In this document: piece after piece, positions 1 through 63,554 of the stretch
How the letters are laid out: every line of letters begins with the position of its first letter
Position numbering within the stretch: position 1 is the stretch's first letter
Assembly: GCA_022425325.1 (NCBI GenBank)
Contig: JAKMFW010000014.1
Span: forward strand, 1 to 63,554
Origin: Acidimicrobiales bacterium
GTDB taxonomy: Bacteria; Actinomycetota; Acidimicrobiia; Acidimicrobiales; Aldehydirespiratoraceae
DNA: 63,554 nt
Reading direction: 5' to 3'
Notes under the pieces: model-generated
Told to the model about the DNA's origin: nothing
The model's database searches: none
Seen by the model: only the letters and a program-made list of their open reading frames with translations
Program-made: the position numbers and the translations under genes

Positions 1-58
1 CCGCTCGTTCGATCAATGGGTCACGACGTCGAGCGACGTGACCCCAATCGCTTCAGGC

Positions 59-1474
59 TTAGGAAGCCTTGAAGCAGGGCTCGTACTCCCAGGCGGCAGC
101 CGTCGGGGAGACATAGTCACCCTCGAGGAGGGTGAAGCCACGGTTGGCGTCGTCGTCGGAGACGGTGCCGTCCGGGGTGAAGGCAGCGAGATCGACGTCG
201 TACAGGTAGGTGCCACGAACGATCGCCTCGTTCGCCTCCACGCCCCAGTTCTGGTTCGGGGCGAGACCCTGCAGGTCGACGGTGACCTCGTTGGCCGAGG
301 CCACAATGCCGGCGCGGGTGATGTCACCATTGTCGATGGCGTTCTCGATCACCTGCTGGGCGATGAGACCTTCGATCCAGCTGACGATGTAGACGTCGTC
401 GGCAATGTTGTCGGGGGCGTACTCACGCATGGTGGCGATGAGGTCCTGCATACCGGGCGAGTCACCGATACCCCAGAGCGTGGTGTACGTGCTGTGGGTG
501 TAGGAGGCGTCGAACACCTCGGCGAGGCCGGTAGCCAGGAGGGCCGGGTTCCACGCCGGGCTGTTGCCGGCCCACTGACCGGTGAAGCCCGCAGCAGCAG
601 CGCCACCGATGATTTCGGCGGTCTGGCCTGGGCCGGTGGTCAGCCACACGAAGTCGGCGCCGGACTCGGCGATGCCGGTGACGACCGGCGTCTGGTCAGC
701 ACCAGGAATGACCGCAGCCTCGCCGTCGTAGACGATTTCGAGGCCGAGCGCTTCCGCGGCGATCTTGGCGCCGATGGCACCGTCCTGGCCGTAGTCGCCC
801 GGGAACGAGGCGATGGCCATCTTGTTGCCGAAGGTCTCGCTCATGTAGGTGACACCGTTCATGGCCTCGATGCAGTAGTTGGCCTGCACCTCGAGCACGT
901 TCTGGCCGATCGCCGGATCGGTCCAGCCCGAGTACCAGCTGAGCGGAACGGCCACAAGATCATCTTCGACAAGCGCTTCAGCGATCGCCGCCGTGTGCGG
1001 CGAACCGGTCGAGTTGGTCAGCATGACCACCGAATCATCGCCGTCACCGGCGAAGGCGTCGTAGTTCTCAAGATGGGTCGGCACGTCGTAGGCGTTGTCG
1101 AGCACGACCGGCTCGACGGTCCAGCCGTTGTAGCCACCCTGATCGTTGTAACGCTCCCAGAACACCAGCTGGCCTTCGACGATCACCGTGGTGAGCGCGG
1201 CGAAGGTGCCGGAGAGGTCGGCGTTGAGACCGACGCGGATGACCTTGTTTTCAACGTCAACGCCGGCACCGGTGAGCATCTCACCGCCGGCATCGGCCGT
1301 ACCGTCACCGGCGTCGGCCGTGTCGTCGTCGGAACCCGAATCCGAGTCGGTCGAGGCCGAGTCGGTCGAGGCCGAGTCGCTGCCACTGTCGCTGCTGTCC
1401 TCATCGTCACCGCAGGCAGCGGCAACGAGCGAGAACGCCAGCAACAGCGCAAGGAGAAGGCGCAGTTGCTTCAT
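59..1474 (-). CDS. Branched-chain-type ABC transporter substrate-binding lipoprotein
   Basis: This 471-aa protein begins with a lipoprotein signal peptide (positive start, hydrophobic core, then AAACGDD), so it should be anchored outside the membrane by Cys about 21. An acidic Ser/Asp/Thr linker follows, then a Leu/Ile/Val-binding type fold (Peripla_BP_6) with the typical start 'VIRVGLNADLSGTFA'. The start is supported by GGAGGA about 8 nt upstream. It is the last visible gene of an acyl-CoA synthetase-livH-livM operon, so it should deliver ligand to those permeases. The ligand cannot be read from sequence; the synthetase gene suggests a carboxylic acid rather than an amino acid (inference). 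The two ATPases were not seen and may lie beyond base 1. Confidence 0.9.
   Translation of the reverse strand: MKQLRLLLALLLAFSLVAAACGDDEDSSDSGSDSASTDSASTDSDSGSDDDTADAGDGTADAGGEMLTGAGVDVENKVIRVGLNADLSGTFAALTTVIVEGQLVFWERYNDQGGYNGWTVEPVVLDNAYDVPTHLENYDAFAGDGDDSVVMLTNSTGSPHTAAIAEALVEDDLVAVPLSWYSGWTDPAIGQNVLEVQANYCIEAMNGVTYMSETFGNKMAIASFPGDYGQDGAIGAKIAAEALGLEIVYDGEAAVIPGADQTPVVTGIAESGADFVWLTTGPGQTAEIIGGAAAAGFTGQWAGNSPAWNPALLATGLAEVFDASYTHSTYTTLWGIGDSPGMQDLIATMREYAPDNIADDVYIVSWIEGLIAQQVIENAIDNGDITRAGIVASANEVTVDLQGLAPNQNWGVEANEAIVRGTYLYDVDLAAFTPDGTVSDDDANRGFTLLEGDYVSPTAAAWEYEPCFKAS
1344..1378. repeat. 15-bp tandem repeat inside the lipoprotein linker
   Basis: The unit GAGTCGGTCGAGGCC occurs twice head to tail (1344-1358, 1359-1373) with the start of a third copy. 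It encodes repeated Asp-Ser-Ala-Ser-Thr in the linker between the lipid anchor and the binding domain. Linkers of this kind tolerate repeat-length change, so this is probably slippage-prone spacer with no separate function. Confidence 0.7.
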
Positions 1475-1561
1475 GGGGTTTTCCTCCAGTTGGTTGGACT
1501 CACGATCCCTAATTGGACCGAGATCTGTTGTGGTTGACGAGCGAATGTGGGCAAAAGCCGC

Positions 1562-2854
1562 TTAGTAGCTGAACGGCCAGCGCTTCCAGTAGTTGCGGAT
1601 CTTGACCCAGATGCCGAACACGCCGAGCGGTTCGAAGATCAAAAACACGATGATCAGGACACCGAAGAGGACGATGTTCCAGTCGAACACGGAAAGTGTC
1701 CAGCCGGGAGTCACCGTCGAGGTATTGATGAAGCCGAGATCGCCGCCTTCGGTGAGGATGGTGTCGCCAACGACACCGGTGACGCCGGATTCTTGATCCG
1801 ACAGCCACTTGGTGGCCTCTTCCACGAACTGGGGCATCATGTAAATTAGGAAGGCACCCACGATGGCGCCTGACGTGGTGCCAGCGCCGCCGATCAAGAG
1901 GATGGCGATGAACTCCACGGACAAGAACAGGCCGAAGTCGGTGGCCAGGGTCTGGCCGGAGAGGCCGACAAACAGGGCGCCCGCCACGCCGGCGAAGAAG
2001 GAGCTGATGGCAAAGGCCTGGACCTTGTAGCGGAACTCGGCGATGCCCATGACCTCAGCGGCGATGTCGCGATCGCGGATCGCCTGCCAGGCCCGGCCCG
2101 TGCGGGTGCGGATGAGGTTCTTGGCGAGGAGGGTGAAGCCGATTGCGAGGACGAGGTACAGCAGGTAGCGCTTGCCCTCTTCGGCGATGTCGAACCACAG
2201 CCAGCGGCCGTCGTCCGACATGTTGATGAGCGGATCCTCTTCTTTCCAGAGGCGAATATCGAGCTCGGGAGCCTTCCGGCCGAGGGCCGGCGGACCGGCA
2301 ATCTTTGCTCCCCAGCTGGTGTTGCCGAGGTGGATACCGAGGAAAACGAGGCCGAGCGTCACGATCGCGAGATAGAGACCTCGGAGCTTTACTGCCACCG
2401 GTGAGACGAGGATGCCGATGAGGGCAGCGGCAACACCTGCTCCGGGCAACCACACCCAGATCGGGAGGCTGTGACCCCAGGTGGTGCTGCCCGAGGCGCT
2501 GCCCAGGTAGGTGGCGGTGCACGCACCAACCCCCATGAAGAAGGCATGGCCGAGCGAGACCTGGCCAGCCACACCGCTGAGCAGGTTGAGGCCGTGGGCG
2601 GCGATGACCAGCATCAGCACCTTTGTGGAAGCGCGGATCCACTCGCCATCGCCGAGGAAGCGAAACAGCGGGAGACCGTCGCCGATGAGCGGCAGCCAGC
2701 TGAGCCCGGGGATGTCGTCGTTGAGAACGGGGATCGAGAACGGCAGGAGGAAGAGCTGGACGATGAAGAAGGCCATGAGCGCCTTCTGCGTCCAAGTCGG
2801 CAGGATCTGGGTCTCGGATTCGTAGGAGGTGTAGAGATTGGGTCGCTTGTACAT
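1562..2854 (-). CDS. livM: Branched-chain amino acid-type ABC permease LivM
   Basis: This 430-aa multi-pass membrane protein is the second permease of a Liv/HAAT-type importer. The family signature 'GLNLLSGVAGQVSLGHAFFMGVG' region is present near residue 95, and the loop 'RTGRAWQAIRDRDIAAEVMG' matches the ATPase-contacting segment. It is longer than usual LivM (about 330 aa) because of an N-terminal extension and an extra hydrophilic loop after 'LGNTSWGAK' containing 'LWKEEDPLINMSDDGRWLW'. It lies 14 nt downstream of livH and 87 nt upstream of the binding-protein gene. Substrate is unknown. Confidence 0.92.
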   Translation of the reverse strand: MYKRPNLYTSYESETQILPTWTQKALMAFFIVQLFLLPFSIPVLNDDIPGLSWLPLIGDGLPLFRFLGDGEWIRASTKVLMLVIAAHGLNLLSGVAGQVSLGHAFFMGVGACTATYLGSASGSTTWGHSLPIWVWLPGAGVAAALIGILVSPVAVKLRGLYLAIVTLGLVFLGIHLGNTSWGAKIAGPPALGRKAPELDIRLWKEEDPLINMSDDGRWLWFDIAEEGKRYLLYLVLAIGFTLLAKNLIRTRTGRAWQAIRDRDIAAEVMGIAEFRYKVQAFAISSFFAGVAGALFVGLSGQTLATDFGLFLSVEFIAILLIGGAGTTSGAIVGAFLIYMMPQFVEEATKWLSDQESGVTGVVGDTILTEGGDLGFINTSTVTPGWTLSVFDWNIVLFGVLIIVFLIFEPLGVFGIWVKIRNYWKRWPFSY

Positions 2855-2868
2855 GAGTCCGTCCCTCC

Positions 2869-3933
2869 TCAGACCCGGCGGATCTCGGGCGTACCGAACA
2901 GGCCATAGGGCCGAATGAGCAGGCCGATCATCATGACGACGTAGGGGACGATGATGGGGTAGCCAGCACCGAGGATGTCGGTCTCGCCGGCGGCGTACTG
3001 GCCGGCGAAGATCTCAGCAGCGCCGACGATCAGACCGCCGAACAGGGCACCAGTTGCGGAGTCGAGACCGCCGAGGATCACGGCCGGCAACGCTCGGAAG
3101 GCGATGTTGGCCGTTTCACTGTCGACCGCCAGCGACTGCTTCACCGGTGGCTGGGTGGCGAACACACCGCCGATCATGGCGAGCACTGCGCCTGCGGCCC
3201 AGGCGATGGCGAACACCCGACCCACATTGATGCCTTGGGCCATGGCTGCTTCCTGGTCGAAGGCCACGGCCCGCATCGCGATGCCGAGGCGGCTTCGATA
3301 GAAGATGAAGACCGCCACAAAGGCAATGGCCGCCGTGACCATCGCAGCGATGATCGAGTAGTTGATCGTCTCTTTGCCGACTTGGAATCCGTCGATGCCC
3401 CAGGGAACCTTGACGTTGCGGAACTCGACCTTCACCGTGTCGTTGTTGAACACGCGGAGTGCGATCTCGAGCCCGAGTGTGATCACCGCCACCGAGAACA
3501 ACGGCTGACCGACCATCGGACGGATCGTCAGGCGTTCAATCACCAAGCCGAGGATGGCGGCGAAGACCATGGCGAGAACGAGGCTCACGCCCCAGTGGAA
3601 CCAGTCCGGGCCGGGAAGGCTGTTGATCGGGTTGTCGATCGTGGTGAACGGGATGTGATCGTCGGCCACGGCGAATGACAAAAACAACGCGCCCGACACC
3701 GCGAGTGCGCCTTGGGCGAAGTTGACGGTCTGCGTGGCCTTAAAGATGAGCACGAAGCCGAGCGCCACGATGGCGTAGGTCGAGCCCATCCCGAGTGATC
3801 GCATCAAGGTCGCAAAGAAAATCTCCGGATTGTTGAAGAGCTGCATGACCAAGAAGATCGTGATCGGGACCATGATCCCGAACAAGAACATCAAGGCGGG
3901 CTCCTGTCGGAGCTTCAACAGGAAGTTGTTCAC
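2869..3933 (-). CDS. livH: Branched-chain amino acid-type ABC permease LivH
   Basis: This 354-aa integral membrane protein has the LivH pattern: 'GSTYAIVALGFVLIFKATQTVN' early, 'MRAVAFDQEAAMAQGINV' for the cytoplasmic coupling loop, and a glycine-rich C-terminal half ('AVILGGLDSATGALFGGLIVG'). It starts with GTG that overlaps the TGA of the upstream acyl-CoA synthetase (GTGA), which suggests translational coupling. It should pair with LivM as the channel of the importer whose binding lipoprotein is encoded downstream. Confidence 0.92.
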   Translation of the reverse strand: MNNFLLKLRQEPALMFLFGIMVPITIFLVMQLFNNPEIFFATLMRSLGMGSTYAIVALGFVLIFKATQTVNFAQGALAVSGALFLSFAVADDHIPFTTIDNPINSLPGPDWFHWGVSLVLAMVFAAILGLVIERLTIRPMVGQPLFSVAVITLGLEIALRVFNNDTVKVEFRNVKVPWGIDGFQVGKETINYSIIAAMVTAAIAFVAVFIFYRSRLGIAMRAVAFDQEAAMAQGINVGRVFAIAWAAGAVLAMIGGVFATQPPVKQSLAVDSETANIAFRALPAVILGGLDSATGALFGGLIVGAAEIFAGQYAAGETDILGAGYPIIVPYVVMMIGLLIRPYGLFGTPEIRRV

Positions 3934-5798
3934 GTGTACATGTCCTCGATCAAGTCACCGAACATCTCGTCCATTGCGCTTCGCTTGAGCTTCTGCGTGG
4001 CAGTGAGTTCGCCGTCTTCGTGATCGAGTTCCTTCGGAATCATGCGGAACTTCCGCACGTTCTCGACTCGGGCGAACTTCTCGTTGGTCTCATTGACGAC
4101 ACCCTGGATCAGCTCAATCACTTCCGGCTTCTCGGTGAGATCGCGGTAGGTCGTGTACGGGATGTTGTTGCGCAACGCCCAGTCACCGACGGTCTCCATC
4201 TCGATGGCGATCAGGGCCGAAAGGAACTTGCGGCCATCACCGATCACCATCGCTTCCTTGACGAACATCGACGTCTTCAGTGAGTTCTCGATCTCCGACG
4301 GCGAGATGTTCTTCCCGCCCGAGGTGATGATGATGTGCTTGATGCGGTCGACGATCTTGACGTGGGTGCCATCAACCCACTCACCGACATCGCCAGTCAT
4401 GAGCCAGCCGTCCTCGGTGAAGGTTTCGGCGGTCTTGCCGGGCTTGTTCCAGTAGCCGACAAACACCCCGGGGTGCTTGGTCTGGATCTCACCGGTCTCG
4501 GGGTCGAGACGCAGCCCGATGCCGGCATAGGGCTCCCCCACGGTGCCGAGCTTGTTGCGGCCGGCAAAATTGCAGGTGGCAACGGCAGAGTTCTCGGTCA
4601 TGCCGTAGAGCTCGAAGACGGGCACACCGATACCCATGAAGAACTCAAGAACCTCGGGGGCGATGGCCGCCGCGCCGGACGCCGAATACCGGCAGCGGCG
4701 CAGGCCGATGCGCTCCTTGATCGCCCGGAAGACCAGCGGTTCGCCGATCCACGAGAGCACCCGGCTCTTGGCAGTGTGGTTGCCACCGTTTCTGGCCTTC
4801 TCTTTGCCGATCGTTCGGGCCAGCCGGATCCCGAGGTTGAAGAGGGCCTTCTTGAACCGGGTGGCGTCATTGCCACGGATGTGGACGCCGGCGTAGAGGC
4901 GCTCCCAGATACGGGGAACGGCGAAGAACACGGTCGGTTGAATTTCCCGAAGGTTCAACGTCACGGTGTCGATCGACTCCGCGAAATTGAGCGACGGGCC
5001 AGCTGTACACATGTTCCAGGTCGAGAAGATGCGCTCGGCGACGTGGCACAGCGGAAGGTAGGTGAGGATGAGATCGTCGGGGCCAGGGCTTCGGCCGTCG
5101 GGCACGCGATCGGAGTTGTTGATGATCTTCTCCATTGCGTACGCGGCGTTCGCGTTGGAGAGCATGGCGCCCTTCGGCGGACCGGTGGTGCCCGAGGTGT
5201 AGACGAGCGTCATGATGTCATCGGGGGTGGCCTCCGACATCAGCTTCTCGACAGCACCAGGGTTGGCCTCGCGATGCTGACGCCCGAGCTCGAGGAAGTC
5301 GTCCCAGAACATCAGGCGTTCGTCGGTGTAGTCGCCGAAACCGCGCGGCTCGGAGTAGAGGATGCGCTGGATCGCGCTGCCGACCTCGGGACCGATCTCC
5401 AGGACCTTGTCGGCCTGTTCCTGATCCTCGGCAAAGAAGACCTTGGGCGTGCAGTCGCCGACCAGGTACTCGACCTCGGCGGACGGGTTGGTCGGGTACA
5501 GCCCGACCGTGATCCCTCGAACGGCGACCGTGGCGAGATCGAGGATGATCCACTCGGGGTTGTCCTCGGAGTGAATGGCGACTCGGTCCCCTACCTCGAG
5601 GCCGGTGGCGAGCAGGCCGTGGGCGGCGGTCTCGATCAGGTCCCAGGTCTGTGCCCAGTTGTATTCCTGCCAGATGCCGAAGTCCTTCTCTCGCATCGCG
5701 ACCTTGCCGGGCATGGTGAGCGCCCAGTTCCGTGCGAGTGATGCGACGGTCTTCGTTCCCGTCGTCGTCGAGGACATTTCCTCGATCATTGCGGCCAT
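3930..5798 (-). CDS. Long-chain acyl-CoA synthetase (AMP-forming)
   Basis: A 622-aa ANL-superfamily enzyme that should activate a carboxylic acid to its CoA thioester through an acyl-adenylate. The P-loop 'YTSGTTGPPKGA' lies near residue 200, followed by 'ELYGMTENSA', 'WLMTGDVGEW' and the hinge/A8 region 'IVDRIKHIIITSGGKNISP'. Length and the long insertion before the A5 motif match bacterial FadD15-type long-chain synthetases. I chose ATG 5798 over an upstream TTG because GGGGGGAAG lies 7 nt before it. Its stop overlaps livH by 4 nt, so it is the first visible gene of the transport operon and presumably activates the imported acid. Acid specificity is unknown. Confidence 0.9.
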   Translation of the reverse strand: MAAMIEEMSSTTTGTKTVASLARNWALTMPGKVAMREKDFGIWQEYNWAQTWDLIETAAHGLLATGLEVGDRVAIHSEDNPEWIILDLATVAVRGITVGLYPTNPSAEVEYLVGDCTPKVFFAEDQEQADKVLEIGPEVGSAIQRILYSEPRGFGDYTDERLMFWDDFLELGRQHREANPGAVEKLMSEATPDDIMTLVYTSGTTGPPKGAMLSNANAAYAMEKIINNSDRVPDGRSPGPDDLILTYLPLCHVAERIFSTWNMCTAGPSLNFAESIDTVTLNLREIQPTVFFAVPRIWERLYAGVHIRGNDATRFKKALFNLGIRLARTIGKEKARNGGNHTAKSRVLSWIGEPLVFRAIKERIGLRRCRYSASGAAAIAPEVLEFFMGIGVPVFELYGMTENSAVATCNFAGRNKLGTVGEPYAGIGLRLDPETGEIQTKHPGVFVGYWNKPGKTAETFTEDGWLMTGDVGEWVDGTHVKIVDRIKHIIITSGGKNISPSEIENSLKTSMFVKEAMVIGDGRKFLSALIAIEMETVGDWALRNNIPYTTYRDLTEKPEVIELIQGVVNETNEKFARVENVRKFRMIPKELDHEDGELTATQKLKRSAMDEMFGDLIEDMYT

Positions 5799-5959
5799 TC
5801 GTGCTTCCCCCCGGTCGACGTAGGCGGTGAGCAATCTAGGTGTCCCGATCGGAGATGGTCAAGGCTTTGACGAGTTGGCCGTGGGCCAACTCGGGGTGAC
5901 GATCTGCACCGAGTCGGACGCGTCGCAGAACACCCCCCAGGTCGGCGCACTTCCGCCCT

Positions 5960-6745
5960 TCAGCCCGGCTGTTCGATGGCCGTGACCCGCTGGAGCCGAC
6001 GACGGTGACCGGGGTAGTCGTTCATCGCGTAATGCACGGTCGTGCGGTTGTCCCACAGCACCACCTGGCCGGTTTCCCAACGGACCCGGACCTGGAACTC
6101 GGGTCGGGTCTGGTGGGCGAAGAGGAACGAGAGGAGGGCATCGCTCTCTTCGCGCTCTAGCTCCTCAATTCGGATTACGAACGCCGGATTGACGTACAGC
6201 GCCCGGCGACCACTGCGAGGGTGGACGCGGGCGACCGGGTGCGTCGCGGCCGTCGACGGACCCTCCTCGTTCTCCGGGTAGACGTGCGTAGCGGTGAGTT
6301 CGGAAACCCACGCCTGGAGACGCGGTGACAGCCGATCGAAGGCGAGGGCGGTATTTGCGAACAGCGTGTCGCCCCCGATCGGCGGCAGCTCGCGTGCATG
6401 CAGGATCGATACGGCGGCAGGGGGCGACGTGAAGGAGATGTCGCAGTGCCAGAACTCGCCACCGAAGGTCTCCGTTTCTTCGGGCTCCTTGATCACCTGA
6501 AGGATCGCAGGGTGTTCGGGGATGGCGTCGATGAACGGATGCACGTACGGGTCCCCGAACGACTCACCGACACGAACATGGTCGGCCACCGAGAACTCGT
6601 CTTGTCCAGACACGACGAGGACGTGGTGCTCGTCGAGCAGATTCTGCAGCGCGCCGAGTTCGACGTCGCCGGCGTCGGTCAGGCGGACGCCGTCGATGCG
6701 CGCGCCGAGCGACGCAGCAAGCGGCGTGACGGTCCAGTCGTTCAC
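5960..6745 (-). CDS. TauD/TfdA-family Fe(II)/2-oxoglutarate dioxygenase
   Basis: This 261-aa protein has the TauD fold signatures: His100-x-Asp102 in 'FWHCDISF' for iron, distal His about 238 in 'WDNRTTVHYA', and a downstream Arg in 'HRRRLQRVTA' for 2-oxoglutarate. It should hydroxylate a small substrate with release of CO2 and succinate. The 'GGDTLF' turn is typical of the alkylsulfonate/taurine and 2,4-D dioxygenase group. It starts with GTG 6745. It stands alone between the transport operon and the divergent photolyase-like gene, so context does not reveal the substrate. The 251-bp gap upstream (6746-6996) shows no gene I can support. Confidence 0.87.
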   Translation of the reverse strand: MNDWTVTPLAASLGARIDGVRLTDAGDVELGALQNLLDEHHVLVVSGQDEFSVADHVRVGESFGDPYVHPFIDAIPEHPAILQVIKEPEETETFGGEFWHCDISFTSPPAAVSILHARELPPIGGDTLFANTALAFDRLSPRLQAWVSELTATHVYPENEEGPSTAATHPVARVHPRSGRRALYVNPAFVIRIEELEREESDALLSFLFAHQTRPEFQVRVRWETGQVVLWDNRTTVHYAMNDYPGHRRRLQRVTAIEQPG

Positions 6746-6996
6746 GGCGTCAGTCCACCCGGCCCGACCGCGCGATGCAAGGCTCAGACCGCACGATCAG
6801 CCAGACTCTGCAGCGATGCGCGTCGACCGCGACGGCGCCATGGCAGCGACGAGAGCGGCCGACAAGCGGCGCGGCGCCGGTCTGCGACGCGATCGAACGC
6901 GCAACCCGACAGAACTGATTCGGAGACGTCGAAGTCCGCCGACGGTTCCAGCCGCCGCAGTGGGCACAGGCCACCCTGCGCTGCCACTGTGATCAG

Positions 6997-8193
6997 GTGG
7001 CGATACTCCCCCTCCCCTCCCCGACGCGCAACGCGGTCGAGACCTGGATTGACGACCATCTCGGCCACCTCTTCGACGGTCCGGCGATCGGCTCTCCTGC
7101 CTTTCGTGGGGGTCAACGGTCCGCTGATGCGGCCCTCGCCGCGTTCGATGTTCGCGGGTACGCCGCAAGTCGAAACGAGGTCGCGCCGATCGAGCGCCGG
7201 GGCGCTTCCCGTCTCTCTCCCTACATCCGCCATGGGTTGCTACCGCTACCCGAGGTCTGGAGGGCCGTCGCCGGCAGACCCAACCGCGATGTGGAGAAGT
7301 TCCGCGACGAATTGCTATGGCAGGAGTACAGCCGCCATTGGTACGCCCGCCTGGGGCGAGCCACCGCCGATCCGGTCCGCAACGCTCCGACCGACGTCCG
7401 GCCCGGCGACGGATGGGACCGCATGTTGCCGTGCCTCAACGCCGTGGTCGGCGAGCTCGAGCAGGACGGCTGGCTCGTCAACCAGACCCGCATGTGGCTC
7501 GCTGGCGACTGGACCGTGCGCCACGGTCAGGACTGGCGTCGAGGCGAAGACCGTTTCTTTCGCCATCTGCTCGACGGCTCCCGGGCGGCGAACCGGCTCG
7601 GCTGGCAGTGGACCACCGGCGTCGGCTCGAACAAGCCCTATGGCTTCAGCCGCTGGCAGGTCGAGAAGCGAGCACCGGGGCTGTGCCATCGCTGCCCGCA
7701 CCGTGACGCCTGCCCGATCGACGACTGGCCCGACGAGCCGTCGTTCGTCTCGGTCGACTGGCCTGCAGAAGTCGACCTCACCGGACCAGACGAGATCGTC
7801 ACCCACGCAGCACCCGACACCGTCTGGCTGACGGCAGAGTCGTTGGGCACGGCCGACCCTGCCCTCTCGCTCAATGCGGGCCTGCCGGCGGTTTTCGTCT
7901 TCGACGAGCCGCTGCTCGCCCGTCTGCGCCTCGACAGCAAGCGACTGGTGTTCCTCACCGAGACGCTCGCTGAACTCGCCGAGGGTCACGATCTGGAGCT
8001 CCGGCTCGGCGACCCGGTCGACGAACTCGTCGGGCGCAGCCTCGCCGTCACCCATGCCCCCGTGCCCGGCTTTGCTGATCGAGCATCGGTGATCCGCCCC
8101 GCCGAAGTTCACCCGTGGCCGTGGCTTCGAAAGCCGAGGCCGGGGTCGGTGCGGTCGTTCAGCGCCTGGCGCAAGAAGGTCGATCGGCGATGA
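6997..8193 (+). CDS. Photolyase/cryptochrome FAD-binding protein with apparently permuted domains
   Basis: A 398-aa protein. Residues about 10-225 are the helical FAD-binding domain of DNA photolyases: 'GASRLSPYIRHG', 'ELLWQEYSRHWY', 'DGWLVNQTRMWLAG', 'DWRRGEDRFFRHLLDGSRAAN', 'LGWQW'. Normal photolyases carry an alpha/beta antenna domain before this. Here it is absent at the N terminus, but residues about 275-398 ('VWLTAESLGTADPAL', 'LPAVFVFDEPLL', 'RLVFLTETLAELAE', 'LELRLGDPVDELV') resemble that antenna domain, implying circular permutation. A Cys cluster (C230, C233, C239) lies at the junction. The start is GTG; its TGA overlaps the next ATG. Role: light-dependent repair or photoreception, not settled by sequence. 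Confidence 0.85.
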   Translation: MAILPLPSPTRNAVETWIDDHLGHLFDGPAIGSPAFRGGQRSADAALAAFDVRGYAASRNEVAPIERRGASRLSPYIRHGLLPLPEVWRAVAGRPNRDVEKFRDELLWQEYSRHWYARLGRATADPVRNAPTDVRPGDGWDRMLPCLNAVVGELEQDGWLVNQTRMWLAGDWTVRHGQDWRRGEDRFFRHLLDGSRAANRLGWQWTTGVGSNKPYGFSRWQVEKRAPGLCHRCPHRDACPIDDWPDEPSFVSVDWPAEVDLTGPDEIVTHAAPDTVWLTAESLGTADPALSLNAGLPAVFVFDEPLLARLRLDSKRLVFLTETLAELAEGHDLELRLGDPVDELVGRSLAVTHAPVPGFADRASVIRPAEVHPWPWLRKPRPGSVRSFSAWRKKVDRR

Positions 8194-8564
8194 GTGGGGG
8201 TCCCGGCGACATCAAGATCTGTGCCTCCTGCGGACGGGCGATGGCCTGGCGCAAGGCGTGGGCAAAGAACTGGGCCGACGTCCGCTACTGCTCGAGCGCC
8301 TGCCGTAGTCGCAAGCTGAAAGCGGTCGACCACGACCTCGAAGCCGCCATCCTCCGCCTGCTCTCTCAACGGTCGGGCGGGGCCACGATCTGTCCAAGCG
8401 AAGCGGCCAAGGCCGTCGAGGCCGACGACTGGCGATCGCTGATGGAACCCGCCCGGTCCGCAGCCCGGCGACTCGTCGCCTCCGGCGACGTCGTGATCAC
8501 GCAACAGGGGGCGGTCGTCGACCCATCGTCCGCCAAGGGCCCGATCAGGATCCGGCGAGCATGA
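8190..8564 (+). CDS. DUF2256-DUF3253 fusion protein
   Basis: This 124-aa protein has an N-terminal zinc-finger-like DUF2256 (C11-x2-C14, then C34-x3-C38, with 'MAWRKAWAKNWADVRYCSSACR') and a C-terminal DUF3253 of winged-helix character ('TICPSEAAKAVEADDWRSLM', 'VVDPSSAKGPIRIRR'). ATG 8190 overlaps the photolyase-like TGA (ATGA), so I prefer it to the longer in-frame start upstream. As I recall, DUF2256 genes often sit beside photolyase or cryptochrome genes, which supports a shared role here. No biochemical function is established that I can name. Confidence 0.85.
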   Translation: MSGGPGDIKICASCGRAMAWRKAWAKNWADVRYCSSACRSRKLKAVDHDLEAAILRLLSQRSGGATICPSEAAKAVEADDWRSLMEPARSAARRLVASGDVVITQQGAVVDPSSAKGPIRIRRA

Positions 8565-8779
8565 GTGACACCGACCTCGGACTCGACGGCGAGACGCACC
8601 TCGACGACGACGCCAACGATCGGGTGCACCACCACGCACGCGTCGGGGACGAACATCCGCAGGGGTCTGATGGTTCGTTCACAACGCTGTGCGGACTCCG
8701 GATCACGCCCCGCCCCGACGCAGGGAAGCTCCCATGCTGTCCGATGTGCGCGCTTGTGATGGGCCGCCCCTGTCGGTGA
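8561..8779 (+). CDS. Small cysteine-rich protein, third gene of photolyase-like operon
   Basis: A 72-aa acidic N-terminus (residues 1-40, many Asp and His) precedes a Cys-rich tail with C44, C59, C60, C63 and C71 in 'TLCGLRITP' and 'LPCCPMCALVMG'. The tail resembles a small metal-binding knuckle and faintly resembles DUF3039-type proteins, but I do not recognise the family with certainty. Its ATG overlaps the preceding TGA by the ATGA arrangement, like the gene before it, which is the best evidence that it is real and cotranslated. Confidence 0.6.
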   Translation: MSDTDLGLDGETHLDDDANDRVHHHARVGDEHPQGSDGSFTTLCGLRITPRPDAGKLPCCPMCALVMGRPCR

Positions 8780-8797
8780 GCAGCCCGGCGGCGGGTG

Positions 8798-9031
8798 TCA
8801 GTCGCGAACGCGCAACCACTGCAGAAAGACGACCATGCCGGCGAGGGCGAACATGGCGGCTCCCGCCCAACCCCACCACTCCCCGCCCGCACCGATCGCG
8901 AATCCGGCGACGGTGAACAGTGCGCTCAGACCCGCATCGCGGAGCAGACGCTCGGGAGTCGGCTCCGCTCCGTCGCGACGGAACATGCGCTCCAGACCGT
9001 TCCGTGGGGTGAGATCGGGCTCGTCGCTCAC
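8798..9031 (-). CDS. Small membrane protein of unknown function
   Basis: A 77-aa protein with a polar N-terminus ('EPDLTPRNGLERMFRRDG') followed by two hydrophobic segments (about residues 33-50 and 53-70, 'GLSALFTVAGFAIGAGGEWW' and 'GAAMFALAGMVVFLQWL'), so it is predicted to be a two-pass hairpin. It starts with GTG and lies 51 nt downstream of the Nei-like gene on the same strand. No family is recognised; composition and placement support coding, but it may be lineage-specific. Confidence 0.55.
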   Translation of the reverse strand: MSDEPDLTPRNGLERMFRRDGAEPTPERLLRDAGLSALFTVAGFAIGAGGEWWGWAGAAMFALAGMVVFLQWLRVRD

Positions 9032-9082
9032 GGTCCGAACCGTACCGCCGCAGCACCGACACCAGAGGGGCAGCGAGGCGAA

Positions 9083-9907
9083 CTAGCGCTCGACGAGGTC
9101 CATGGTCTCAGGCTGGCAGACCGGGCACCACCAGACATTGCGCCCGTCGGCATTCGCCGTTTCGATCGGCTCCGCGCAACGACGACATGGCGCGCCGGTG
9201 CGCTTGTAGACGTAGAGCCGGTCACCACGTTTGAGCTCGCGGGGCGATTCGACGCCCATCTCGTCAGGCAGAACGGTCACGATCTTGCCCATCTTCTCGC
9301 CGTCCGTGAGTGCGACCACCGACCGACGCCAGATGTCGTCGATGGCCCAAGGCTCGAGGGACTTCGCGACGGTCAACGGATGGATCCCGGCAAGGAACAA
9401 CAGCTCGGACCGATACACGTTGCCGATCCCGGCGACCACCTTCTGGTCGAGCAACGCGGCCCCGATCGAGATGGACCGGCGGCTGAGCCGGCACCCAAGT
9501 TCGTCGGCCCCATCGGCGGGATCGAGGATTGGATCCGGACCGAGTCGAGCGCGGAGATCGTCCTCTTCCTCTGGGGTGATGAGCTCGCACGCAGTCGGTC
9601 CGGCGAGGTGCAGATGATCGGTCTCGGTCTCCATGACGAGCCGCGCATTCGGCGAAGGCTCCGGCGCCGGCAGCGACCGAACCCGAAATTTGCCGAACAA
9701 TCCGAGATGCACGTGCAGGATGTCGCCCTCGTCGAACCGGTAGAAGAGATGTTTTCCGAGCGCGTCGATGCCGGTGATGGTCTGGCCGTTGAGGGTCGCA
9801 GCACCGTCGGCGAAGCGTCCCTGCGGTGACGAGGTCCGCACCGGCTTGCTGCGGAAGCGCCGTCCCTGCAGTCGAGCAGCCCGATGAAGAACGTGTCCTT
9901 CCGGCAT
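9083..9907 (-). CDS. Fpg/Nei-family DNA glycosylase-AP lyase
   Basis: This 274-aa enzyme starts MPEGH, giving the catalytic Pro2 and Glu3 once Met is removed; MPEGH rather than MPELP points to the Nei side of the family. 'GKHLFYRF' supplies the conserved Lys and 'HVHLGLFGKFRV' the beta-sandwich core. The helix-two-turn-helix region contains 'VVAGIGNVYRSELLFLAGIHP'. A C-terminal zinc finger is intact ('CRRC' and 'CPVC'). It should excise oxidised bases and cut the abasic site. It follows the SDR gene by 3 nt on the same strand, and lies within a repair-rich neighbourhood. Confidence 0.92.
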   Translation of the reverse strand: MPEGHVLHRAARLQGRRFRSKPVRTSSPQGRFADGAATLNGQTITGIDALGKHLFYRFDEGDILHVHLGLFGKFRVRSLPAPEPSPNARLVMETETDHLHLAGPTACELITPEEEDDLRARLGPDPILDPADGADELGCRLSRRSISIGAALLDQKVVAGIGNVYRSELLFLAGIHPLTVAKSLEPWAIDDIWRRSVVALTDGEKMGKIVTVLPDEMGVESPRELKRGDRLYVYKRTGAPCRRCAEPIETANADGRNVWWCPVCQPETMDLVER

Positions 9908-9910
9908 GGA

Positions 9911-10591
9911 TCAGCCGAAGGCACGACTGGGCAGATCGGTCACGTCACCATCGATCGCCTCGGCGATCACCTTGGCGACCGTTTCCGGCGACAACCCTTC
10001 GGGCATCCTCGGCGCCTGACCCTCGATCGCACGATCGGCGAGCCCGGTCTCGGTGTGCGGGGGCCGAGCGTCGATCACCCGCACCTTGGCTCGCCTCGCC
10101 TCGCGGGCGAGGGCTTCGTCGAATGAGGCCACTGCTGCCTTCGACGCGCCGTAGGCGGCCATGCCGGGCAGGTTCTGCTCGGCGATCACACCAGAGATAT
10201 TGACGATCACGCCACCCGGTCGGAGGTGCGTGAGCGCAGCCTTGGCGAGAGCGATCGGCACGAACGTGTTCGTGAGGAACAGCTCTTCCATCGTGTCGAG
10301 CGACAGGTCGACGACATTGCCGAACGCCACGACTCCGACGGCATTCACGACCACGTCGAGTCCCCCGCCGTGGTCGACGGCGGCCTCGACGACGATGTCA
10401 GCGTTGCGGGGATCCCGCAGGTCGAGGGCAAGACGCTTGGCGGCGACAGGTACGGCGCCGAGCCGGTCGGCGTCTCGCGCAACAAGGGTCAAGACGTCAC
10501 CTCGAGCAGCGAGCTCGGAGGCGATCGCAGCGCCCAGCCCGCCGGAACCACCGGCGATCAGGACGGAACGAGGGTGAGCGATCTCGGACAC
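9911..10591 (-). CDS. Short-chain dehydrogenase/reductase
   Basis: A 226-aa classical SDR: the nucleotide-binding 'GGSGGLGAAIA' at the N-terminus, 'NAVG' in place of NNAG, active-site Ser in 'VNISGV' and Tyr-x3-Lys in 'YGASKAAV'. It should be an NAD(P)-dependent oxidoreductase of unknown substrate. The start is GTG. It is the upstream partner of the Nei-like gene (3-nt gap), so they are probably cotranscribed, though a metabolic link to repair is not obvious. Confidence 0.87.
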   Translation of the reverse strand: MSEIAHPRSVLIAGGSGGLGAAIASELAARGDVLTLVARDADRLGAVPVAAKRLALDLRDPRNADIVVEAAVDHGGGLDVVVNAVGVVAFGNVVDLSLDTMEELFLTNTFVPIALAKAALTHLRPGGVIVNISGVIAEQNLPGMAAYGASKAAVASFDEALAREARRAKVRVIDARPPHTETGLADRAIEGQAPRMPEGLSPETVAKVIAEAIDGDVTDLPSRAFG

Positions 10592-10724
10592 GTGAGTACT
10601 ACGGGACCACGGGCGTGCCCGGATTCAGCCGGGGTGCCTCTCGGACGCCGGCACACGGCGTCGATGCCGGGGTTCGGTTCCGACGGTTCACCGCCTCGGC
10701 CGGAGGACCTGCGAACCTTGGGCG

Positions 10725-11081
10725 ATGGCGTCTCGCACCCGTGCTGCCCGCTATGCCAAGCGTCGCAAGAACCGCATGGCGAAGCGCGACCACGACCTCA
10801 CCGACGAGCAGTGGGCTGCCTTGCAGGAGGCCTGGGACGGCTGCGCGTACTGCGGCACTACCGGCGTGCCCATGCAAAAGGACACGGTTCTCGCGATCTC
10901 TCGAGGTGGGCGCTACACGATCGACAACGTCGTGCCCGCCTGCCGGTCGTGCAACGCCAGCAAATGCAACGACGAGGTCACCGGGTGGATGCGACGCAAG
11001 AAGCTCGACGAGAAACGCTTCCTGGTCCGGCAGTACGAGATCCGCAAGGAGCTCGAAGGGCACGCCGCCGACCCTTCCTAG
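10725..11081 (+). CDS. HNH endonuclease domain protein
   Basis: This 118-aa basic protein has an HNH/zinc-ribbon core: 'CAYCG' and 'CRSCNASK' give the two Cys pairs, and 'NVVPACRSCN' matches the HNH finger. The N-terminus is strongly basic (residues 1-22, 'RAARYAKRRKNRMAKRD'), suitable for DNA contact. It has no phage or restriction gene beside it. It may be a stand-alone nuclease or a repair accessory; 13 nt separates it from sua5. The function is unproven. Confidence 0.8.
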   Translation: MASRTRAARYAKRRKNRMAKRDHDLTDEQWAALQEAWDGCAYCGTTGVPMQKDTVLAISRGGRYTIDNVVPACRSCNASKCNDEVTGWMRRKKLDEKRFLVRQYEIRKELEGHAADPS

Positions 11082-11094
11082 ACTCGACACCCTG

Positions 11095-12174
11095 ATGTCC
11101 GAGTCCGCCCGCCTCATCACGATCAACCCGACGTCGATCGATGATGCGCTCGTCGTCGAGGCGGGCGCCGCGCTCGCAGCCGGGAAGCTTGTCGCGATCC
11201 CGACCGAGACGGTCTACGGCCTCGGCTGCAACGCACTCGATCCCGACGCAATCGCAGGCGTGTTCGAGGCCAAGGGCCGACCGGCATCTGATCCGCTGAT
11301 CGTCCACGTCGACGGTGTCGCCATGGCCGACACACTCATCGAAGGCGGGCTTCCCACGGTCGCCACCCGGCTTGCGGCTGCGTTCTGGCCCGGACCCCTC
11401 ACGATGGTGCTGCCCAAGACCGAGATCGTGCCGGATGCGATCACCAGCGGTGGCCCGACCGTCGGCGTCCGGTGTCCGGCGCACCCGGTCGCCCGAGCCC
11501 TGATCACGGCATCCGGCGTGCCCGTCGCTGCGCCGAGCGCCAACCGGTTCGGGCGTATCAGCCCGACCACGGCGGCACACGTCGTCGAGGAACTCGGTGA
11601 CCGGATCGACCTGATCGTCGACGCCGGCCCAGCCGATCACGGCGTCGAATCCACGGTGGTCACGTTCGAAGGCGACGAGGCTGTCATCCTCCGCCATGGA
11701 GCGCTCACCGCCGAGGCCCTCGCCGACCACGTCGCTGTCCGCGAGGTGGGAGAGGCCGACGCCGACGCCCGAGCTGCAGCGCCAGGCCATGACCTGCGGC
11801 ACTACTCCCCACGGACACCGGCGATCGCCACGACGACGACTCCCGGCGATGCGACGGAGGGCGACATCGTCTATGTCGCGTACGACGACCGTGCGATTCC
11901 CCTTCCCGGTGGATGGAGCTTCTTCTCCCTCGGCGACCGGTCCGACCTCGAACTCGTCGCCCGCAACCTCTACGCCAACCTCCGGCGTCTCGACGCCGCC
12001 GCCCATGACCTGATCGTCATCGAGCTCACCGACGCCGCCGGTATCGGTCGAGCGATCGACGACCGGCTCACCCGAGCGGCATCAGGGATCGTGACGACGA
12101 CGGACGTCGCGCTCGCCGGCGCCGTGGCCGAGGTCCTTCAGGCGAAACCGTCACCTGACCCTCGGCGGCGGTGA
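11095..12174 (+). CDS. sua5: Threonylcarbamoyl-AMP synthase, long Sua5 form
   Basis: A 359-aa enzyme making threonylcarbamoyl-AMP from Thr, bicarbonate and ATP for the t6A37 tRNA modification. The YrdC domain fills residues about 10-200 ('IPTETVYGLGCNAL', 'KGRPASDPLIVHV', 'WPGPLTMVLPK', 'VGVRCPAHPVARALI', 'APSANRFGRISPTTAAHV'). A C-terminal Sua5 domain follows after the linker 'APGHDLRHYSPRTPA'. The length is that of Sua5 rather than the shorter TsaC. I chose ATG 11095, 13 nt after the HNH gene, rather than a longer frame that runs upstream across it. The partner TsaB/D/E genes were not seen in the window. Confidence 0.93.
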   Translation: MSESARLITINPTSIDDALVVEAGAALAAGKLVAIPTETVYGLGCNALDPDAIAGVFEAKGRPASDPLIVHVDGVAMADTLIEGGLPTVATRLAAAFWPGPLTMVLPKTEIVPDAITSGGPTVGVRCPAHPVARALITASGVPVAAPSANRFGRISPTTAAHVVEELGDRIDLIVDAGPADHGVESTVVTFEGDEAVILRHGALTAEALADHVAVREVGEADADARAAAPGHDLRHYSPRTPAIATTTTPGDATEGDIVYVAYDDRAIPLPGGWSFFSLGDRSDLELVARNLYANLRRLDAAAHDLIVIELTDAAGIGRAIDDRLTRAASGIVTTTDVALAGAVAEVLQAKPSPDPRRR

Positions 12175-12206
12175 CGGGCCCAGACCTCGAACGGTAGGGT
12201 CGCCGG

Positions 12207-12899
12207 ATGCGTCGTGCCGAGAAAGCCGATCGGATCGGAGAGATCCTCGACGACCTCTACCCGAAACCGCCGATCCCGCTCGACCACACCGACCCGTACA
12301 CCCTGACCGTCGCCGTTGCGCTCTCGGCGCAGACCACCGACAAGAAGGTCAACGAGGTCACGCCGGCCCTGTTCGCCCGGGCGAACACCCCCGAGAAGAT
12401 GGCCGAACTCTCCCCTGAGGAGATCCTGGGGTACATCAAGCAGGTCGGCCTGGCGCCGACCAAGGCCAAGAATCTCTCGACGATGGCCCACCAGATCCTC
12501 GACGCCGGCGGCGAGATCATCCCCGACTGGGATTTCCTGGAGTCACTCGCCGGCGTTGGTCACAAGACGGCCGGCGTCGTCATGGCCCAATCGTTCGGCG
12601 TGCCGTCGTTTCCGGTCGACACCCACATCCACCGACTCGCTCACCGCTGGGGGTTGTCCGACGGCACGACAGTCGAGCGCACCGAGCGCGATCTCAAGGC
12701 AGTGTTTCCGGAGGACACCTGGAACCGTCGCCACCTCCAGATCATCTTCTTCGGGCGTGAGTACTGTCCGGCGCGCAATCACGACCTGGCGACCTGCGAC
12801 ATCTGCTCGTGGGCGGCAACCAAGAAGCAGATCGCACTGGAGGCGAAGGCCGCACCGAAGAAACCCTCCGCCACCAAGACGTCCACCTCTCGGGGCTGA
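12207..12899 (+). CDS. nth: Endonuclease III-like DNA glycosylase with incomplete cluster motif
   Basis: A 230-aa HhH-GPD enzyme that removes oxidised pyrimidines. Catalytic Lys120 ('LAGVGHKTAGV') and Asp138 ('FPVDTHIHRL') fall at the same numbers as in E. coli Nth. The usual C-x6-C-x2-C-x5-C iron-sulphur loop is altered: C187, C197 and C200 are present ('YCPARNHDLATCDICSWA') with 9 residues between the first pair and no fourth Cys. The 4Fe-4S cluster is therefore probably absent or differently ligated. The gene lies 32 nt after sua5 and 2 nt before the EEP nuclease. Confidence 0.92.
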   Translation: MRRAEKADRIGEILDDLYPKPPIPLDHTDPYTLTVAVALSAQTTDKKVNEVTPALFARANTPEKMAELSPEEILGYIKQVGLAPTKAKNLSTMAHQILDAGGEIIPDWDFLESLAGVGHKTAGVVMAQSFGVPSFPVDTHIHRLAHRWGLSDGTTVERTERDLKAVFPEDTWNRRHLQIIFFGREYCPARNHDLATCDICSWAATKKQIALEAKAAPKKPSATKTSTSRG

Positions 12900-12901
12900 A
12901 C

Positions 12902-13711
12902 GTGGACTCGATCCGCCTCGCCTCCTGGAATCTGTGGTGGCGCCACGGCGAACTTTCCGCGCGTGAGCCCGCGATTCTCTCGACCTTGCGGCACCTCGAC
13001 GCCGACGTCATTGGGCTCCAGGAAGTCTGTTCCCGCGAGCCCGACCAGCCTGCGTGGCTTCGTGACGAACTCGGCGTCGATGTCGTTGCGTCCCCCAACG
13101 GTGCTGACGATCAACACACGATCGTGAACGCGATTGCGTCACGCTGGCCGATCATCGAGTCGGACTGGCGGTGGCTCGATGTCGGAGACATGCCGAGGCA
13201 CCGAACCGTTCTGTGGGCACAGGTCGACACGCCCGTCGGTCCCTGGGATGTCTTCACCACCCATCTCTCACACGGCTTTGATCAGAGTGCGCTGCGTTCG
13301 CGTCAACTCGACGAGATCGCCGCATGGATCGATGAGCGGCGACGAGCCAATGACGGAGCGCTCCTTCCGCCCGTCCTCGTCGGCGATCTCAACGCCGTGC
13401 CGGACAGCGACGAGATCCGTCGCCTCACTGGCCGGTCGGCGCCAGCGGTGCCAGGCCTCGTCTTGAGCGACTGCTGGGAACACGTCGGCACCGGCGATGG
13501 CGCCACCTACTCGGCCTCCAACCCGTACGTCACGAACTCGGCCTGGCCCGAACGCCGCCTCGACTATGTGATGGTCTCGTGGCCTCGCCGGCGACCCAAC
13601 GGCAACCCGGTGGCAGCACATCGCTTCGGACTCGACCCGGTCGACGATGTCACCGCCTCCGACCACTGGGGCGTCGCGGTCGACCTCACGGTCGCACCAC
13701 CTCCCAGGTGA
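12902..13711 (+). CDS. Endonuclease/exonuclease/phosphatase (EEP) family protein
   Basis: This 269-aa protein has the EEP fold landmarks in order: 'LASWNLWW', 'DVIGLQEV' (metal-binding Glu), 'VGDLNAVPDSDE' (Asp/Asn), 'RRLDYVMVS' and the terminal 'TASDHWGVAVDL' (Asp-His). Such enzymes cleave phosphodiesters in DNA, RNA or phosphoinositides; the exact substrate cannot be read. I chose GTG 12902, just after the nth stop, since an ATG start further upstream would overlap nth heavily. Close spacing to nth suggests cotranscription and perhaps a repair role (inference). Confidence 0.85.
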   Translation: MDSIRLASWNLWWRHGELSAREPAILSTLRHLDADVIGLQEVCSREPDQPAWLRDELGVDVVASPNGADDQHTIVNAIASRWPIIESDWRWLDVGDMPRHRTVLWAQVDTPVGPWDVFTTHLSHGFDQSALRSRQLDEIAAWIDERRRANDGALLPPVLVGDLNAVPDSDEIRRLTGRSAPAVPGLVLSDCWEHVGTGDGATYSASNPYVTNSAWPERRLDYVMVSWPRRRPNGNPVAAHRFGLDPVDDVTASDHWGVAVDLTVAPPPR

Positions 13712-13773
13712 CGAGTCAGACCCTCACCCCACTGAACGACCCACGCTGGCCAACATTTTCGGCCCCGGCTGCG

Positions 13774-15033
13774 TCAGTCGTCGGATGAGACCGTCTCCGC
13801 TGCCGCCCGAGCCTCGAGCATGGCGTGCACGGCCGCCGCGTTCTCGACGTCACGAGCGAGCAGGCGAGCGATTGTTTCGCCATCGACCCCAAGTTCCCCG
13901 AGGACAGCGGCAGAATCCTCGCCGAGCCGCGGTGCGTGCTTCGCCGGAAAAGTCTCGGCGGTTTCGCGCACTCCGCCGAACGGGACCGGTGGGCGGGCGA
14001 TCCGCATCGGCCCACCATCGGGATGCTCGGTCTCGATGATCGCCCCGAGATGACGGACCTGTTCATCGTCGAACACCTCGTCGAGGGTGTTGACCCGAGC
14101 CACGGGGACACCGAACGAGTCGAGCGTGGCGCACACCTCGGCGACGGGGACGTCGGCGATCAGGGCGTTCACTTCAGCCACGAGTTCGTCGATGTTGGCC
14201 TCGCGGAGGGCGGGTGTCGCGAAGCGCGGGTCGGTGTGAAGCGATGCTTCCCGCCAAATCGAGAACAATTCGATCGCACCATCGCTCACGAGAATGATCG
14301 ACACCGGGCCGTCGGCGGCCTGAAACGTGGGGAACCAGTCGGCCAGTTCACCGGGACCACTGCTCACGCCATCGCCGACATAGGTGCGTGACCACATCAC
14401 GTCGGGCCACTGGTAGCTCAACGCCGATTCGAGCATGGTGATCGGCAGGTACTGCCCCCGTCCCGTGCGGGCTCGTTCCAACAGCGCAGCGGTGACCGCT
14501 TGGGCGGTCGTGAGGGCGGTCACCTTGTCGAAGATGATCATGCGGACGTTCTCCGGATCGTCGCCACCCTGTGCTGCAGCCGTGCCTGCGGTGGCCTGAA
14601 TGAGCGGGTCGAACACTCGTCGGTTCTCATACGGCCCGGTGCCGTACCCGGTAATCGAGGCATAGACGAGTTCTGGCCGGATCGAGGACAGGGCTTCGTA
14701 GCCGAGCCCCATGCGATCGAGGACACCGGGACGGTAGTTCTCGATGAGCGCGTCGGCGGTTCGGACGAGATCGAGGAAGATCGCTCGTTCCTCGTCGACC
14801 TTCAGGTCGAGACACACCGATTTCTTGTTGCGGTTGACCGTGGCGAACATGGCCGCCATGCCGTTCCGGGCCGGTCCGAGGAACCGGGCGGTATCGCCGG
14901 TGAACGGCGGCTCGATCTTGAGGACCTCGGCGCCTTGATCGGCCAGGGTCATCGCCGCCATCGGGCCGGAGACCGTCGTCGTCAGTTCCAGGATCCGGTA
15001 GCCGTCGAGTGGGCCCCTTCGTGTCTCCCCCAT
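13774..15033 (-). CDS. CaiB/BaiF family III CoA-transferase
   Basis: A 419-aa family III CoA-transferase that moves CoA between carboxylic acids. 'GYRILELTTTVSGPMAAMTLADQGAEV' (in part) is the family's N-terminal signature, 'NRNKKSVCLDLK' the CoA contact, and 'ENYRPGVLDRMGLGYEAL' and 'ASITGYGTGPYENRRVFDPLIQA' follow in the usual order; the Asp in the last block is the likely catalytic residue. Met at 15033 begins just before the fold, so I reject an upstream in-frame extension of 31 residues. It faces away from the EEP gene and may work with the acyl-CoA dehydrogenase about 0.8 kb upstream on the same strand. Confidence 0.92.
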   Translation of the reverse strand: MGETRRGPLDGYRILELTTTVSGPMAAMTLADQGAEVLKIEPPFTGDTARFLGPARNGMAAMFATVNRNKKSVCLDLKVDEERAIFLDLVRTADALIENYRPGVLDRMGLGYEALSSIRPELVYASITGYGTGPYENRRVFDPLIQATAGTAAAQGGDDPENVRMIIFDKVTALTTAQAVTAALLERARTGRGQYLPITMLESALSYQWPDVMWSRTYVGDGVSSGPGELADWFPTFQAADGPVSIILVSDGAIELFSIWREASLHTDPRFATPALREANIDELVAEVNALIADVPVAEVCATLDSFGVPVARVNTLDEVFDDEQVRHLGAIIETEHPDGGPMRIARPPVPFGGVRETAETFPAKHAPRLGEDSAAVLGELGVDGETIARLLARDVENAAAVHAMLEARAAAETVSSDD

Positions 15034-15079
15034 GGGGTGACCGTAGTGCGAATCAGGCGCAGCGTCCCGAGGGCGACGC

Positions 15080-15766
15080 TCAGCTGCAGGCGTCGATCCA
15101 ATCGATCTCGAACGCGAACTCGCCATCGATCCCGTCGGCGAGGATCACCCCGATCTGCGTCGCCTGATCGGGATCGAACGGTTCCGACGTGACGAGGTTG
15201 CCAAAGACACGGGACTCCATGCCGGTGAGTGGCACGACGACCACTTCCCAGTCACCACCGACGGCGGGGATCGGGTGGTAGTGCGTGACACGGGTCGAGG
15301 CATCGTCGTCGGCGAGGAGTTCGTAGGCCCGACCGTCGGTGCGGATTTGAAGTTGGAGTTCCGTCGCGCCGGTCAGCGAGCCGTCCACCAGGCCGCGGAT
15401 CGACGAAAATCCGCCGCCGAGCGTGACGATCGTGCCGCTCCACTCGAGGCGGCTCGAATCGATCACGCCACGGGCATCGGATCGGCCGCCCATGACACCG
15501 TCGTTGACGATGAACCAGTTCGGTTCGTCGAAGTCGGTGACTCGCACACAGCGGTCCGAAACCGTCGTGGTCGGTGACTCGCTGGTGGTCGACGATGGCG
15601 GCGCGGTTGCCGCTGGAGCCGCCGTGGTGGACGGCAGGGTGGTCGGGGGTGCCGTCGTTGACGGGGTGCCGGCCGACTCGACGACGCGGTCGGAAGTCGT
15701 CGCCGTGCTGCTGCCGCAGGCGGCGGCGATCACAGCGACAGTGACAATGGCGAGGCGAAGGCGCAC
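15080..15766 (-). CDS. Lipoprotein with CIA30-like beta-sandwich domain
   Basis: This 228-aa protein starts at GTG 15766 with a lipoprotein signal ('VAVIAAACGSS', Cys17), followed by a Thr/Ser/Pro-rich spacer (about residues 20-72). The C-terminal 150 residues resemble the CIA30/NDUFAF1 carbohydrate-binding-like fold: 'WFIVNDGVMGGRSDARG', 'WSGTIVTLGGGFSSIRG', 'ELQLQIRTDGRAYEL' and 'IGVILADGIDGEFAFEIDWI'. CIA30 proteins assist complex I assembly in mitochondria; bacterial secreted homologues have no settled role. It lies 46 nt upstream of the CoA-transferase. Starting further upstream would remove the signal peptide, so I favour GTG. Confidence 0.8.
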   Translation of the reverse strand: MRLRLAIVTVAVIAAACGSSTATTSDRVVESAGTPSTTAPPTTLPSTTAAPAATAPPSSTTSESPTTTVSDRCVRVTDFDEPNWFIVNDGVMGGRSDARGVIDSSRLEWSGTIVTLGGGFSSIRGLVDGSLTGATELQLQIRTDGRAYELLADDDASTRVTHYHPIPAVGGDWEVVVVPLTGMESRVFGNLVTSEPFDPDQATQIGVILADGIDGEFAFEIDWIDACS

Positions 15767-15851
15767 GGCCGCAGTCTGATCGGCTGGCGTCCGCTGTTCG
15801 CACTCGGGCGCCCGACGGCACCTACCAAGCCGGTACCGGCCGAAGAGCCGA

Positions 15852-17066
15852 CTACTCGATCCGCATCCCCGAGATGGCACGGCTGACCACGAGCTGCTGG
15901 ATCTGCTCGGTGCCTTCGAAGATGTCGTGGATCTTGGCATCGCGGTGCCAACGCTCCACCGGGTACTCACGGGTGTAGCCGTAGCCACCGAGGACCTGGA
16001 TCGCACGCTCGGTGGTCCAGGTGGCGACACGGCCGGCCTTCAGCTTGGCCATCGAGCCTTCGGCGTTCTTGAACGCACGCTGCTTGCCGAGCCAGGCGGC
16101 CTTCCAGATGAGGGCGCGGGTGGCCTCCACCTCGGTGGCCATGTCGGCGAGCATGAAGGCGATGCCCTGGTTCATGATGATCGGCTTGCCGAACGCGTGG
16201 CGCTCCTTGGCGTACTCGGTCGCGTATTCCGTGGCGGCACGGGCGATGCCGAGGGCCTGTGCGCCGACGGCCGGCCGGGTGGCCTCGAAGGTCTGCATGG
16301 CGGCCTGGGCATTGCCCTTCTCGCCCCGACGGACCTTGGCGAGGCGCTCGTCGAGCTTCTCCTTGCCGCCGAGGAGACAGTGGCCCGGAACGCGCACATC
16401 GTCGAGGACGACCTCGGCGGTGTGGCTGGCCTTGATGCCGTGCTTCTTGTACTTCTGTCCCTGGGTGAGACCAGCGGTGCCGGGCGGGACGATGAAGCTG
16501 GCGTGACCCTTCGAGCCGAGCTCGGGGTCGACCACAGCGACCACGACATGGATATCGGCCATGCCGCCGTTGGTGATCCAAGCCTTCGTGCCGTTGAGGA
16601 CCCACTCGTCCTTGGCCTCGTCGTACTTGGCGGAGAGCCGGTAGCCGTTGACGTCGGACCCGGCGTCTGGCTCAGAGGCGGCGAACGCACCCGTGTTGAT
16701 CTTGGAGCCGTCGCTGTAGCACTGCGGCACCCACTCCATGACCTGCTCTGGGGTGCCGGAGGCGGCGATGCCGGCGGCGGCAAGACCCGAGCCCATGATG
16801 GCCATGCCGATCCCCGCGTCTCCCCAGAAGATCTCCTCGATCGCCATGACTATGGAGATGCCGGTGGGGTCGTTCATCATCATCTCGGCCATGAACTCCC
16901 AGCTGTAGAGCCCGATCTCGGCGGCCTGCTCGACGATCGGCCACGGGAACTCTTCTCGTTCGTCCCACTCTTCGGCGTTGGGACGCATGACATCGACCGC
17001 GAACTCGTGCAGCCACTTCTGCAGGGTGAGTTGGTCTTCGTTCAGCGCAAGGGAGAAATCGGACAT
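15852..17066 (-). CDS. Acyl-CoA dehydrogenase
   Basis: A 404-aa FAD enzyme that introduces the alpha-beta double bond into an acyl-CoA. The sequence runs as the family does: N-terminal helical domain, 'GAFAASEPDAGSDVNG' and 'KAWITNGGMAD' at the flavin site, then 'KHGIKASHTAEVVLDDVRVP', 'YAKERHAFGKPI' and 'VLGGYGYTREYPVERWHRDAKI'. 'IFEGTEQIQQLV' carries the catalytic-base region. The start ATG has GGAGCCTCC just upstream. A 16-bp palindrome lies at 17098-17113 in its promoter region. Specificity is unknown. Confidence 0.93.
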   Translation of the reverse strand: MSDFSLALNEDQLTLQKWLHEFAVDVMRPNAEEWDEREEFPWPIVEQAAEIGLYSWEFMAEMMMNDPTGISIVMAIEEIFWGDAGIGMAIMGSGLAAAGIAASGTPEQVMEWVPQCYSDGSKINTGAFAASEPDAGSDVNGYRLSAKYDEAKDEWVLNGTKAWITNGGMADIHVVVAVVDPELGSKGHASFIVPPGTAGLTQGQKYKKHGIKASHTAEVVLDDVRVPGHCLLGGKEKLDERLAKVRRGEKGNAQAAMQTFEATRPAVGAQALGIARAATEYATEYAKERHAFGKPIIMNQGIAFMLADMATEVEATRALIWKAAWLGKQRAFKNAEGSMAKLKAGRVATWTTERAIQVLGGYGYTREYPVERWHRDAKIHDIFEGTEQIQQLVVSRAISGMRIE

Positions 17067-17097
17067 TGGAGGCTCCTCTGTGCAGGTCGGCCGGGGA

Positions 17098-17113
17098 GTT
17101 ACTGATCGGTAAC
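17098..17113. promoter_or_regulatory. TetR-type palindrome upstream of acyl-CoA dehydrogenase
   Basis: GTTACTGATCGGTAAC is a 16-bp inverted repeat with one mismatched pair, placed 32-47 nt upstream of the acyl-CoA dehydrogenase start. TTAC-N6-GTAA operators are common for TetR/AcrR regulators of acyl-CoA genes in actinobacteria (family knowledge). The cognate regulator is not adjacent. Confidence 0.5.
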
Positions 17114-17235
17114 CTCTGCACCGTACCCGTCGGCCGCGACGAGGCCAACCCGACGGGTCGGGACCTCTCGACCTTCGGTGCTGTTCTGACTCGCTGCTGG
17201 CGCTGCCCCCACGGCCGTATCAGATCGCTCCTGGG

Positions 17236-17970
17236 CTACAGAACCCAACCAAGCAGCAGCCGGAGCGCTCCCGCGGTAACCGCAGCCGCAAAGAGACCGT
17301 CGAGGAGCCGAGCATCCACTCGACGCATCCACTGCGACCCGATGCGAGTTCCGACGACCACGCCGATGATGCCGACGATCATCATTCCGGAGTGCTCTGA
17401 CCATGCGAGGCCGGCAAGACCAAAGACGACGATCTTCGCCGAATGATTGAACACCTGGGCGAAGGCGAAGGTGGCGACGAAGGCGGGATGGTCACGGGTC
17501 GCGGCCTTGAACGCCGGTGACAACAGCGGGCCCGTCGCCCCGATCGTCGGCTGTAGAAGGCCGTTCAGAGCGCCGACGAGGGCGAAGCGATGACCGCGCC
17601 CAGGCGACGGCGCCAGCCAGTTTGTCGCCGCCGGCCACCACACCGCCACGAGTGCGAACACGCCGATCACAGCCCTGCCCCCATCCTCCGGGACTCCGTC
17701 GGCGAGCAGGTACCCGGCGACCGTCACGGGAAGTACGGGTGCAAGGTACGGACGCAACACCTCCCAGTCGGCCTCGCCGCGCAGCGTCACGGCCCGGGTC
17801 GAATTGGCGAACAACTGGATCACGGCGTGAACAGGCACCGCCACCAGCGGGTCGACGAACTGAAGGATGACGATCAGCAAGATCAGCCCGCCACCCGCAC
17901 CGACCACGGCAGTGATCGCCGATGTCGCCACCGCCACGAGCAGCAGGATGAGGAGTTCGACCTCGGACAC
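17236..17970 (-). CDS. TSUP-family (TauE/SafE) membrane exporter
   Basis: A 244-aa polytopic protein of the sulfite/organosulfonate exporter family. It opens with 'LLVAVATSAITAVVGAGGGLILL', the hallmark first repeat, and has the second-half counterpart 'GALNGLLQPTIGATGPLL'. About seven to eight hydrophobic segments are visible. I chose GTG 17970 because the residues upstream are polar and unlike the family. It is divergent from valS across about 100 bp. The substrate (sulfite, sulfoacetate, other anions) is not deducible. Confidence 0.87.
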   Translation of the reverse strand: MSEVELLILLLVAVATSAITAVVGAGGGLILLIVILQFVDPLVAVPVHAVIQLFANSTRAVTLRGEADWEVLRPYLAPVLPVTVAGYLLADGVPEDGGRAVIGVFALVAVWWPAATNWLAPSPGRGHRFALVGALNGLLQPTIGATGPLLSPAFKAATRDHPAFVATFAFAQVFNHSAKIVVFGLAGLAWSEHSGMMIVGIIGVVVGTRIGSQWMRRVDARLLDGLFAAAVTAGALRLLLGWVL

Positions 17971-18073
17971 GACTTGTATCGTACTTGTCTTGCATCTGGT
18001 CAGCCGGGCCTCTCGCCCGACTCCGTGCAGATCACGCCTTCGGGACGCCGCGGCACCGGTATCCTCGGCGATC

Positions 18074-20665
18074 ATGAGCGACTCCCGGATCCCCGACAAG
18101 CCCGACCTCGCCGGCCTCGAGGACAAGTGGGACGCCGTATGGGACGACACGGGCATCTACCACTTCGACGCGACGAAGACGCGTGACGAGGTCTTCTCGA
18201 TCGACACCCCGCCGCCTACCGTCTCGGGCTCACTCCACGTCGGCCACGTCTTCAGCTACACCCACACCGACACGATCGCCCGGTATCGACGCATGGCCGG
18301 CAGCGAGGTCTTCTACCCGATGGGGTGGGACGACAACGGCCTACCCACCGAACGTCGTGTCCAGAACTACTTCGGTGTCCGCTGCGACCCGTCGCTGCCC
18401 TACGACCCCGACTTCGCCGCCCCCGCCGATGCCGGCGACTCCAAGGCCGTCGGCAAGCGTCCGACCATCGCCGTCAGCCGACCCAACTTCATCGAACTGT
18501 GCGTCCAACTCACGGTCGAGGATGAGAAGGCCTTCGAGGGGCTGTTCCGTCGCCTCGGGCTGTCAGTCGACTGGACCCGCACCTACGAGACGATCAACGA
18601 CCACTGCCGGCGCATCAGCCAGTTGGCGTTCCTCGACAACCTGAACGCCGGTCAGGCGTACCAGATCGAGGCGCCGTCGCTGTGGGACGTCACCTTCCAG
18701 ACCGCTGTCGCCCAGGCCGAACTCGAGGACAAGGAGATGCCGGGCGCTTACCACAAGCTCCGCTTCGCCGGTGTCGGCGACACCCCCGACATCTGGATCG
18801 ACACCACCCGCCCCGAACTCGTCCCGGCGTGTGTCGCCCTCGTCGCCCATCCCGACGACGAGCGCTACCAGCCCTACTTCGGCGGCACCGTGTCGTCCCC
18901 GCTGTTCGGCGTTGAGGTCCCCGTCGTCGCGCACGAGCTGGCACAACCCGACAAGGGCACTGGCATCGCCATGATCTGCACCTTCGGCGACACCACCGAC
19001 GTTACCTGGTGGCGCGAACTCGACCTGCCGGTCCGCACGGTCATCCAGCGCGATGGCAAGTTCGCGGCCGAAACGCCCGACTGGATTCCGGAGGGCGCCG
19101 CCACCGAGGCCTACCAGCGCCTCGCCGGTCTGCGCTCGAAAAACGCCCAGGACGAGATCGCCACGATGCTCGCCGAAGCAGGCGAGATGGACGGCGACCC
19201 TCGACCGATCACCCACCCCGTCAAGTTCTTCGAAAAGGGCGACAAGCCGCTCGAGATCGTCAGCTCTCGCCAGTGGTACATCCGAAATGGCGGCCGCGAC
19301 GACGACCTGCGTCAGGCACTCATCGATCGTGGCGACGAGATGAACTGGGTCCCGAGCTATATGCAGACCCGCTACACCTCCTGGATCGAAGGCCTCAACG
19401 GTGACTGGTTGATCAGCCGTCAGCGCTTCTTCGGCGTCCCGATCCCGCTCTGGTACCCGCTCGACGCAGCGGGTGAGCCGGTCTGGGACCAGCCGCTGAT
19501 CCCGTCCGAGGATCAACTCCCGATCGACCCGTCGACCGACGTTCCCGCCGGCTACGACGAGGCGCAACGCAGCCAGGCCGATGGCTTCATGGGCGAACCC
19601 GACATCATGGACACCTGGGCGACGTCGTCGCTCACGCCGCAGATCGCGACTGGCTGGCGAACCGACGAGGACCTCTACGCCCGCACCTTCCCGATGGACG
19701 TCCGCCCACAGGCGCACGACATCATCCGCACCTGGCTGTTCTCGACCGTCGTCCGGGCGCACTTCGATGCCGACACCATCCCGTGGAAGAACTGCGCGCT
19801 CAGCGGCTGGATCCTCGATCCGGATCGCAAGAAGATGTCGAAGTCGAAGGGCAACGTCGTCGTCCCCACCGAACTGCTCGAGCAATACGGCTCCGACGCC
19901 GTTCGCTACTGGGCATCGTCGGGTCGCCCCGGCACCGACACGGCGTTCGACGAAGGTCAGATGAAGATCGGTCGACGCCTCTCGATCAAACTGCTGAACG
20001 CCAGCAAGTTCGTTCTCGGCTTCGGCGACACGAGTGAGGGCATCGACCCGAGCAAGGTCACCGATGCCCTCGACCAGTCGATGCTCGACCGCCTCGGCGA
20101 TCTCGTCGACGAGGCGACCGCAGCGTTCGATGGCTTCGACTACGCCCGGTCACTCGAACGCACCGAGTCGTTCTTCTGGTGGTTCACCGACAACTACATG
20201 GAGCTGGTCAAGGCCCGCGCCTACGGCGAGTACGGCGACGAACGCGCCGCGTCGGCTCATCACGCATTGCGCCTGGCGCTGTCGACACTGCATCGGCTCT
20301 TCGCCCCGTTCCTCCCCTTCGTCGCCGAAGAGGTCTGGAGCTGGTGGCAGGCCGGCTCGATCCATCGCGCCGCATGGCCCACCGCCGCCGAGCTGCGCGA
20401 GCCGGCCGCTGGTACCGGTAGCGCTGCCTGCGAGGTCGCCACCAACGCCCTCGTGATCGTCCGACGAGAAAAGAGCGAGGCGAAGCGCAAGCTCCGCACC
20501 GCGGTCCTCGAAGCGACCTTCTCCGGTCCGGAGGGCGAGCTCACCCTGCTCGACCAGGTGATCGACGACGTCAAGGCCGCCGGCGTGATCCACGCCGTCA
20601 ACCCTCACGGCGAGGGCGCCACGCTCAGCGTTACCGTCGAACTCGAGCCGGAAGAAACGGTCTGA
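18074..20665 (+). CDS. valS: Valyl-tRNA synthetase
   Basis: This 863-aa class Ia synthetase charges tRNA-Val. The HIGH motif appears as HVGH in 'TVSGSLHVGHVFSYTHTD', and KMSKS is exact in 'DRKKMSKSKGNVV'. The editing CP1 domain lies between ('WIDTTRPELVPACVALVAHP'). 'SRQRFFGVPIPLWYPLD' and the anticodon-binding helices ('LERTESFFWWFTDNYMELVKARAYG') follow. Its C-terminus is short and shows no long tail. ATG 18074 begins the conserved 'LAGLEDKWDAVW' region closely, so I reject longer upstream frames. A methyltransferase gene starts 2 nt after its stop. Confidence 0.96.
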   Translation: MSDSRIPDKPDLAGLEDKWDAVWDDTGIYHFDATKTRDEVFSIDTPPPTVSGSLHVGHVFSYTHTDTIARYRRMAGSEVFYPMGWDDNGLPTERRVQNYFGVRCDPSLPYDPDFAAPADAGDSKAVGKRPTIAVSRPNFIELCVQLTVEDEKAFEGLFRRLGLSVDWTRTYETINDHCRRISQLAFLDNLNAGQAYQIEAPSLWDVTFQTAVAQAELEDKEMPGAYHKLRFAGVGDTPDIWIDTTRPELVPACVALVAHPDDERYQPYFGGTVSSPLFGVEVPVVAHELAQPDKGTGIAMICTFGDTTDVTWWRELDLPVRTVIQRDGKFAAETPDWIPEGAATEAYQRLAGLRSKNAQDEIATMLAEAGEMDGDPRPITHPVKFFEKGDKPLEIVSSRQWYIRNGGRDDDLRQALIDRGDEMNWVPSYMQTRYTSWIEGLNGDWLISRQRFFGVPIPLWYPLDAAGEPVWDQPLIPSEDQLPIDPSTDVPAGYDEAQRSQADGFMGEPDIMDTWATSSLTPQIATGWRTDEDLYARTFPMDVRPQAHDIIRTWLFSTVVRAHFDADTIPWKNCALSGWILDPDRKKMSKSKGNVVVPTELLEQYGSDAVRYWASSGRPGTDTAFDEGQMKIGRRLSIKLLNASKFVLGFGDTSEGIDPSKVTDALDQSMLDRLGDLVDEATAAFDGFDYARSLERTESFFWWFTDNYMELVKARAYGEYGDERAASAHHALRLALSTLHRLFAPFLPFVAEEVWSWWQAGSIHRAAWPTAAELREPAAGTGSAACEVATNALVIVRREKSEAKRKLRTAVLEATFSGPEGELTLLDQVIDDVKAAGVIHAVNPHGEGATLSVTVELEPEETV

Positions 20666-20667
20666 CC

Positions 20668-21231
20668 ATGGCGGTCGGTGACCGCGAACGCTGGAACGAC
20701 AAATGGGCCGAGGCGGGCCGGGGCACCTCTCACGGCTCGGCGCTCGTCGACCTCGTGCGCCCATGGCTGCCCCCGTCGGGATCCCTCCTCGACATTGCCG
20801 GTGGTGGTTCGAGCGACTCGCTGCACTTCGCACGGCTCGGTCTCGACGTCACTGTCGCCGACGTGAGCGACGTCGGACTGATCCAGGCCACGCAGCGCTG
20901 CCTCGCCGAGGACCTCAAGATCTCGACCATCGAGGTCGATCTCGAGACCGAGCCGCTCCCCGGCGAGCGCTGGGACGTCATCACCGTGGCGAACTACCTC
21001 CAGCGCGACCTGTTCGAGTCACTCGTCGACCATCTCGCCGAGGACGGCGTGATCGGCGTGGTGATCGCCACCGAGACCAACCTCGAACGCAACGAGAAAC
21101 CGAGTCGTGGTTTTCTCCTCGACCGCGGTGAACTGCCGACCCTCATTCCGGGGGTCGAGACCCTGCACGTCTCCGATTCCTGGCGCGACAACGGCCGCCA
21201 TGAGGCCCATTTCGTCGGGCGGCGTCGCTGA
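20668..21231 (+). CDS. Class I SAM-dependent methyltransferase
   Basis: A 187-aa Rossmann methyltransferase: motif I 'LLDIAGGGSSDSLHFARLGL', acidic end of beta-2 in 'TVADVS', and motif IV-like 'WDVITVANYLQRDLF'. The N-terminus 'RERWNDKWAEAG' resembles thiopurine/tellurite-resistance type methyltransferases. The substrate is unknown. It follows valS by 2 nt, so it is translated from the same message. It converges with the PhyH gene, leaving one base between the two stop codons. Confidence 0.85.
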   Translation: MAVGDRERWNDKWAEAGRGTSHGSALVDLVRPWLPPSGSLLDIAGGGSSDSLHFARLGLDVTVADVSDVGLIQATQRCLAEDLKISTIEVDLETEPLPGERWDVITVANYLQRDLFESLVDHLAEDGVIGVVIATETNLERNEKPSRGFLLDRGELPTLIPGVETLHVSDSWRDNGRHEAHFVGRRR

Positions 21232-21232
21232 T

Positions 21233-22045
21233 CTAGATCGGGTCCTGGTCCCAGAGGTGGGTTTGGGGCGGGTCTCCGAAGAGCAGTTCGGCAGGTGACT
21301 GCTTATCGATGTTGCCGATCAGCCCGCGGTAGACGCCGAGCCCGCACATCTGGCGAAGTTCCGGACTGAAGGTCGCCATGCGCTCGGGCGGGATACCGAG
21401 TTGCTGGTTCTCCTGCTGACGGATGAACCCGGCGCAGTAGTTCATGGCGATGCCGGTTCGCCAACCGTCGGTGGTGTTGGCCCCGCCTCCGTGCCAGAGG
21501 CTGCCGGTCCAGACGAGCACATCACCACGAGCCATCTCGGCCGAGATCGACTCGGCCTCGACCGCCTCTCGGTATTTGGGTGTCTTCCAGTGGTGGCTCC
21601 CCGGAACGAGGCGGGTTGCGCCATTGGCATCGGTGAAGTCGGTGAGCGCCCACATCGTGTTGCACACCGTCGGGAAGTGGGGTTTCGCGATGCGCATCAT
21701 CTGATCGTCGGCGTGGATCGGTTGCGCGGCCTCGCCCGGCCCGATCGAGACCGACGCAAGTGACGAGATCAGGAACCCTTCGCCGAGCACTCCTTCGATG
21801 ACCGGCGCAATCGCCGGGTGAACCGGGACCTCGGGCCACGGGCCCTCATGGGCGAGCAGATTGAACACACGCTTGGTGCTCGCTCCCTCGAAGGTGTTCG
21901 CCGACGGCGTGATGCCGAGCCGATCCTCGAGGTCGTGCAACGCCACCTCGAGTTCGTCGATCAGCCGGGGATCAATCGCCTGTTCGACAATCGTCCAGCC
22001 GACATCGTCGAGACGTTCGACGTGTTCTTGCACACTCACGACCAT
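21233..22045 (-). CDS. Phytanoyl-CoA dioxygenase (PhyH) family protein
   Basis: A 270-aa Fe(II)/2-oxoglutarate dioxygenase. Iron ligands are visible as His111-x-Asp113 in 'PIHADDQMM' and distal His185 in 'SLWHGGGANTTDGWR', whose Arg would bind 2-oxoglutarate. 'GATRLVPGSHHW' is the typical PhyH turn. The start at 22045 gives a family-length protein; longer upstream frames look non-coding. Bacterial PhyH proteins hydroxylate diverse acids, osmolytes and antibiotics, so the substrate is open. It diverges from the threonine aldolase gene. Confidence 0.88.
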   Translation of the reverse strand: MVVSVQEHVERLDDVGWTIVEQAIDPRLIDELEVALHDLEDRLGITPSANTFEGASTKRVFNLLAHEGPWPEVPVHPAIAPVIEGVLGEGFLISSLASVSIGPGEAAQPIHADDQMMRIAKPHFPTVCNTMWALTDFTDANGATRLVPGSHHWKTPKYREAVEAESISAEMARGDVLVWTGSLWHGGGANTTDGWRTGIAMNYCAGFIRQQENQQLGIPPERMATFSPELRQMCGLGVYRGLIGNIDKQSPAELLFGDPPQTHLWDQDPI

Positions 22046-22087
22046 GCCCCGAGGGTAGCCAGCGCGGCGATCTCGAGTGAACGAATC

Positions 22088-22118
22088 GACAGCTGCCGCG
22101 AACCACACGCAAGCTGTC
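22088..22118 (+). other. Inverted repeat in the threonine aldolase leader
   Basis: GACAGCT (22088-22094) and AGCTGTC (22112-22118) form perfect 7-bp arms around a 17-nt spacer, ending 11 nt before the GTG start. It could be an operator or a leader hairpin, or chance. Confidence 0.3.
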
Positions 22119-22129
22119 AGACTGCACCG

Positions 22130-23152
22130 GTGATCGATCTCCGCTCTGACACTGTCACCCGCCCGACCGCTGCGATGAAGCAGGCCATGGTCGACGCCCC
22201 GCTTGGCGACGACGTGTTCGGCGACGATCCCACCGTGCAACACCTCGAGGCGATGGTGGCCGAGCGGCTGAACAAGGAGGCAGCGGTCTTCGTTACGAGC
22301 GGCACCCAGTCGAACCTGCTCGCGCTGATGAGTCACTGCGGCCGAGGCGACGAGTACATCGTCGGCGACCAGGCCCACTGCTACGGCTGGGAGGGCGGTG
22401 GCGCTGCCGTGCTCGGCAGCACCCAGCCTCAGGTCGTGCCGATGCTGGCCGATGGACTCCCCGATCCCGCCGCGATCGCCAACGCCGTGAAGCCCGAGGA
22501 TCCCCATTTCGCCCGCACCAAGGTCGTCTGTCTCGAGAACACCAAGGACGGCATCGTCCAGTCGGTCGCTCGCATGGAAGAGGCGACCGACGTGGCCCGA
22601 GCGCACGGTCTCGCCACCCATCTCGACGGTGCCCGCATGTGGAACGCCGCCGTGGCGCTCAGCGTCGACGGCGCCACGCTCACCGCCCCGTTCGACACGG
22701 TGTCCTTGTGTCTCTCGAAGGGGCTCGGAGCACCGATGGGTTCGGTGCTCAGTGGCCCGGCCGCCCTAATCAGCGAAGCCCGCAAGTACCGGAAGATGCT
22801 CGGTGGTGGTCTCCGCCAGGTCGGCATGGTCGCCGCAGCCGGAATTCATGCGCTGGAGCACCATGTCGAACGCCTCGCCGACGACCATGCGAACGCTGCC
22901 GCACTCGCCGAAGCGCTCGACGCAATCGACGGCATCGAGATCCGAGCGCAGAACACGAACATGGTGTTCTGTACGGCGGGAAAGGTTGACCCGGCGGCGC
23001 TGACCGACGCCATGGAGGCCGCCGGCGTGCTGGCGCGCTGGTACTCGACGCCCGACGGCGCGACCGAGACTCGGCTGGTCACCCATCTCGACGTATCGAC
23101 CGGTGATCTCGAACTGGTGGCGAAGGCCGTCGAGCAGGCCCTCGTCGACTGA
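22130..23152 (+). CDS. ltaE: Low-specificity L-threonine aldolase
   Basis: A 340-aa PLP enzyme that cleaves L-threonine (and related beta-hydroxy amino acids) to glycine and an aldehyde. It begins 'VIDLRSDTVTRPT' and 'GDDVFGDDPTVQHLE', the family signature. His83 in 'DQAHCYGWEGG' stacks on PLP, Asp166 lies in 'THLDGARMWNA', and Lys197 in 'LCLSKGLGAPMGS' is the Schiff-base lysine. GTG 22130 starts exactly at the fold. Its stop abuts that of the convergent GBBH-like gene. Threonine aldolases can also act on 3-hydroxytrimethyllysine, which is interesting given that neighbour. Confidence 0.92.
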   Translation: MIDLRSDTVTRPTAAMKQAMVDAPLGDDVFGDDPTVQHLEAMVAERLNKEAAVFVTSGTQSNLLALMSHCGRGDEYIVGDQAHCYGWEGGGAAVLGSTQPQVVPMLADGLPDPAAIANAVKPEDPHFARTKVVCLENTKDGIVQSVARMEEATDVARAHGLATHLDGARMWNAAVALSVDGATLTAPFDTVSLCLSKGLGAPMGSVLSGPAALISEARKYRKMLGGGLRQVGMVAAAGIHALEHHVERLADDHANAAALAEALDAIDGIEIRAQNTNMVFCTAGKVDPAALTDAMEAAGVLARWYSTPDGATETRLVTHLDVSTGDLELVAKAVEQALVD

Positions 23153-24256
23153 TCAGATCAGGCCTGCCACCCGATAGGCACCCTCGAGATCCTCGTGGTT
23201 GGTGTAGCACCCCTTGAACTGTCGCTCACCCGAGAAGCCGGTTCGGCCGTGGAAACACCGCCAGTTGTCGAACACGAGAACGCGGCCGGGTTGCCACGGG
23301 TGAACAAGCGCCCGTGACACATCGTTGAATACCGCCCGGAAGCCGTTGTAGGCGTCGATCACGTCGTCGACGAGGCCCTCGTCGGGGAGCACCGGCGAGC
23401 GGTCGTAGTTGTTAAACGACACCTGCACGAGCGTGCCGTGCTCGTCAACCCGCAGCGGTGGGCGTTCGGCGACGAGATGCACACCGGGCTCGACATAGTG
23501 CGCAGTGACGGCATAGCGAGTGAGCAGGTCGGCCGCCTCCGGGTTCTGGGCTTGGAAGTCGCGAGCGGCGGCGAAGCCATCGACCAGCACCGAGTCTCCC
23601 CCCTCACCCGTTTTCAACTGCTGGGCGAACACGATTGTGCCGGGGCCGTCGTGGCTGTAGGTGCCGTCGGTGTGCACGTCGAGGGCGAACGATTCGTAGG
23701 CGGAATCCTGATGCTCGAACGAGCCGGAATTCATGTTCCAGACCGTGCCGAAGATCGATGCACGCGGGTAGCCGATGCGTTCGGCGAGGCGAACGGTCGG
23801 CTCCTCGCCGAGTTCGGCGCCGTCGAAGGCCGCCCAACCGAAACGTCGGAGATGGTCGAGCGCCTCGGTCCATGCAGCGTCGTCGTCGAGCACACCAAAG
23901 TCGAACCAGGTCGCCTCCGCCGGCGAGTCCCACAGATCCACACCGGCCGGGAGGGTGAACCCGGCTCCGGCACGAGGCCAAAGCGACCGACGACTCGACG
24001 CGACCGCCAGCAGTCGGTCGAGGTCGTGACCGGTGCGAACGCCATCGCTCCAGTCGACGGAGAGCCAGGCCCCGTCGATGTGCACCGCAGCCGGCGCAAT
24101 CTGCGGGTCAATCCCGAACGTATCGGTGAGGCGCTGCTTGGAATCCGGATTGCGGCTGTCGATGTCGTCGCCATGGTCGCGCAGCCATCGTCCGGGGATG
24201 ACGTGCTCACCGAGCACCACCGAACGTTCCGAAATCGACACAGCGAGGGCGGCCAT
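23153..24256 (-). CDS. Gamma-butyrobetaine/trimethyllysine dioxygenase-like protein
   Basis: A 367-aa Fe(II)/2-oxoglutarate oxygenase. Residues 15-85 match the GBBH-like N-terminal domain ('VIPGRWLRDHGDD', 'AAVHIDGAWLSVDWSDG') and residues 130-367 the TauD-like catalytic domain, with His195-x-Asp197 in 'VHTDGTY' and distal His336 in 'CFHGRTGF'. The N-terminal domain normally binds zinc through Cys residues after 'RDH'; here those positions are Gly, Asp and Ser, so zinc is probably lost. It should hydroxylate a quaternary-ammonium acid or relative. It is the last gene of the MarR operon, 17 nt after the propeller gene. Confidence 0.85.
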   Translation of the reverse strand: MAALAVSISERSVVLGEHVIPGRWLRDHGDDIDSRNPDSKQRLTDTFGIDPQIAPAAVHIDGAWLSVDWSDGVRTGHDLDRLLAVASSRRSLWPRAGAGFTLPAGVDLWDSPAEATWFDFGVLDDDAAWTEALDHLRRFGWAAFDGAELGEEPTVRLAERIGYPRASIFGTVWNMNSGSFEHQDSAYESFALDVHTDGTYSHDGPGTIVFAQQLKTGEGGDSVLVDGFAAARDFQAQNPEAADLLTRYAVTAHYVEPGVHLVAERPPLRVDEHGTLVQVSFNNYDRSPVLPDEGLVDDVIDAYNGFRAVFNDVSRALVHPWQPGRVLVFDNWRCFHGRTGFSGERQFKGCYTNHEDLEGAYRVAGLI

Positions 24257-24273
24257 GGCCCCAGTGTGCCCGA

Positions 24274-25821
24274 TCAGCGCAGGATGCGGACCTTGCCGTA
24301 CATGGTCCCGTAGAGGATCCGACCGTCGTCGTCGACGGTCACCCCGGCACCGAGCGTGTTGAACTTCGATCCGCCGAGCACGTAGTGGAAAACCGACTCG
24401 CCAGTGCTCCAGTTCACTGCCTCGATGGTCCACATTCCGTCTCGAGAGCCGCACGTGTAGACGAGGTCGGATGCCTGCGCGACGAACGGCACGGAGTTCG
24501 GCGACGACACGTCGTTGTTGACCCACGCCTCCTCGAGCCGACGCTCGACGGGATTCCATTCGTATTTGTGCAAGCCGTGGGGGGTGTACTCCGGCTTGTG
24601 ACCGAGCATGAAGCACAGCAGTCGCTTTCCGCGCACCGGAATGCCCTCGGGAAGCATTGCCGGCTCGTTGTTGACGGTCATCGCCCCGTAGCCGCTCACC
24701 GTGATCGACTGCTCCGTCTGGATGGCGGGCAGGTCGGGGTCACCCATGTTGGCGGGACCGAGGCCGGCGATGCGGCGCGACGGCGCACCGGGCAACTGCT
24801 CCCATTCGTCGGGGATCTCGTCGCGCCAGGCGTAGGTGATGTTGACGACCTCGTCACCGTCGCCGAACACGACGAAGTGATCTTCGTCAGGCCCGAAGCC
24901 CATCAGCGACGGGGTGGTGCCGCTGCCGTTCTGGGCGCCGTTGCGGTACGGAAAGCTCCAGGCGCCATCGGCTTCGTCGATACTCAGCCGTTCGCCATCC
25001 CAGACCACCTTGTGGTGGTGGTCGCACGAGGACAGGTAGATGCTGTTGTCGTCGTCGACACACGTGCTGGTGCGCACCCAGCCGAAGCCGGTGTGGCCGT
25101 AGTCCTCGGCTTTCGCTGCGCAATAGGCCGCAGCATCTTCTGCGCCGCCCCGGATCTGGATCGCCCGGTACTCGCTGAAGTCGCGCTTCAAGAGCACCAC
25201 CCACCCGTGATCCGTGGTCATCACGAGCCAACCGTCGAAGGTAATGTTGATGCCGACGAAGAAGCCTTCGATGTGGTCGGGCTTGTACCACCGATCCCGT
25301 TCGGCAATGGCAGAGGCCGGGTCGGTCGGATCGCTGTCGACATAGGCGACGGCGTGATCCTTGCGACCGAGGAAGAAGGTGTTGTCGCAGTCGACCAGGG
25401 CGTACACGCCGTCGAGGCCGGTCATGTACTTCAGCGAGAGTCCGATGGCGTGCTCGATCGCCTCCCAGCCCTCCTTTTCGTCGAGGCCTCGAAGGTTGTC
25501 CTCGAGTTCGGCCTGCGGCGTCTTTCCCTCGCCACCCTCGATCACATGCTCGGCCAGGATCTCGAGCGTGTCGTAGTCGAGCTTGTTGATCGTTTGACGA
25601 CCATTGCTCCAGATCACCCGACGGCCGTCGGGGTACGGGCCCGAGATCATGCAACCGAAGTGGCACGGGGTGAGCCAGGTGTACTGCACGCTGTCGGCAT
25701 CGAGGACTTCGGACGGCCCTTCGGGTCCGGCCCACGGCACATTGTCCTGCTGGTCGCTCCGGCCGTGGGCCATGGCGTTGCCCGACGGGGCGAGGAAGGG
25801 ATTGACCGGAGGTTGCTGCAT
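24274..25821 (-). CDS. Uncharacterised protein, probable beta-propeller
   Basis: A 515-aa soluble protein without a signal peptide. It shows repeated beta-rich blocks ending in hydrophobic-Asp/Gly turns ('GVYALVDCDNTFFLG', 'GWLVMTTDHGWVVLLKRD', 'DLVYTCGSRDGMWTIEAVNW', 'TVDDDGRILYGTMYGKVRIL'), the look of a quinoprotein or WD-like propeller, but I cannot name a family. Nine or so Cys residues are scattered. It lies between TauD (10-nt gap) and the GBBH-like gene (17-nt gap), so it is expressed with two dioxygenases. It could be a lactonase-, sensor- or scaffold-like partner (speculation). Confidence 0.72.
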   Translation of the reverse strand: MQQPPVNPFLAPSGNAMAHGRSDQQDNVPWAGPEGPSEVLDADSVQYTWLTPCHFGCMISGPYPDGRRVIWSNGRQTINKLDYDTLEILAEHVIEGGEGKTPQAELEDNLRGLDEKEGWEAIEHAIGLSLKYMTGLDGVYALVDCDNTFFLGRKDHAVAYVDSDPTDPASAIAERDRWYKPDHIEGFFVGINITFDGWLVMTTDHGWVVLLKRDFSEYRAIQIRGGAEDAAAYCAAKAEDYGHTGFGWVRTSTCVDDDNSIYLSSCDHHHKVVWDGERLSIDEADGAWSFPYRNGAQNGSGTTPSLMGFGPDEDHFVVFGDGDEVVNITYAWRDEIPDEWEQLPGAPSRRIAGLGPANMGDPDLPAIQTEQSITVSGYGAMTVNNEPAMLPEGIPVRGKRLLCFMLGHKPEYTPHGLHKYEWNPVERRLEEAWVNNDVSSPNSVPFVAQASDLVYTCGSRDGMWTIEAVNWSTGESVFHYVLGGSKFNTLGAGVTVDDDGRILYGTMYGKVRILR

Positions 25822-25831
25822 CACGATCCGT

Positions 25832-26596
25832 TCAGGCGGCGAAGGGTTCGGCGACGAAACCGACCCGGTGGACAACTCGGCGACCGGTGAAGTCGGCCAT
25901 GGCGATGTGTTGGGTGCTGCGGTTGTCCCAGATGACGACATCGCCTTTCTCCCACCGATGCCGGTAGGCGAAATCGGGGCGAGCGAGGTGCTTGAGCAGC
26001 ATCGCGAGGATCGCCTCGGATTCGATCGGTGGGAGGTTGACGATTCCTCGCACGAAGGTCTCGTTGACGAAGAGGCACGGACGCCCGCTCACCGGGTGAT
26101 GCCGGATGACCGGGTGCTCGGCGGCGACGCCCGGTGCGATCTCGTGTCGGGCCCGCCGATTGGCCAGCAGGGTTCGCATGCCGTTGGAGAGGGCGTCGTG
26201 GGCGGCCTCGGTATCGAGCCACAGCGTGTCACCGCCGACGTCGGGCTTCATCCGCATCACGAGCGCCGCACCTGACGACGGAGTGTCGGTGAAGGTCTCA
26301 TCTGCATGCCACCGGTCCGCCTTGTAGCCCTCGGCGCTATCGAACACGCAGACGAGATCGGAGTCCTCGTGACGAGGGTTCTGGGGCTGAGGAGGCTCGG
26401 CGTCACCGAAGACGGTGGCGAGGGCGATGTGCTGCTCGATGGACGGGTCGGCGCCGGGCAGCACGAGGACCTTGTGCTCGACCAGCGCATCGCGCAGGGC
26501 CTGGTGGCTGGCTTCGTCGAGGAGTTCGTCGAACGGCGTGTCGATCCGGGCCGCGAAGTGTCCGCTGAGCGGGGTCAGGGCGAAAGTGGTGGTCAT
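25832..26596 (-). CDS. TauD/TfdA-family Fe(II)/2-oxoglutarate dioxygenase
   Basis: This 254-aa enzyme has His97-x-Asp99 in 'RWHADETF', the 'GGDTLWLDTEAAHDAL' turn and distal His230 in 'WDNRSTQHIAMADF' with the Arg of 'HRVGF' for 2-oxoglutarate. This set matches taurine/alpha-ketoglutarate dioxygenases closely. The ATG overlaps the marR stop by 4 nt (ATGA), and the propeller gene follows after 10 nt. It is therefore the first structural gene of a MarR-controlled operon. Substrate unknown; an organosulfonate or aryloxy/quaternary acid are family possibilities. Confidence 0.9.
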   Translation of the reverse strand: MTTTFALTPLSGHFAARIDTPFDELLDEASHQALRDALVEHKVLVLPGADPSIEQHIALATVFGDAEPPQPQNPRHEDSDLVCVFDSAEGYKADRWHADETFTDTPSSGAALVMRMKPDVGGDTLWLDTEAAHDALSNGMRTLLANRRARHEIAPGVAAEHPVIRHHPVSGRPCLFVNETFVRGIVNLPPIESEAILAMLLKHLARPDFAYRHRWEKGDVVIWDNRSTQHIAMADFTGRRVVHRVGFVAEPFAA

Positions 26597-27066
26597 GCGT
26601 GGGCGCCGAGCGAGTTGGCGACGAAACCGGCCGACGTCGGCAGACCGGCGGCTCGTTCGAGGGCGATGATGAGGTCACGCACATGGGTGCCGACATCGTC
26701 GAGGTCGAGGTCGGCGACGGCGGCGGCCGTGGCATCGGTCAGGCGGGTGATCACGGTGTCGTGGAGTCGACGGCCGTCTTCGGACAGCACGACGAGCTTG
26801 CCGCGGCCGTCGGCCGGGTCGGGTCGGCGCTCGATGAGGCCCGCCGATTCCAACCGACTCAGGGTGGCCGTGAGACCACCGGAGGTCTGCACGACGAACC
26901 GGGCGACGTCGCTGGGCCGAGCCGTGTGCTCCGGCGCGTGCACGAGGTAGGCCAGCACTCGGATCTCGGCGGGCGTGGTGGCGGCCTCGGCACAGATGTC
27001 GGTCGTCATCGAATCGGTCAGTCGACCGAGACGGCCCAAGAGGAAGGTGAGGGTCAGGGGATCCAC
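26593..27066 (-). CDS. MarR-family transcriptional regulator
   Basis: A 157-aa winged-helix regulator. The recognition region 'RPSDVARFVVQTSGGLTATLSRLESAGLIERRPDPADGR' (positions about 62-100) is the MarR helix-turn-helix and wing, and the flanking helices provide the dimer interface. GTG 27066 gives the usual length. A 24-bp near-palindrome starts 15 bp upstream of this start codon and is the likely autoregulatory operator. MarR proteins normally sense a small, often aromatic or acidic, ligand. It heads the tauD-propeller-GBBH operon through an ATGA overlap. Confidence 0.88.
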   Translation of the reverse strand: MDPLTLTFLLGRLGRLTDSMTTDICAEAATTPAEIRVLAYLVHAPEHTARPSDVARFVVQTSGGLTATLSRLESAGLIERRPDPADGRGKLVVLSEDGRRLHDTVITRLTDATAAAVADLDLDDVGTHVRDLIIALERAAGLPTSAGFVANSLGAHA

Positions 27067-27080
27067 CTCAAGGAAACTAC

Positions 27081-27104
27081 CTTGCCAGAAAGCTTTGTGG
27101 CAAG
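27081..27104. promoter_or_regulatory. 24-bp near-perfect palindrome, probable MarR operator
   Basis: The site reads CTTGCCA, then G, AAAGCTTT, G, and TGGCAAG. All positions pair except one symmetric pair of bases. It lies in the marR/SRPBCC divergent gap, 15 nt from the marR start and 64 nt from the SRPBCC start, so one site could control both directions. Palindromes of this length beside a marR gene are typical autoregulatory operators. Confidence 0.65.
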
Positions 27105-27167
27105 TGGGTGGCTTGTTTGAGGGGTCGGTGCCGCATCCGTCGAACATCGTGTCCTCGTAGCACTGGC

Positions 27168-27611
27168 ATGGCCCGCTACGCGACCACCGTCCGCTCCGAA
27201 CGACCCGCTCCCGTCGCGTTCGCCTTCGTCGCCGACCTCTCGAACCTGCCGCAATGGGATCCCGGGGTGCAGAAGGTGAGCCAGATCCGAGGCGACGGCC
27301 CTGGCGCCGAGGCGGCCTACGAGGTGGTGTTGTCGAGTGCGGGCAACACCCGACTCGTCTACGAAGTGACCGAGTTCGACCACGAGGCCCTGACCGCCAC
27401 GCTCGTCGCAACCCACAGCTGGTTCCGATCGATCGACACGATCAGCGCCACGGGCGACGACGACGGCTCCGACGTCACCTACGACGCGACGCTCGAACTC
27501 CGAGGCCCACTCGGCCTTCTCGACCCCCTCCTCGGGCTCGTCTTCAACCGCATCGGCGACAAGGCCGCCGCCGGTCTCATCCGGGCCCTCGACGGAGCCG
27601 CAGTCGCATGA
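27168..27611 (+). CDS. SRPBCC (START/polyketide cyclase-like) family protein
   Basis: A 147-aa small-ligand-binding helix-grip protein, with 'RSERPAPVAFAFVADLSNLPQWDPGV' (in parts) at the start, a beta-sheet core, and the long C-terminal helix 'RIGDKAAAGLIRALDGAA'. Such proteins bind hydrophobic ligands or act as cyclases. ATG 27168 is the first plausible start after the MarR palindrome. The stop overlaps the following SDR start (ATGA), so the pair is cotranslated. No active-site residues can be assigned. Confidence 0.82.
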   Translation: MARYATTVRSERPAPVAFAFVADLSNLPQWDPGVQKVSQIRGDGPGAEAAYEVVLSSAGNTRLVYEVTEFDHEALTATLVATHSWFRSIDTISATGDDDGSDVTYDATLELRGPLGLLDPLLGLVFNRIGDKAAAGLIRALDGAAVA

Positions 27612-28591
27612 GCGCAAAGCTGCTCGATCGGGTCCTCGAGACGCCGATCGCTCCGAGTTTCACCCGCATCGGCGCCGTCGTCCGGTCTCGAACCGAGCAC
27701 TGGACCGACCTCGACGACTACGACCTCACCGGGCGTACCATCCTGCTCACTGGCGCCACATCGGGCCTCGGCCTTGCCGCAGCCCATCGCCTCGCCGGGC
27801 TCGGCGCCACGCTGCTCGTCGTCGGCCGCAATCCGGCCAAGACCGACGCCGCCTGCGCAGCCCTCCCCTCCCCGACCGGAGCGACCCACACCCCCCTGTA
27901 CGCCGACCTCGGCGATCTCGCCGCCGTCACCGCGCTCGTCGACACGGTGATCGGCTCACACGGCAACCTGGACACCCTCATCCACAACGCCGGCGCACTC
28001 AGCGCCGAACGAACCGAGAATGCCGACGGCATCGAGAGCACCGTGGCCTCCCAGGTGCTCGGGCCGTTCCTGCTCACCGCCCGACTCCTGCCGACGCTGC
28101 GGTCAAACGGCCCCGCCCGCGTCCTGACCATGTCGTCGGGTGGCATGTACTCCGCCGGCCTCACCGTCAACCGCCTCCAGATGAGCGGCCCCGGTTCGGC
28201 CGACCCCTACCGGGGCGCCGAGCAGTACGCCCGGGCCAAACGGGCCCAGGTGACCCTCACCGAGATCTGGGCCGAGAAGTTCGCCGACAGCGGTGTGCGT
28301 TTCCATTCACTCCACCCGGGCTGGGCCGACACACCCGGAGTCGAAGAGGCATTGCCCACCTTTCGCAAGATCGTCGGGCCACTGCTGCGCTCACCGGCAG
28401 AGGGAGCCGACACGCTCGTCTGGCTTGCGGCCGACGACACCGTGGTCGTGGAGAACGGTCTGTTCTGGCACGACCGGGCACCGCGCGCGATCCACCGTCT
28501 CCCTCAGACCAGGCGTAGCGATACGCCCGAGCGGCGTGCCGACCTGTGGGACTGGTGTGTCGCTCAGACCGGAGTCGACCCCGAGGCCTGA
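27608..28591 (+). CDS. Short-chain dehydrogenase/reductase, retinol-dehydrogenase-like
   Basis: A 327-aa SDR with an N-terminal extension of about 40 residues before 'TILLTGATSGLGLAAAHRLA'. 'LIHNAG' replaces NNAG, 'MSSGGM' supplies the active-site Ser, and Tyr-x3-Lys appears as 'YARAKRAQV'. The spacing and the 'SLHPGWADTPGV' segment resemble the DHRS12/retinol dehydrogenase group. It is coupled to the SRPBCC gene. Its 3' end overlaps the convergent desaturase-Rieske gene by 28 bp. The substrate is unknown, probably a hydrophobic alcohol or ketone. Confidence 0.85.
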   Translation: MSAKLLDRVLETPIAPSFTRIGAVVRSRTEHWTDLDDYDLTGRTILLTGATSGLGLAAAHRLAGLGATLLVVGRNPAKTDAACAALPSPTGATHTPLYADLGDLAAVTALVDTVIGSHGNLDTLIHNAGALSAERTENADGIESTVASQVLGPFLLTARLLPTLRSNGPARVLTMSSGGMYSAGLTVNRLQMSGPGSADPYRGAEQYARAKRAQVTLTEIWAEKFADSGVRFHSLHPGWADTPGVEEALPTFRKIVGPLLRSPAEGADTLVWLAADDTVVVENGLFWHDRAPRAIHRLPQTRRSDTPERRADLWDWCVAQTGVDPEA

Positions 28592-29976
28592 TTCGGGACG
28601 GATCGAACCCGGATTCGGTCCGCGTCAATCTGAACCGCATAGGTCGCAAGGCCCTCGGTGACGGGTTGACGGGACGGGCTTCCGTCGGCCAACCGGAACC
28701 GACCGTTGTGTTTGGGACACTCGAGTTCGCCACCGACGATGGCCCCGGCGACGAGCTGCACGCGTCTCGAGTGGGTGCAGATCCCAGCCAATGCGTGCAT
28801 CTCGCCTGACGATGCCCGGCAGACCACGATCGGGCCGTCGGAACCATCGATCGACCGCATGGCCCCGGGTGCCAGGTCGGTGACCGCACAGACATCGATC
28901 CACTCACCGTGTTCAACGGACGTCGCCGCACGGGTCGTCGACGAGACCGACTCGGGGACGACCCGGTCGAGCTCGAACGTCGGCTCAGCCGCCTGACCGC
29001 GCGCCGCGGTCCAGATCTCTCGATACGCAGCCCAGGTCGACGGTGACGGCTCCGGGAGATCGTCTCGGATCTCGCCGTGAAGGGCTGGAAGGTTCCGGTA
29101 CGGCACCGTCGGAAACATGTGGTGCTCGACGTGGTAGTTCATGTTCAGGTAGAGGAACCGGAACACCGGATTCATGTACACCGTGCGGGTGTTCCACCGA
29201 TGATCGAGAACGTCCTCGCGAAGGCCGGCGTGCTGGGTCGTCCCGAAGAAGGCCATCAGCCACGCCCCGTAGAACGTCGGCCCCACCACGAACAGCAGCG
29301 GCACGAGACCGGCCGTCACGACACAGGCGGCGAGCACGCTAACGATCACGACCAGGTAGCCGCGGGCCTCCCATACGACGCGGCGATGCAGCTCGGACGG
29401 GACGTACCCGGCGACGTCGGCGTCGAGTCGACCGCACGCATGGCGAACGATCCGGCGGACCATCGCAGGCACGCTGGTGAGGCCGAGCAGGTTGACGGCC
29501 CATGCCCGAACGTCGATCGGTCGGGGGAACACGATCTCCGCGTCACGCCCGACGACGATCGTGTCGCTGTGGTGGCGAACGTGCGACCACCGCCACACCG
29601 TGGGTTCGCGCAACAACATGAACGAGGCCGGGATGTACACCAGTTCATTGAGCCACGAGGTACGAAACGCCGTGCCGTGGCCACACTCGTGCCACCGAGG
29701 ATCGGCTGCGCCGCCGTACAGAGCGCCGTAGACGGCGAAGGCCGGGATCGCCCACCATGAACCGAGCGCGACCCATGCCCAGCTTCCCGCACCCACGAGC
29801 AACACAAGCCAGAGCACGACGTCGATGCCGGCGCGGAGATCGGACCGTTGGTGGAGTTCGGCAAGCCGAGCCGGGTCGATCGGCGAGCGGTACCACTCGG
29901 CGTCGGCAAGGCCTCGTTCGATCGCGCGCTGCGACTCGGGCCCGGTGAGCGAGTAGTCCCGAGTCGGCGCCGTCAT
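28564..29976 (-). CDS. Fused fatty-acid-desaturase/Rieske ferredoxin oxygenase (MocD-MocE-like)
   Basis: A 470-aa two-part protein. Residues 1-330 are a membrane di-iron desaturase/hydroxylase with the three His boxes H96ECGH100, H132VRHH136 and H282VEHH286 and several membrane helices. Residues about 365-470 are a Rieske [2Fe-2S] domain with C400-x-H402 and C420-x2-H423. Separate MocD (desaturase-like) and MocE (Rieske-like), with reductase MocF, serve O-demethylation of the rhizopine 3-O-methyl-scyllo-inosamine (family knowledge). The ATG shares a base with the aldolase TGA, so it is the last gene of the inositol operon, supporting an O-methyl-inositol substrate (inference). No reductase gene was seen. 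Confidence 0.85.
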   Translation of the reverse strand: MTAPTRDYSLTGPESQRAIERGLADAEWYRSPIDPARLAELHQRSDLRAGIDVVLWLVLLVGAGSWAWVALGSWWAIPAFAVYGALYGGAADPRWHECGHGTAFRTSWLNELVYIPASFMLLREPTVWRWSHVRHHSDTIVVGRDAEIVFPRPIDVRAWAVNLLGLTSVPAMVRRIVRHACGRLDADVAGYVPSELHRRVVWEARGYLVVIVSVLAACVVTAGLVPLLFVVGPTFYGAWLMAFFGTTQHAGLREDVLDHRWNTRTVYMNPVFRFLYLNMNYHVEHHMFPTVPYRNLPALHGEIRDDLPEPSPSTWAAYREIWTAARGQAAEPTFELDRVVPESVSSTTRAATSVEHGEWIDVCAVTDLAPGAMRSIDGSDGPIVVCRASSGEMHALAGICTHSRRVQLVAGAIVGGELECPKHNGRFRLADGSPSRQPVTEGLATYAVQIDADRIRVRSVPNQASGSTPV

Positions 29977-30842
29977 CAGTCGATGATCGCCCGGAGCTGT
30001 CGCATGCGCGGCCTCACGACCTCCTCGAGGAGCACAGGCCGTTCGTCGGGAGATGCGAGTGCGGCCTCTCCCCACAGGGCACGACCAACCATGAAGCCCG
30101 AACCTCCGGCCTTCACCGCAACCTCCACCTGCCGCAGGTACGTGTCGAATGAACCTCCGCCCGACAGCAGCACCCACGGCATCGTGGCGATCTCCGAGAT
30201 CGTGCGACATGCAGCAAACCAGTGATCCTCGTCAGGATCGGACGGGTCGACCGGGAACGGCAGCTTGAGCAGGTCGGGACTCATCGCCGCAAAGCGTTGC
30301 GCGGTCTCGAGCACCAGCTTCGGGCGGAGCGACGGATCGTCGAGTTGATAGAACAGCGGCTCGAGCACCACGGGGATACCGACCCGGTTGCACTCGGCGA
30401 CCACGGCGCGACCGACCTGCTCCTGGGCCTCGGCCAACGGGCGATCGGGGCGGTACGGCAGCAACAACTTGGCGCACGAGGCGCCGCTGGCCTTCGCCTG
30501 TTCGACCGACCAGCCGTCGAGGAGTTCGGTCGGGCCCTTCTCCGGATCGCCCAGGTAGCCCTGCGCCTCGAGTGCAGCGGTGAAACCGATCGTCGCTGGT
30601 TTGGCACCGGAGTCGATGAGCTGCGGGATCGAGTACTCCGGTTCGAGCATGACGCCGGTGGCGTCGGGCGCAATCGCCCGCACCATCTGATCTTTGAGAT
30701 CGGTGATCTCCTGCGCCGTCAGCGAATCGGGATCGTCGGGGCGCACGAACGCCCGCAGTGAGTCGCGATGATCGATGGCGAAGACGCCGAAACGACGCTT
30801 GTCGTTGGTGAGGTCATCGAGCATGGACGAAAGGTCGTTCAT
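29976..30842 (-). CDS. LacD-type aldolase, probable 5-dehydro-2-deoxyphosphogluconate aldolase (IolJ role)
   Basis: A 288-aa class I aldolase of the tagatose-1,6-bisphosphate/DUF2090 group: 'KRRFGVFAIDHRDSLRAFV', 'AIAPDATGVMLEPEYSIPQL', 'CAKLLLPYRPD', 'LLKLPFPVD' (candidate Schiff-base Lys) and 'VLLSGGGSFDTYLRQVEVA'. In many actinobacterial inositol operons a DUF2090 domain, free or fused to IolC, splits 2-deoxy-5-keto-gluconate-6-phosphate into DHAP and malonate semialdehyde. IolC here lacks that domain, so this gene fits the role. It lies 1 nt after iolB and overlaps the desaturase-Rieske start. Confidence 0.85.
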   Translation of the reverse strand: MNDLSSMLDDLTNDKRRFGVFAIDHRDSLRAFVRPDDPDSLTAQEITDLKDQMVRAIAPDATGVMLEPEYSIPQLIDSGAKPATIGFTAALEAQGYLGDPEKGPTELLDGWSVEQAKASGASCAKLLLPYRPDRPLAEAQEQVGRAVVAECNRVGIPVVLEPLFYQLDDPSLRPKLVLETAQRFAAMSPDLLKLPFPVDPSDPDEDHWFAACRTISEIATMPWVLLSGGGSFDTYLRQVEVAVKAGGSGFMVGRALWGEAALASPDERPVLLEEVVRPRMRQLRAIID

Positions 30843-30843
30843 G

Positions 30844-31680
30844 TCAGGGGCGCACCTTGGGGAGTTCCCAGCCGAACTTGTCCCAGTCCTCTTCGATCCA
30901 GGTGTAGGCATCGTGGAAGCACGGCGGGGTGACACGTTCACCGTCGACGAGTTCGCCTGCCAGATAGTTGAGAAAGAACATGTGGCTCCCGGGCGCAGCT
31001 GCCGTCGAGTGGAAGCCCTTGGTGACGATGGCGCAATCGCCGTCGCCGGCCGTGAGGACTTCGTCGAAATCCTCGTCGGTCCGCCAGTTGCGGTGCATAC
31101 AGAAGCCGTCGGACGGGTCGAGTCGGAAGTAGTACGTCTCCTCCAGATACGGCGAACCGTTGAAACCGTCATGGCAGTGCGGCGGCCAGCCCGACCACGA
31201 ACCACGAGGCACATAGACCTCATAGAGGATGAGTCGCTCGGCATCGATCGGCGGCGCCAGCACGTGGTTGACCTGGCGGTAGGCGGCGCCGCCCCCGCGA
31301 AGCTCACTGGACATGTCGGCCGGTTCGATGATGCGCGCCGGGTAGCGGCCCTCGGCCGGTGCTGAGCCGATGGCGAACTCGAATGCCTCGTCGATGGCGA
31401 CGATCTCGATCGCGACGCCGGGTGGGGCGTAAGCGATGCGGGGCATCTCCTCGAACACCGAGGTGCGAGACAGGGTGGTCTCGATGCCGCCGACCTTCAC
31501 GGTGGCCGAGCCGCTGATCGGCACGACTGCGGTCTCCTGGTCGGCGAGCAGGTGGTCGTGGCGTTCGCCCGGCTTCAGGCCGACGATGGCGAAGCTGAGA
31601 TAGGTCCACCCCGCCGACTCGGGCGTGATCTCCATCTGGACGGTCTTCGACCAGTCGGGCGTGAAGAGGTGTTCGTTCAT
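30844..31680 (-). CDS. iolB: 5-deoxy-glucuronate isomerase IolB
   Basis: A 278-aa double-cupin protein that isomerises 5-deoxy-glucuronate to 2-deoxy-5-keto-gluconate. The C-terminal cupin holds likely metal ligands in 'SGWPPHCHDGFNGSPYLEETYYFRLD' (positions about 165-192), with the later His in 'VTKGFHSTAAAPGSHMFFL'. 'YEVYVPRGSWSGWPPH' is a clear IolB signature. It overlaps the iolG stop by one base and precedes the aldolase by 1 nt, so the order iolG-iolB-iolJ is tightly coupled. Confidence 0.94.
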   Translation of the reverse strand: MNEHLFTPDWSKTVQMEITPESAGWTYLSFAIVGLKPGERHDHLLADQETAVVPISGSATVKVGGIETTLSRTSVFEEMPRIAYAPPGVAIEIVAIDEAFEFAIGSAPAEGRYPARIIEPADMSSELRGGGAAYRQVNHVLAPPIDAERLILYEVYVPRGSWSGWPPHCHDGFNGSPYLEETYYFRLDPSDGFCMHRNWRTDEDFDEVLTAGDGDCAIVTKGFHSTAAAPGSHMFFLNYLAGELVDGERVTPPCFHDAYTWIEEDWDKFGWELPKVRP

Positions 31681-32684
31681 CAGATGATCTCCGTGATCAG
31701 GACAGGACGGCCTTCGTCCATCGAGCGCTTGGCGGCCATGCCAATGACGAGCGGGGCTCGGCCGTCGGCACCGCTGATCGGTGTCGGGGTGCCGTTCTCG
31801 ACGGCGGCGACGAATGCCTCCCACTGATCGAGATAGCTGGCGGTGTAGCGCTCGAGGAAGAAGTTCTGGAGTGGAGGTTGGCGGTAGCCCCCGGCGGTGG
31901 CCACGAGGGCGTTGGCGTCGTGGTGGTTGGTCGACTGGGCCATGCCACCGCTGCCGAAGGCCTCGACCCGCTGGTCGTAGCCGTAGACAGCACGACGGCT
32001 GATGTCGATCGTGGTGAGGCAGCCGTTCTCGTGGGTGAGAACGATGACGGCGGTATCGACATCACCGGCCTGCCCGATCGCGGGATCAACCCGAACGCGG
32101 CCGAGGGCGTAGACCGACTCGACCTCGCTACCGGTCACATAGCGGGCCATGTCGAAGTCGTGGATCGCCATGTCGTTGAAGATGCCGCCCGAGACCTCGA
32201 TGTAGGCGATCGGCGGCGGGGCCGGATCACGGCTGGTGATGTTGACGACCTCGACATCACCGATCGAACCATCGGCGACGGCATCGGCAACCGCCTTGTG
32301 GGACGGATCGAACCGGCGATTGAAGCCGATGTGCAACGGAACGCCGGCAGCCTCGACCGCTGCGAGCGCCCGGTCGACTTCAGTGACGTCGAGGCTGATC
32401 GGCTTTTCGCAGAAGATCGCCCGACCGGCTTCGGCCGCCGCGATCATGACGTCGACATGGGTGTCGGTGGAGGTGCAGATCGCGACCGCGTCGGCGTCGA
32501 TCGCCAGTGCGGCCTTGAGGTCGGCGGCGACGGGAACGCCGAGTTCGGCACCGACGTTCTCGGCCGCTTCAGCGACGACATCGAACACGCCGACGACCTC
32601 CGCACCGGCGACCCGGCGGTGAAGATAGGCGGCGTGCATGGAACCGATTCGGCCACAGCCGAGCACGACGAAACGAACGGTCAT
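31680..32684 (-). CDS. iolG: Inositol 2-dehydrogenase (IolG), Gfo/Idh/MocA family
   Basis: A 334-aa NAD(P)-dependent dehydrogenase with 'VVLGCGRIGSMHAAYL' (Rossmann), the 'CEKPISLD' motif carrying the catalytic-site Lys, and 'HIGFNRRFDPSH', the typical IolG block. 'GGIFNDMAIHDFDMARYV' holds the Asp/His pair expected to bind and deprotonate the inositol hydroxyl. It should oxidise myo-inositol to 2-keto-myo-inositol. Of the four Gfo/Idh/MocA genes in the window this one looks most like true IolG and lies beside iolB, overlapping it by one base. Confidence 0.88.
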   Translation of the reverse strand: MTVRFVVLGCGRIGSMHAAYLHRRVAGAEVVGVFDVVAEAAENVGAELGVPVAADLKAALAIDADAVAICTSTDTHVDVMIAAAEAGRAIFCEKPISLDVTEVDRALAAVEAAGVPLHIGFNRRFDPSHKAVADAVADGSIGDVEVVNITSRDPAPPPIAYIEVSGGIFNDMAIHDFDMARYVTGSEVESVYALGRVRVDPAIGQAGDVDTAVIVLTHENGCLTTIDISRRAVYGYDQRVEAFGSGGMAQSTNHHDANALVATAGGYRQPPLQNFFLERYTASYLDQWEAFVAAVENGTPTPISGADGRAPLVIGMAAKRSMDEGRPVLITEII

Positions 32685-33688
32685 CGGGAAACTCCGTCTT
32701 TGTCGATGGAAGATGGGCCGGGGGAATACAGCGCCGGTTTGGCCGGCAGATCGACGCCGACGGCGACGCCGTCGGCGGCAGCCGACGCGGCAGCGGCCGC
32801 GACCACGGCCTGGGCGGCGTAGCCGTCCCATGCCGACGGACCACGGGCGGCACCCACCTCGACCGAGTCGAGGAAGTCACGCATCTCGACGCGGTAGGTG
32901 TCGAGGAACGGCGAAAACCAGTCGTCGCCGATGGCTCCGGCAACCATGCCGTCGGCCCGGACCGCGGCCCGGAGAGGCTCAGCCGTAATGACATTGCCGC
33001 GCTCTGCCGTGACCTCGACCGAGACCTCGTAGCCGGTGGCGATGTCGTCGAACTCCAGCACGGCGACTGCGCCGCCCGCCAGGCGACACGTGGCGACGAT
33101 CATCCGAGTATCGGCCCCTCCGGCAATGACGGACGTGGCGACCGAGACGATCTCGTCGTCCCCGAGCCATCGAACGGTGTGGATGTCGTGGATGATCGAC
33201 TCGACGAGCATCTGCGGCACCGTGCGTGAACCATCGTTGGTGTTGCGATGCACGCACCGGATGTGTCGCGCCGCACCGAGGTGCTCGAGGGCGCCGGCGA
33301 CCTGGGTGTGGCGTTCGTCGTAGACCCGCATGAAGCCGAGCTGGATCAGGCGACGACCCAGTGCGACCTCGGTGTCGACGATTTCGCGGGCGTCGGCGAG
33401 TTCCACGGTGAGTGGCTTCTCGGCGAGGATCGGCACGCCGCGTTCGAGGCCGGCCATCACGTATCGATGGTGAAAGCGATCGGGACAGGCGATGACGAGC
33501 GCATCAATCTCACCGATGCGATCCATGCCCTCGGCAACCCACTCGCAACCCAGTTCGTCCGCGAGCGCCTGACCGACGTGGTCGTCGGGGTCGGCGACCC
33601 AGGTGAGTTCGGCACCGGCGAGATCTGCGACATGGCGGGCATGACAGGCCCCCATCCCGCCGACACCGATGACACCGACGCGCGTCAC
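32681..33688 (-). CDS. Gfo/Idh/MocA family oxidoreductase
   Basis: A 335-aa paralogue of IolG: 'VGVIGVGGMGACHARHVADL', 'LAEKPLTVELADA', 'QLGFMRVYDERHTQV' and 'VESIIHDIHTVRWL'. Two overlapping 4-nt junctions join it to iolG downstream and the SDR upstream. It probably oxidises another inositol stereoisomer (scyllo-, chiro-) or an inosamine, as MocA does, but the substrate cannot be read. Its C-terminal 40 residues are Ala-rich and divergent. Confidence 0.88.
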   Translation of the reverse strand: MTRVGVIGVGGMGACHARHVADLAGAELTWVADPDDHVGQALADELGCEWVAEGMDRIGEIDALVIACPDRFHHRYVMAGLERGVPILAEKPLTVELADAREIVDTEVALGRRLIQLGFMRVYDERHTQVAGALEHLGAARHIRCVHRNTNDGSRTVPQMLVESIIHDIHTVRWLGDDEIVSVATSVIAGGADTRMIVATCRLAGGAVAVLEFDDIATGYEVSVEVTAERGNVITAEPLRAAVRADGMVAGAIGDDWFSPFLDTYRVEMRDFLDSVEVGAARGPSAWDGYAAQAVVAAAAASAAADGVAVGVDLPAKPALYSPGPSSIDKDGVSR

Positions 33689-34512
33689 GACTGCAACCCT
33701 GGCGGAAGCTCACCGAGTTCAGGTCCGGGACGGGGTTCGGCGGCGACACCGAGAATCGTCTGATCCCAGTCGATGTCCTGGCCGGTCAGGAACCCACTCT
33801 CCGGCGAGCACAGGTGCACGATCGTGTGCGCAATCTCGTCGGGCTTGATGAGCTTGCCCATCGGCTGCACGGCCTCGGCCCGTTCGAGCCAACCGTCGGT
33901 CGCGCCTTCGTAGCGACGCTGGGTGATGTCCTCGGCGGGCGTGTCCATCCAGCCCGGGTTGAGCATGTTCACTCGAACCCGGTGGCGCATGAGCGTGAAG
34001 GCCATGTTGCGGGTGGCGGCGACGAGCGCCATCTTCGACGCCGAGTACGGCAAGAGATTCGGAGCCCCGCCGTGACGGGCGACCGAACCGATCAGCACGA
34101 TCGAACCGTCGACATCCTCCCGCACCATGAGCTTGGCCGACTCCTGGGCGACGAGACAGGCGGCGCGGACGTTGAGGGCCATCATCTCGTCCCACATGGC
34201 GGCCGTGGAATCCCACACCGACCCGCGGAACGTGGCTGCTGCGCAGTTGACCGCGGCATGCAGCGTCCCGAAGGTCTCATCGGCGGCAGCCACGCAGCGT
34301 TCCGGACCGTCAGGATCGGCGAGATCGACCGGCACGAACACGGCCCGGCAGCCGTCTCCCGTGAGCGACGCCGCGGCTGCTTCACCCTTCGCCTGATCGC
34401 GGCCGACGAGCAGCAGGCCGCTCGCACCCTTTTCCTTGAGCAGGGCTGCGGTGGCGTAGCCCAAGCCCTGGGAGCCTCCCGTGATCAAGGCGACACGCTT
34501 GTCAAAGCTCAT
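33685..34512 (-). CDS. Short-chain dehydrogenase/reductase in inositol operon
   Basis: A 275-aa classical SDR with 'ALITGGSQGLGYATAALL', 'AVNCAAATF', active-site Ser in 'VLIGSVARH', Tyr-x3-Lys in 'YSASKMALV' and 'NPGWMDTP'. It should be an NAD(P)-dependent polyol or ketone oxidoreductase acting on an inositol-derived intermediate (inference from operon). It lies 4 nt after iolD and overlaps the next Gfo/Idh/MocA gene by 4 nt. The C-terminal tail 'EPRPGPELGELPPG' is proline-rich and extends beyond the usual SDR end. Confidence 0.88.
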   Translation of the reverse strand: MSFDKRVALITGGSQGLGYATAALLKEKGASGLLLVGRDQAKGEAAAASLTGDGCRAVFVPVDLADPDGPERCVAAADETFGTLHAAVNCAAATFRGSVWDSTAAMWDEMMALNVRAACLVAQESAKLMVREDVDGSIVLIGSVARHGGAPNLLPYSASKMALVAATRNMAFTLMRHRVRVNMLNPGWMDTPAEDITQRRYEGATDGWLERAEAVQPMGKLIKPDEIAHTIVHLCSPESGFLTGQDIDWDQTILGVAAEPRPGPELGELPPGLQS

Positions 34513-34516
34513 GGCG

Positions 34517-36370
34517 TTACCAACCTGCTCGCTGATCGGACTTGCCCTCGTCGAGCTCGGCTCGGGCCTCACGCACCGATTCGTACGCCGACACCTCAGG
34601 CACACCAACCTCCCACCATGAGCCACCTTCGGTCCACGAATTCTGGTGTGTCTGGAGGGTGATGACCGTCGTGCGGTCGGCTTCCTTGGCCCGCTTCCAT
34701 GCGGCCTCGAGTTCATCGATGGTCGAGACGGTCTCGGCGTTGCAGCCCATGGCGGCGGCGTGAGCGGCGAAGTCGACCCGAACCTCCTCGACGATTCTGG
34801 AGTCGGCGAGCAGGTTGTTGAAGGGGGCACCACCCTGGTTGACCTGCAGCCGATTGATGACGGCAAAGCCACCGTTGTCGCAGACGATCACGATCATCTT
34901 GTGGCCCGACAGCACCGAGCTGTAGAGGTCGCTGTTCATCATCAGGTACGAACCGTCACCCACGAAGACGGTGACGTCCTTGTCCGGCAATGCCATCGCC
35001 GCCCCCCAACCACCGGAGATCTCGTAGCCCATGCACGAGAAGCCGTACTCGCAGTCGAAGCTGTTGAGCGCTTTTTGACGCCACCCGTTGTTGACCTCAC
35101 CCGGGAAACCGCCTGCGGCGGCGAGGGCGAAATCGTCGGGGCCGGCCAACCGATCGACGACACCGACGACCTGGGCGTAACTCGGGAGTTCGTTCCCGTT
35201 GGCGTCAGGCGCGGCGATCTTGTCGATGTAGGCGTGGTACTGCGACACCTCGGCCGACGCCGTGTCGCTCCACGACTCAGGCGCCCGGTAGTTCCCGATG
35301 CGACCGGTCAGGTCCGTGAGCGCTTCTCGTGCGTCGCCAACAACCGGAAGGGCCAGGTGTTTGGTGGCGTCCCAGCGGGCCGTGTTGATGCCGACGATCT
35401 TGACGTCGGCATTCTTGAAGACGGTCCACGAGCCGGTCGTGAAGTCCTCGAGTCGAGTGCCGACCGCCACGACGACATCGGCCTCGGCGGCCAGATTGTT
35501 GGCCGCCTCGCAGCCGGTGACACCGATCGGACCGGCGTACATCGGGTGTGAAGCGAGAAGCGATGCCTTGCCGGCGACCGTCTCGACGACGGGGATGTTG
35601 TGGGTCTCGGCGAATGCGGCAAGTTCGGCTTCGGCAAAGGAGTAGTGCACCCCGCCACCGGCGATGATGAGCGGCTTCTCGGCGTTCTCGATCGCGGCGG
35701 CCGCCGAGTCGAGTTGATGGATGTCGGCCCGCTGACGGGTCAGATGGTGGATCTGCTCATCGAAGAAGCGGACCGGGAAGTCGTAGGCCTCGGCGGCGAC
35801 GTCCTGAGGCAGACCGATGAAGGCCGGGCCGCAGTCGGCCGGGTCGAGCATCGTCTGCACCGCGTGGGGCAGCGACGACACCACCTGCTCGGGCTTGATG
35901 ATGCGATCCCAGTACCGGCTGACCGAACGGAACGCATCGTTGACCGTCGTCGAGGGCTCACCGAAGTGCTCGACCTGCTGCAACACCGGATCAGGCAGAC
36001 GGCTGGCGAAGGTGTCACCCGCAATCAACAGCAACGGGATGCGGTTGGAGTGCGCTACTCCAGCGGCGGTGACCATGTTCGTCGCGCCAGGGCCGACCGA
36101 CGAGGTCGCCACCATGATCTGGCGACGACGCACGGTCTTCGCATAGGCGGTGGCAGCGAGCGCCATGCCCTGCTCGTTCTGTCCGCGCCAGGTCGGCAGT
36201 TCGTCTTGATGCTGCTCGAGCGCGTGACCCAGGCAGGTGACGTTGCCGTGACCGAAGATCGCGAACACCCCCGGGAAGAGCGGGGCGATGCTGCCGTCGG
36301 GCATCACGGACTTCTGAGCGATGAGGTACCTGACGATGGCGTCGGCCGTTGTGAGTCGGATCGTCTCCAT
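34517..36370 (-). CDS. iolD: 3D-(3,5/4)-trihydroxycyclohexane-1,2-dione hydrolase IolD
   Basis: A 617-aa thiamine-diphosphate enzyme that opens the cyclohexane-dione ring to 5-deoxy-glucuronate. The catalytic Glu lies in 'GQNEQGMALAATAYAK' near residue 66. The central domain runs through 'AEADVVVAVGTRLEDFTTG', and the ThDP-binding motif is 'VFVGDGSYLMMNSDL' with 'VCDNGGF' after it. 'FGHGNVTCLGHALEQH' and 'NSWTEGGSWWEVGVPEVS' distinguish IolD from acetolactate synthase. It is central to the operon and marks it as inositol catabolism. Confidence 0.96.
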   Translation of the reverse strand: METIRLTTADAIVRYLIAQKSVMPDGSIAPLFPGVFAIFGHGNVTCLGHALEQHQDELPTWRGQNEQGMALAATAYAKTVRRRQIMVATSSVGPGATNMVTAAGVAHSNRIPLLLIAGDTFASRLPDPVLQQVEHFGEPSTTVNDAFRSVSRYWDRIIKPEQVVSSLPHAVQTMLDPADCGPAFIGLPQDVAAEAYDFPVRFFDEQIHHLTRQRADIHQLDSAAAAIENAEKPLIIAGGGVHYSFAEAELAAFAETHNIPVVETVAGKASLLASHPMYAGPIGVTGCEAANNLAAEADVVVAVGTRLEDFTTGSWTVFKNADVKIVGINTARWDATKHLALPVVGDAREALTDLTGRIGNYRAPESWSDTASAEVSQYHAYIDKIAAPDANGNELPSYAQVVGVVDRLAGPDDFALAAAGGFPGEVNNGWRQKALNSFDCEYGFSCMGYEISGGWGAAMALPDKDVTVFVGDGSYLMMNSDLYSSVLSGHKMIVIVCDNGGFAVINRLQVNQGGAPFNNLLADSRIVEEVRVDFAAHAAAMGCNAETVSTIDELEAAWKRAKEADRTTVITLQTHQNSWTEGGSWWEVGVPEVSAYESVREARAELDEGKSDQRAGW

Positions 36371-36403
36371 GATCTCTCCTGATGCAGTCCTGGGTGGCTC
36401 GGG

Positions 36404-37582
36404 TCAGTCGCGCGGGCTCAGCCGCTCGACGGTTTCCCACTTCTCGGACTTCCACGAGCGCAGCATTGCGTCCTGCACGCTGACATAGTCGATCGCCTCC
36501 GCGAAGCCGGGCGTGTGCTGGCGACCCTTAGCGATCGACGACAAATATTCGAACTCCTCGATGACCTTGAGGTCCTCGTACCCGATCGGGTTGGCGTCAC
36601 CCGGCACAAAGTGGCCGTGATACGGGAAGCGGTCACCGGAGTAGACCGTCTTGTAGCCGAGTTCGGGCTCGGAGGCGCGAAACAGCTTCAGTTCGTTCAT
36701 CGTCTCGAGGTTCCACATCAGCGATCCCTTCGTGCCGTACACCTCGAACGCGCATTGGCTCTGCGGACCCATGATCGAGCGACTCGACTCGAACACGCCA
36801 CGGGCACCGTTCTCAAACACGCACATCGCGCCGAAGTAGTCCTCGTTCTCGACCGTCCCGGTCGGGTCGCCGGGCTTGCCGACGTCGTAGTGGGTGCCGC
36901 CCGGTTTGGGCAGTGGGCGCTCAGGAATCTGGATGTGGCCCATACCGACGACCTTCTCGATACCGCCGATCAGCATGTGGGCGAGGTCGACCGAGTGGCT
37001 GAGAATGTCCGACGACACGCCGTGGCCGGCCTCGTCGAGCATGAAGCGCCACGAGAGCAGACCCATCGGATCGGCGCCGTACATCGAGAAGAAGCGACCC
37101 CGGTAGTTGGTGATCTCACCGAGTTCACCAGCGTCGATCAACTGCTTGGCGTACTGCACCAGCGGCGCCCATCGGTAGTTGTATCCGACACCTGTGATCA
37201 CACCGGCCGCCCGCGTGGCGGCTTCGATGCGAACGGTCTGTTCGGGTGTGCCACCCACCGGCTTCTCGCAGAACACATGCTTGCCTGCTTCGGCGGCAGC
37301 GATTGCAATCGGCTCGTGCAGCATGTTCGGCGCGCAGATCACGACGACGTCGATGTCGTCGTTGGCGATCAGGTCGTTCCAGTCGACGGAGCCGTGACCA
37401 AAGCCGAAGTCGGCGACGGCTTGATCGACCCGCGACGCCATGTTGTCGCTGATCATCACCAGTTCGGCGTCGAACTCACGCTCGGGGAACAAGGTCGGGA
37501 TTCGCAGGATTGATCGGGTATGGGCCTGGCCCATCCAACCGAAGCCGACGACGCCGACCCGGATCTTCTTGCGTGCACTCAC
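36404..37582 (-). CDS. Gfo/Idh/MocA family oxidoreductase
   Basis: A 392-aa dehydrogenase, longer than IolG. 'VGVVGFGWMGQAHTRSIL', 'FCEKPVGGTPEQT', 'VGYNYRWAPLVQYAKQLI' and 'HGVSSDILSHSVDLAHML' mark the family. The 'GWMGQAH' start with two-part substrate domain resembles scyllo-inositol/inosamine-type dehydrogenases. It starts with GTG, overlapping the TGA of the 2-hydroxyacid dehydrogenase (GTGA), and lies 33 nt upstream of iolD. Likely substrate is an inositol isomer or derivative; this is inference. Confidence 0.88.
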   Translation of the reverse strand: MSARKKIRVGVVGFGWMGQAHTRSILRIPTLFPEREFDAELVMISDNMASRVDQAVADFGFGHGSVDWNDLIANDDIDVVVICAPNMLHEPIAIAAAEAGKHVFCEKPVGGTPEQTVRIEAATRAAGVITGVGYNYRWAPLVQYAKQLIDAGELGEITNYRGRFFSMYGADPMGLLSWRFMLDEAGHGVSSDILSHSVDLAHMLIGGIEKVVGMGHIQIPERPLPKPGGTHYDVGKPGDPTGTVENEDYFGAMCVFENGARGVFESSRSIMGPQSQCAFEVYGTKGSLMWNLETMNELKLFRASEPELGYKTVYSGDRFPYHGHFVPGDANPIGYEDLKVIEEFEYLSSIAKGRQHTPGFAEAIDYVSVQDAMLRSWKSEKWETVERLSPRD

Positions 37583-38520
37583 GAGGAACGTCCCTCCAGA
37601 ACTTCGTAGACATGGGGATTGACACAGTCGACAGGACGCTCGCCGGCAAGGACCTGGCGGGCGTTCTCGATCGCGCCGGAGTACATCCGCACCCGGCCTT
37701 TGTCGGTTGCCGAGGCGATGTGCGGGGTGACCACGACGTTGTCGCGGTTGAGGAGCGTGTGCGCGGGATCGAGCGGTTCGGGGGCGGTGACATCGAGGCC
37801 GGCGGCGTACACCTTGCCGGAGTCGAGCGCGTCGACCAGCGCCTGCGTATCGATCACACCGCCGCGGGCCGCATTGACGATGACGACACCGTCCTGCATT
37901 CGAGCGAACGCCGCCGCGTCGAGCAGGTTCCGAGTCTCGTCGGTGAGCGGGGTGTGCATCGTGATGACCCGGCTCTCGTTCAGGATCGTGTCGAGATCGA
38001 CCTGTTCGTGTTCGACGACCTCCACATAGGGGTCGCAGACGATGACGCGCATGTCCATCGCGGCGCACATGCGGGCGACTCGACTGCCGATCCGGCCATG
38101 ACCGACCACCCCGATGGTGGCACCGCTCAACTCGATGCCCTCGTGCGCGGCGTAGAAGTCCTGTCGACCAGCCCGCAGGCGGGCGACATTGTTGGCGGTG
38201 AACTTGGACGCCGCCATGAGCAGGCTCATCGTGTGCTCGGCGGTCGAGATCGACGGCGCGTCGGGTGTATTGCACACGACGACACCTTGCGCGGCGGCGG
38301 CATCGAGATCGACGGTGTCGAAGCCGATGCCCGACCGCGAGATCACCTCGAGCATGGCGCCCGTGGCGATGCGTTCGGCGGGCCATGGCGACGCGCCAGC
38401 GATCGCAGCGCGACACGTCGGAAGCTCGGCGTCGTCCGGGCCGACCACCTCCCAGTCCGGGCCGAAGAGTTCGTCGAATCCTGGCGGAAGCGGGCGATCG
38501 ATGAAGATGCGTTCAGGCAT
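37579..38520 (-). CDS. D-2-hydroxyacid dehydrogenase (phosphoglycerate dehydrogenase-like)
   Basis: A 313-aa NAD-dependent dehydrogenase: 'GIGFDTVDLDAAAAQGVVVCNTP', 'TIGVVGHGRIGSRVA', catalytic Arg in 'NAARGGVIDTQALVDAL' and the Glu/His pair of 'DVTAPEPLDPAH' and 'VVTPHIASAT'. The domain order is that of SerA-like enzymes without the ACT domain. It is not part of the textbook Iol pathway. Sitting between iolC and a Gfo/Idh/MocA gene with a GTGA overlap, it may reduce or oxidise a keto acid from a side branch. Confidence 0.88.
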   Translation of the reverse strand: MPERIFIDRPLPPGFDELFGPDWEVVGPDDAELPTCRAAIAGASPWPAERIATGAMLEVISRSGIGFDTVDLDAAAAQGVVVCNTPDAPSISTAEHTMSLLMAASKFTANNVARLRAGRQDFYAAHEGIELSGATIGVVGHGRIGSRVARMCAAMDMRVIVCDPYVEVVEHEQVDLDTILNESRVITMHTPLTDETRNLLDAAAFARMQDGVVIVNAARGGVIDTQALVDALDSGKVYAAGLDVTAPEPLDPAHTLLNRDNVVVTPHIASATDKGRVRMYSGAIENARQVLAGERPVDCVNPHVYEVLEGRSS

Positions 38521-38541
38521 GGGTGTTCTCTCGTGGAGCCG

Positions 38542-39495
38542 TCATCGAGGATCACGCTCCTGAAGGAAGGCGTCGACCTCGGGACCGGTCGGCATGTCGT
38601 CGGCACACATCATGCGGCCGGCGACGATGGCGCCTGCGGCGTTGCCGTACCGAACGGTGTCGGGCAGTGACCAGCCCTCGAGGAGGCCGTGGCAGAAGGC
38701 GCCACCGAAGGCATCGCCCGATCCGAGTCCGCAGACAACCTCGACCGGGTAGGGCGAAAGCCGTTCGCGAAGCTGTGGCGTGGCGACCATGAAACCGTCG
38801 CCCCCGAGCTTCACGATCGCGGCGTCGAGGCCGCGATCGAGCATGCGGTCGGCTGCTTCGTCGGGGTCATCGGTGCCGACTGCGACCTCGCACTCCTTGC
38901 GGTTGCCGATGGCGATGGTGACATGGTCGAGCATCGGCGAGATCGCCGCATGGGCCTGCTCCTCGCTGTCCCAGAACATCGGACGCCAGTCGAGATCAAG
39001 GACGGTGTGATGCTTCCGGTTGCGACGCTGCAACAGTTCGGTGACGGTCGTGCGGCTGCGGTCGAACGCGAACCGGCTCGCCGGGATCCAGAGGATGCGC
39101 GCCGTGTCGACTGCGTCGAGAAGCGGTGGCGTGGTCTCGATCTCCATGTCGGGAGCGGCAGGCTCTCGATAGAAGATGATCGTCGGATCCTCTGGCGGGT
39201 CGAGTTCGGCGAACGCCAACGGTGTTTTCAAGGTCGGATGGGTGGCAACGAAGCGCGGGTCGACATTGAACGTGTTCTGCAGTGCATCGGTGACGTACCG
39301 GCCGAATTGGTCGTCGCCGACGCGCGTCGCGAGCGCAACGGCATGGCCGTAACGAGCGGTGGCGACGGCGACGTTCGTGGCCGTTCCGCCGATGGACTTT
39401 CGGAAGGTCGTGACGTCGGACATCGTCACGCCGGGTTGTTCGGCGTAAAGGTCGACGCTCACCCTTCCGATCGAGAGAAGATCGAGCGACGACAT
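38542..39495 (-). CDS. iolC: 5-dehydro-2-deoxygluconokinase IolC
   Basis: A 317-aa PfkB/ribokinase-family sugar kinase that phosphorylates 2-deoxy-5-keto-gluconate. 'SIGRVSVDLYAEQPGV' is diagnostic of IolC, 'SIGGTATNVAVATARYG' is the N-terminal PfkB motif and 'VVCGLGSGDAFGGAFCHGLL' the C-terminal one with the catalytic Asp. 'LDLDWRPMFW' is also IolC-typical. It ends where the kinase domain ends and has no DUF2090 aldolase extension; the aldolase is a separate gene about 8 kb downstream. A 116-bp gap separates it from the transporter ATPase gene. Confidence 0.93.
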   Translation of the reverse strand: MSSLDLLSIGRVSVDLYAEQPGVTMSDVTTFRKSIGGTATNVAVATARYGHAVALATRVGDDQFGRYVTDALQNTFNVDPRFVATHPTLKTPLAFAELDPPEDPTIIFYREPAAPDMEIETTPPLLDAVDTARILWIPASRFAFDRSRTTVTELLQRRNRKHHTVLDLDWRPMFWDSEEQAHAAISPMLDHVTIAIGNRKECEVAVGTDDPDEAADRMLDRGLDAAIVKLGGDGFMVATPQLRERLSPYPVEVVCGLGSGDAFGGAFCHGLLEGWSLPDTVRYGNAAGAIVAGRMMCADDMPTGPEVDAFLQERDPR

Positions 39496-39611
39496 CGACG
39501 ATCAGCCTCCCCGACCCTGCAGGTCGATCTCGGTCGAATGGGGGTACGGCTCTCGACGGCGCGTGCCACGGGTGGTCTCCTGGACCGTGCGGTGCGTCGG
39601 CGGGATCCGGT

Positions 39612-40400
39612 TCACGAGTTCTGGGCCTGGGCGATCTCGTGCTGCAGCGCCTCGAGTTCGGCACCGCCGGCCATGAGCGAGGTGAGCTCGTTCTGGCTGA
39701 TGTCTTCCTTGGCGAAGTTGCCCATCGACTGGCCGCGGTTGAGGATCACGAACCGGTCGCCGACCGGGTACGCGTGGTTCGGGTTGTGGGTGATGAAGAT
39801 CACGCCGAGTCCGCGCCTGGCGGCTTCGACCACATAGCGCAGCACGACACCCGACTGCTTCACACCGAGCGCTGACGTGGGCTCATCGAGGATCAGCACC
39901 TTCGCGCCGAAGTACACCGCGCGGGCGATGGCGACGGACTGGCGTTCACCGCCGGAGAGCGTGCCGACCGGCTGCTCGGTATCGCGGATGTCGATGCCCA
40001 TCTTGGCCATCTCTTCTTTGGCGATGCGCTTCGCCTCGGCCTTGTCGATCCACTCGAGGGGCCAGACGCCCTTGGTTGGCTCGGAACCGAGGAAGAAGTT
40101 CCGCCACACCGACATGAGCGGCACCATGGCGAGGTCCTGGTACACGGCGGCGATGCCGGCGTTGAGCGCCTCACGCGGGTTCTTGAAGTTGACCTCCTGA
40201 CCCTCGAGCTTGAAGGTGCCCTCGGAGTGCTCGTGCACCCCGGCCAGGATCTTGATGAAGGTCGATTTGCCGGCGCCGTTGTCGCCGAGCACACAGGTGA
40301 CCTGCCCGGCGCGCACCTCGGTGGTGACGCCTTGGAGGGCGATGATGTTGCCGTAGAACTTCGAGATGTTCTCGAGTTCGAGCAATGGCGTATCGGACAT
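39612..40400 (-). CDS. Sugar ABC transporter ATP-binding protein (single-domain type)
   Basis: A 262-aa ABC ATPase with Walker A '[14 protein letters not shown]', Q-loop 'AVYQDLAMV', signature '[15 protein letters not shown]', Walker B '[12 protein letters not shown]' and H-loop 'FITHN'. It has one nucleotide-binding domain, as in FrcA-type CUT2 importers, rather than the fused pair of RbsA. A strong ribosome site (GAGGAGG) precedes ATG 40400. It lies 15 nt downstream of the large permease gene and should power uptake of an inositol-type ligand. Confidence 0.94.
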
Positions 40401-40415
40401 CGTGAACCTCCTCGA

Positions 40416-42563
40416 TCAGCGGGCCGACTCGGCCTTGGTGCGGATGTAGTTGTTGGCGACGACAGCGAGCAGGAGGATGCCGCCGACGAAGACGAACCTC
40501 CAGTCGGAGTTCCACCGGGCGGACGGGATGCCCTGCACGGCCATCGCCATGATCAGGGCACCGATGCCAGCACCGATGGTCGAGCCGTAGCCGCCGGTGA
40601 GCGCCGTGCCACCCACGACGGCGGCGATGATGTATTCGAACTCCTCGCCGTCGCCCGTGCTGGCCTGGATGGTGTTGAGGCGGAACGCCAGCAGCACACC
40701 GACCAACCACGCAGCGGCCGAGACCACCATGAAGAGTTGGGTCTTGGTGCGGGCAGCGGGGACACCGACCTGGCGGGCGGCTTCCTTGTTGCCGCCGACG
40801 GCAAAGGTCCAGCTGCCGAAGCGGGTCCGGGCGAGCACCCAGGACACGACAGCGGTGAAGCCGAGGAACCACAGGATGCGGACGCTGTACTTCACGATCG
40901 AGCCGCCGACCTCGGCCTCCTCGGTGGTGACCCAGCCGAGACGGGCGACCATGCCGACAACGATGAGCAGCACAGCGGAGAGCAGCATGTTGCGGGCCGT
41001 CGTATCGGCCGAGGTGTCCGTGAACCGGCGCACCTCGAAGCGCGTGTTCGCGATCGCCCAGACGGCCATGATCGCAGCGAAGGCGAGCATGAAGCTGAAG
41101 GCCTCGGCCCGGAACTTCGGAGCCGACGACTCGCTCTGGACGAAGAAGGCCATGACGACGAGTGCGACCGACGTGAGCAGCAGCAGCGCCGAACCGGCCC
41201 GGTCCGAGTGCCGTCGGCTGCGGGTGGCAGCGGTGATCAGGCTGACGAAGGCCGCGCCGGTGAGGGCGATGAAGATGATCGCCCGGGCGCCCTGCTCGGT
41301 GGAGAGGTTGAGGAAGCCGAGGGTGGCGAGGATCGCCACGATGCCCGTGGAGATGACTCGGGCCCTGGCCTCTCCGAGGGCGGCGGCCGCTGCCGCCGAG
41401 ATGGCCGACCCGATGACGTTGCCTGCGGCGGCGCCACCGGTGCCGGCCGACCAGATCATCGCCACGAGGGCGACAACGATGGCGATGGCGAGGCTGGTGC
41501 CACCACCGAGATCGAAGGCTTCGGTGAGGTCCTCACCGTTCTGCGCATCCATCCAGGTGCCGACGAGGATGGCGGCGACGAAACAGATGACGCCGGCGAT
41601 GAGCGGTGCCGTCACCCCGTCGGGGCGACCGGCTGTCGTGCCGCTCTGCGTGTGCGGGGCGTAACGCCACACGCCCCAGCCGATGAAGCCGACGAGCATT
41701 CCCGCGCCGATGAGGGCAGCACCGATGGTGTTCGCGCCGGCGCCATCGGTGTTGTGGAGTTGCCAGACGCCGGCGAGGCCGAGGGCGATACCGACGACCA
41801 CACCGATGAGGCCGGTCGGGTTCATCACATCCTTGCGGCGGAAGTGGAATTCGTAGACGGCGAGCACGACAAGCGTGAGGCCGGCGAGGGTACCGATGGA
41901 GTACACCCAGTCGCGGGAGTCCCAGACGTGCTCGTTGCGGATCCACTCCCCGGCGAAGACCTTGTCGAGCAGGCCGTATCCCTTGTCGCTGACGCCATTT
42001 TCCTCGGCGTAGATGGCGAGGTCGTCGAGCTTGCCGACCTGAATCTGATCGACGATCAGCTTCGAGAAACCGAGCTTGGCGCCCTTCAGAACGAAGAAGG
42101 ACCCCAAGGTCACGATGAAGCTCGGGAGCGATGTTCGGTTGACGAGGAAGCCGTTCCACCAACCGAGTCCAAGGGCGGCGAGCAGTGAGATCGGAAGGGC
42201 GACCCAGAGACTGAAACCTGCGCCGGCTGCCTCGCCGGCGACGTCGCGGACCAACAAGATGGTCAAGATGCCGAGCGCGCCCGTGGCGGCGCCCGACGAG
42301 AGATCGAATTCGCCGCCGATCATCAGCAGCGCGACGGCGACCGCCATGATGCCAAGCGGTGCGGCGGCCTGGTCGAGGATCGACTGGGCACCACTGGCCT
42401 GGCCGAACTTGACCGAGACGGCCCAGAAGAAAACCCACACAGCGACAGCGCCAATGGCTGCACCGATCTCGGGTCGAACGAGTGCTCGCTGGAAGACCCC
42501 TCGGTACGCCAGCCGCTCGTCGGCGTTCGGGGCTGCGCTGGCCCCGGCTGTGGTGTCACTCAT
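40416..42563 (-). CDS. CUT2-type sugar ABC permease split by a large membrane insertion
   Basis: A 715-aa permease, twice the usual 330-350 aa. Residues about 30-175 match the N-half of BPD_transp_2 permeases ('VALLMIGGEFDLSSGAA', 'WWNGFLVNRTSLPSFIVTLGS' in parts). Residues about 557-710 match the C-half ('TRFGSWTFAVGGNKEAARQVG', 'IAAVVGGTALTGGYGS'). Between them, residues about 210-555 hold roughly ten extra hydrophobic segments. The reading frame is unbroken, so this is an insertion and not two genes. ATG 42563 follows a G-rich ribosome site. It works with the adjacent ATPase and binding protein. Confidence 0.9.
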   Translation of the reverse strand: MSDTTAGASAAPNADERLAYRGVFQRALVRPEIGAAIGAVAVWVFFWAVSVKFGQASGAQSILDQAAAPLGIMAVAVALLMIGGEFDLSSGAATGALGILTILLVRDVAGEAAGAGFSLWVALPISLLAALGLGWWNGFLVNRTSLPSFIVTLGSFFVLKGAKLGFSKLIVDQIQVGKLDDLAIYAEENGVSDKGYGLLDKVFAGEWIRNEHVWDSRDWVYSIGTLAGLTLVVLAVYEFHFRRKDVMNPTGLIGVVVGIALGLAGVWQLHNTDGAGANTIGAALIGAGMLVGFIGWGVWRYAPHTQSGTTAGRPDGVTAPLIAGVICFVAAILVGTWMDAQNGEDLTEAFDLGGGTSLAIAIVVALVAMIWSAGTGGAAAGNVIGSAISAAAAAALGEARARVISTGIVAILATLGFLNLSTEQGARAIIFIALTGAAFVSLITAATRSRRHSDRAGSALLLLTSVALVVMAFFVQSESSAPKFRAEAFSFMLAFAAIMAVWAIANTRFEVRRFTDTSADTTARNMLLSAVLLIVVGMVARLGWVTTEEAEVGGSIVKYSVRILWFLGFTAVVSWVLARTRFGSWTFAVGGNKEAARQVGVPAARTKTQLFMVVSAAAWLVGVLLAFRLNTIQASTGDGEEFEYIIAAVVGGTALTGGYGSTIGAGIGALIMAMAVQGIPSARWNSDWRFVFVGGILLLAVVANNYIRTKAESAR

Positions 42564-42628
42564 CGGTGACGGCTCCCCCCCCAATGGAATGTGTCCGTTT
42601 TGTGGCGCCTCGAGGACGCCCGATCGGG

Positions 42629-42665
42629 CGATTCCGGGACGGATACTGGACCCGTCCCGGAATCG
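42629..42665 (-). other. 14-bp perfect hairpin between binding-protein and permease genes
   Basis: CGATTCCGGGACGG at 42629-42642 pairs fully with its complement at 42652-42665 around a 9-nt loop. No T-run follows on the minus strand, so this is not a classical intrinsic terminator. Placed between the binding-protein and permease genes, it probably stabilises the upstream message or attenuates the downstream genes, giving excess binding protein. Confidence 0.6.
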
Positions 42666-42723
42666 ACCCTGATCAGAAGGCGACCAGTTCAGCCGTGGCC
42701 GAGCCGGTCATCGCTGATGTGGA

Positions 42724-43734
42724 TCAGCGGGTGCCGGCGGCCGAGAGTTCCTTGACCGCAGCGGCGTTGTCCGGGGTCACGAATCCCGGACCGGTGAGCA
42801 CCGGAAGACCGCCGCCCGCCTGGTTGGCGTTGGTGGCCTCGAGGTACATGAGGACGACCGGCAGGTAGCCCTGGAGGTACTGCTGCTGATCGACGGTGAA
42901 GGCGACATCGCCGGCCTCGATCGCATCGAGCAGCTCCGGCGTCATGTCGAAGCCACCGATGGTGAGGTCGATGCCCAGGTCCTGAGCGGCGGCGAGGGCC
43001 GACATGGTGATGACCGGACCGACGCCGAGCACGCCGTCGATCGCCGGGTCGGCGTCGAGGACGGCCTTGATGCCGTTGATCTGCTCGGTCTGGTCGGCGT
43101 CAAGACCGACGAACTGGGTGATGACTTCACCGTTGAAGGTCTCTTCGAGACCGGCGCAACGCTCAGTGAGGCCGACGTTCGACTGCTCCTGCTGGGCGCA
43201 AAGGACCTTGGTGGCACCGAGGTCATTGAACCGCAGACCAGCGCCCTGACCGGCGACGTCCTCGGACTGACCGATGTGGGTGGTGGCACCGATGGTGGTG
43301 TAGTCGTTCAGGCCCGAGTTGAGCGTGTAGACCGGGACGCCAGCAGCAACGGCGTCCTGGAGCGGGCCGATGAGCTGGTCGGGCGACGGCAGCGACGCGG
43401 CGATGCCGTTCGAGCCCTCACCGATCGCGGTCTCGATGTCGGAGACCATCTGACCCGGGTCGTTGTTGCCGGGCATCCACACACAGTTGACGCCGACATC
43501 GGCGCAGGCCGCTTCCATGCCGCGCTTCACGACGGACCAGAACGGGCCGTCGTCGGAGTGCGTGATCATGTGGAAGGTGAGGTCACCGCCCTGGGTCTGC
43601 TCGACCGCTTCTTCTTCGGTGCTTGCGCTGTCGTTCGAGTCGGCGCTCTCGCTGCTGCTGTCGTCGTCACCGCACGCAGCGGCAACGAGCACGATCGCAA
43701 GCAGCACTGCCAACCAATTGAAGTGCTTCTTCAT
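42724..43734 (-). CDS. Sugar/inositol ABC transporter substrate-binding lipoprotein
   Basis: A 336-aa periplasmic-binding-protein-like lipoprotein (Peripla_BP_4). The signal ends in 'LVAAACGDDDSS', followed by an acidic Ser/Glu linker to about residue 48. The domain begins 'LTFHMITHSDDGPFWSVVKRG' (in parts) and contains 'GLDADQTEQINGIKAVL' and 'IDLTIGGFDMTPELLDAI', as in ribose, inositol and rhizopine (MocB) binding proteins. A good GGAGG site precedes ATG 43734. Neighbouring catabolic genes indicate an inositol or inositol derivative as ligand (inference). Confidence 0.92.
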   Translation of the reverse strand: MKKHFNWLAVLLAIVLVAAACGDDDSSSESADSNDSASTEEEAVEQTQGGDLTFHMITHSDDGPFWSVVKRGMEAACADVGVNCVWMPGNNDPGQMVSDIETAIGEGSNGIAASLPSPDQLIGPLQDAVAAGVPVYTLNSGLNDYTTIGATTHIGQSEDVAGQGAGLRFNDLGATKVLCAQQEQSNVGLTERCAGLEETFNGEVITQFVGLDADQTEQINGIKAVLDADPAIDGVLGVGPVITMSALAAAQDLGIDLTIGGFDMTPELLDAIEAGDVAFTVDQQQYLQGYLPVVLMYLEATNANQAGGGLPVLTGPGFVTPDNAAAVKELSAAGTR

Positions 43735-43786
43735 TGTTTGTCCCCCTCCTCAGGGTTTGGGTTGTTCCCGTACCACACATGGACGT

Positions 43787-44698
43787 TCACGAGGCCTTCT
43801 GACCTGCGGTGAACTCCGCATTGATAGCACGGAGATATTCGATGCTCCGGAGAACATCGACCTTGGGGCCTTCACCCGGCGCCGGTTCGCCGTCGGTGAT
43901 GGCCGCGTCCTGTTCGAGCACGTACCAGCCGTCGTAGCCGCTGCGTTCGAGCTCGGTGACGACCTCGGCGACCGGCACATCGCCGTCGCCCATCGGGCAG
44001 AACATGCCGTTCTGCACACCCTGCATGATCGACTGCTCGCCACGAAGGACCGGTGCAGCGAGATCGAGGTGCACGTCCTTGAGATGGACATGCGCGATGC
44101 GATCACGAGCATCGGCCAGGAACTCGACGGGGTCGTATCCGCCGATCATCAGGTGGCCCATATCAAAGGTCCAGCCGACCTGGCTGCGCTCGAGCACGTT
44201 CTTCACGTCGCTCGGCCGCTCGATCATCGTGCCGAGATGGGGGTGGATCGCCTGCGACATGCCATGGGCGGCGACGATCTCCTCGATCTCGTCGAGCATC
44301 GCCGCAGCGTAATCCCAGGCCGCCGCATCGATCTCCACGCGGGGGGCCCAGTCGAAGCTGGTCACCATCGACGTGATGAACAGGTGACCGCCGGCTCCAC
44401 CCATCAGCGCTGCGGCCCGTTCGGCAGCAGCAAGGCTGGCGTCACGCTGCGCGGGGTCGTGGAGCACGACGGGAACGAAGCCGCCGATCATCTCGAGGTC
44501 GTAGCGGGCGCACACCTCGCGCAATTCACCGGGGTCGGTCGGGAGATAGCCGTCGGATCCGAGTTCGGTGGCGGCAAGCCCGAGATCCTGCATCTCGGAA
44601 AGCACACGGTCGACCGGAAGTTCCAGCCCCCAGCCGGGGACTTCGCAGACACCCCAACTGATGGGTGCTCCGGCAACGCGCTGGAAGAAACTGCTCAA
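43787..44698 (-). CDS. Inosose dehydratase-like TIM-barrel protein (IolE/MocC type)
   Basis: A 303-aa sugar-phosphate isomerase/epimerase-family protein. 'GAPISWGVCEVPGWG' is characteristic of IolE and of MocC from rhizopine catabolism. Metal-ligand candidates lie in 'ATELGSDGYLP', 'AIHPHLGTMIE', 'WTFDMGHLMIGG', 'AHVHLKDVHL' and 'WYVLEQDAAI'. IolE dehydrates 2-keto-myo-inositol to the diketone used by IolD. It starts at TTG 44698, the only start near the fold, and is the first gene of the operon behind the double palindrome. IolH or IolI-like epimerase activity is the alternative. Confidence 0.88.
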   Translation of the reverse strand: MSSFFQRVAGAPISWGVCEVPGWGLELPVDRVLSEMQDLGLAATELGSDGYLPTDPGELREVCARYDLEMIGGFVPVVLHDPAQRDASLAAAERAAALMGGAGGHLFITSMVTSFDWAPRVEIDAAAWDYAAAMLDEIEEIVAAHGMSQAIHPHLGTMIERPSDVKNVLERSQVGWTFDMGHLMIGGYDPVEFLADARDRIAHVHLKDVHLDLAAPVLRGEQSIMQGVQNGMFCPMGDGDVPVAEVVTELERSGYDGWYVLEQDAAITDGEPAPGEGPKVDVLRSIEYLRAINAEFTAGQKAS

Positions 44699-44740
44699 AC
44701 CCGACCCCGAGGAAACGCTCAGCTCTGACGTCCGATTGCG

Positions 44741-44754
44741 TTAGAGCGCTCTAA
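44741..44754. promoter_or_regulatory. Perfect LacI-type operator in inositol divergent promoter
   Basis: TTAGAGCGCTCTAA is a perfect 14-bp palindrome with the central CG usual for LacI-family operators. It lies between the operon start (44698) and the lacI-like gene (44825), so the encoded regulator is the obvious ligand. Confidence 0.8.
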
Positions 44755-44758
44755 ATCT

Positions 44759-44774
44759 TACGGTGGCCACCGTA
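44759..44774. promoter_or_regulatory. Second perfect palindrome beside the LacI-type operator
   Basis: TACGGTGGCCACCGTA is a perfect 16-bp palindrome beginning 5 nt after the LacI-type operator ends. Its sequence is unrelated to that operator, so it probably binds a different regulator or forms part of the lacI-side leader. Confidence 0.55.
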
Positions 44775-44824
44775 CTTGTCAAGCCCAACGACGGTGCGCA
44801 ACGCTTTCGCAGGGGGAACCGACG

Positions 44825-45823
44825 ATGAGTCGTCCGACGATGGAGACCGTGGCCGAACGTGCCGGCGTTTCTCGCGCCCTCGTGAGCCTGGTGATGAACA
44901 ACTCGTCGAAGGTCAGCGAGGCCAAGCGCCAGGCGGTGCTGCACGCAGCAGAGCAGCTCGGGTACCGGCCGAACCTCCACGCCCGCAATCTCGCCCAGGC
45001 CCGCACCAAGACCCTGGGCATGATCATCAACGACATCCACAACCCCTTCTTCGCCGAGGTCGTGTACGGAGTCGAGGCCGCCGCCGACGACTACGGCTTC
45101 GACGTGTTGATCCTCAACGGCGGGCGCGACGCCGAACGGGAGCGGCGGGCCGTTGAAACCCATCTGCAGTTCCAAGTCGAGGCATTGATCCTCGTCGGCC
45201 CCAAGCTCGACAACGACGACATCGTCCGAGCGTCGGCGGTGGTGCCAACCGTGGTGGTGGCGTCCGGCCGCGACAATCCCGGGGCCGACACGATCACCAC
45301 CGACGACGAGCGCGGCGCCGCGCTCGCGGTTCAGCACCTCGTCCAACTCGGCCACACCGACATCGTCCATATCGACGGCGCAGCCAACATCTCCTCACGC
45401 GCCCGGTCGCACGGCTACGAGAAGGCCATGCGCTCGCTCGGGCTCGAACCGCGAACCCTGCGAGGTGGCGACGACGAAGCAGACGCCGAGGCCGCGATCG
45501 TCGACCTCGCCGAGACCGATTCGATGCCCACCGCCATTTTCGCCTTCAACGACCTCGTCGCCGCCGGCGCGCTCAGCACCCTCGAAGCGGCGGGACTGCG
45601 GGTGCCCGATGACGTGTCCGTCGTGGGGTACGACAACACGTTCATCGCCGAGCTCAACCACATGTCGCTCACGACGGTCAACCAGCCGCGACACCAGATG
45701 GGTCAACTGGCGATCCGGACAGTCCTCGAGCGAATCGAGGACGACCGCACCGAACCCACTCGTATCGACCTCGCGCCGACCCTGTCGGTACGGCGGTCGA
45801 CGGCGCCGCCCCGAAAGGCCTGA
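44825..45823 (+). CDS. LacI-family transcriptional regulator of the inositol operon
   Basis: A 332-aa regulator with the N-terminal LacI helix-turn-helix 'TMETVAERAGVSRALVSLVM' and hinge 'YRPNLHARNLAQARTKTLG', then a periplasmic-binding-protein-like ligand domain ('INDIHNPFFAEVVYGVE', 'TAIFAFNDLVAAGAL', 'VSVVGYDNTFIAELNHMSLTTV'). It is transcribed away from the iolE-like operon across the two palindromes, the normal arrangement of a local repressor. The inducer is probably an inositol or early intermediate. The next Gfo/Idh/MocA gene starts 1 nt after its stop. Confidence 0.93.
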   Translation: MSRPTMETVAERAGVSRALVSLVMNNSSKVSEAKRQAVLHAAEQLGYRPNLHARNLAQARTKTLGMIINDIHNPFFAEVVYGVEAAADDYGFDVLILNGGRDAERERRAVETHLQFQVEALILVGPKLDNDDIVRASAVVPTVVVASGRDNPGADTITTDDERGAALAVQHLVQLGHTDIVHIDGAANISSRARSHGYEKAMRSLGLEPRTLRGGDDEADAEAAIVDLAETDSMPTAIFAFNDLVAAGALSTLEAAGLRVPDDVSVVGYDNTFIAELNHMSLTTVNQPRHQMGQLAIRTVLERIEDDRTEPTRIDLAPTLSVRRSTAPPRKA

Positions 45824-45824
45824 C

Positions 45825-46922
45825 ATGACGAAGCACACCCGCATCGGCATCGTCGGCACGTCCTGGTGGGCCGATTCGATGTACCTCCCTGCGTTGCGAC
45901 GCCTTGATGGTGTCGACGTACCCGCCGTCCTCGGCCGCAACCCCGACCGCACCTCGACGTTCGCCCGGGAGTGGGAGATCCCCGGCGCTTTCACCGACAC
46001 CACCGAGTTCTTCGAGCAACCACTGGACGCCGTCGTCATCGCATCGGCGAACGACTCGCATCACCCCCTGTCGATCCAGGCGATCGAACGGGGACTCGAC
46101 GTGCTGTGCGAGAAACCACTCGGGCTCGATGTCGCCCAAGCAGAGGAGATGACACGCGCGGCGAACGCCGCCGGGGCGATCACCCTTGTGCCCTTCACCT
46201 ATCGTTACATGCCCGTCAACCAGTACCTGAAGCGACTGATCGACGAGGGCTACCTCGGCGAGGCGTTCCACCTCGGGCTCCGCTACTTCACTGGCTTCGC
46301 TCGCCAGGGCGAGTACGCCTGGCGATTCGATCGCAGCGAGGCCGGCAGCGGCGTCATCGGCGACATCGGCAGCCATTTCCTCCACCTCGCCCGATGGTTC
46401 TTCGGCGAGGTCTCGTCGGTCGGCTGTCTCTCGCGGTCGTTCATCGAGCGCGCCGACCGACCCGACGGCCGCCCCTACGAGCGCAGTGAGGACTCGGCGC
46501 TGATCACCCTCGAGTTCACCTCCGGTGCCTATGCCACCGTTCAGGCGAGTGCGGTGTGCCACGAGCCGACGCCGTTCGGTCAACTGCACGAGTTCGATGC
46601 CCATGGCAGTGACGGCACGCTCCATGCCGTCTGCGACTGGGACACCGTGCAGTCGGTGCGCGGCGTGAAGGTCGGCGAGTCCGGTCCGGTCGCCGAACTG
46701 CCGATCCCCGACGACATCTGGAACGGTGCTCGCCATGACACGGTGCACGACACGTACCGCGACATCTTCCGCGGATCAGGCGCGATGATCGGTGACTTCG
46801 TCGATGCCGTCCGGACCCGACGCCCCTGCGATCCCGACTTCGCCGAGGGCCTTCGCGTCCAGCAGCTGTGCGACGCCGCGGTCGAAAGCGCCGCTGCCGG
46901 CGGTGTCCGATTGTCCGTGTGA
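45825..46922 (+). CDS. Gfo/Idh/MocA family oxidoreductase
   Basis: A 365-aa dehydrogenase: 'IGIVGTSWWADSMYLPALR', 'LCEKPLGLDVAQAEEM', 'VPFTYRYMPVNQYLKRL' and 'GSGVIGDIGSHFLHLARWF'. The Trp-Trp after the Rossmann glycines is unusual; most relatives have Gly-x-Gly-x-x-Gly/Ala. It is cotranscribed with the LacI regulator (1-nt gap) and overlaps the following lipoprotein gene by GTGA. It probably handles a sugar or cyclitol substrate under the same control. Confidence 0.88.
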   Translation: MTKHTRIGIVGTSWWADSMYLPALRRLDGVDVPAVLGRNPDRTSTFAREWEIPGAFTDTTEFFEQPLDAVVIASANDSHHPLSIQAIERGLDVLCEKPLGLDVAQAEEMTRAANAAGAITLVPFTYRYMPVNQYLKRLIDEGYLGEAFHLGLRYFTGFARQGEYAWRFDRSEAGSGVIGDIGSHFLHLARWFFGEVSSVGCLSRSFIERADRPDGRPYERSEDSALITLEFTSGAYATVQASAVCHEPTPFGQLHEFDAHGSDGTLHAVCDWDTVQSVRGVKVGESGPVAELPIPDDIWNGARHDTVHDTYRDIFRGSGAMIGDFVDAVRTRRPCDPDFAEGLRVQQLCDAAVESAAAGGVRLSV

Positions 46923-47581
46923 GTGCCCGCATCACACTCGTGGTGGCCCTCACCCTCGCCGCCGTCGCCTGTGGCGTCGATGACCCATTGACGGCGGTCG
47001 ACCGCGTGGTGGTCGGTGTCGCCGCCGAGGGCTGCAGCCTCGAGCCCGCCTTCGGCACCGGTGTCGCCGTTGTCCATGGCGACGAGGTGCTGGTCGTCAC
47101 GTCGGCCCACACGGTCGCCGGATCCGATGAGGTGAGCCTGCGCCGACCCTCGGGCCTCGCCGTTTCCGCCGAGGTCGTCGCCTTCGACCCCGATCGCGAC
47201 GTCGCCGTGATCCGAGCCGACGAGATGAGGTACGGGCGGCCGATGGGCGAGCCCTCGACGGGCGCCGCCGCGACCGCCGTGGCGTGGAGTCCCGACGTCG
47301 GCCTTGAGTCCTTCGATACCACGATCACCCGACTCCTTCGCGTGACGATCGAGGACATCTACGTCGAGGATGTCGTCGAGCGACGTGCGTTTGAGTTCGA
47401 CGGTGCGATCACCGCCGGCGATTCGGGTGCGCCGATCTTCGGCGAGACTGGCGACGTGCTCGGGATCGTGTACGCCCGCAGCCGTGACCGCGGCGTGGGC
47501 TTTGCGGTGTCGACGACGGAAATCCGGCCGGTGCTGGATTCTGTCACCGATTCCCGCGCCGACACCGGCCGCTGCATCTAG
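46919..47581 (+). CDS. Trypsin-like serine protease lipoprotein
   Basis: A 220-aa secreted protein starting at GTG 46919, which overlaps the previous TGA. The signal ends '[12 protein letters not shown]' with lipid-modified Cys19. The chymotrypsin-fold triad is visible: His64 in 'VTSAHTVAG', Asp94 in '[11 protein letters not shown]' and Ser169 in '[11 protein letters not shown]'. There is no PDZ domain. It would be an anchored extracytoplasmic protease. Its place in a cyclitol operon is unexpected and no substrate is evident. Confidence 0.8.
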
Positions 47582-47592
47582 CCTCCGATCCC

Positions 47593-48534
47593 ATGATCCT
47601 AGGTTTCGACGTCGGCGGAACGAACGCACGGGCATTGCTCATCGAGCCGGAGACGGGCGACATCATCGACCGCGACCGCGAGTCGAGCGCCGGCACCGGG
47701 CCCGTCCTGCTCGAAACGCTCGTCCGGATGATCGACCGGATGACACGAAACCACGACGGCGAACTCGAGGGCGTGGGCCTCGGCGTGGCAGGCCTCGCCC
47801 ACCACTCGGGGGTCATCCACTACTCCCCCAACCTGCCAGATCTCGTCGAGTACCCCTTGGGCACCGAACTTGCCGGCCGAACGGGTCTCGACGTGACCGT
47901 CATGAACGACGCGACCGCCGCGACCTGGGCCGAGGGCAAACTCGGCGCCGGGCGGGGCAGCGACGACTACATGCTCATCACCCTCGGCACCGGGATCGGC
48001 AGCGGTTTCGTCTGCGGCGGCCGGTTGATCCATGGCCACAACGGCTTCGCCGGCGAGTCGGGCCACATGGTCGTCGACGCGAACGGTCCGACCCACCACA
48101 CCGGCCAGCGGGGTCCCTGGGAGTACTACGCGTCGGGTACGGCGCTCGGCCAGATCGGACGCTCCCAGGCCCAGATCGGCCTCTTCCCTTCTGCGCTCAG
48201 CCTGGCCGGTTCGGTCGCCGCGATCACCGGATTCACGGTCGCCGAGGCGTTGAACCGGGGCGACAAGGAAGCCGAGCGCATCTTCGACGGCTTTTGCCGA
48301 CAGGTGGCGGTCGGTCTCGCCAACCTCGTCATGATCTTCGACCCGGATCGCATCATCCTGGGCGGGGGGCTCACCGACATCGGCGAACCACTCCGGGCCG
48401 GGACGAAGTACTGGCTCGACGAACTCACGCTCGGCGCCCGGTACCGGCCCGAGGTCGAGATCGTGATGGCCCAACTCGGCGACGACGCCGGCGCACTCGG
48501 CGCTGCGCTCTGGAGTCGAGAAGCCGCCGACTAG
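47593..48534 (+). CDS. ROK-family sugar kinase (glucokinase-like)
   Basis: A 313-aa ROK kinase: phosphate-1 '[13 protein letters not shown]', catalytic Asp in '[18 protein letters not shown]', '[16 protein letters not shown]' and adenosine motif '[12 protein letters not shown]'. The usual zinc motif C-x-C-G-x2-G-C-x2-E is altered: '[15 protein letters not shown]' keeps the His, Gly and Glu but has none of the three Cys. The fold may be stabilised otherwise. It follows the protease gene by 11 nt. Its stop overlaps the stop of the convergent MFS gene in a shared CTAG. Confidence 0.88.
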
Positions 48535-49649
48535 ACCTCGGCCCGAATCGGCGGGACCACCAACTCGACGGCGACGAGCAGGGCGCCCGCCACCACCAGC
48601 AGCCCGCCGCCGACCCACCCGAGGGTGGCGTACTCACCACCGGCGACCAGCGCACCGGCGACGAGTGGGCCGAGCGCTCGCCCGAAGGCCATGGCGGCCT
48701 GGGCATCGCCGGCCCGTTCGGTCGGGAACCGGGATCGCTCGGCGAGCAGGGTGTACGAGCCGGGTACCGCCATCCAGAACGCGACACCCCAGACACAGAG
48801 CACGACCCACAGCACCGCCGTCTGGTCGGCCTGGGTCGAGATCACCGCGCAGACCCCGGTGAGCGCGAAGTAGCCACCGGCGAAGCGACGACGACCACGG
48901 AAGCGAGCCGCCGGGATACTGACCAAGGCGTTCGCCGAGAAGGCGAGCGAGATCACAAGCGCGCTCATCCCGTAGCGGTCGGCGGCGATCGCTCCCATGA
49001 AGACGAACACGGCCGAGCCACCGAGCGTCGCGATGGTCAGAGCCGCAATGACGACCAACGCCGCCCGAACCGCACGGTTGCGGCCGGTGGGGGTGCGGTC
49101 GGGAACGACGATCGCGGGCACCCACACGAGCGGCACGAGCGAGACGCCGGCGAGCACAAGGAACACCGCACGGACGTCGCCGAGTTCGAGCAGCACGCCG
49201 ATGATCGGCGCCGACACGACCGCCGTGAGCGGGCCGACCGTGGTGATGTCGCCCGTGCGCTCGTCGTCGCCGAAGACCTGCGAGTAAGCGAGCCAGGTGA
49301 GAACACCGAGCGCAAGACCCGAGACCGACCTCGTCACGACCAACACCACGAACGAGCCGACGAACGCCGCCACGACATTGGCCGCCGACAGTGTCACGAG
49401 CGAAATGACGAAGAGGCGCCGGGACGGGTCGACGACTCGCCCCGCCGTCCACGAGCCGACCACGAACGAACCGAGCTGGGCAGCCGAGAACAGCGCCGCC
49501 GTTCCGGTGGAGACCTCGAACTCCACCGCAAGCGGGGCGAGCACGAGCGGCGTGGCGGAAAAGGTGGCCATTGCCACCGCCATTGCGGCGACAAGGCCGA
49601 TCTCGGTGTGCAAACGAAGTGCGTTGAGAAGCCGGAATGGGACCTGCAC
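48531..49649 (-). CDS. Major facilitator superfamily transporter
   Basis: A 372-aa protein with about twelve hydrophobic segments. The loop 2-3 region reads '[19 protein letters not shown]', matching the G-x3-D-x-x-G-R-R MFS signature, and '[23 protein letters not shown]' is typical of drug/sugar efflux members. It starts with GTG 49649. It is convergent with the ROK kinase and divergent from ilvD. The substrate is unknown. Confidence 0.85.
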
Positions 49650-49718
49650 GACGTCACCTTACGCCCGTCCGCAGAACCACAATCGGAGTTAGCCACCGGA
49701 CCAACTAGATTCTCTGCC

Positions 49719-51575
49719 ATGCCCGAGCTCCGCAGTCAGACCACCACCCAGGGACGTAATCAGGCCGGCGCCCGAGCGCTCTGGCGCGCCACCGGCATGA
49801 CCGACGACGACTTCACCAAGCCGATCATCGCCGTCTCGAATTCGTTCACCCAGTTCGTGCCCGGCCACGTCCACCTGAAGGATCTCGGGCAGCTCGTGTG
49901 CCGCGAGATCGAAGCCGCCGGCGGGGTGGCGAAGGAGTTCAACACCATCGCGGTCGACGACGGCATCGCCATGGGGCACGACGGCATGCTCTACAGCCTC
50001 CCGAGCCGCGATCTCATCGCCGACTCGGTCGAGTACATGGTCAACGCCCACTGCGCCGACGCGCTGGTGTGCATCTCCAACTGCGACAAGATCACGCCCG
50101 GCATGTTGATGGCGGCGATGCGCCTCAACATTCCGACGATTTTCGTCACCGGCGGCCCAATGGAGGCCGGAAAGACCAAGCTCGCCGGTGTCGAAGTCAA
50201 GCTCGACCTCATCGACCCGATGATCAAGGCCGGCGACACGTCCGTCAGCGACGAGGACGTGCACGAGATGGAGCGCTCCGCCTGCCCGACCTGTGGGTCG
50301 TGTTCGGGCATGTTCACCGCCAACTCGATGAACTGCCTCGCGGAGGCGCTCGGTCTGGCGCTGCCGGGCAACGGCACCGTGGTCGCCACCCACAGCGATC
50401 GCGAGCGGCTTTTCCTCCAGGCCGGTCGCCAGATCGTCGACCTTGCCACGCGGTACTACGAGAAGGAGGACGACTCGGTCCTCCCCCGCTCGATCTGCAC
50501 CAAGGAGGCGTTCGAGAACGCGATGACCCTCGACATCGCGATGGGCGGCTCCACCAACACCGTGCTGCACATTCTCGCTGCCGCTCGCGAGGCACACGTC
50601 GACTTCACGATGGCCGACATCGATCGGCTCAGTCGGATCTCCCCTGCCATCTGCAAGGTCGCTCCTGCCACCGACACGTACCACATCGAAGACGTCCACC
50701 GAGCCGGCGGCATCATGGGCATCCTCGGCGAACTTGACCGGGCCGGACTCCTCCACACCGAGCAGCCCACTGTCCACGCCCCGACGATGGCCGCCGCCCT
50801 CGACGAGTGGGACATCATGCGCGACCCGTCGTCGGAGGTGCAGGAGTTCTACCGTGCCGGTCCCGCCGGCATCCGCACGACCGTGGCCTTCAGCCAGAGC
50901 ACCCGCTGGGACAGCCTCGACACCGATCGCGAGAACGGCTGCATCCGCAGCGTGCCGAACGCCTACTTCCAGGACGGCGGCCTCGCCGTGCTCTTCGGCA
51001 ATATCGCCGAGAACGGCTGCATCGTGAAGACCGCCGGCGTCGACGAGGAGATCTTCACGTTCTCCGGCCCTGCACGGGTCTTCGAATCGCAGGACTCGGC
51101 GTGCGACGGGATCCTCGACACCGACCACATCCAGGCCGGCGATGTCGTCATCATCCGCTACGAGGGCCCGAAGGGCGGCCCCGGCATGCAGGAGATGCTG
51201 TACCCCACGAGCTACATCAAGTCGCGGGGGCTCGGAAAGGAATGTGCACTTCTCACCGACGGCCGCTTCTCCGGCGGCACCTCGGGTCTATCGATCGGAC
51301 ACGCCTCGCCCGAAGCCGCCGAGGGAGGCGCCATCGCGCTGATCGAGGACGGCGACATCGTCGACATCGACATCCCCAACCGCACGATCAACATTCGCGT
51401 GAGCGACGAGGTGATCGCCGAGCGCCGCGCAGCAATGGAGGCCAAGGGCGACGATGCCTGGCAACCCGCTGAGGAGCGGCCCCGAAAGGTGTCGGCAGCG
51501 CTGTGGGCCTACGCCGCCATGACCACCAGCGCCGACAAGGGCGCCGTGCGCGATATCTCGCAGATCCAACGCTGA
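49719..51575 (+). CDS. ilvD: Dihydroxy-acid dehydratase IlvD
   Basis: A 618-aa enzyme of branched-chain amino acid synthesis that dehydrates 2,3-dihydroxy-isovalerate and -methylvalerate. Cluster cysteines sit in '[12 protein letters not shown]' and '[18 protein letters not shown]'. '[17 protein letters not shown]', '[15 protein letters not shown]' and '[20 protein letters not shown]' are highly conserved. The length and '[17 protein letters not shown]' start match the E. coli-type IlvD rather than the shorter [2Fe-2S] type. ATG 49719 is chosen because it starts at the family N-terminus. Confidence 0.96.
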
Positions 51576-51593
51576 ACGAGTGAGGGAATCTTC

Positions 51594-52145
51594 ATGACCG
51601 ATCTCGACACCAACGAACCCATTCGCGGCCCCGAAGCCGTCCGCAAGAGCCTCATCGATGCCGCGGTACAACTCATGGCAATGCGGTCGCCCCGGCAGAT
51701 CTCGGGCCGCGAGCTCGCGAAGCACGCGGGCGTGAACTACGGCCTGATCCACCACTACTTCGGATCCAAGGACGCGGTCTTCGCCGAGGCCGTCGCGGTC
51801 GCCACCGAGGAGATGGGCGAGCGCTGGGATTCCGACGGCATCCTGCCGGTCAACACCTCCGACGACGCAGCGAGCTATCGCACCTTCGCCAAGCTCGAGC
51901 TCGACGAGGTCCGCTCACCGATGACCGATTTGATCCACCGGATCGTGCGCGGTCAGGCCACCGCCACCGGCCGTGCGGAGGACGACCCCGAACTGCTCGC
52001 CCAGGTCGCGCTGTGCGCCGCGCTCCAGTTCGGTTGGGGTGCGTTCGAGGAGGAGATCGTCACCGGGCTCCAGGAGTTCGGTGTCGACCGCGACGCGCTG
52101 CGCGAGAAGGTCTCCGAACTCTCCATGCGGCTCGGCGACGGGTGA
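51594..52145 (+). CDS. TetR-family transcriptional regulator
   Basis: A 183-aa regulator with the N-terminal helix-turn-helix 'ISGRELAKHAGVNYGLIHHYFGSKDAVFAE' (positions about 37-66) and an all-helical ligand domain. GAGGG precedes its ATG. Its stop overlaps the start of an MFS exporter (GTGA), so it probably represses that exporter in response to an exported compound. It begins 18 nt after ilvD; cotranscription with ilvD is possible. Confidence 0.88.
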   Translation: MTDLDTNEPIRGPEAVRKSLIDAAVQLMAMRSPRQISGRELAKHAGVNYGLIHHYFGSKDAVFAEAVAVATEEMGERWDSDGILPVNTSDDAASYRTFAKLELDEVRSPMTDLIHRIVRGQATATGRAEDDPELLAQVALCAALQFGWGAFEEEIVTGLQEFGVDRDALREKVSELSMRLGDG

Positions 52146-53374
52146 CCGCAACCGCCTCGACGAGGGTCCGCTCCGAGGCAGGCGTCGTCGCCTACCTCGG
52201 ATTCACATCGGCGCTCCTCGCCCTCGGAATCGACACCGCACTCCCAGCGTTCGACGAGATCCGCGAAGAGTTCTCGTTGGCTGACGGCAGTGGCGAAGTC
52301 TCGCTCGTCGTCACCGCCTACTTCCTCGGCATGGCGGCCGGACAACTCCCGATGGGACCGGTGTCGGATCGGTTCGGTCGCCGTCCGGTACTGCTCGCCT
52401 CCTTCGCGCTCTACCTGATCGGCGCGCTCGGGGCCACGCTTGCGCCCTCGTTCGGGGTGTTGCTCGGCGCCCGCTTCCTGTGGGGACTCGGCGCCGCCGG
52501 TCCTGCCGTCATCGGCCACGCAATCGCCCGCGACCTCTACTCCGGCGACCAGATGGCACGGGTCCTGTCGCTCACGATGGCCGTCTTCCTCATCGGCCCG
52601 ACGATCGCCCCGCTGCTCGGCGAGATGCTCCTGCTCACCGGCGTCTGGCAGGCCGTGTTCCTCGTCGGTTTCGCGCTCGCACTGGTCGGCGCCGCATGGA
52701 CGTTCCGGTTCGGCGAGACGCTTCCCGACGACCGACGCCGACCGATCAACCCGCCGGCAGTCGGTCGGGCGATCCGCACGACGATGACCAACCGCGCCTC
52801 TGCGGGCTACATCCTCGCAATGGTCTTCAGCCACGGCGCATTCTTCGTCTTCCTCGGCAGCTCCCAGCCGATCGTCGACGAGGTCTACGGGAGGCCTGGT
52901 TGGTTCGCTGCGACCTTTGCCTGCACCTCAGCCGTCAACGGTTTCTGCGTCTGGCAGGCGAGCCGCCACGTCCACCGCATCGGTGCCGCCCGACTCGCGC
53001 TGCTCGCCTATGGCACCAACGCCGGCGGCTTCGCGGTGATGCTCGTCGCTGCGCTCACGAGCGATGGCGTACCGCCCTTCGTCGTGTGGGTGGTGCTCGT
53101 CACCGTCACATCGACATCTAGCACGCTCGTTTCCACCACGGCGATCTCGCTCGCCCTGCAACCGATGGAGCACATCGCCGGCACTGCAGCGGCGCTGCGC
53201 GGCACATTCACCCTCGGATGTGGCTCGCTGTTGGCGTCGATGGTCGATCGTCAGATCGTCGACACGATCACACCGATGGCCGTCGGCGGCACGATCTACT
53301 GCGGCGTGGGTCTGATGCTCCTGTTGTGGGCCCGGGGCGGCTCCCTCGAGGTTGTCGATCCGGACGTCGCGTAG
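52142..53374 (+). CDS. MFS multidrug exporter, Bcr/CflA type
   Basis: A 410-aa twelve-segment transporter. 'LGIDTALPAFDEIREEFSL' and 'GMAAGQLPMGPVSDRFGRRPVLLA' (in parts) are the Bcr/CflA hallmark, and 'GLGAAGPAVIGHAIARDLYSG' is drug:H+ antiporter motif C-like. GTG 52142 overlaps the TetR stop by 4 nt and gives the normal N-terminus, so a longer upstream frame is rejected. The TetR-MFS pair forms a regulated efflux module. Confidence 0.9.
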   Translation: MTATASTRVRSEAGVVAYLGFTSALLALGIDTALPAFDEIREEFSLADGSGEVSLVVTAYFLGMAAGQLPMGPVSDRFGRRPVLLASFALYLIGALGATLAPSFGVLLGARFLWGLGAAGPAVIGHAIARDLYSGDQMARVLSLTMAVFLIGPTIAPLLGEMLLLTGVWQAVFLVGFALALVGAAWTFRFGETLPDDRRRPINPPAVGRAIRTTMTNRASAGYILAMVFSHGAFFVFLGSSQPIVDEVYGRPGWFAATFACTSAVNGFCVWQASRHVHRIGAARLALLAYGTNAGGFAVMLVAALTSDGVPPFVVWVVLVTVTSTSSTLVSTTAISLALQPMEHIAGTAAALRGTFTLGCGSLLASMVDRQIVDTITPMAVGGTIYCGVGLMLLLWARGGSLEVVDPDVA

Positions 53375-53404
53375 CGACCTGTTCGTCGTCGGATACGCCG
53401 GCAC

Positions 53405-54154
53405 TCACTCCGGCGGGCGCATCCGAAACCACTCCCAGAGCGCGTCGTTCCAGTCCGCCTCGGCGACCTCTGTCTCCTCGGTGACGTCACCGCGCCGGAG
53501 CTTGAGCCGGTCAGCGAGCAGGGTCACACGGTCGGCGCCATCGCCGAGGAGTCGGGTGGCGAACGGCCAGCGCCGCCAGTGCGCCTCGGCATCGTCGGAG
53601 AGGCGTTGGGACGCTTGAGCGAAATCGGCGAGCTCGTGCGCAACCCGCTTGAAGCGGAACTTGGCGACGGGAACGCCGTCCTCGTGTTCGGCGAGGGTTG
53701 TGCCCTGCGGGCTCGCGATGAATTCGAACGGAGCCTTTCCGCCGTTCTGGGGCCCCGCCCGGTTGAGGTCGAGGGGACGAGAAAAGGAATCGCCGAACCC
53801 GACGTCGACCAGGTACGCCGTCTCGAGTTGAACCTCGATCGTGTGGTGGTCGATCACCGTGTTCGGGCCGTCGATCAGCACGGCTGCCCCGATCCGCATG
53901 GCCCGGAAGCCGAGCTGCTCGAGCAGCCACGCGAACGCGCCATTGTTCTCGAAACACCAACCACCACGGCCACCGATGATCTTGGCGAGCACGACATCCT
54001 GATCGACCGACACCGGGACCCGATGGAACACGTCGAGGTTCTCGAACGGCACGGCGACGAGATGGGCGTGCTGGAGTCGGGCGAGCGCGTCAAGGTCGAG
54101 CATGTCGGGCCGTTCGGCACCGATCCGTTCCAGATACGCATCGACAGTCGTCAT
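53405..54154 (-). CDS. Arylamine N-acetyltransferase
   Basis: A 249-aa enzyme with the full NAT triad: Cys67 in 'GRGGWCFENNGAF', His104 in 'VIDHHTIEV' and Asp118 in 'LVDVGFGDSF'. 'HLVAVPFENLDVFH' is the family N-terminal signature. It acetylates arylamines or related acceptors from acetyl-CoA. I prefer ATG 54154; an in-frame GTG at 54166 would add four residues. It diverges from the aminotransferase gene across about 23 bp. Confidence 0.93.
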   Translation of the reverse strand: MTTVDAYLERIGAERPDMLDLDALARLQHAHLVAVPFENLDVFHRVPVSVDQDVVLAKIIGGRGGWCFENNGAFAWLLEQLGFRAMRIGAAVLIDGPNTVIDHHTIEVQLETAYLVDVGFGDSFSRPLDLNRAGPQNGGKAPFEFIASPQGTTLAEHEDGVPVAKFRFKRVAHELADFAQASQRLSDDAEAHWRRWPFATRLLGDGADRVTLLADRLKLRRGDVTEETEVAEADWNDALWEWFRMRPPE

Positions 54155-54177
54155 GAGGTGGGCCACACTCTCGCACG

Positions 54178-55332
54178 ATGCGCTTCTCTCCGACCATCAC
54201 GGATCTCATGACGTCCCCGATCAGCGCTGCTCATGCGCTGGTCCACCATCGGGTCAACACTCGGCCGCTGCTCGACGTGTCGCAGGCCGCACCCTCGTAC
54301 CCGCCGCCCCAGGTCGTGATCGACGCGATCGCGGCCGCGGCGAGCGACCCGAGCGTCGCGACCTATGCGCCGCAGCCCGGCCTTCCGGCGCTGCGTTCGG
54401 CCTTCGCCACCGACCTGTCGAACGCCTACGGCGGTGAGGTCGTTGCCGACGACGTGCTCATCACCGCCGGCTGCAACCAGGCGTTCTGCATCGTGGCATC
54501 GGCACTCGCCGGACCCGGCGACAACATGCTCGTGCAGGACCCCTTCTACTTCAACCACGGCATGTGGCTCGACGTCGAGGAGATCGAGGGACGACGCATC
54601 CCCAACGACGACGGTCTGATCCCGAATGCCGAGGCGAGCGCAGCGCTGATCGATGAACGCACAACAGCCATCGTCCTGGTCAGCCCCGGCAATCCCACCG
54701 GAGTCTCCGTCCCACCCGAGCGGATCGCCGAGTTTGCCGCACTCGCGAAGGCGAACGATCTCGCCCTCATCATCGACGAGACCTACCGCTCGTTTCGCCC
54801 CACCGACGCGCCGGCGCACACCCTCTTCGATGATCCGGCCTGGCGGGACACCGTCATCAGCCTGCACTCGTTCTCGAAAGATCTCGCCATCCCCGGCTAC
54901 CGCGTCGGTGCGGTCGTCGCCGGAGAACCCGCCCGGCTCGAGGCGCTGAAGATCCTGGATTGCGTCGCCATCTGTGCCCCACCGATCGGGCAGATCGCCT
55001 GCATCGCCGGCCTCGAGCACGCCACCGAGTGGCGACGGGAGCAGGCGGAGCGAGTCGCCATCCACCAACAACGCTTCGAGTCGGTGATGGCGGACCGACC
55101 GGGCGGCTTCGAACTCGTCGCCGCCGGCGCCTACTTCGGATGGGTTCGCTACCCCGGCACACTCGCCACCGACGACGCTCTCCGCAAACTCGTCGTCGAC
55201 CACGACGTCCTCGCCATTCCTGGGACGGCGTTCACCGAAGAGGACGAGCACATGCTGCGCATCAGCTTCGCCAACCTCGATGCCGAGCAGATCGATCGCC
55301 TCGGTGAGCGCTTGGCAGAATGGTCGACATGA
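54178..55332 (+). CDS. Class I/II PLP-dependent aminotransferase
   Basis: A 384-aa fold-type I enzyme: 'YAPQPGLPALRSAFA', 'VLITAGCNQAFCIVASAL', 'VLVSPGNPTGVSVPPE' (Asn), 'LIIDETYRSF' (Asp/Tyr) and the Schiff-base Lys in 'SLHSFSKDLAIPGYRVG'; a late Arg lies in 'MLRISFANL'. The pattern suits aspartate/aromatic aminotransferases. It is translationally coupled to a fumarylacetoacetate-hydrolase-family gene (ATGA), hinting at amino-acid or keto-acid breakdown. Substrate specificity is not visible. Confidence 0.9.
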   Translation: MRFSPTITDLMTSPISAAHALVHHRVNTRPLLDVSQAAPSYPPPQVVIDAIAAAASDPSVATYAPQPGLPALRSAFATDLSNAYGGEVVADDVLITAGCNQAFCIVASALAGPGDNMLVQDPFYFNHGMWLDVEEIEGRRIPNDDGLIPNAEASAALIDERTTAIVLVSPGNPTGVSVPPERIAEFAALAKANDLALIIDETYRSFRPTDAPAHTLFDDPAWRDTVISLHSFSKDLAIPGYRVGAVVAGEPARLEALKILDCVAICAPPIGQIACIAGLEHATEWRREQAERVAIHQQRFESVMADRPGGFELVAAGAYFGWVRYPGTLATDDALRKLVVDHDVLAIPGTAFTEEDEHMLRISFANLDAEQIDRLGERLAEWST

Positions 55333-56150
55333 GTCGACTTTGTACCGTCCGCATCGGCACTTCGACCCGTGCGGGTCGCATCGACGGCGACGACATCGTC
55401 ATTCTCGACGCGGCCGATGTGGGGGACGTCCTGCGGGCCGGGGGTGAGGTCGCCGAGACCGGCGAGGCGATCCCCCGGGAGACTGCCCGCCTGGCTCCGG
55501 TGGTCACGGCGCCCGACAAGGTGGTGTGCGTGGGCGTGAACTATCTCGATCACATCGAGGAGATGGGCCGCGACCGACCGTCAGCGCCGACGTATTTCGC
55601 CAAGTTCGCCAACTCGCTGATCGGCGCCACCGACGATCTCGTCCTCCCACCGGTCGAGGTGTCGACGCACATCGACTGGGAGGTCGAACTCGCCATCGTG
55701 ATCGGCTCGCCGGTGCGTCACGCCTCTCCGCGCGAGGCGCTGGCCGCCGTCGCCGGATACACGGTGATGAACGATGGCTCTGTTCGCGACTTTCAGCGCC
55801 GCACCACCCAGTTCCTCGCCGGCAAGATGTTCGAGGGGCTCAGCCCGCTCGGGCCCGTACTCGTCGATGCCGACGAACTCGGCGACGGCAGCGGACTCGA
55901 GATCCGCAGCGAAGTCGACGGGGTGGTCAAGCAACAGAGCTCGACATCAGAGCTGTGCTTCAACGTCGTCGACATCGTCCAGGACCTCAGTGCGATCACG
56001 ACGCTCATGCCGGGCGACGTGATCGCCACCGGTACCCCGGGCGGCGTCGGCGCAGCGCGCACCCCACCCGAATGGCTCACCGACGGCGCTGTCTTGCGCT
56101 GCTCCATCGAAGGCATCGGCGCCACCGAGAACCGCTGCGTGCTGCCGTAG
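55329..56150 (+). CDS. Fumarylacetoacetate hydrolase family protein
   Basis: A 273-aa FAH-fold enzyme that hydrolyses or decarboxylates a diketo/oxo acid. 'VVCVGVNYLDHIEEMG' opens the catalytic domain; metal-binding acids lie in 'IDWEVELAIVIG' and 'SVRDFQRR'. 'FEGLSPLGPVLV' and 'DVIATGTPGGVGAAR' complete the signature. ATG 55329 overlaps the aminotransferase stop, so I prefer it to the Met three codons upstream. Likely works after the aminotransferase in the same pathway. Confidence 0.92.
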   Translation: MSRLCTVRIGTSTRAGRIDGDDIVILDAADVGDVLRAGGEVAETGEAIPRETARLAPVVTAPDKVVCVGVNYLDHIEEMGRDRPSAPTYFAKFANSLIGATDDLVLPPVEVSTHIDWEVELAIVIGSPVRHASPREALAAVAGYTVMNDGSVRDFQRRTTQFLAGKMFEGLSPLGPVLVDADELGDGSGLEIRSEVDGVVKQQSSTSELCFNVVDIVQDLSAITTLMPGDVIATGTPGGVGAARTPPEWLTDGAVLRCSIEGIGATENRCVLP

Positions 56151-56181
56151 ACGCCGGCAGCCGGCCGGCGAACCCGACGCG

Positions 56182-56706
56182 TCAGCCTCGGATGCGAACG
56201 AGGATGTCGTCGACGATCTCGGCGACGGTTCGACCGTCGGTCGGGACCGCCTCGAACCTCGCGTAGGCCTCGGAGCGCTCGGCCAGGAGTTCGGCGACAC
56301 GCGCCTCGGGGTCAGCGGTGTCGAGGAGGGGCCGATCGACGATGCCGTCGGCCCGGACCCGGGCGATGGTCGTGGCGGGTGATGCCGTGAGGCAGAACAC
56401 CCGTCCGCTGGATTCGAACCGCTCGGCGATCGCCGGGTCGATGAGCATGCCGCCCCCGGTCGAGATGACCAGCGCCGTTTCATCGGCGAGCTCGTCAGCC
56501 AGTTCTCGCTCAAGCGTCCGGAAGGTCGCCTCGCCGTGCTCGGCAAAGATCGACTGGATCGGCCCGTGGCGCTCGACGATCACGGCATCGGTGTCGACGA
56601 AGCGGCGCCCCAGCGCAGCGGCGAGCGCCGAGCCCACCGACGACTTTCCCGACCCCATGAAGCCGGTGAGCACGATGTTGTGTTCTGCGACAGCGCCTCC
56701 GGCCAT
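56182..56706 (-). CDS. aroK: Shikimate kinase
   Basis: A 174-aa P-loop kinase: Walker A 'GFMGSGKSSVG', shikimate-binding Asp in 'FVDTDAVIVERHG', Arg in 'ATFRTLERE', 'VISTGGGMLID' (Walker B-like glycines) and lid Arg in 'IVDRPLLDT'. It phosphorylates shikimate in aromatic amino acid synthesis. Met 56706 lies nine residues before the conserved 'NIVLTGFMG'. It converges with the FAH gene and diverges from the quinone oxidoreductase gene; other aro genes are not in the window. Confidence 0.94.
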   Translation of the reverse strand: MAGGAVAEHNIVLTGFMGSGKSSVGSALAAALGRRFVDTDAVIVERHGPIQSIFAEHGEATFRTLERELADELADETALVISTGGGMLIDPAIAERFESSGRVFCLTASPATTIARVRADGIVDRPLLDTADPEARVAELLAERSEAYARFEAVPTDGRTVAEIVDDILVRIRG

Positions 56707-56761
56707 GATGACGAGCGTACGTCCCCGCCCGGCGATCACCGTCGACCAGCCAGGAGTCCCG

Positions 56762-57736
56762 ATGCCGAACACCGAAGCCATCCGTTTCGCCGAGACCGGC
56801 GGACCCGAGGTCCTGCAGATCACCGAGGTCGAACTGGCCGAGCCGGGGCCGGGCCAGGCGCTGGTCGGCGTCTATGCCTCCGGCGTCAACTTCATCGACA
56901 CCTATCATCGGTCCGGCCTCTATCCCGTCGAGCTGCCCTTCGTTCCGGGGAGCGAGGGCGCCGGCATCGTGGAAGCGGTCGGCGCCGACGTCACCGATGT
57001 CGCCGTGGGCGACCGCGTTGCGTGGGTCGGCGTGCCGGGAAGCTACGCCGGCCGGGTGCTCGCTCCGACGGAGGCCATGATGCCGATCCCCGACGGGGTC
57101 AGCCTCGAGATCGCCGCCGCGCTCCCCCTCCAAGGCATGACCGCGCACTACCTGGTCTCGGACACCAAACCGCTCCGACCTGGCGACCGGTGTCTGATCC
57201 ACGCAGCAGCCGGAGGAACGGGACGACTGCTCGTCCAGATGGCGAAAATCCGGGGGGCTGAGGTGGTCGCGACCGCAGGCTCGCCCGAGAAAGGCGAACT
57301 CGCCCGGTCGGGCGGCGCCGATCATGTCGTCCTCTACAACGAGGTCGATCTGGTCGAGGGGGTCGAGGCGGCGGTCGGCACGAACGCGATCGACGTCGTG
57401 TTCGACGGTGTTGGCGCCGCCACCTTCGACGCCGGAATCCACCTCCTTGCCCCCCACGGCACGATGGCGACCTTCGGAAACGCATCCGGTGCCGTACCGC
57501 CGATCTCACCGCTGGCATTGATGGCCAAGTCACTCTTTCTCACCCGACCCACCCTCATCACCCATATCGCCACGCCCGAAGCCCGCCTCACCCGCTGGAA
57601 CGAGCTCAACCGGTGGATCGCCGACGGCGACCTCGAGGTCCGGATCGGGCACACATTCCCGCTCACCGATGCCGCCGCTGCGCACACAGCACTCGAGGCT
57701 CGTTCGACCACTGGCAAGATCCTGCTCCTGCCGTGA
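56762..57736 (+). CDS. Zinc-free quinone oxidoreductase (QOR) of the MDR family
   Basis: A 324-aa NADPH-dependent reductase: 'IRFAETGGPEVLQITEVEL', 'VNFIDTYHRSGLYPVELPFV' (in parts), 'GSEGAGIVEAVG' and NADPH-binding 'HAAAGGTGRLLVQMAKIRGA'. No zinc-binding Cys set is seen, as in QOR. It should reduce quinones or enones. It lies 14 nt upstream of the candidate selenoprotein, so both may belong to an oxidative-stress or detoxification operon. Confidence 0.92.
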   Translation: MPNTEAIRFAETGGPEVLQITEVELAEPGPGQALVGVYASGVNFIDTYHRSGLYPVELPFVPGSEGAGIVEAVGADVTDVAVGDRVAWVGVPGSYAGRVLAPTEAMMPIPDGVSLEIAAALPLQGMTAHYLVSDTKPLRPGDRCLIHAAAGGTGRLLVQMAKIRGAEVVATAGSPEKGELARSGGADHVVLYNEVDLVEGVEAAVGTNAIDVVFDGVGAATFDAGIHLLAPHGTMATFGNASGAVPPISPLALMAKSLFLTRPTLITHIATPEARLTRWNELNRWIADGDLEVRIGHTFPLTDAAAAHTALEARSTTGKILLLP

Positions 57737-57750
57737 GCGATGATGGCCGC

Positions 57751-58725
57751 ATGACCACCTCCCTCATCGCCGAGTTCGAGGCGCTCTGCGACCGGCAGTT
57801 CGACGACATCGCTCGGGCCGGTGTCTGGTGGACCGGTGAGGAGAAGCTCGCCATGGCCGCCGTGGCGAGAGCCGCGATGACCGACCGGACGGCCCCGCAA
57901 ACGGTGCTCGGCGACGCAGCACTCGAAGCGACCCGCAAGGTTGCCGCCGCGGCAAGCTCCCTTCGCAAGGCCGACATCGAACGGTGGGAGGCCGAAGGCA
58001 TGCGGGCCGAGGCCTATGTCGAGCTCGTCGGCGTGGTCGGACGCCTCGCTGCGATCGACACCGCCACCTTCGGACTCGGGCTCGACCCCGCGCCGTTGCC
58101 CGCACCGGTAGCCGGGGCACCACTCGAAGCAACTGTGCCCGGCGTCGACTATGTCGACGGCTGGGTGCCTACCGACGGCATCGCGTTCCCGCCGACGGCC
58201 TACACGGCGGTCCCCGGCGCCACCGAGCTCTGGATCGACGTCTCGACCGTGCTGTACATGCCACTCGAAGAAATGGGCGACCCCGCCTTCGTTCGTGACG
58301 AGGCCACCCGAGCCCAGATCGAACTCGTCGCGTCGAGAACCTCCTACCTCAACGACTGCTTCTATTGACTGCTCTCCCACACCTCGATGCTCCGTGCGAG
58401 CGTCAACCACCACGACAGCGACATCCAACCCGACCGGATCGTCGGCGGTGCCGAGGAATGCGGCGTCGAGCACGCCAGAGAGATCTTTGCGCTGACCGAT
58501 GCCGTCGTCCTGCGTGACACGGCCGAGTACCCCGACGCTCGCATCCGCGCCGAACTGCGCTTCGGGCGGGATGCCACCGATCGTCTGGTCATGGTTGCGG
58601 CGAACTTCCAGCAGATGAACCGGATGATGGACGCCATCGGCGGCCGGGTTCCGACGTCCGTCGAGCCGCTGGCGGCCGAGATGGGCCTCACCATGCCCGA
58701 CCATCTCGCCTCCACAACCGCCTGA
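57751..58725 (+). CDS. AhpD-like peroxidase-family protein, probable selenoprotein (TGA at codon 206)
   Basis: Read through one in-frame TGA (58366-58368), this is a 324-aa protein. Residues 20-150 match the companion half of AhpD-related peroxidases ('WWTGEEKLAMAAVARAAM', 'AYVELVGVVGRLAAIDT', 'GWVPTDG'). The second half carries Glu191, Cys203-Phe-Tyr-TGA206 and His210. In M. tuberculosis AhpD the catalytic Glu118, Cys130, Cys133, His137 have the same spacings (12, 3, 4), so TGA replaces the second redox Cys. Coding continues for 118 codons of family-like sequence, and a hairpin follows the TGA. Probable peroxidase or thiol oxidoreductase; a sequencing error or true stop are alternatives. Confidence 0.8.
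58366..58404 (+). promoter_or_regulatory. Candidate bacterial SECIS element
   Basis: After the TGA, GATGCTC (58386-58392) and GAGCGTC (58398-58404) form a 7-bp stem with one G-U pair and a 5-nt loop CGTGC. The loop starts 24 nt after the TGA, inside the 16-37 nt window used for bacterial SECIS searches, and has G at its second position, as that model requires. Confidence 0.65.
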
Positions 58726-58765
58726 TCGTTTCGTCGCTGCCGGGCGCCTGTGCCAATCTCGCGGT

Positions 58766-59185
58766 GTGGATCTCCAATACCTCGCCGACCGGCTCGCCAT
58801 CTCCGACTTCTTGACCACGTACGCCCACGCGGTCGACACCAAGGATTGGGAGCTGTACCGCTCCTGTTTCACCGACGACGCCGACATTGACTACACATCG
58901 GCGGGCGGCATCCGGGGCACGCTCGATGAGATCGTCACCTGGATGGGGTCGACGATGGTCATGTTCGACGCCACACAGCACCTCGTGAGCAACGAGATGG
59001 TCGAGATCGACGGCGACACCGCCACCGTGCGGGCGATGTTCTACAACCCGATGCACTTCGCAGGCGACAACGCCGGCTACTTCGACTGCGGCGGTTGGTA
59101 CAACCACGAACTCGTCCGCACCGACGACGGATGGAAGAGCCGCAAGCTTTGGGAGGACTTCTCCTGGACCACGATGGGCAAGTGA
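58766..59185 (+). CDS. SnoaL-like (NTF2-fold) protein
   Basis: A 139-aa cone-shaped NTF2-like protein: 'LADRLAISDFLTTYAHAVDTKDWELYRSCF' (in parts) is the SnoaL_4 N-terminus, with Tyr and Asp residues lining the expected pocket ('FTDDADIDYTSAGG', 'DATQHLVSNEMVEIDGD'). Members are isomerases, dehydratases or hydroxylases of hydrophobic substrates such as steroids and polyketides. It starts with GTG and ends 1 nt before the acyl-CoA synthetase gene, so both likely serve one degradation pathway. Confidence 0.87.
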   Translation: MDLQYLADRLAISDFLTTYAHAVDTKDWELYRSCFTDDADIDYTSAGGIRGTLDEIVTWMGSTMVMFDATQHLVSNEMVEIDGDTATVRAMFYNPMHFAGDNAGYFDCGGWYNHELVRTDDGWKSRKLWEDFSWTTMGK

Positions 59186-59186
59186 C

Positions 59187-60764
59187 ATGACCGCGCCCTG
59201 GTCGACCATCCCCCAGCTCATCGACGATGCCGCCGAGCGCTTCGCCGAGGTTGAAGCGATCGCCGACGGTGGGATCAGCTGGACCTTCGCCGAGTTCCGA
59301 GCCGAGATCCATCGCGCTGCTGCCGCGCTGATGGCGTCGGGGATCGAGGCCGGCGACCGGGTTGCGTTGTGGGCACCGAACTGTTGGGAGTGGGCAACGG
59401 CGGCGCTCGGTGTTCACGTAGCCGGTGGCATTGTCGTACCGATCAACACCCGCTTCAAGGGGCGCGAGGCGGCCTATGTGATGGAGGCCAGCCAGGCGCG
59501 CATCCTCTTCACGGTCACCGACTTCCTCGATACCGACTATGTCGCACTCCTCACCGAGGCGGGCCTCCCGGCGAAACTCGAGGAGGTCATCGTGCTCCGT
59601 GGCTCGGTGCCGAAGACCGCGACGGACTTCGCGTCGTTCATGGATCGGGCCGGGGAGGTCGACACGGCGGCGGTCGTCGCACGAGCCGAGAACGTCGGGG
59701 GCGACGACCTCTGCAACATCATGTTCACCTCGGGCACCACGGGGGCGCCGAAGGGAGCCATGCTCACCCATTCGGCCACCTGCCGGGGGTACAAGTCGTG
59801 GAGCGACGTCATCGGTCTCGACCGTGACCGCTACCTGATCATCAACCCGTTCTTCCACTCGTTCGGACTCAACGCCGGGATCCTCGCCTGCTTGATGACC
59901 GGTTCGACGATCCTGCCGCACCCGGTCTTCGACGTCCCCTCGGTGATGGCTCGCATCCCCGTCGACCGGGTGTCGATGCTGCCCGGGCCACCGGCGATCT
60001 ATCAGACGATCCTGAACCACCCCGATCTCGATACCTTCGACATGTCGACACTGCGACTCGCCGTCACCGGCGCCGCCGCCATTCCGGTCGAGATGATCGT
60101 GCAGATGCGCGAACGGCTCGGCTTCGAGAAGATCGTCACGGGATACGGCCTCACCGAGACGACCGGCATCGCCACCATGTGCCGCCACACCGACGATCCG
60201 GAGGTAATCGCGACGACATCCGGACGAGCGATCCCCGACGTCGAGGTCCGCATCGTCGACCCCGACGGTAAGGAGACCCCACGGGGCGAACCGGGCGAGA
60301 TCGTCGTCCGGGGCTACAACGTGATGGTTGGCTATCTCGATGATCCGGAGAAGACCGCAGAGACGATCGACGCCGATGGCTGGCTCCACACTGGCGACAT
60401 CGGCGTCATGGACGCGGCCGGCAACATCGACATCACCGATCGGGTGAAGGACATGTTCATCAACGGTGGCTTCAACGCCTATCCGGCCGAGATCGAGAAC
60501 CTGATGCTTGCGCACCCCGACATCGGGAATGTCGCCGTGATCGGCGTGCCCGACGATCGCCTGGGAGAGGTCGGCTACGCCTTTGTGGTCCCCGCAGTCG
60601 GGACATCGCCCGACCCCGCCGAGATCATCGGCTGGTGCCGGGCGGAAATGGCCAACTACAAGTGTCCACGCCATGTCGAGATCGTCGATTCGTTGCCGCT
60701 TAACGCCAGCAACAAGGTGTTGAAGTTCGAGCTTCGCGATCGGGCGATCGCTGCGCTGAGCTGA
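59187..60764 (+). CDS. FadD3-like acyl-CoA synthetase
   Basis: A 525-aa ANL enzyme: P-loop 'FTSGTTGAPKGAMLTH', 'PFFHSFGLNAG', 'VTGYGLTETTGIATM', 'WLHTGDIGVMDAAG' and 'ITDRVKDMFINGGFNAYPAEIE' (in parts), with catalytic Lys in 'NASNKVLKFELR'. The overall pattern resembles FadD3, which activates a steroid-ring propanoate (HIP), but other cyclic acids are possible. The SnoaL-like gene 1 nt upstream fits a steroid or terpenoid route (inference). Only one synthetase of this type is in the cluster, and no ring-cleavage genes were seen. Confidence 0.9.
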   Translation: MTAPWSTIPQLIDDAAERFAEVEAIADGGISWTFAEFRAEIHRAAAALMASGIEAGDRVALWAPNCWEWATAALGVHVAGGIVVPINTRFKGREAAYVMEASQARILFTVTDFLDTDYVALLTEAGLPAKLEEVIVLRGSVPKTATDFASFMDRAGEVDTAAVVARAENVGGDDLCNIMFTSGTTGAPKGAMLTHSATCRGYKSWSDVIGLDRDRYLIINPFFHSFGLNAGILACLMTGSTILPHPVFDVPSVMARIPVDRVSMLPGPPAIYQTILNHPDLDTFDMSTLRLAVTGAAAIPVEMIVQMRERLGFEKIVTGYGLTETTGIATMCRHTDDPEVIATTSGRAIPDVEVRIVDPDGKETPRGEPGEIVVRGYNVMVGYLDDPEKTAETIDADGWLHTGDIGVMDAAGNIDITDRVKDMFINGGFNAYPAEIENLMLAHPDIGNVAVIGVPDDRLGEVGYAFVVPAVGTSPDPAEIIGWCRAEMANYKCPRHVEIVDSLPLNASNKVLKFELRDRAIAALS

Positions 60765-60779
60765 AATCCATCCGGATTT
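60764..60779 (+). terminator. Weak hairpin after the acyl-CoA synthetase gene
   Basis: AAATCC, loop ATCC, GGATTT form a 6-bp stem beginning within the stop codon. Only three T residues close the stem, so termination strength would be low. It may be a weak or Rho-assisted terminator, or chance. Confidence 0.3.
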
Positions 60780-60871
60780 CCGGACGAGAAGGTGGCCGGA
60801 CGCTCCCCCGGTCGCCACTACCGTGCGGGTGGTCCGCTCAAGTGCAACGACGCACGGACGACGAGGGAACC

Positions 60872-62305
60872 ATGACCGATCTTGGCGCTGATCACTTCGA
60901 ACGCTGGCGGGAGGATGAAGCCACCGCCGAGGCGATGATCCCGTTGATGGGCCGTCTCTACCGCGACAACGACGTCATCCTGTACATCTTCGGCAAGAAG
61001 CTGACCCGCACGTCGATCGAGATCATGAAGGCCCACCGGTACGCCCGGAACTTCATCGACCGCGAGCTGTCGGTCCAAGAGACGATGCCTGTCCTCGTGG
61101 CCCTCACGACGATGCAGCTCGACTCGGCCAAGATCGACATCGGCAAGCTTGCCGCAGGCTTCCAGGCCGCTGATACCGACGACCTCGAGGCGTACCTGCA
61201 CGACGAGTTGTTGAGCGTGATGACGGGACATGGTCGGCTCCTCGAGGAGCCGACCGACGTCGTGCTGTACGGCTTCGGCCGGATCGGTCGGCTCCTCGCG
61301 CGGATCCTGATCGAGCGCGCGGGCTCAGGCGCCAAGCTTCGCCTCCGCGCGATCGTCCTTCGACCACAAAAGGGCAACGATGTCGAGAAGCGAGCGAGCC
61401 TGCTCCGCCGCGACTCGATCCACGGTCCGTTCTCCGGCACGGTCATCGCCGACGAGGAAAACGATCAGATCATCGTCAACGGCAACCCGATCAAACTGAT
61501 CTACGCGCCCCAGCCCGAGGACATCGACTACACCGCCTACGGGATCAAGGACGCGATCATCATCGACAACACCGGGGCGTGGCGAGACATGAACGGTCTC
61601 AGCCGACACGTCCAGGCCAACGGCGCCTCCCGCGCCGTGCTCACCGCACCCGGGAAGGGCGAGGTGAAGAACATCATCTACGGCGTCAACCACGACACCC
61701 TCACCGAGGACGACACGGTGCTGTCCGCCGCCAGCTGCACGACCAACGCGATCGTGCCGCCGCTCAAGGTGATGAACGACCACTTCGGCATCGTCGGCGG
61801 GCACGTCGAGACGGTGCACGCCTACACCAACGACCAGAACCTCACCGACAACTTCCACAAGAAGGAGCGTCGCGGCCGTTCTGCTCCGCTCAACATGGTG
61901 ATCACCGAGACCGGCGCAGCAACCGCCGTGGTGAAGGCACTCCCGGAACTCGCCGGGAAACTCACCGGCAATGCGATTCGCGTGCCGGTGCCGAACGTCT
62001 CGCTCGCCATCCTCAATCTCACCCTCGAGACAGAGGCGACGGTTGCCGACGTCAACACCGTGCTGCGCAATGCGTCGATGAGTGTCGATCTAGGTGAGCA
62101 GATCGACTACACGACATCGACGGAGCTCGTGTCGAGCGACCTGGTCGGAGCCGATCGTACGAGCATCGTCGACAGCCAGGCGACGATCGCCGACCGCGAT
62201 CGCTGCGTCCTGTACGTCTGGTACGACAACGAGGCCGGATACAGCTACCAGGTCGTCCGGGTCGTGCAGGAGATCGCCGGGCTCACGTACCCCCGCGTGC
62301 CCTGA
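60872..62305 (+). CDS. gap: Long-form glyceraldehyde-3-phosphate dehydrogenase (GapB/GapX type)
   Basis: A 477-aa GAPDH with about 125 extra N-terminal residues. The NAD(P) fold starts at 'VVLYGFGRIGRLLARIL', catalytic Cys289 is in 'SAASCTTNAIVPP', and 'VHAYTNDQNLTDNFHKKERRGRSAPLNM' (in parts) and 'WYDNEAGYSYQVVR' are conserved. About 480 aa matches the corynebacterial GapB/GapX class, generally NADP-using and gluconeogenic. ATG 60872 follows GAGGGAA and is preferred to an upstream in-frame start that adds ten residues. The extension's function is unknown. Confidence 0.93.
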   Translation: MTDLGADHFERWREDEATAEAMIPLMGRLYRDNDVILYIFGKKLTRTSIEIMKAHRYARNFIDRELSVQETMPVLVALTTMQLDSAKIDIGKLAAGFQAADTDDLEAYLHDELLSVMTGHGRLLEEPTDVVLYGFGRIGRLLARILIERAGSGAKLRLRAIVLRPQKGNDVEKRASLLRRDSIHGPFSGTVIADEENDQIIVNGNPIKLIYAPQPEDIDYTAYGIKDAIIIDNTGAWRDMNGLSRHVQANGASRAVLTAPGKGEVKNIIYGVNHDTLTEDDTVLSAASCTTNAIVPPLKVMNDHFGIVGGHVETVHAYTNDQNLTDNFHKKERRGRSAPLNMVITETGAATAVVKALPELAGKLTGNAIRVPVPNVSLAILNLTLETEATVADVNTVLRNASMSVDLGEQIDYTTSTELVSSDLVGADRTSIVDSQATIADRDRCVLYVWYDNEAGYSYQVVRVVQEIAGLTYPRVP

Positions 62306-62317
62306 ACCTTCGGGGCG

Positions 62318-62354
62318 GGCCTCTCTGAGCCCTGACGTCACGGGTCGAGAGGCC
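62318..62354 (+). terminator. Hairpin after the GAPDH gene
   Basis: GGCCTCTC (62318-62325) pairs perfectly with GAGAGGCC (62347-62354); inside lies a nested CCC/GGG stem around the palindrome TGACGTCA. There is no T-run, so it may end transcription with Rho, or protect the gap mRNA. Confidence 0.4.
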
Positions 62355-62457
62355 GTCCGACGATCCCCTCACCGGTCGGTGAATCGACCGGCTTTGTGTC
62401 CACTGGCGGCCTCGGCGTGCTCAGGACAGGCATGGTCGCTGACTACCATCCCTGTCG

Positions 62458-63554
62458 ATGCCGACCACGGCCACCGACACCGAACTCGTCCGCCAGTACC
62501 TGGCCGGTGATCAGCGCGCCCTCGGCGACATCTACGAACGCTACGGCGACCGCGTCTACGACCTGTGCTTCGCGATGCTGCGAAGTGGCGACGACGCCGC
62601 CGACGCGTACCAGGACACCTTCCTCACCGCCGCCAACAAACTTGATCAACTCCGCGACACCGAACGGTTGCGGTCCTGGCTGTACTCCGTGGCTCGCAAC
62701 CAATGCCGGGCGCGACTGCGAGCGCGGAAACGCTCGACTCCCGTCGATGATGCGGGCGTCGACATCGGGACGGAGGTCGACATGACCGCCGATCTCGGCC
62801 GCGACGAACTTCGCGTCCTGCTGACGGAGGCGAGCGCCGGCCTCAACGAACGCGAGCGCGAAGTCCTCGACCTCCACATGCGTCACGAACTCGAGGGCGA
62901 GGAGCTCGCCGACGCGCTCGGCGTCTCGGTTCAGAATGCGTACAAACTCGTGCAGCGGGTCCGGGATCGGGTGGAACGTTCGCTCGGTTCGCTCCTGATC
63001 GCTCGGCACGGCCGGCGCGAGTGCCCCGAGCTTGACACGCTCCTCGGCTCGTGGGACGGCGTCTTCAATCCGCTCTGGCGCAAGCGCATCAGTCGCCACA
63101 TCGACGACTGCTCGACGTGCACCCGTCGCCGAGCCGGGCTCATGGATCCCGGTGGACTTGCCGGTGCCTTCCCGCTGCAGCCGGCGCCCGAGGCGGCGAA
63201 GACTGCGTTGCAGGCGGCGCTGCTCGACGCCACCCGCCCTGCCCACGAGATCCGACGGTGGCGTCGCGATGGCTTCCCCGCTGCACCTCGGCGGATCCCG
63301 AAGCTGCTTTTCACCGCGATTGCAGGCGGCGCGCTCGTCGTGGGTGGACTCGCCGGCGGATTGGCCGTGACGGAGTTGATCGACCGGACCGACCCCCAAC
63401 TGGAGACGGTCGCACCAGTGGTGACGACCACCTCGACGACATCGCTACCTGCGACCACGACCCTGCCCGCATCCACGACCACCCAGCCGACGGTCCCCGC
63501 CACCACCACAACCGCCGCGCCCACCACCACCACGACCACACCTCCCACCACCAC
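62458..63554 (+). CDS. ECF sigma factor fused to a zinc anti-sigma-like motif and membrane anchor (3' partial)
   Basis: At least 365 residues, cut by the window end. Residues 8-90 are sigma region 2 ('LVRQYLAGDQRALGDIYERYG', 'DAYQDTFLTAANKLDQLRD', in parts) and 115-178 region 4 ('LNEREREVLDLHMRHELEGEELADALGVS', in parts). A C-terminal extension holds His214-x3-Cys218-x2-Cys221, the anti-sigma zinc motif, then a membrane helix (about 283-305, 'LLFTAIAGGALVVGGLAGGLA') and a Thr/Pro-rich outer segment. The sigma factor would thus be tethered to the membrane and controlled in cis. ATG 62458 is the clear start. Confidence 0.88.
   Translation, partial: MPTTATDTELVRQYLAGDQRALGDIYERYGDRVYDLCFAMLRSGDDAADAYQDTFLTAANKLDQLRDTERLRSWLYSVARNQCRARLRARKRSTPVDDAGVDIGTEVDMTADLGRDELRVLLTEASAGLNEREREVLDLHMRHELEGEELADALGVSVQNAYKLVQRVRDRVERSLGSLLIARHGRRECPELDTLLGSWDGVFNPLWRKRISRHIDDCSTCTRRRAGLMDPGGLAGAFPLQPAPEAAKTALQAALLDATRPAHEIRRWRRDGFPAAPRRIPKLLFTAIAGGALVVGGLAGGLAVTELIDRTDPQLETVAPVVTTTSTTSLPATTTLPASTTTQPTVPATTTTAAPTTTTTTPPTT

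Follow-up and report, generated by a model that had tools for sequence, protein, structure and literature searches.

The window, i.e., the whole stretch of 63,554 nucleotides analyzed here from an Acidimicrobiales bacterium, carries on its minus strand an open reading frame that spans exactly positions 28564 to 29976 and encodes a protein of 470 amino acids plus stop. The reading frame and profile searches identify the product as a MocD-like desaturase/oxygenase fused to a Rieske protein (all features of the window given below are likewise on the minus strand). An FA_desaturase domain (Pfam PF00487; residues 73 to 315, positions 29032 to 29760) scored 124.4 bits against a cut-off of 29.7, and a Rieske [2Fe-2S] domain (PF00355; residues 358 to 446, positions 28639 to 28905) scored 56.3 bits against a cut-off of 20.3, so the first-pass annotation was right to place both in one polypeptide. 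Translation and alignment located three His boxes, H96-x3-H100 (29677 to 29691), H132-x2-H135-H136 (29569 to 29583), and H282-x2-H285-H286 (29119 to 29133), and the alignment placed the Rieske cluster ligands, CTH...CPKH, at residues 400 to 423 (28708 to 28779). These ligands (C400, H402, C420, and H423) follow the C-x-H plus C-x2-H pattern of the MocE family.

The three His boxes and the four Rieske ligands were invariant across an alignment of 47 fusion proteins that contains the one from the window, as were the D258-H259-R260 and R264-T265-V266 motifs of the desaturase half; the His boxes and the DHR/RTV motif were kept or nearly so once the rhizopine MocD joined the alignment. Since the same two-domain protein is a single open frame in 31 other loci, a chance fusion is excluded. 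The protein has hydrophobic stretches at residues 45 to 75 and 199 to 245, from which we predict that it probably sits in the membrane. Its gene has a GC3 of 0.81, compared with 0.81 to 0.83 for its neighbors, and thus shows no sign of recent foreign insertion.

A variant inositol operon surrounds the fusion gene

Fourteen genes run in the same direction from an IolE-like gene (starting at 44698) to the fusion gene (ending at 28564) with no gap longer than 139 bp. The final six, from a short-chain dehydrogenase (SDR) gene to the fusion gene, overlap each other, the start of iolB being uncertain. In the direction of transcription, the operon begins with the IolE-like protein (43787 to 44698; 163 bits against a cut-off of 290), a solute-binding protein (42724 to 43734), and the permease (40416 to 42584) and ATPase (39612 to 40400) of a sugar-type ABC transporter, both under the cut-offs of named models. 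Then come the IolC kinase (38542 to 39495; 325 bits against 300), a PGDH-like D-2-hydroxyacid dehydrogenase (37579 to 38520; under cut-offs), a third Gfo/Idh/MocA dehydrogenase, Gfo3 (36404 to 37570; nearest to levoglucosan dehydrogenase, under cut-off), and IolD (34517 to 36370; 855 bits against 715). The overlapping genes encode an SDR oxidoreductase of the PRK06198 type (33685 to 34515; above cut-off), Gfo2, a second IolG-like Gfo/Idh/MocA dehydrogenase (32681 to 33688; under the IolG cut-offs), the IolG inositol 2-dehydrogenase (31680 to 32681; 413 bits against 355), IolB (30844 to 31740; 218 bits against 205, start codon uncertain), and an aldolase (29976 to 30851), followed by the fusion. 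IolG, IolB, IolC, and IolD thus passed their NCBIfam cut-offs, and the IolE-like protein failed its own.

The aldolase had been labeled IolJ-type, which we correct to the DeoC/LacD type on the basis of its Pfam family (PF01791); it is probably the 2-deoxy-5-keto-gluconate-6-phosphate aldolase of the pathway. Its junction with the fusion gene reads GACTGATGACG, where the aldolase stop TGA and the fusion ATG have base 29976 in common (TGATG), confirming the one-base overlap described earlier. The binding protein had its best NCBIfam match in the rhizopine-binding model NF052284 (189.5 bits against a cut-off of 420) and was 22% identical to MocB of the rhizopine reference locus introduced below (BLAST, E = 0.002), suggesting only distant kinship with the rhizopine-binding protein. 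In a promoter and terminator scan of the window, signals were no more frequent than in shuffled sequence, and the continuity of the operon therefore rests on gene spacing and conserved gene company. The operon shares IolG, IolB, IolC, IolD, an IolE-like protein, and an aldolase with the myo-inositol (iol) operon but differs from it by its three Gfo/Idh/MocA genes, its PGDH-like gene, the oxygenase, and the DeoC/LacD type of the aldolase.

The desaturase half is of MocD kinship

Two papers assign mocDEF to rhizopine catabolism (PMC10107442; PMC6668481), and the former describes the mocD promoter as rhizopine-inducible. As the rhizopine reference we used a locus on pSymA of Sinorhizobium meliloti HM006 (L121), which has a perfect moc-box at 6908, beginning 93 bp upstream of MocD (motif as given in PMC10107442), a GntR-aminotransferase regulator of the MocR type, and a MocA-type dehydrogenase; it was taken as a rhizopine locus because of these three features. 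A Rhizobium leguminosarum locus (L119) has the same layout and a moc-box with two mismatches.

The desaturase half was 45% identical to the reference MocD over 348 aligned columns. When it was used as a phmmer query, complete members of the MocD family scored at least 300 bits, against at most 38 bits for other desaturases. A rapidly built maximum-likelihood tree (111 rows) united 98 MocD-family rows in one clade (99% SH-aLRT) against 13 lipid-type desaturases, the latter being long-branched and restricted to those with a phmmer E value of 1e-3 or better. One clade (99%) comprised the fusion of the window together with the 33 fusion proteins closest to it, proteins of about 760 amino acids formed a separate clade (41 rows plus L053), and the rhizopine MocD pair fell among the separate-gene proteobacterial forms. 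Three-domain proteins were labeled in the tree by ORF length, which mislabeled one Rhizobium etli locus with a split gene and a long upstream frame (L117), leaving the 41 rows. Broken or fragmentary loci (L068, L120, and L122) and repeat copies (L001, L002, L088, L091 to L096, L112, L130, and L131) were excluded. The desaturase half thus goes with MocD, as had been proposed; the first-pass annotation had named a placement with lipid desaturases as evidence against itself, and this outcome did not occur. We rejected an identity as a lipid desaturase, given the scores of at most 38 bits and the position of the lipid-type enzymes outside the MocD clade.

The Rieske half is more distant. It was 34% identical to the reference MocE over 94 aligned columns and scored 58.6 bits with the NCBI MocE model TIGR02377, whose cut-off is 136.15, compared with 185.5 and 178.1 bits for the MocE proteins of the S. 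meliloti and R. leguminosarum rhizopine loci, respectively. We predict the Rieske half to have the role of MocE, yet it is not MocE by its TIGR02377 score. Moreover, the window has no MocR homologue at an E value of 1e-10, and its best match to the moc-box has 7 mismatches in 22 positions. Because a MocR homologue and a good moc-box were not found in the window, rhizopine is not favored as the specific substrate.

Presumed electron supply among the architectures of the family

A MocF-like reductase gene was present in 20 of the 23 loci with separate MocD genes (the exceptions being L085, L110, and L124) and in none of the fusion-clade loci, as searched with three MocF proteins only and with some loci cut by contig ends. 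The single Reductase_C-type reductase of the window's genome, 36% to 41% identical to the three MocF proteins, lies on another contig (C56), at L111:4727-5929. With no MocF-like gene near the fusion, we rejected the earlier description of the window's enzyme as a self-contained demethylase or hydroxylase.

That description would better fit the relatives of about 760 amino acids, which occur in Verrucomicrobiota, Bacteroidota, and Acidobacteriota and are 42% to 47% identical to the fusion. One of them is L037 from Wenyingzhuangia. Their first two domains match those of the fusion in type and order, but six of the eight proteins scanned with Pfam carry a third, FAD/NADH domain after the Rieske domain (NqrF-like in L028); the two others were L067 (689 amino acids) and L053 (483 amino acids), and the remaining relatives were judged by length. 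Unlike the window's fusion, these proteins sit in sugar- or polysaccharide-degradation loci rather than iol operons. Their 76 same-strand neighbors, counted with no background set, include 10 aldose 1-epimerases, 9 TIM-barrel isomerases, 4 URO-D proteins, 3 RhaT transporters, 3 Gfo/Idh dehydrogenases, 2 rhamnosidases, and other glycoside hydrolases.

The fusion gene keeps the company of inositol genes

We collected genome loci for the best 80 of at least 589 relatives, a sample biased toward the window's kin that comprises 31 fusion and 49 other loci; iol genes were searched with the window's own proteins (E value, 1e-15), which again favors its kin, and several fusion loci end at contig edges (e.g., L020, L021, and L054). 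Within the fetched stretches of these best 80 of at least 589 relatives, two or more of IolB, IolC, IolD, IolE, and IolG were found in 22 of the 31 fusion loci of the window's clade, exactly one in 2 (L010 and L034), none in 7, and none in any of the 49 remaining loci. In the same sample, the next recognized operon gene 3′ of the fusion was iolG in 18 of the 22 iol-linked relatives (unrecognized genes may intervene), with iolD, an SDR, or a Gfo/Idh gene preceding the fusion in those 18 loci; the window's order, aldolase followed by fusion, recurred only in L003 and L005. The position at the end of the operon, to which the first-pass annotation drew attention, thus applies to the window and is not typical. 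As the iol company is conserved and the position varies, the fusion gene belongs to the iol operon and has moved within it.

The class was surveyed through 198 genomes. A MocD relative (E value, 1e-40) was found in 7 and IolB (E value, 1e-20) in 34, and the two occurred together in 5, each pair within about 2 kb (Fisher P = 0.0019, a value that ignores kinship although the iol-linked loci are related). For fusions alone, four of the five carriers had IolB (P = 0.0033 among the 198 genomes, kinship again ignored). The two samples overlap, in that G008 has the gene order of locus L004 and G031 that of L054. Inositol is not the sole setting of the family, since two of the seven MocD carriers (G031 and G071) had no IolB match and 9 of the 31 fusion loci had at most one core iol gene. 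On the other hand, genome G123 has an iol operon headed by separate MocD, MocE, and MocF genes, and its MocD falls in the proteobacterial MocD clade of the tree; this is a second, separate link of the MocD family to inositol catabolism. Together with the 22 iol-linked loci, it upholds the proposed association with inositol catabolism. The fusion is genuine and conserved; it descends from the MocD line and belongs to a variant inositol operon.

One-carbon genes accompany some MocD relatives

Next after mocDEF in the S. meliloti rhizopine locus come a gene of the ketopantoate hydroxymethyltransferase family (PanB-like) and one for PurU, which scored above its cut-off. A PanB-like gene was found in 10 of 15 plasmid MocD loci, a subset chosen from 348 records in which many of the ten are near kin; the loci lacking it were L084, L086, L114, L115, and L124. 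PurU was present in three of the same 15 chosen loci (both rhizopine loci and L086). Among the 31 fusion loci (from the best 80 of at least 589 relatives), 3 had a PanB-like gene whose identity to the S. meliloti one was about 59%, and none had PurU in the fetched stretch. In L003, which is the closest relative of the window, the PanB-like gene comes immediately 3′ of the fusion; in L006 and L017 it stands between the gene for the transporter's ATPase and iolC. Farther on in L003 are genes for a URO-D-type methyltransferase, a corrinoid protein, and a homocysteine methyltransferase.

With the PanB-like protein of L017 as the query (E value, 1e-30), 43 of the 198 class genomes had a match, including 4 of the 7 MocD carriers. 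Three of these genomes (G008, G157, and G071), all MocD carriers, had relatives 55% to 61% identical to the query (hypergeometric probability, 2.7e-5, with kinship ignored and the 55% line chosen post hoc, once the break from 55% to 41% was visible), and the remaining 40, MocD carrier G075 included, had relatives of 33% to 41% identity. In G157, about 14 kb before the fusion and upstream of the operon's ABC permease gene, lie genes for PurU (on the opposite strand), a Cgl0159-type aldolase, the PanB-like protein, and PhyH. The window's genome itself had no PanB-like gene at an E value of 1e-30 and no match to PurU in a search run with no positive control. It encodes a mycothiol-dependent formaldehyde dehydrogenase above cut-off, a general detoxification enzyme that lends weak support to demethylation. 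This one-carbon company would be in keeping with a methyl ether as a source of formaldehyde.

A probable O-demethylase for methylated cyclitols

Methylated inositols are common in plants. We consider it probable that the fusion oxidatively removes the O-methyl group of a methylated cyclitol taken up by the cell and thereby releases formaldehyde, although what it acts on, the reaction it catalyzes, and the reductase that serves it are inferred. The protein would be a non-heme iron oxygenase of the MocD family with its own Rieske ferredoxin, in the role of MocE, tethered at the C terminus. A cyclitol methyl ether (pinitol, ononitol, or similar) would be imported via the ABC transporter of the operon; the His-box center, presumed to hold two irons, would activate O2 and hydroxylate the methyl carbon; and the resulting hemiacetal would fall apart into a free hydroxyl and formaldehyde, leaving the demethylated cyclitol to enter the IolG/E/D/B/C/aldolase pathway. 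A distinct NAD(P)H ferredoxin reductase, for which the protein on contig C56 is a candidate, would supply electrons to the oxygenase by way of the tethered Rieske domain. What we observed is the fusion, its intact ligand motifs, its MocD kinship, its operon membership, and the co-occurrence of one-carbon genes in some relatives; the order of events is our proposal.

Among the nearest described systems is MocD-MocE-MocF, by which Sinorhizobium and Rhizobium break down rhizopine (3-O-methyl-scyllo-inosamine). It and the window's system are alike in their MocD-clade desaturase, their Rieske partner, and their link to inositol catabolism. They differ in that the rhizopine components are separate proteins, whereas two of them share one chain inside the iol operon of the window, with a Rieske half under the MocE cut-off. 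Its surroundings hold neither a MocF-like gene nor MocR, and no moc-box of good quality. The oxygenase/demethylase model of MocDEF reportedly stems from Bahar et al. (1998), a paper on which the demethylase function assigned to MocDEF depends.

Rhizopine use is cited as requiring IolD and IolA (PMC5789663), mocDEF clusters adjoin LacI-type regulators with an inositol derivative proposed (PMC3538637), Pseudomonas syringae has mocDEF without the remainder of the moc operon (PMC5132102), and the mocE of PMC6341043 belongs to mannopine catabolism. Among the literature matches listed, judged by title and abstract opening, no relevant paper dealt with a desaturase-Rieske fusion or a sugar demethylase of this type, and none on pinitol or ononitol breakdown described a bacterial demethylase beyond the rhizopine work.

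The fusion could instead oxidize the cyclitol elsewhere, by C-H hydroxylation or by the oxidation of an inosamine or deoxy-inositol rather than of an O-methyl group. The conserved iol operon would serve this reaction equally well, the arginine hydroxylase GntB offers a desaturase-superfamily precedent with a small polar substrate (its NCBIfam model matched weakly, at 29.2 bits against 380), and the window's genome has no PanB-like gene at an E value of 1e-30. We nevertheless regard this as unlikely, as the MocD kinship and the one-carbon genes in part of the family point to one-carbon loss. It is quite improbable, too, that the enzyme demethylates a methylated sugar or another O- or N-methyl compound that is not a cyclitol, with the iol operon serving mixed substrates: the epimerases, isomerases, sugar transporters, and glycoside hydrolases next to the larger relatives (tallied with no background set) and the fusions found outside iol operons speak for it, but IolG, IolB, IolC, and IolD of the window are all above their cut-offs and the binding protein is closest to the rhizopine-binding model. 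A membrane-lipid desaturase or hydroxylase that is in the operon by chance is barely credible, as it would explain the match to the generic FA_desaturase model but neither the weak scores of the class's lipid-type desaturases with this half nor their place outside the MocD clade, and the genome has two further FA_desaturase genes while the operon membership is conserved.

More tentatively, the cyclitol O-demethylase proposed here may be one branch of an unrecognized family in which membrane non-heme iron enzymes remove O-methyl groups from cyclitols and sugars. The family would extend across several phyla and take three forms: separate genes, an oxygenase-ferredoxin, and an oxygenase-ferredoxin-reductase in one chain. 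A multi-part P450 system demethylates 6-O-methyl-galactose; if our reading is true, the larger relatives would be single-protein, self-sufficient sugar O-demethylases acting on the methyl sugars of polysaccharides, comparable to that system. It would also explain genes whose plasmid relatives bear only the annotation "fatty acid desaturase family protein," and the old model of the rhizopine oxygenase would become testable on a simpler enzyme. For the Acidimicrobiia, the fusion gene would serve as a marker for the use of O-methyl-cyclitols.

Related fusions and neighboring methyl-transfer genes

The 3′-end of the fusion gene overlaps that of a converging plus-strand SDR gene by 28 bp, tail to tail (window positions 28564-28591). 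For the solute-binding protein of the operon (42724-43734), the closest profile was a rhizopine-binding protein model, with a score below the cut-off.

Among the relatives' loci, L028 (9962-12250), L037 (9974-12235), L056 (9965-12259), and similar ones encode a three-domain protein of ~760 aa, in which an oxygenase resembling MocD is joined in one chain to a Rieske domain and to a reductase domain of the FAD/NADH type (NqrF-like in L028). Pfam recognized the third domain in six of eight proteins scanned, and for relatives outside that scan it is inferred from length. The hosts of these fusions are Verrucomicrobiota, Bacteroidota, and Acidobacteriota, and the genes sit in sugar and polysaccharide loci. 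On plasmids of Bradyrhizobium (L126, 3905-8437) and Shinella (L125, 4964-8583), a sterol desaturase is accompanied by a MocE-like or Rieske ferredoxin and an FAD reductase within sugar-type clusters, with a PanB-like gene also present in the Bradyrhizobium cluster. These sets are possibly an analogue built on a different oxygenase.

A MetE-like (Meth_synt_2) gene, representing another methyl-transfer family, adjoins a fusion outside an iol operon (L108, 6005-7177, and L054, 1576-2748, which represent the same genome). In L003, the nearest relative of the window, genes for a URO-D methyltransferase, a corrinoid protein, and a homocysteine S-methyltransferase (14111-16921) are found close to the fusion and the PanB-like gene, and they perhaps provide a second, corrinoid-based demethylation route.
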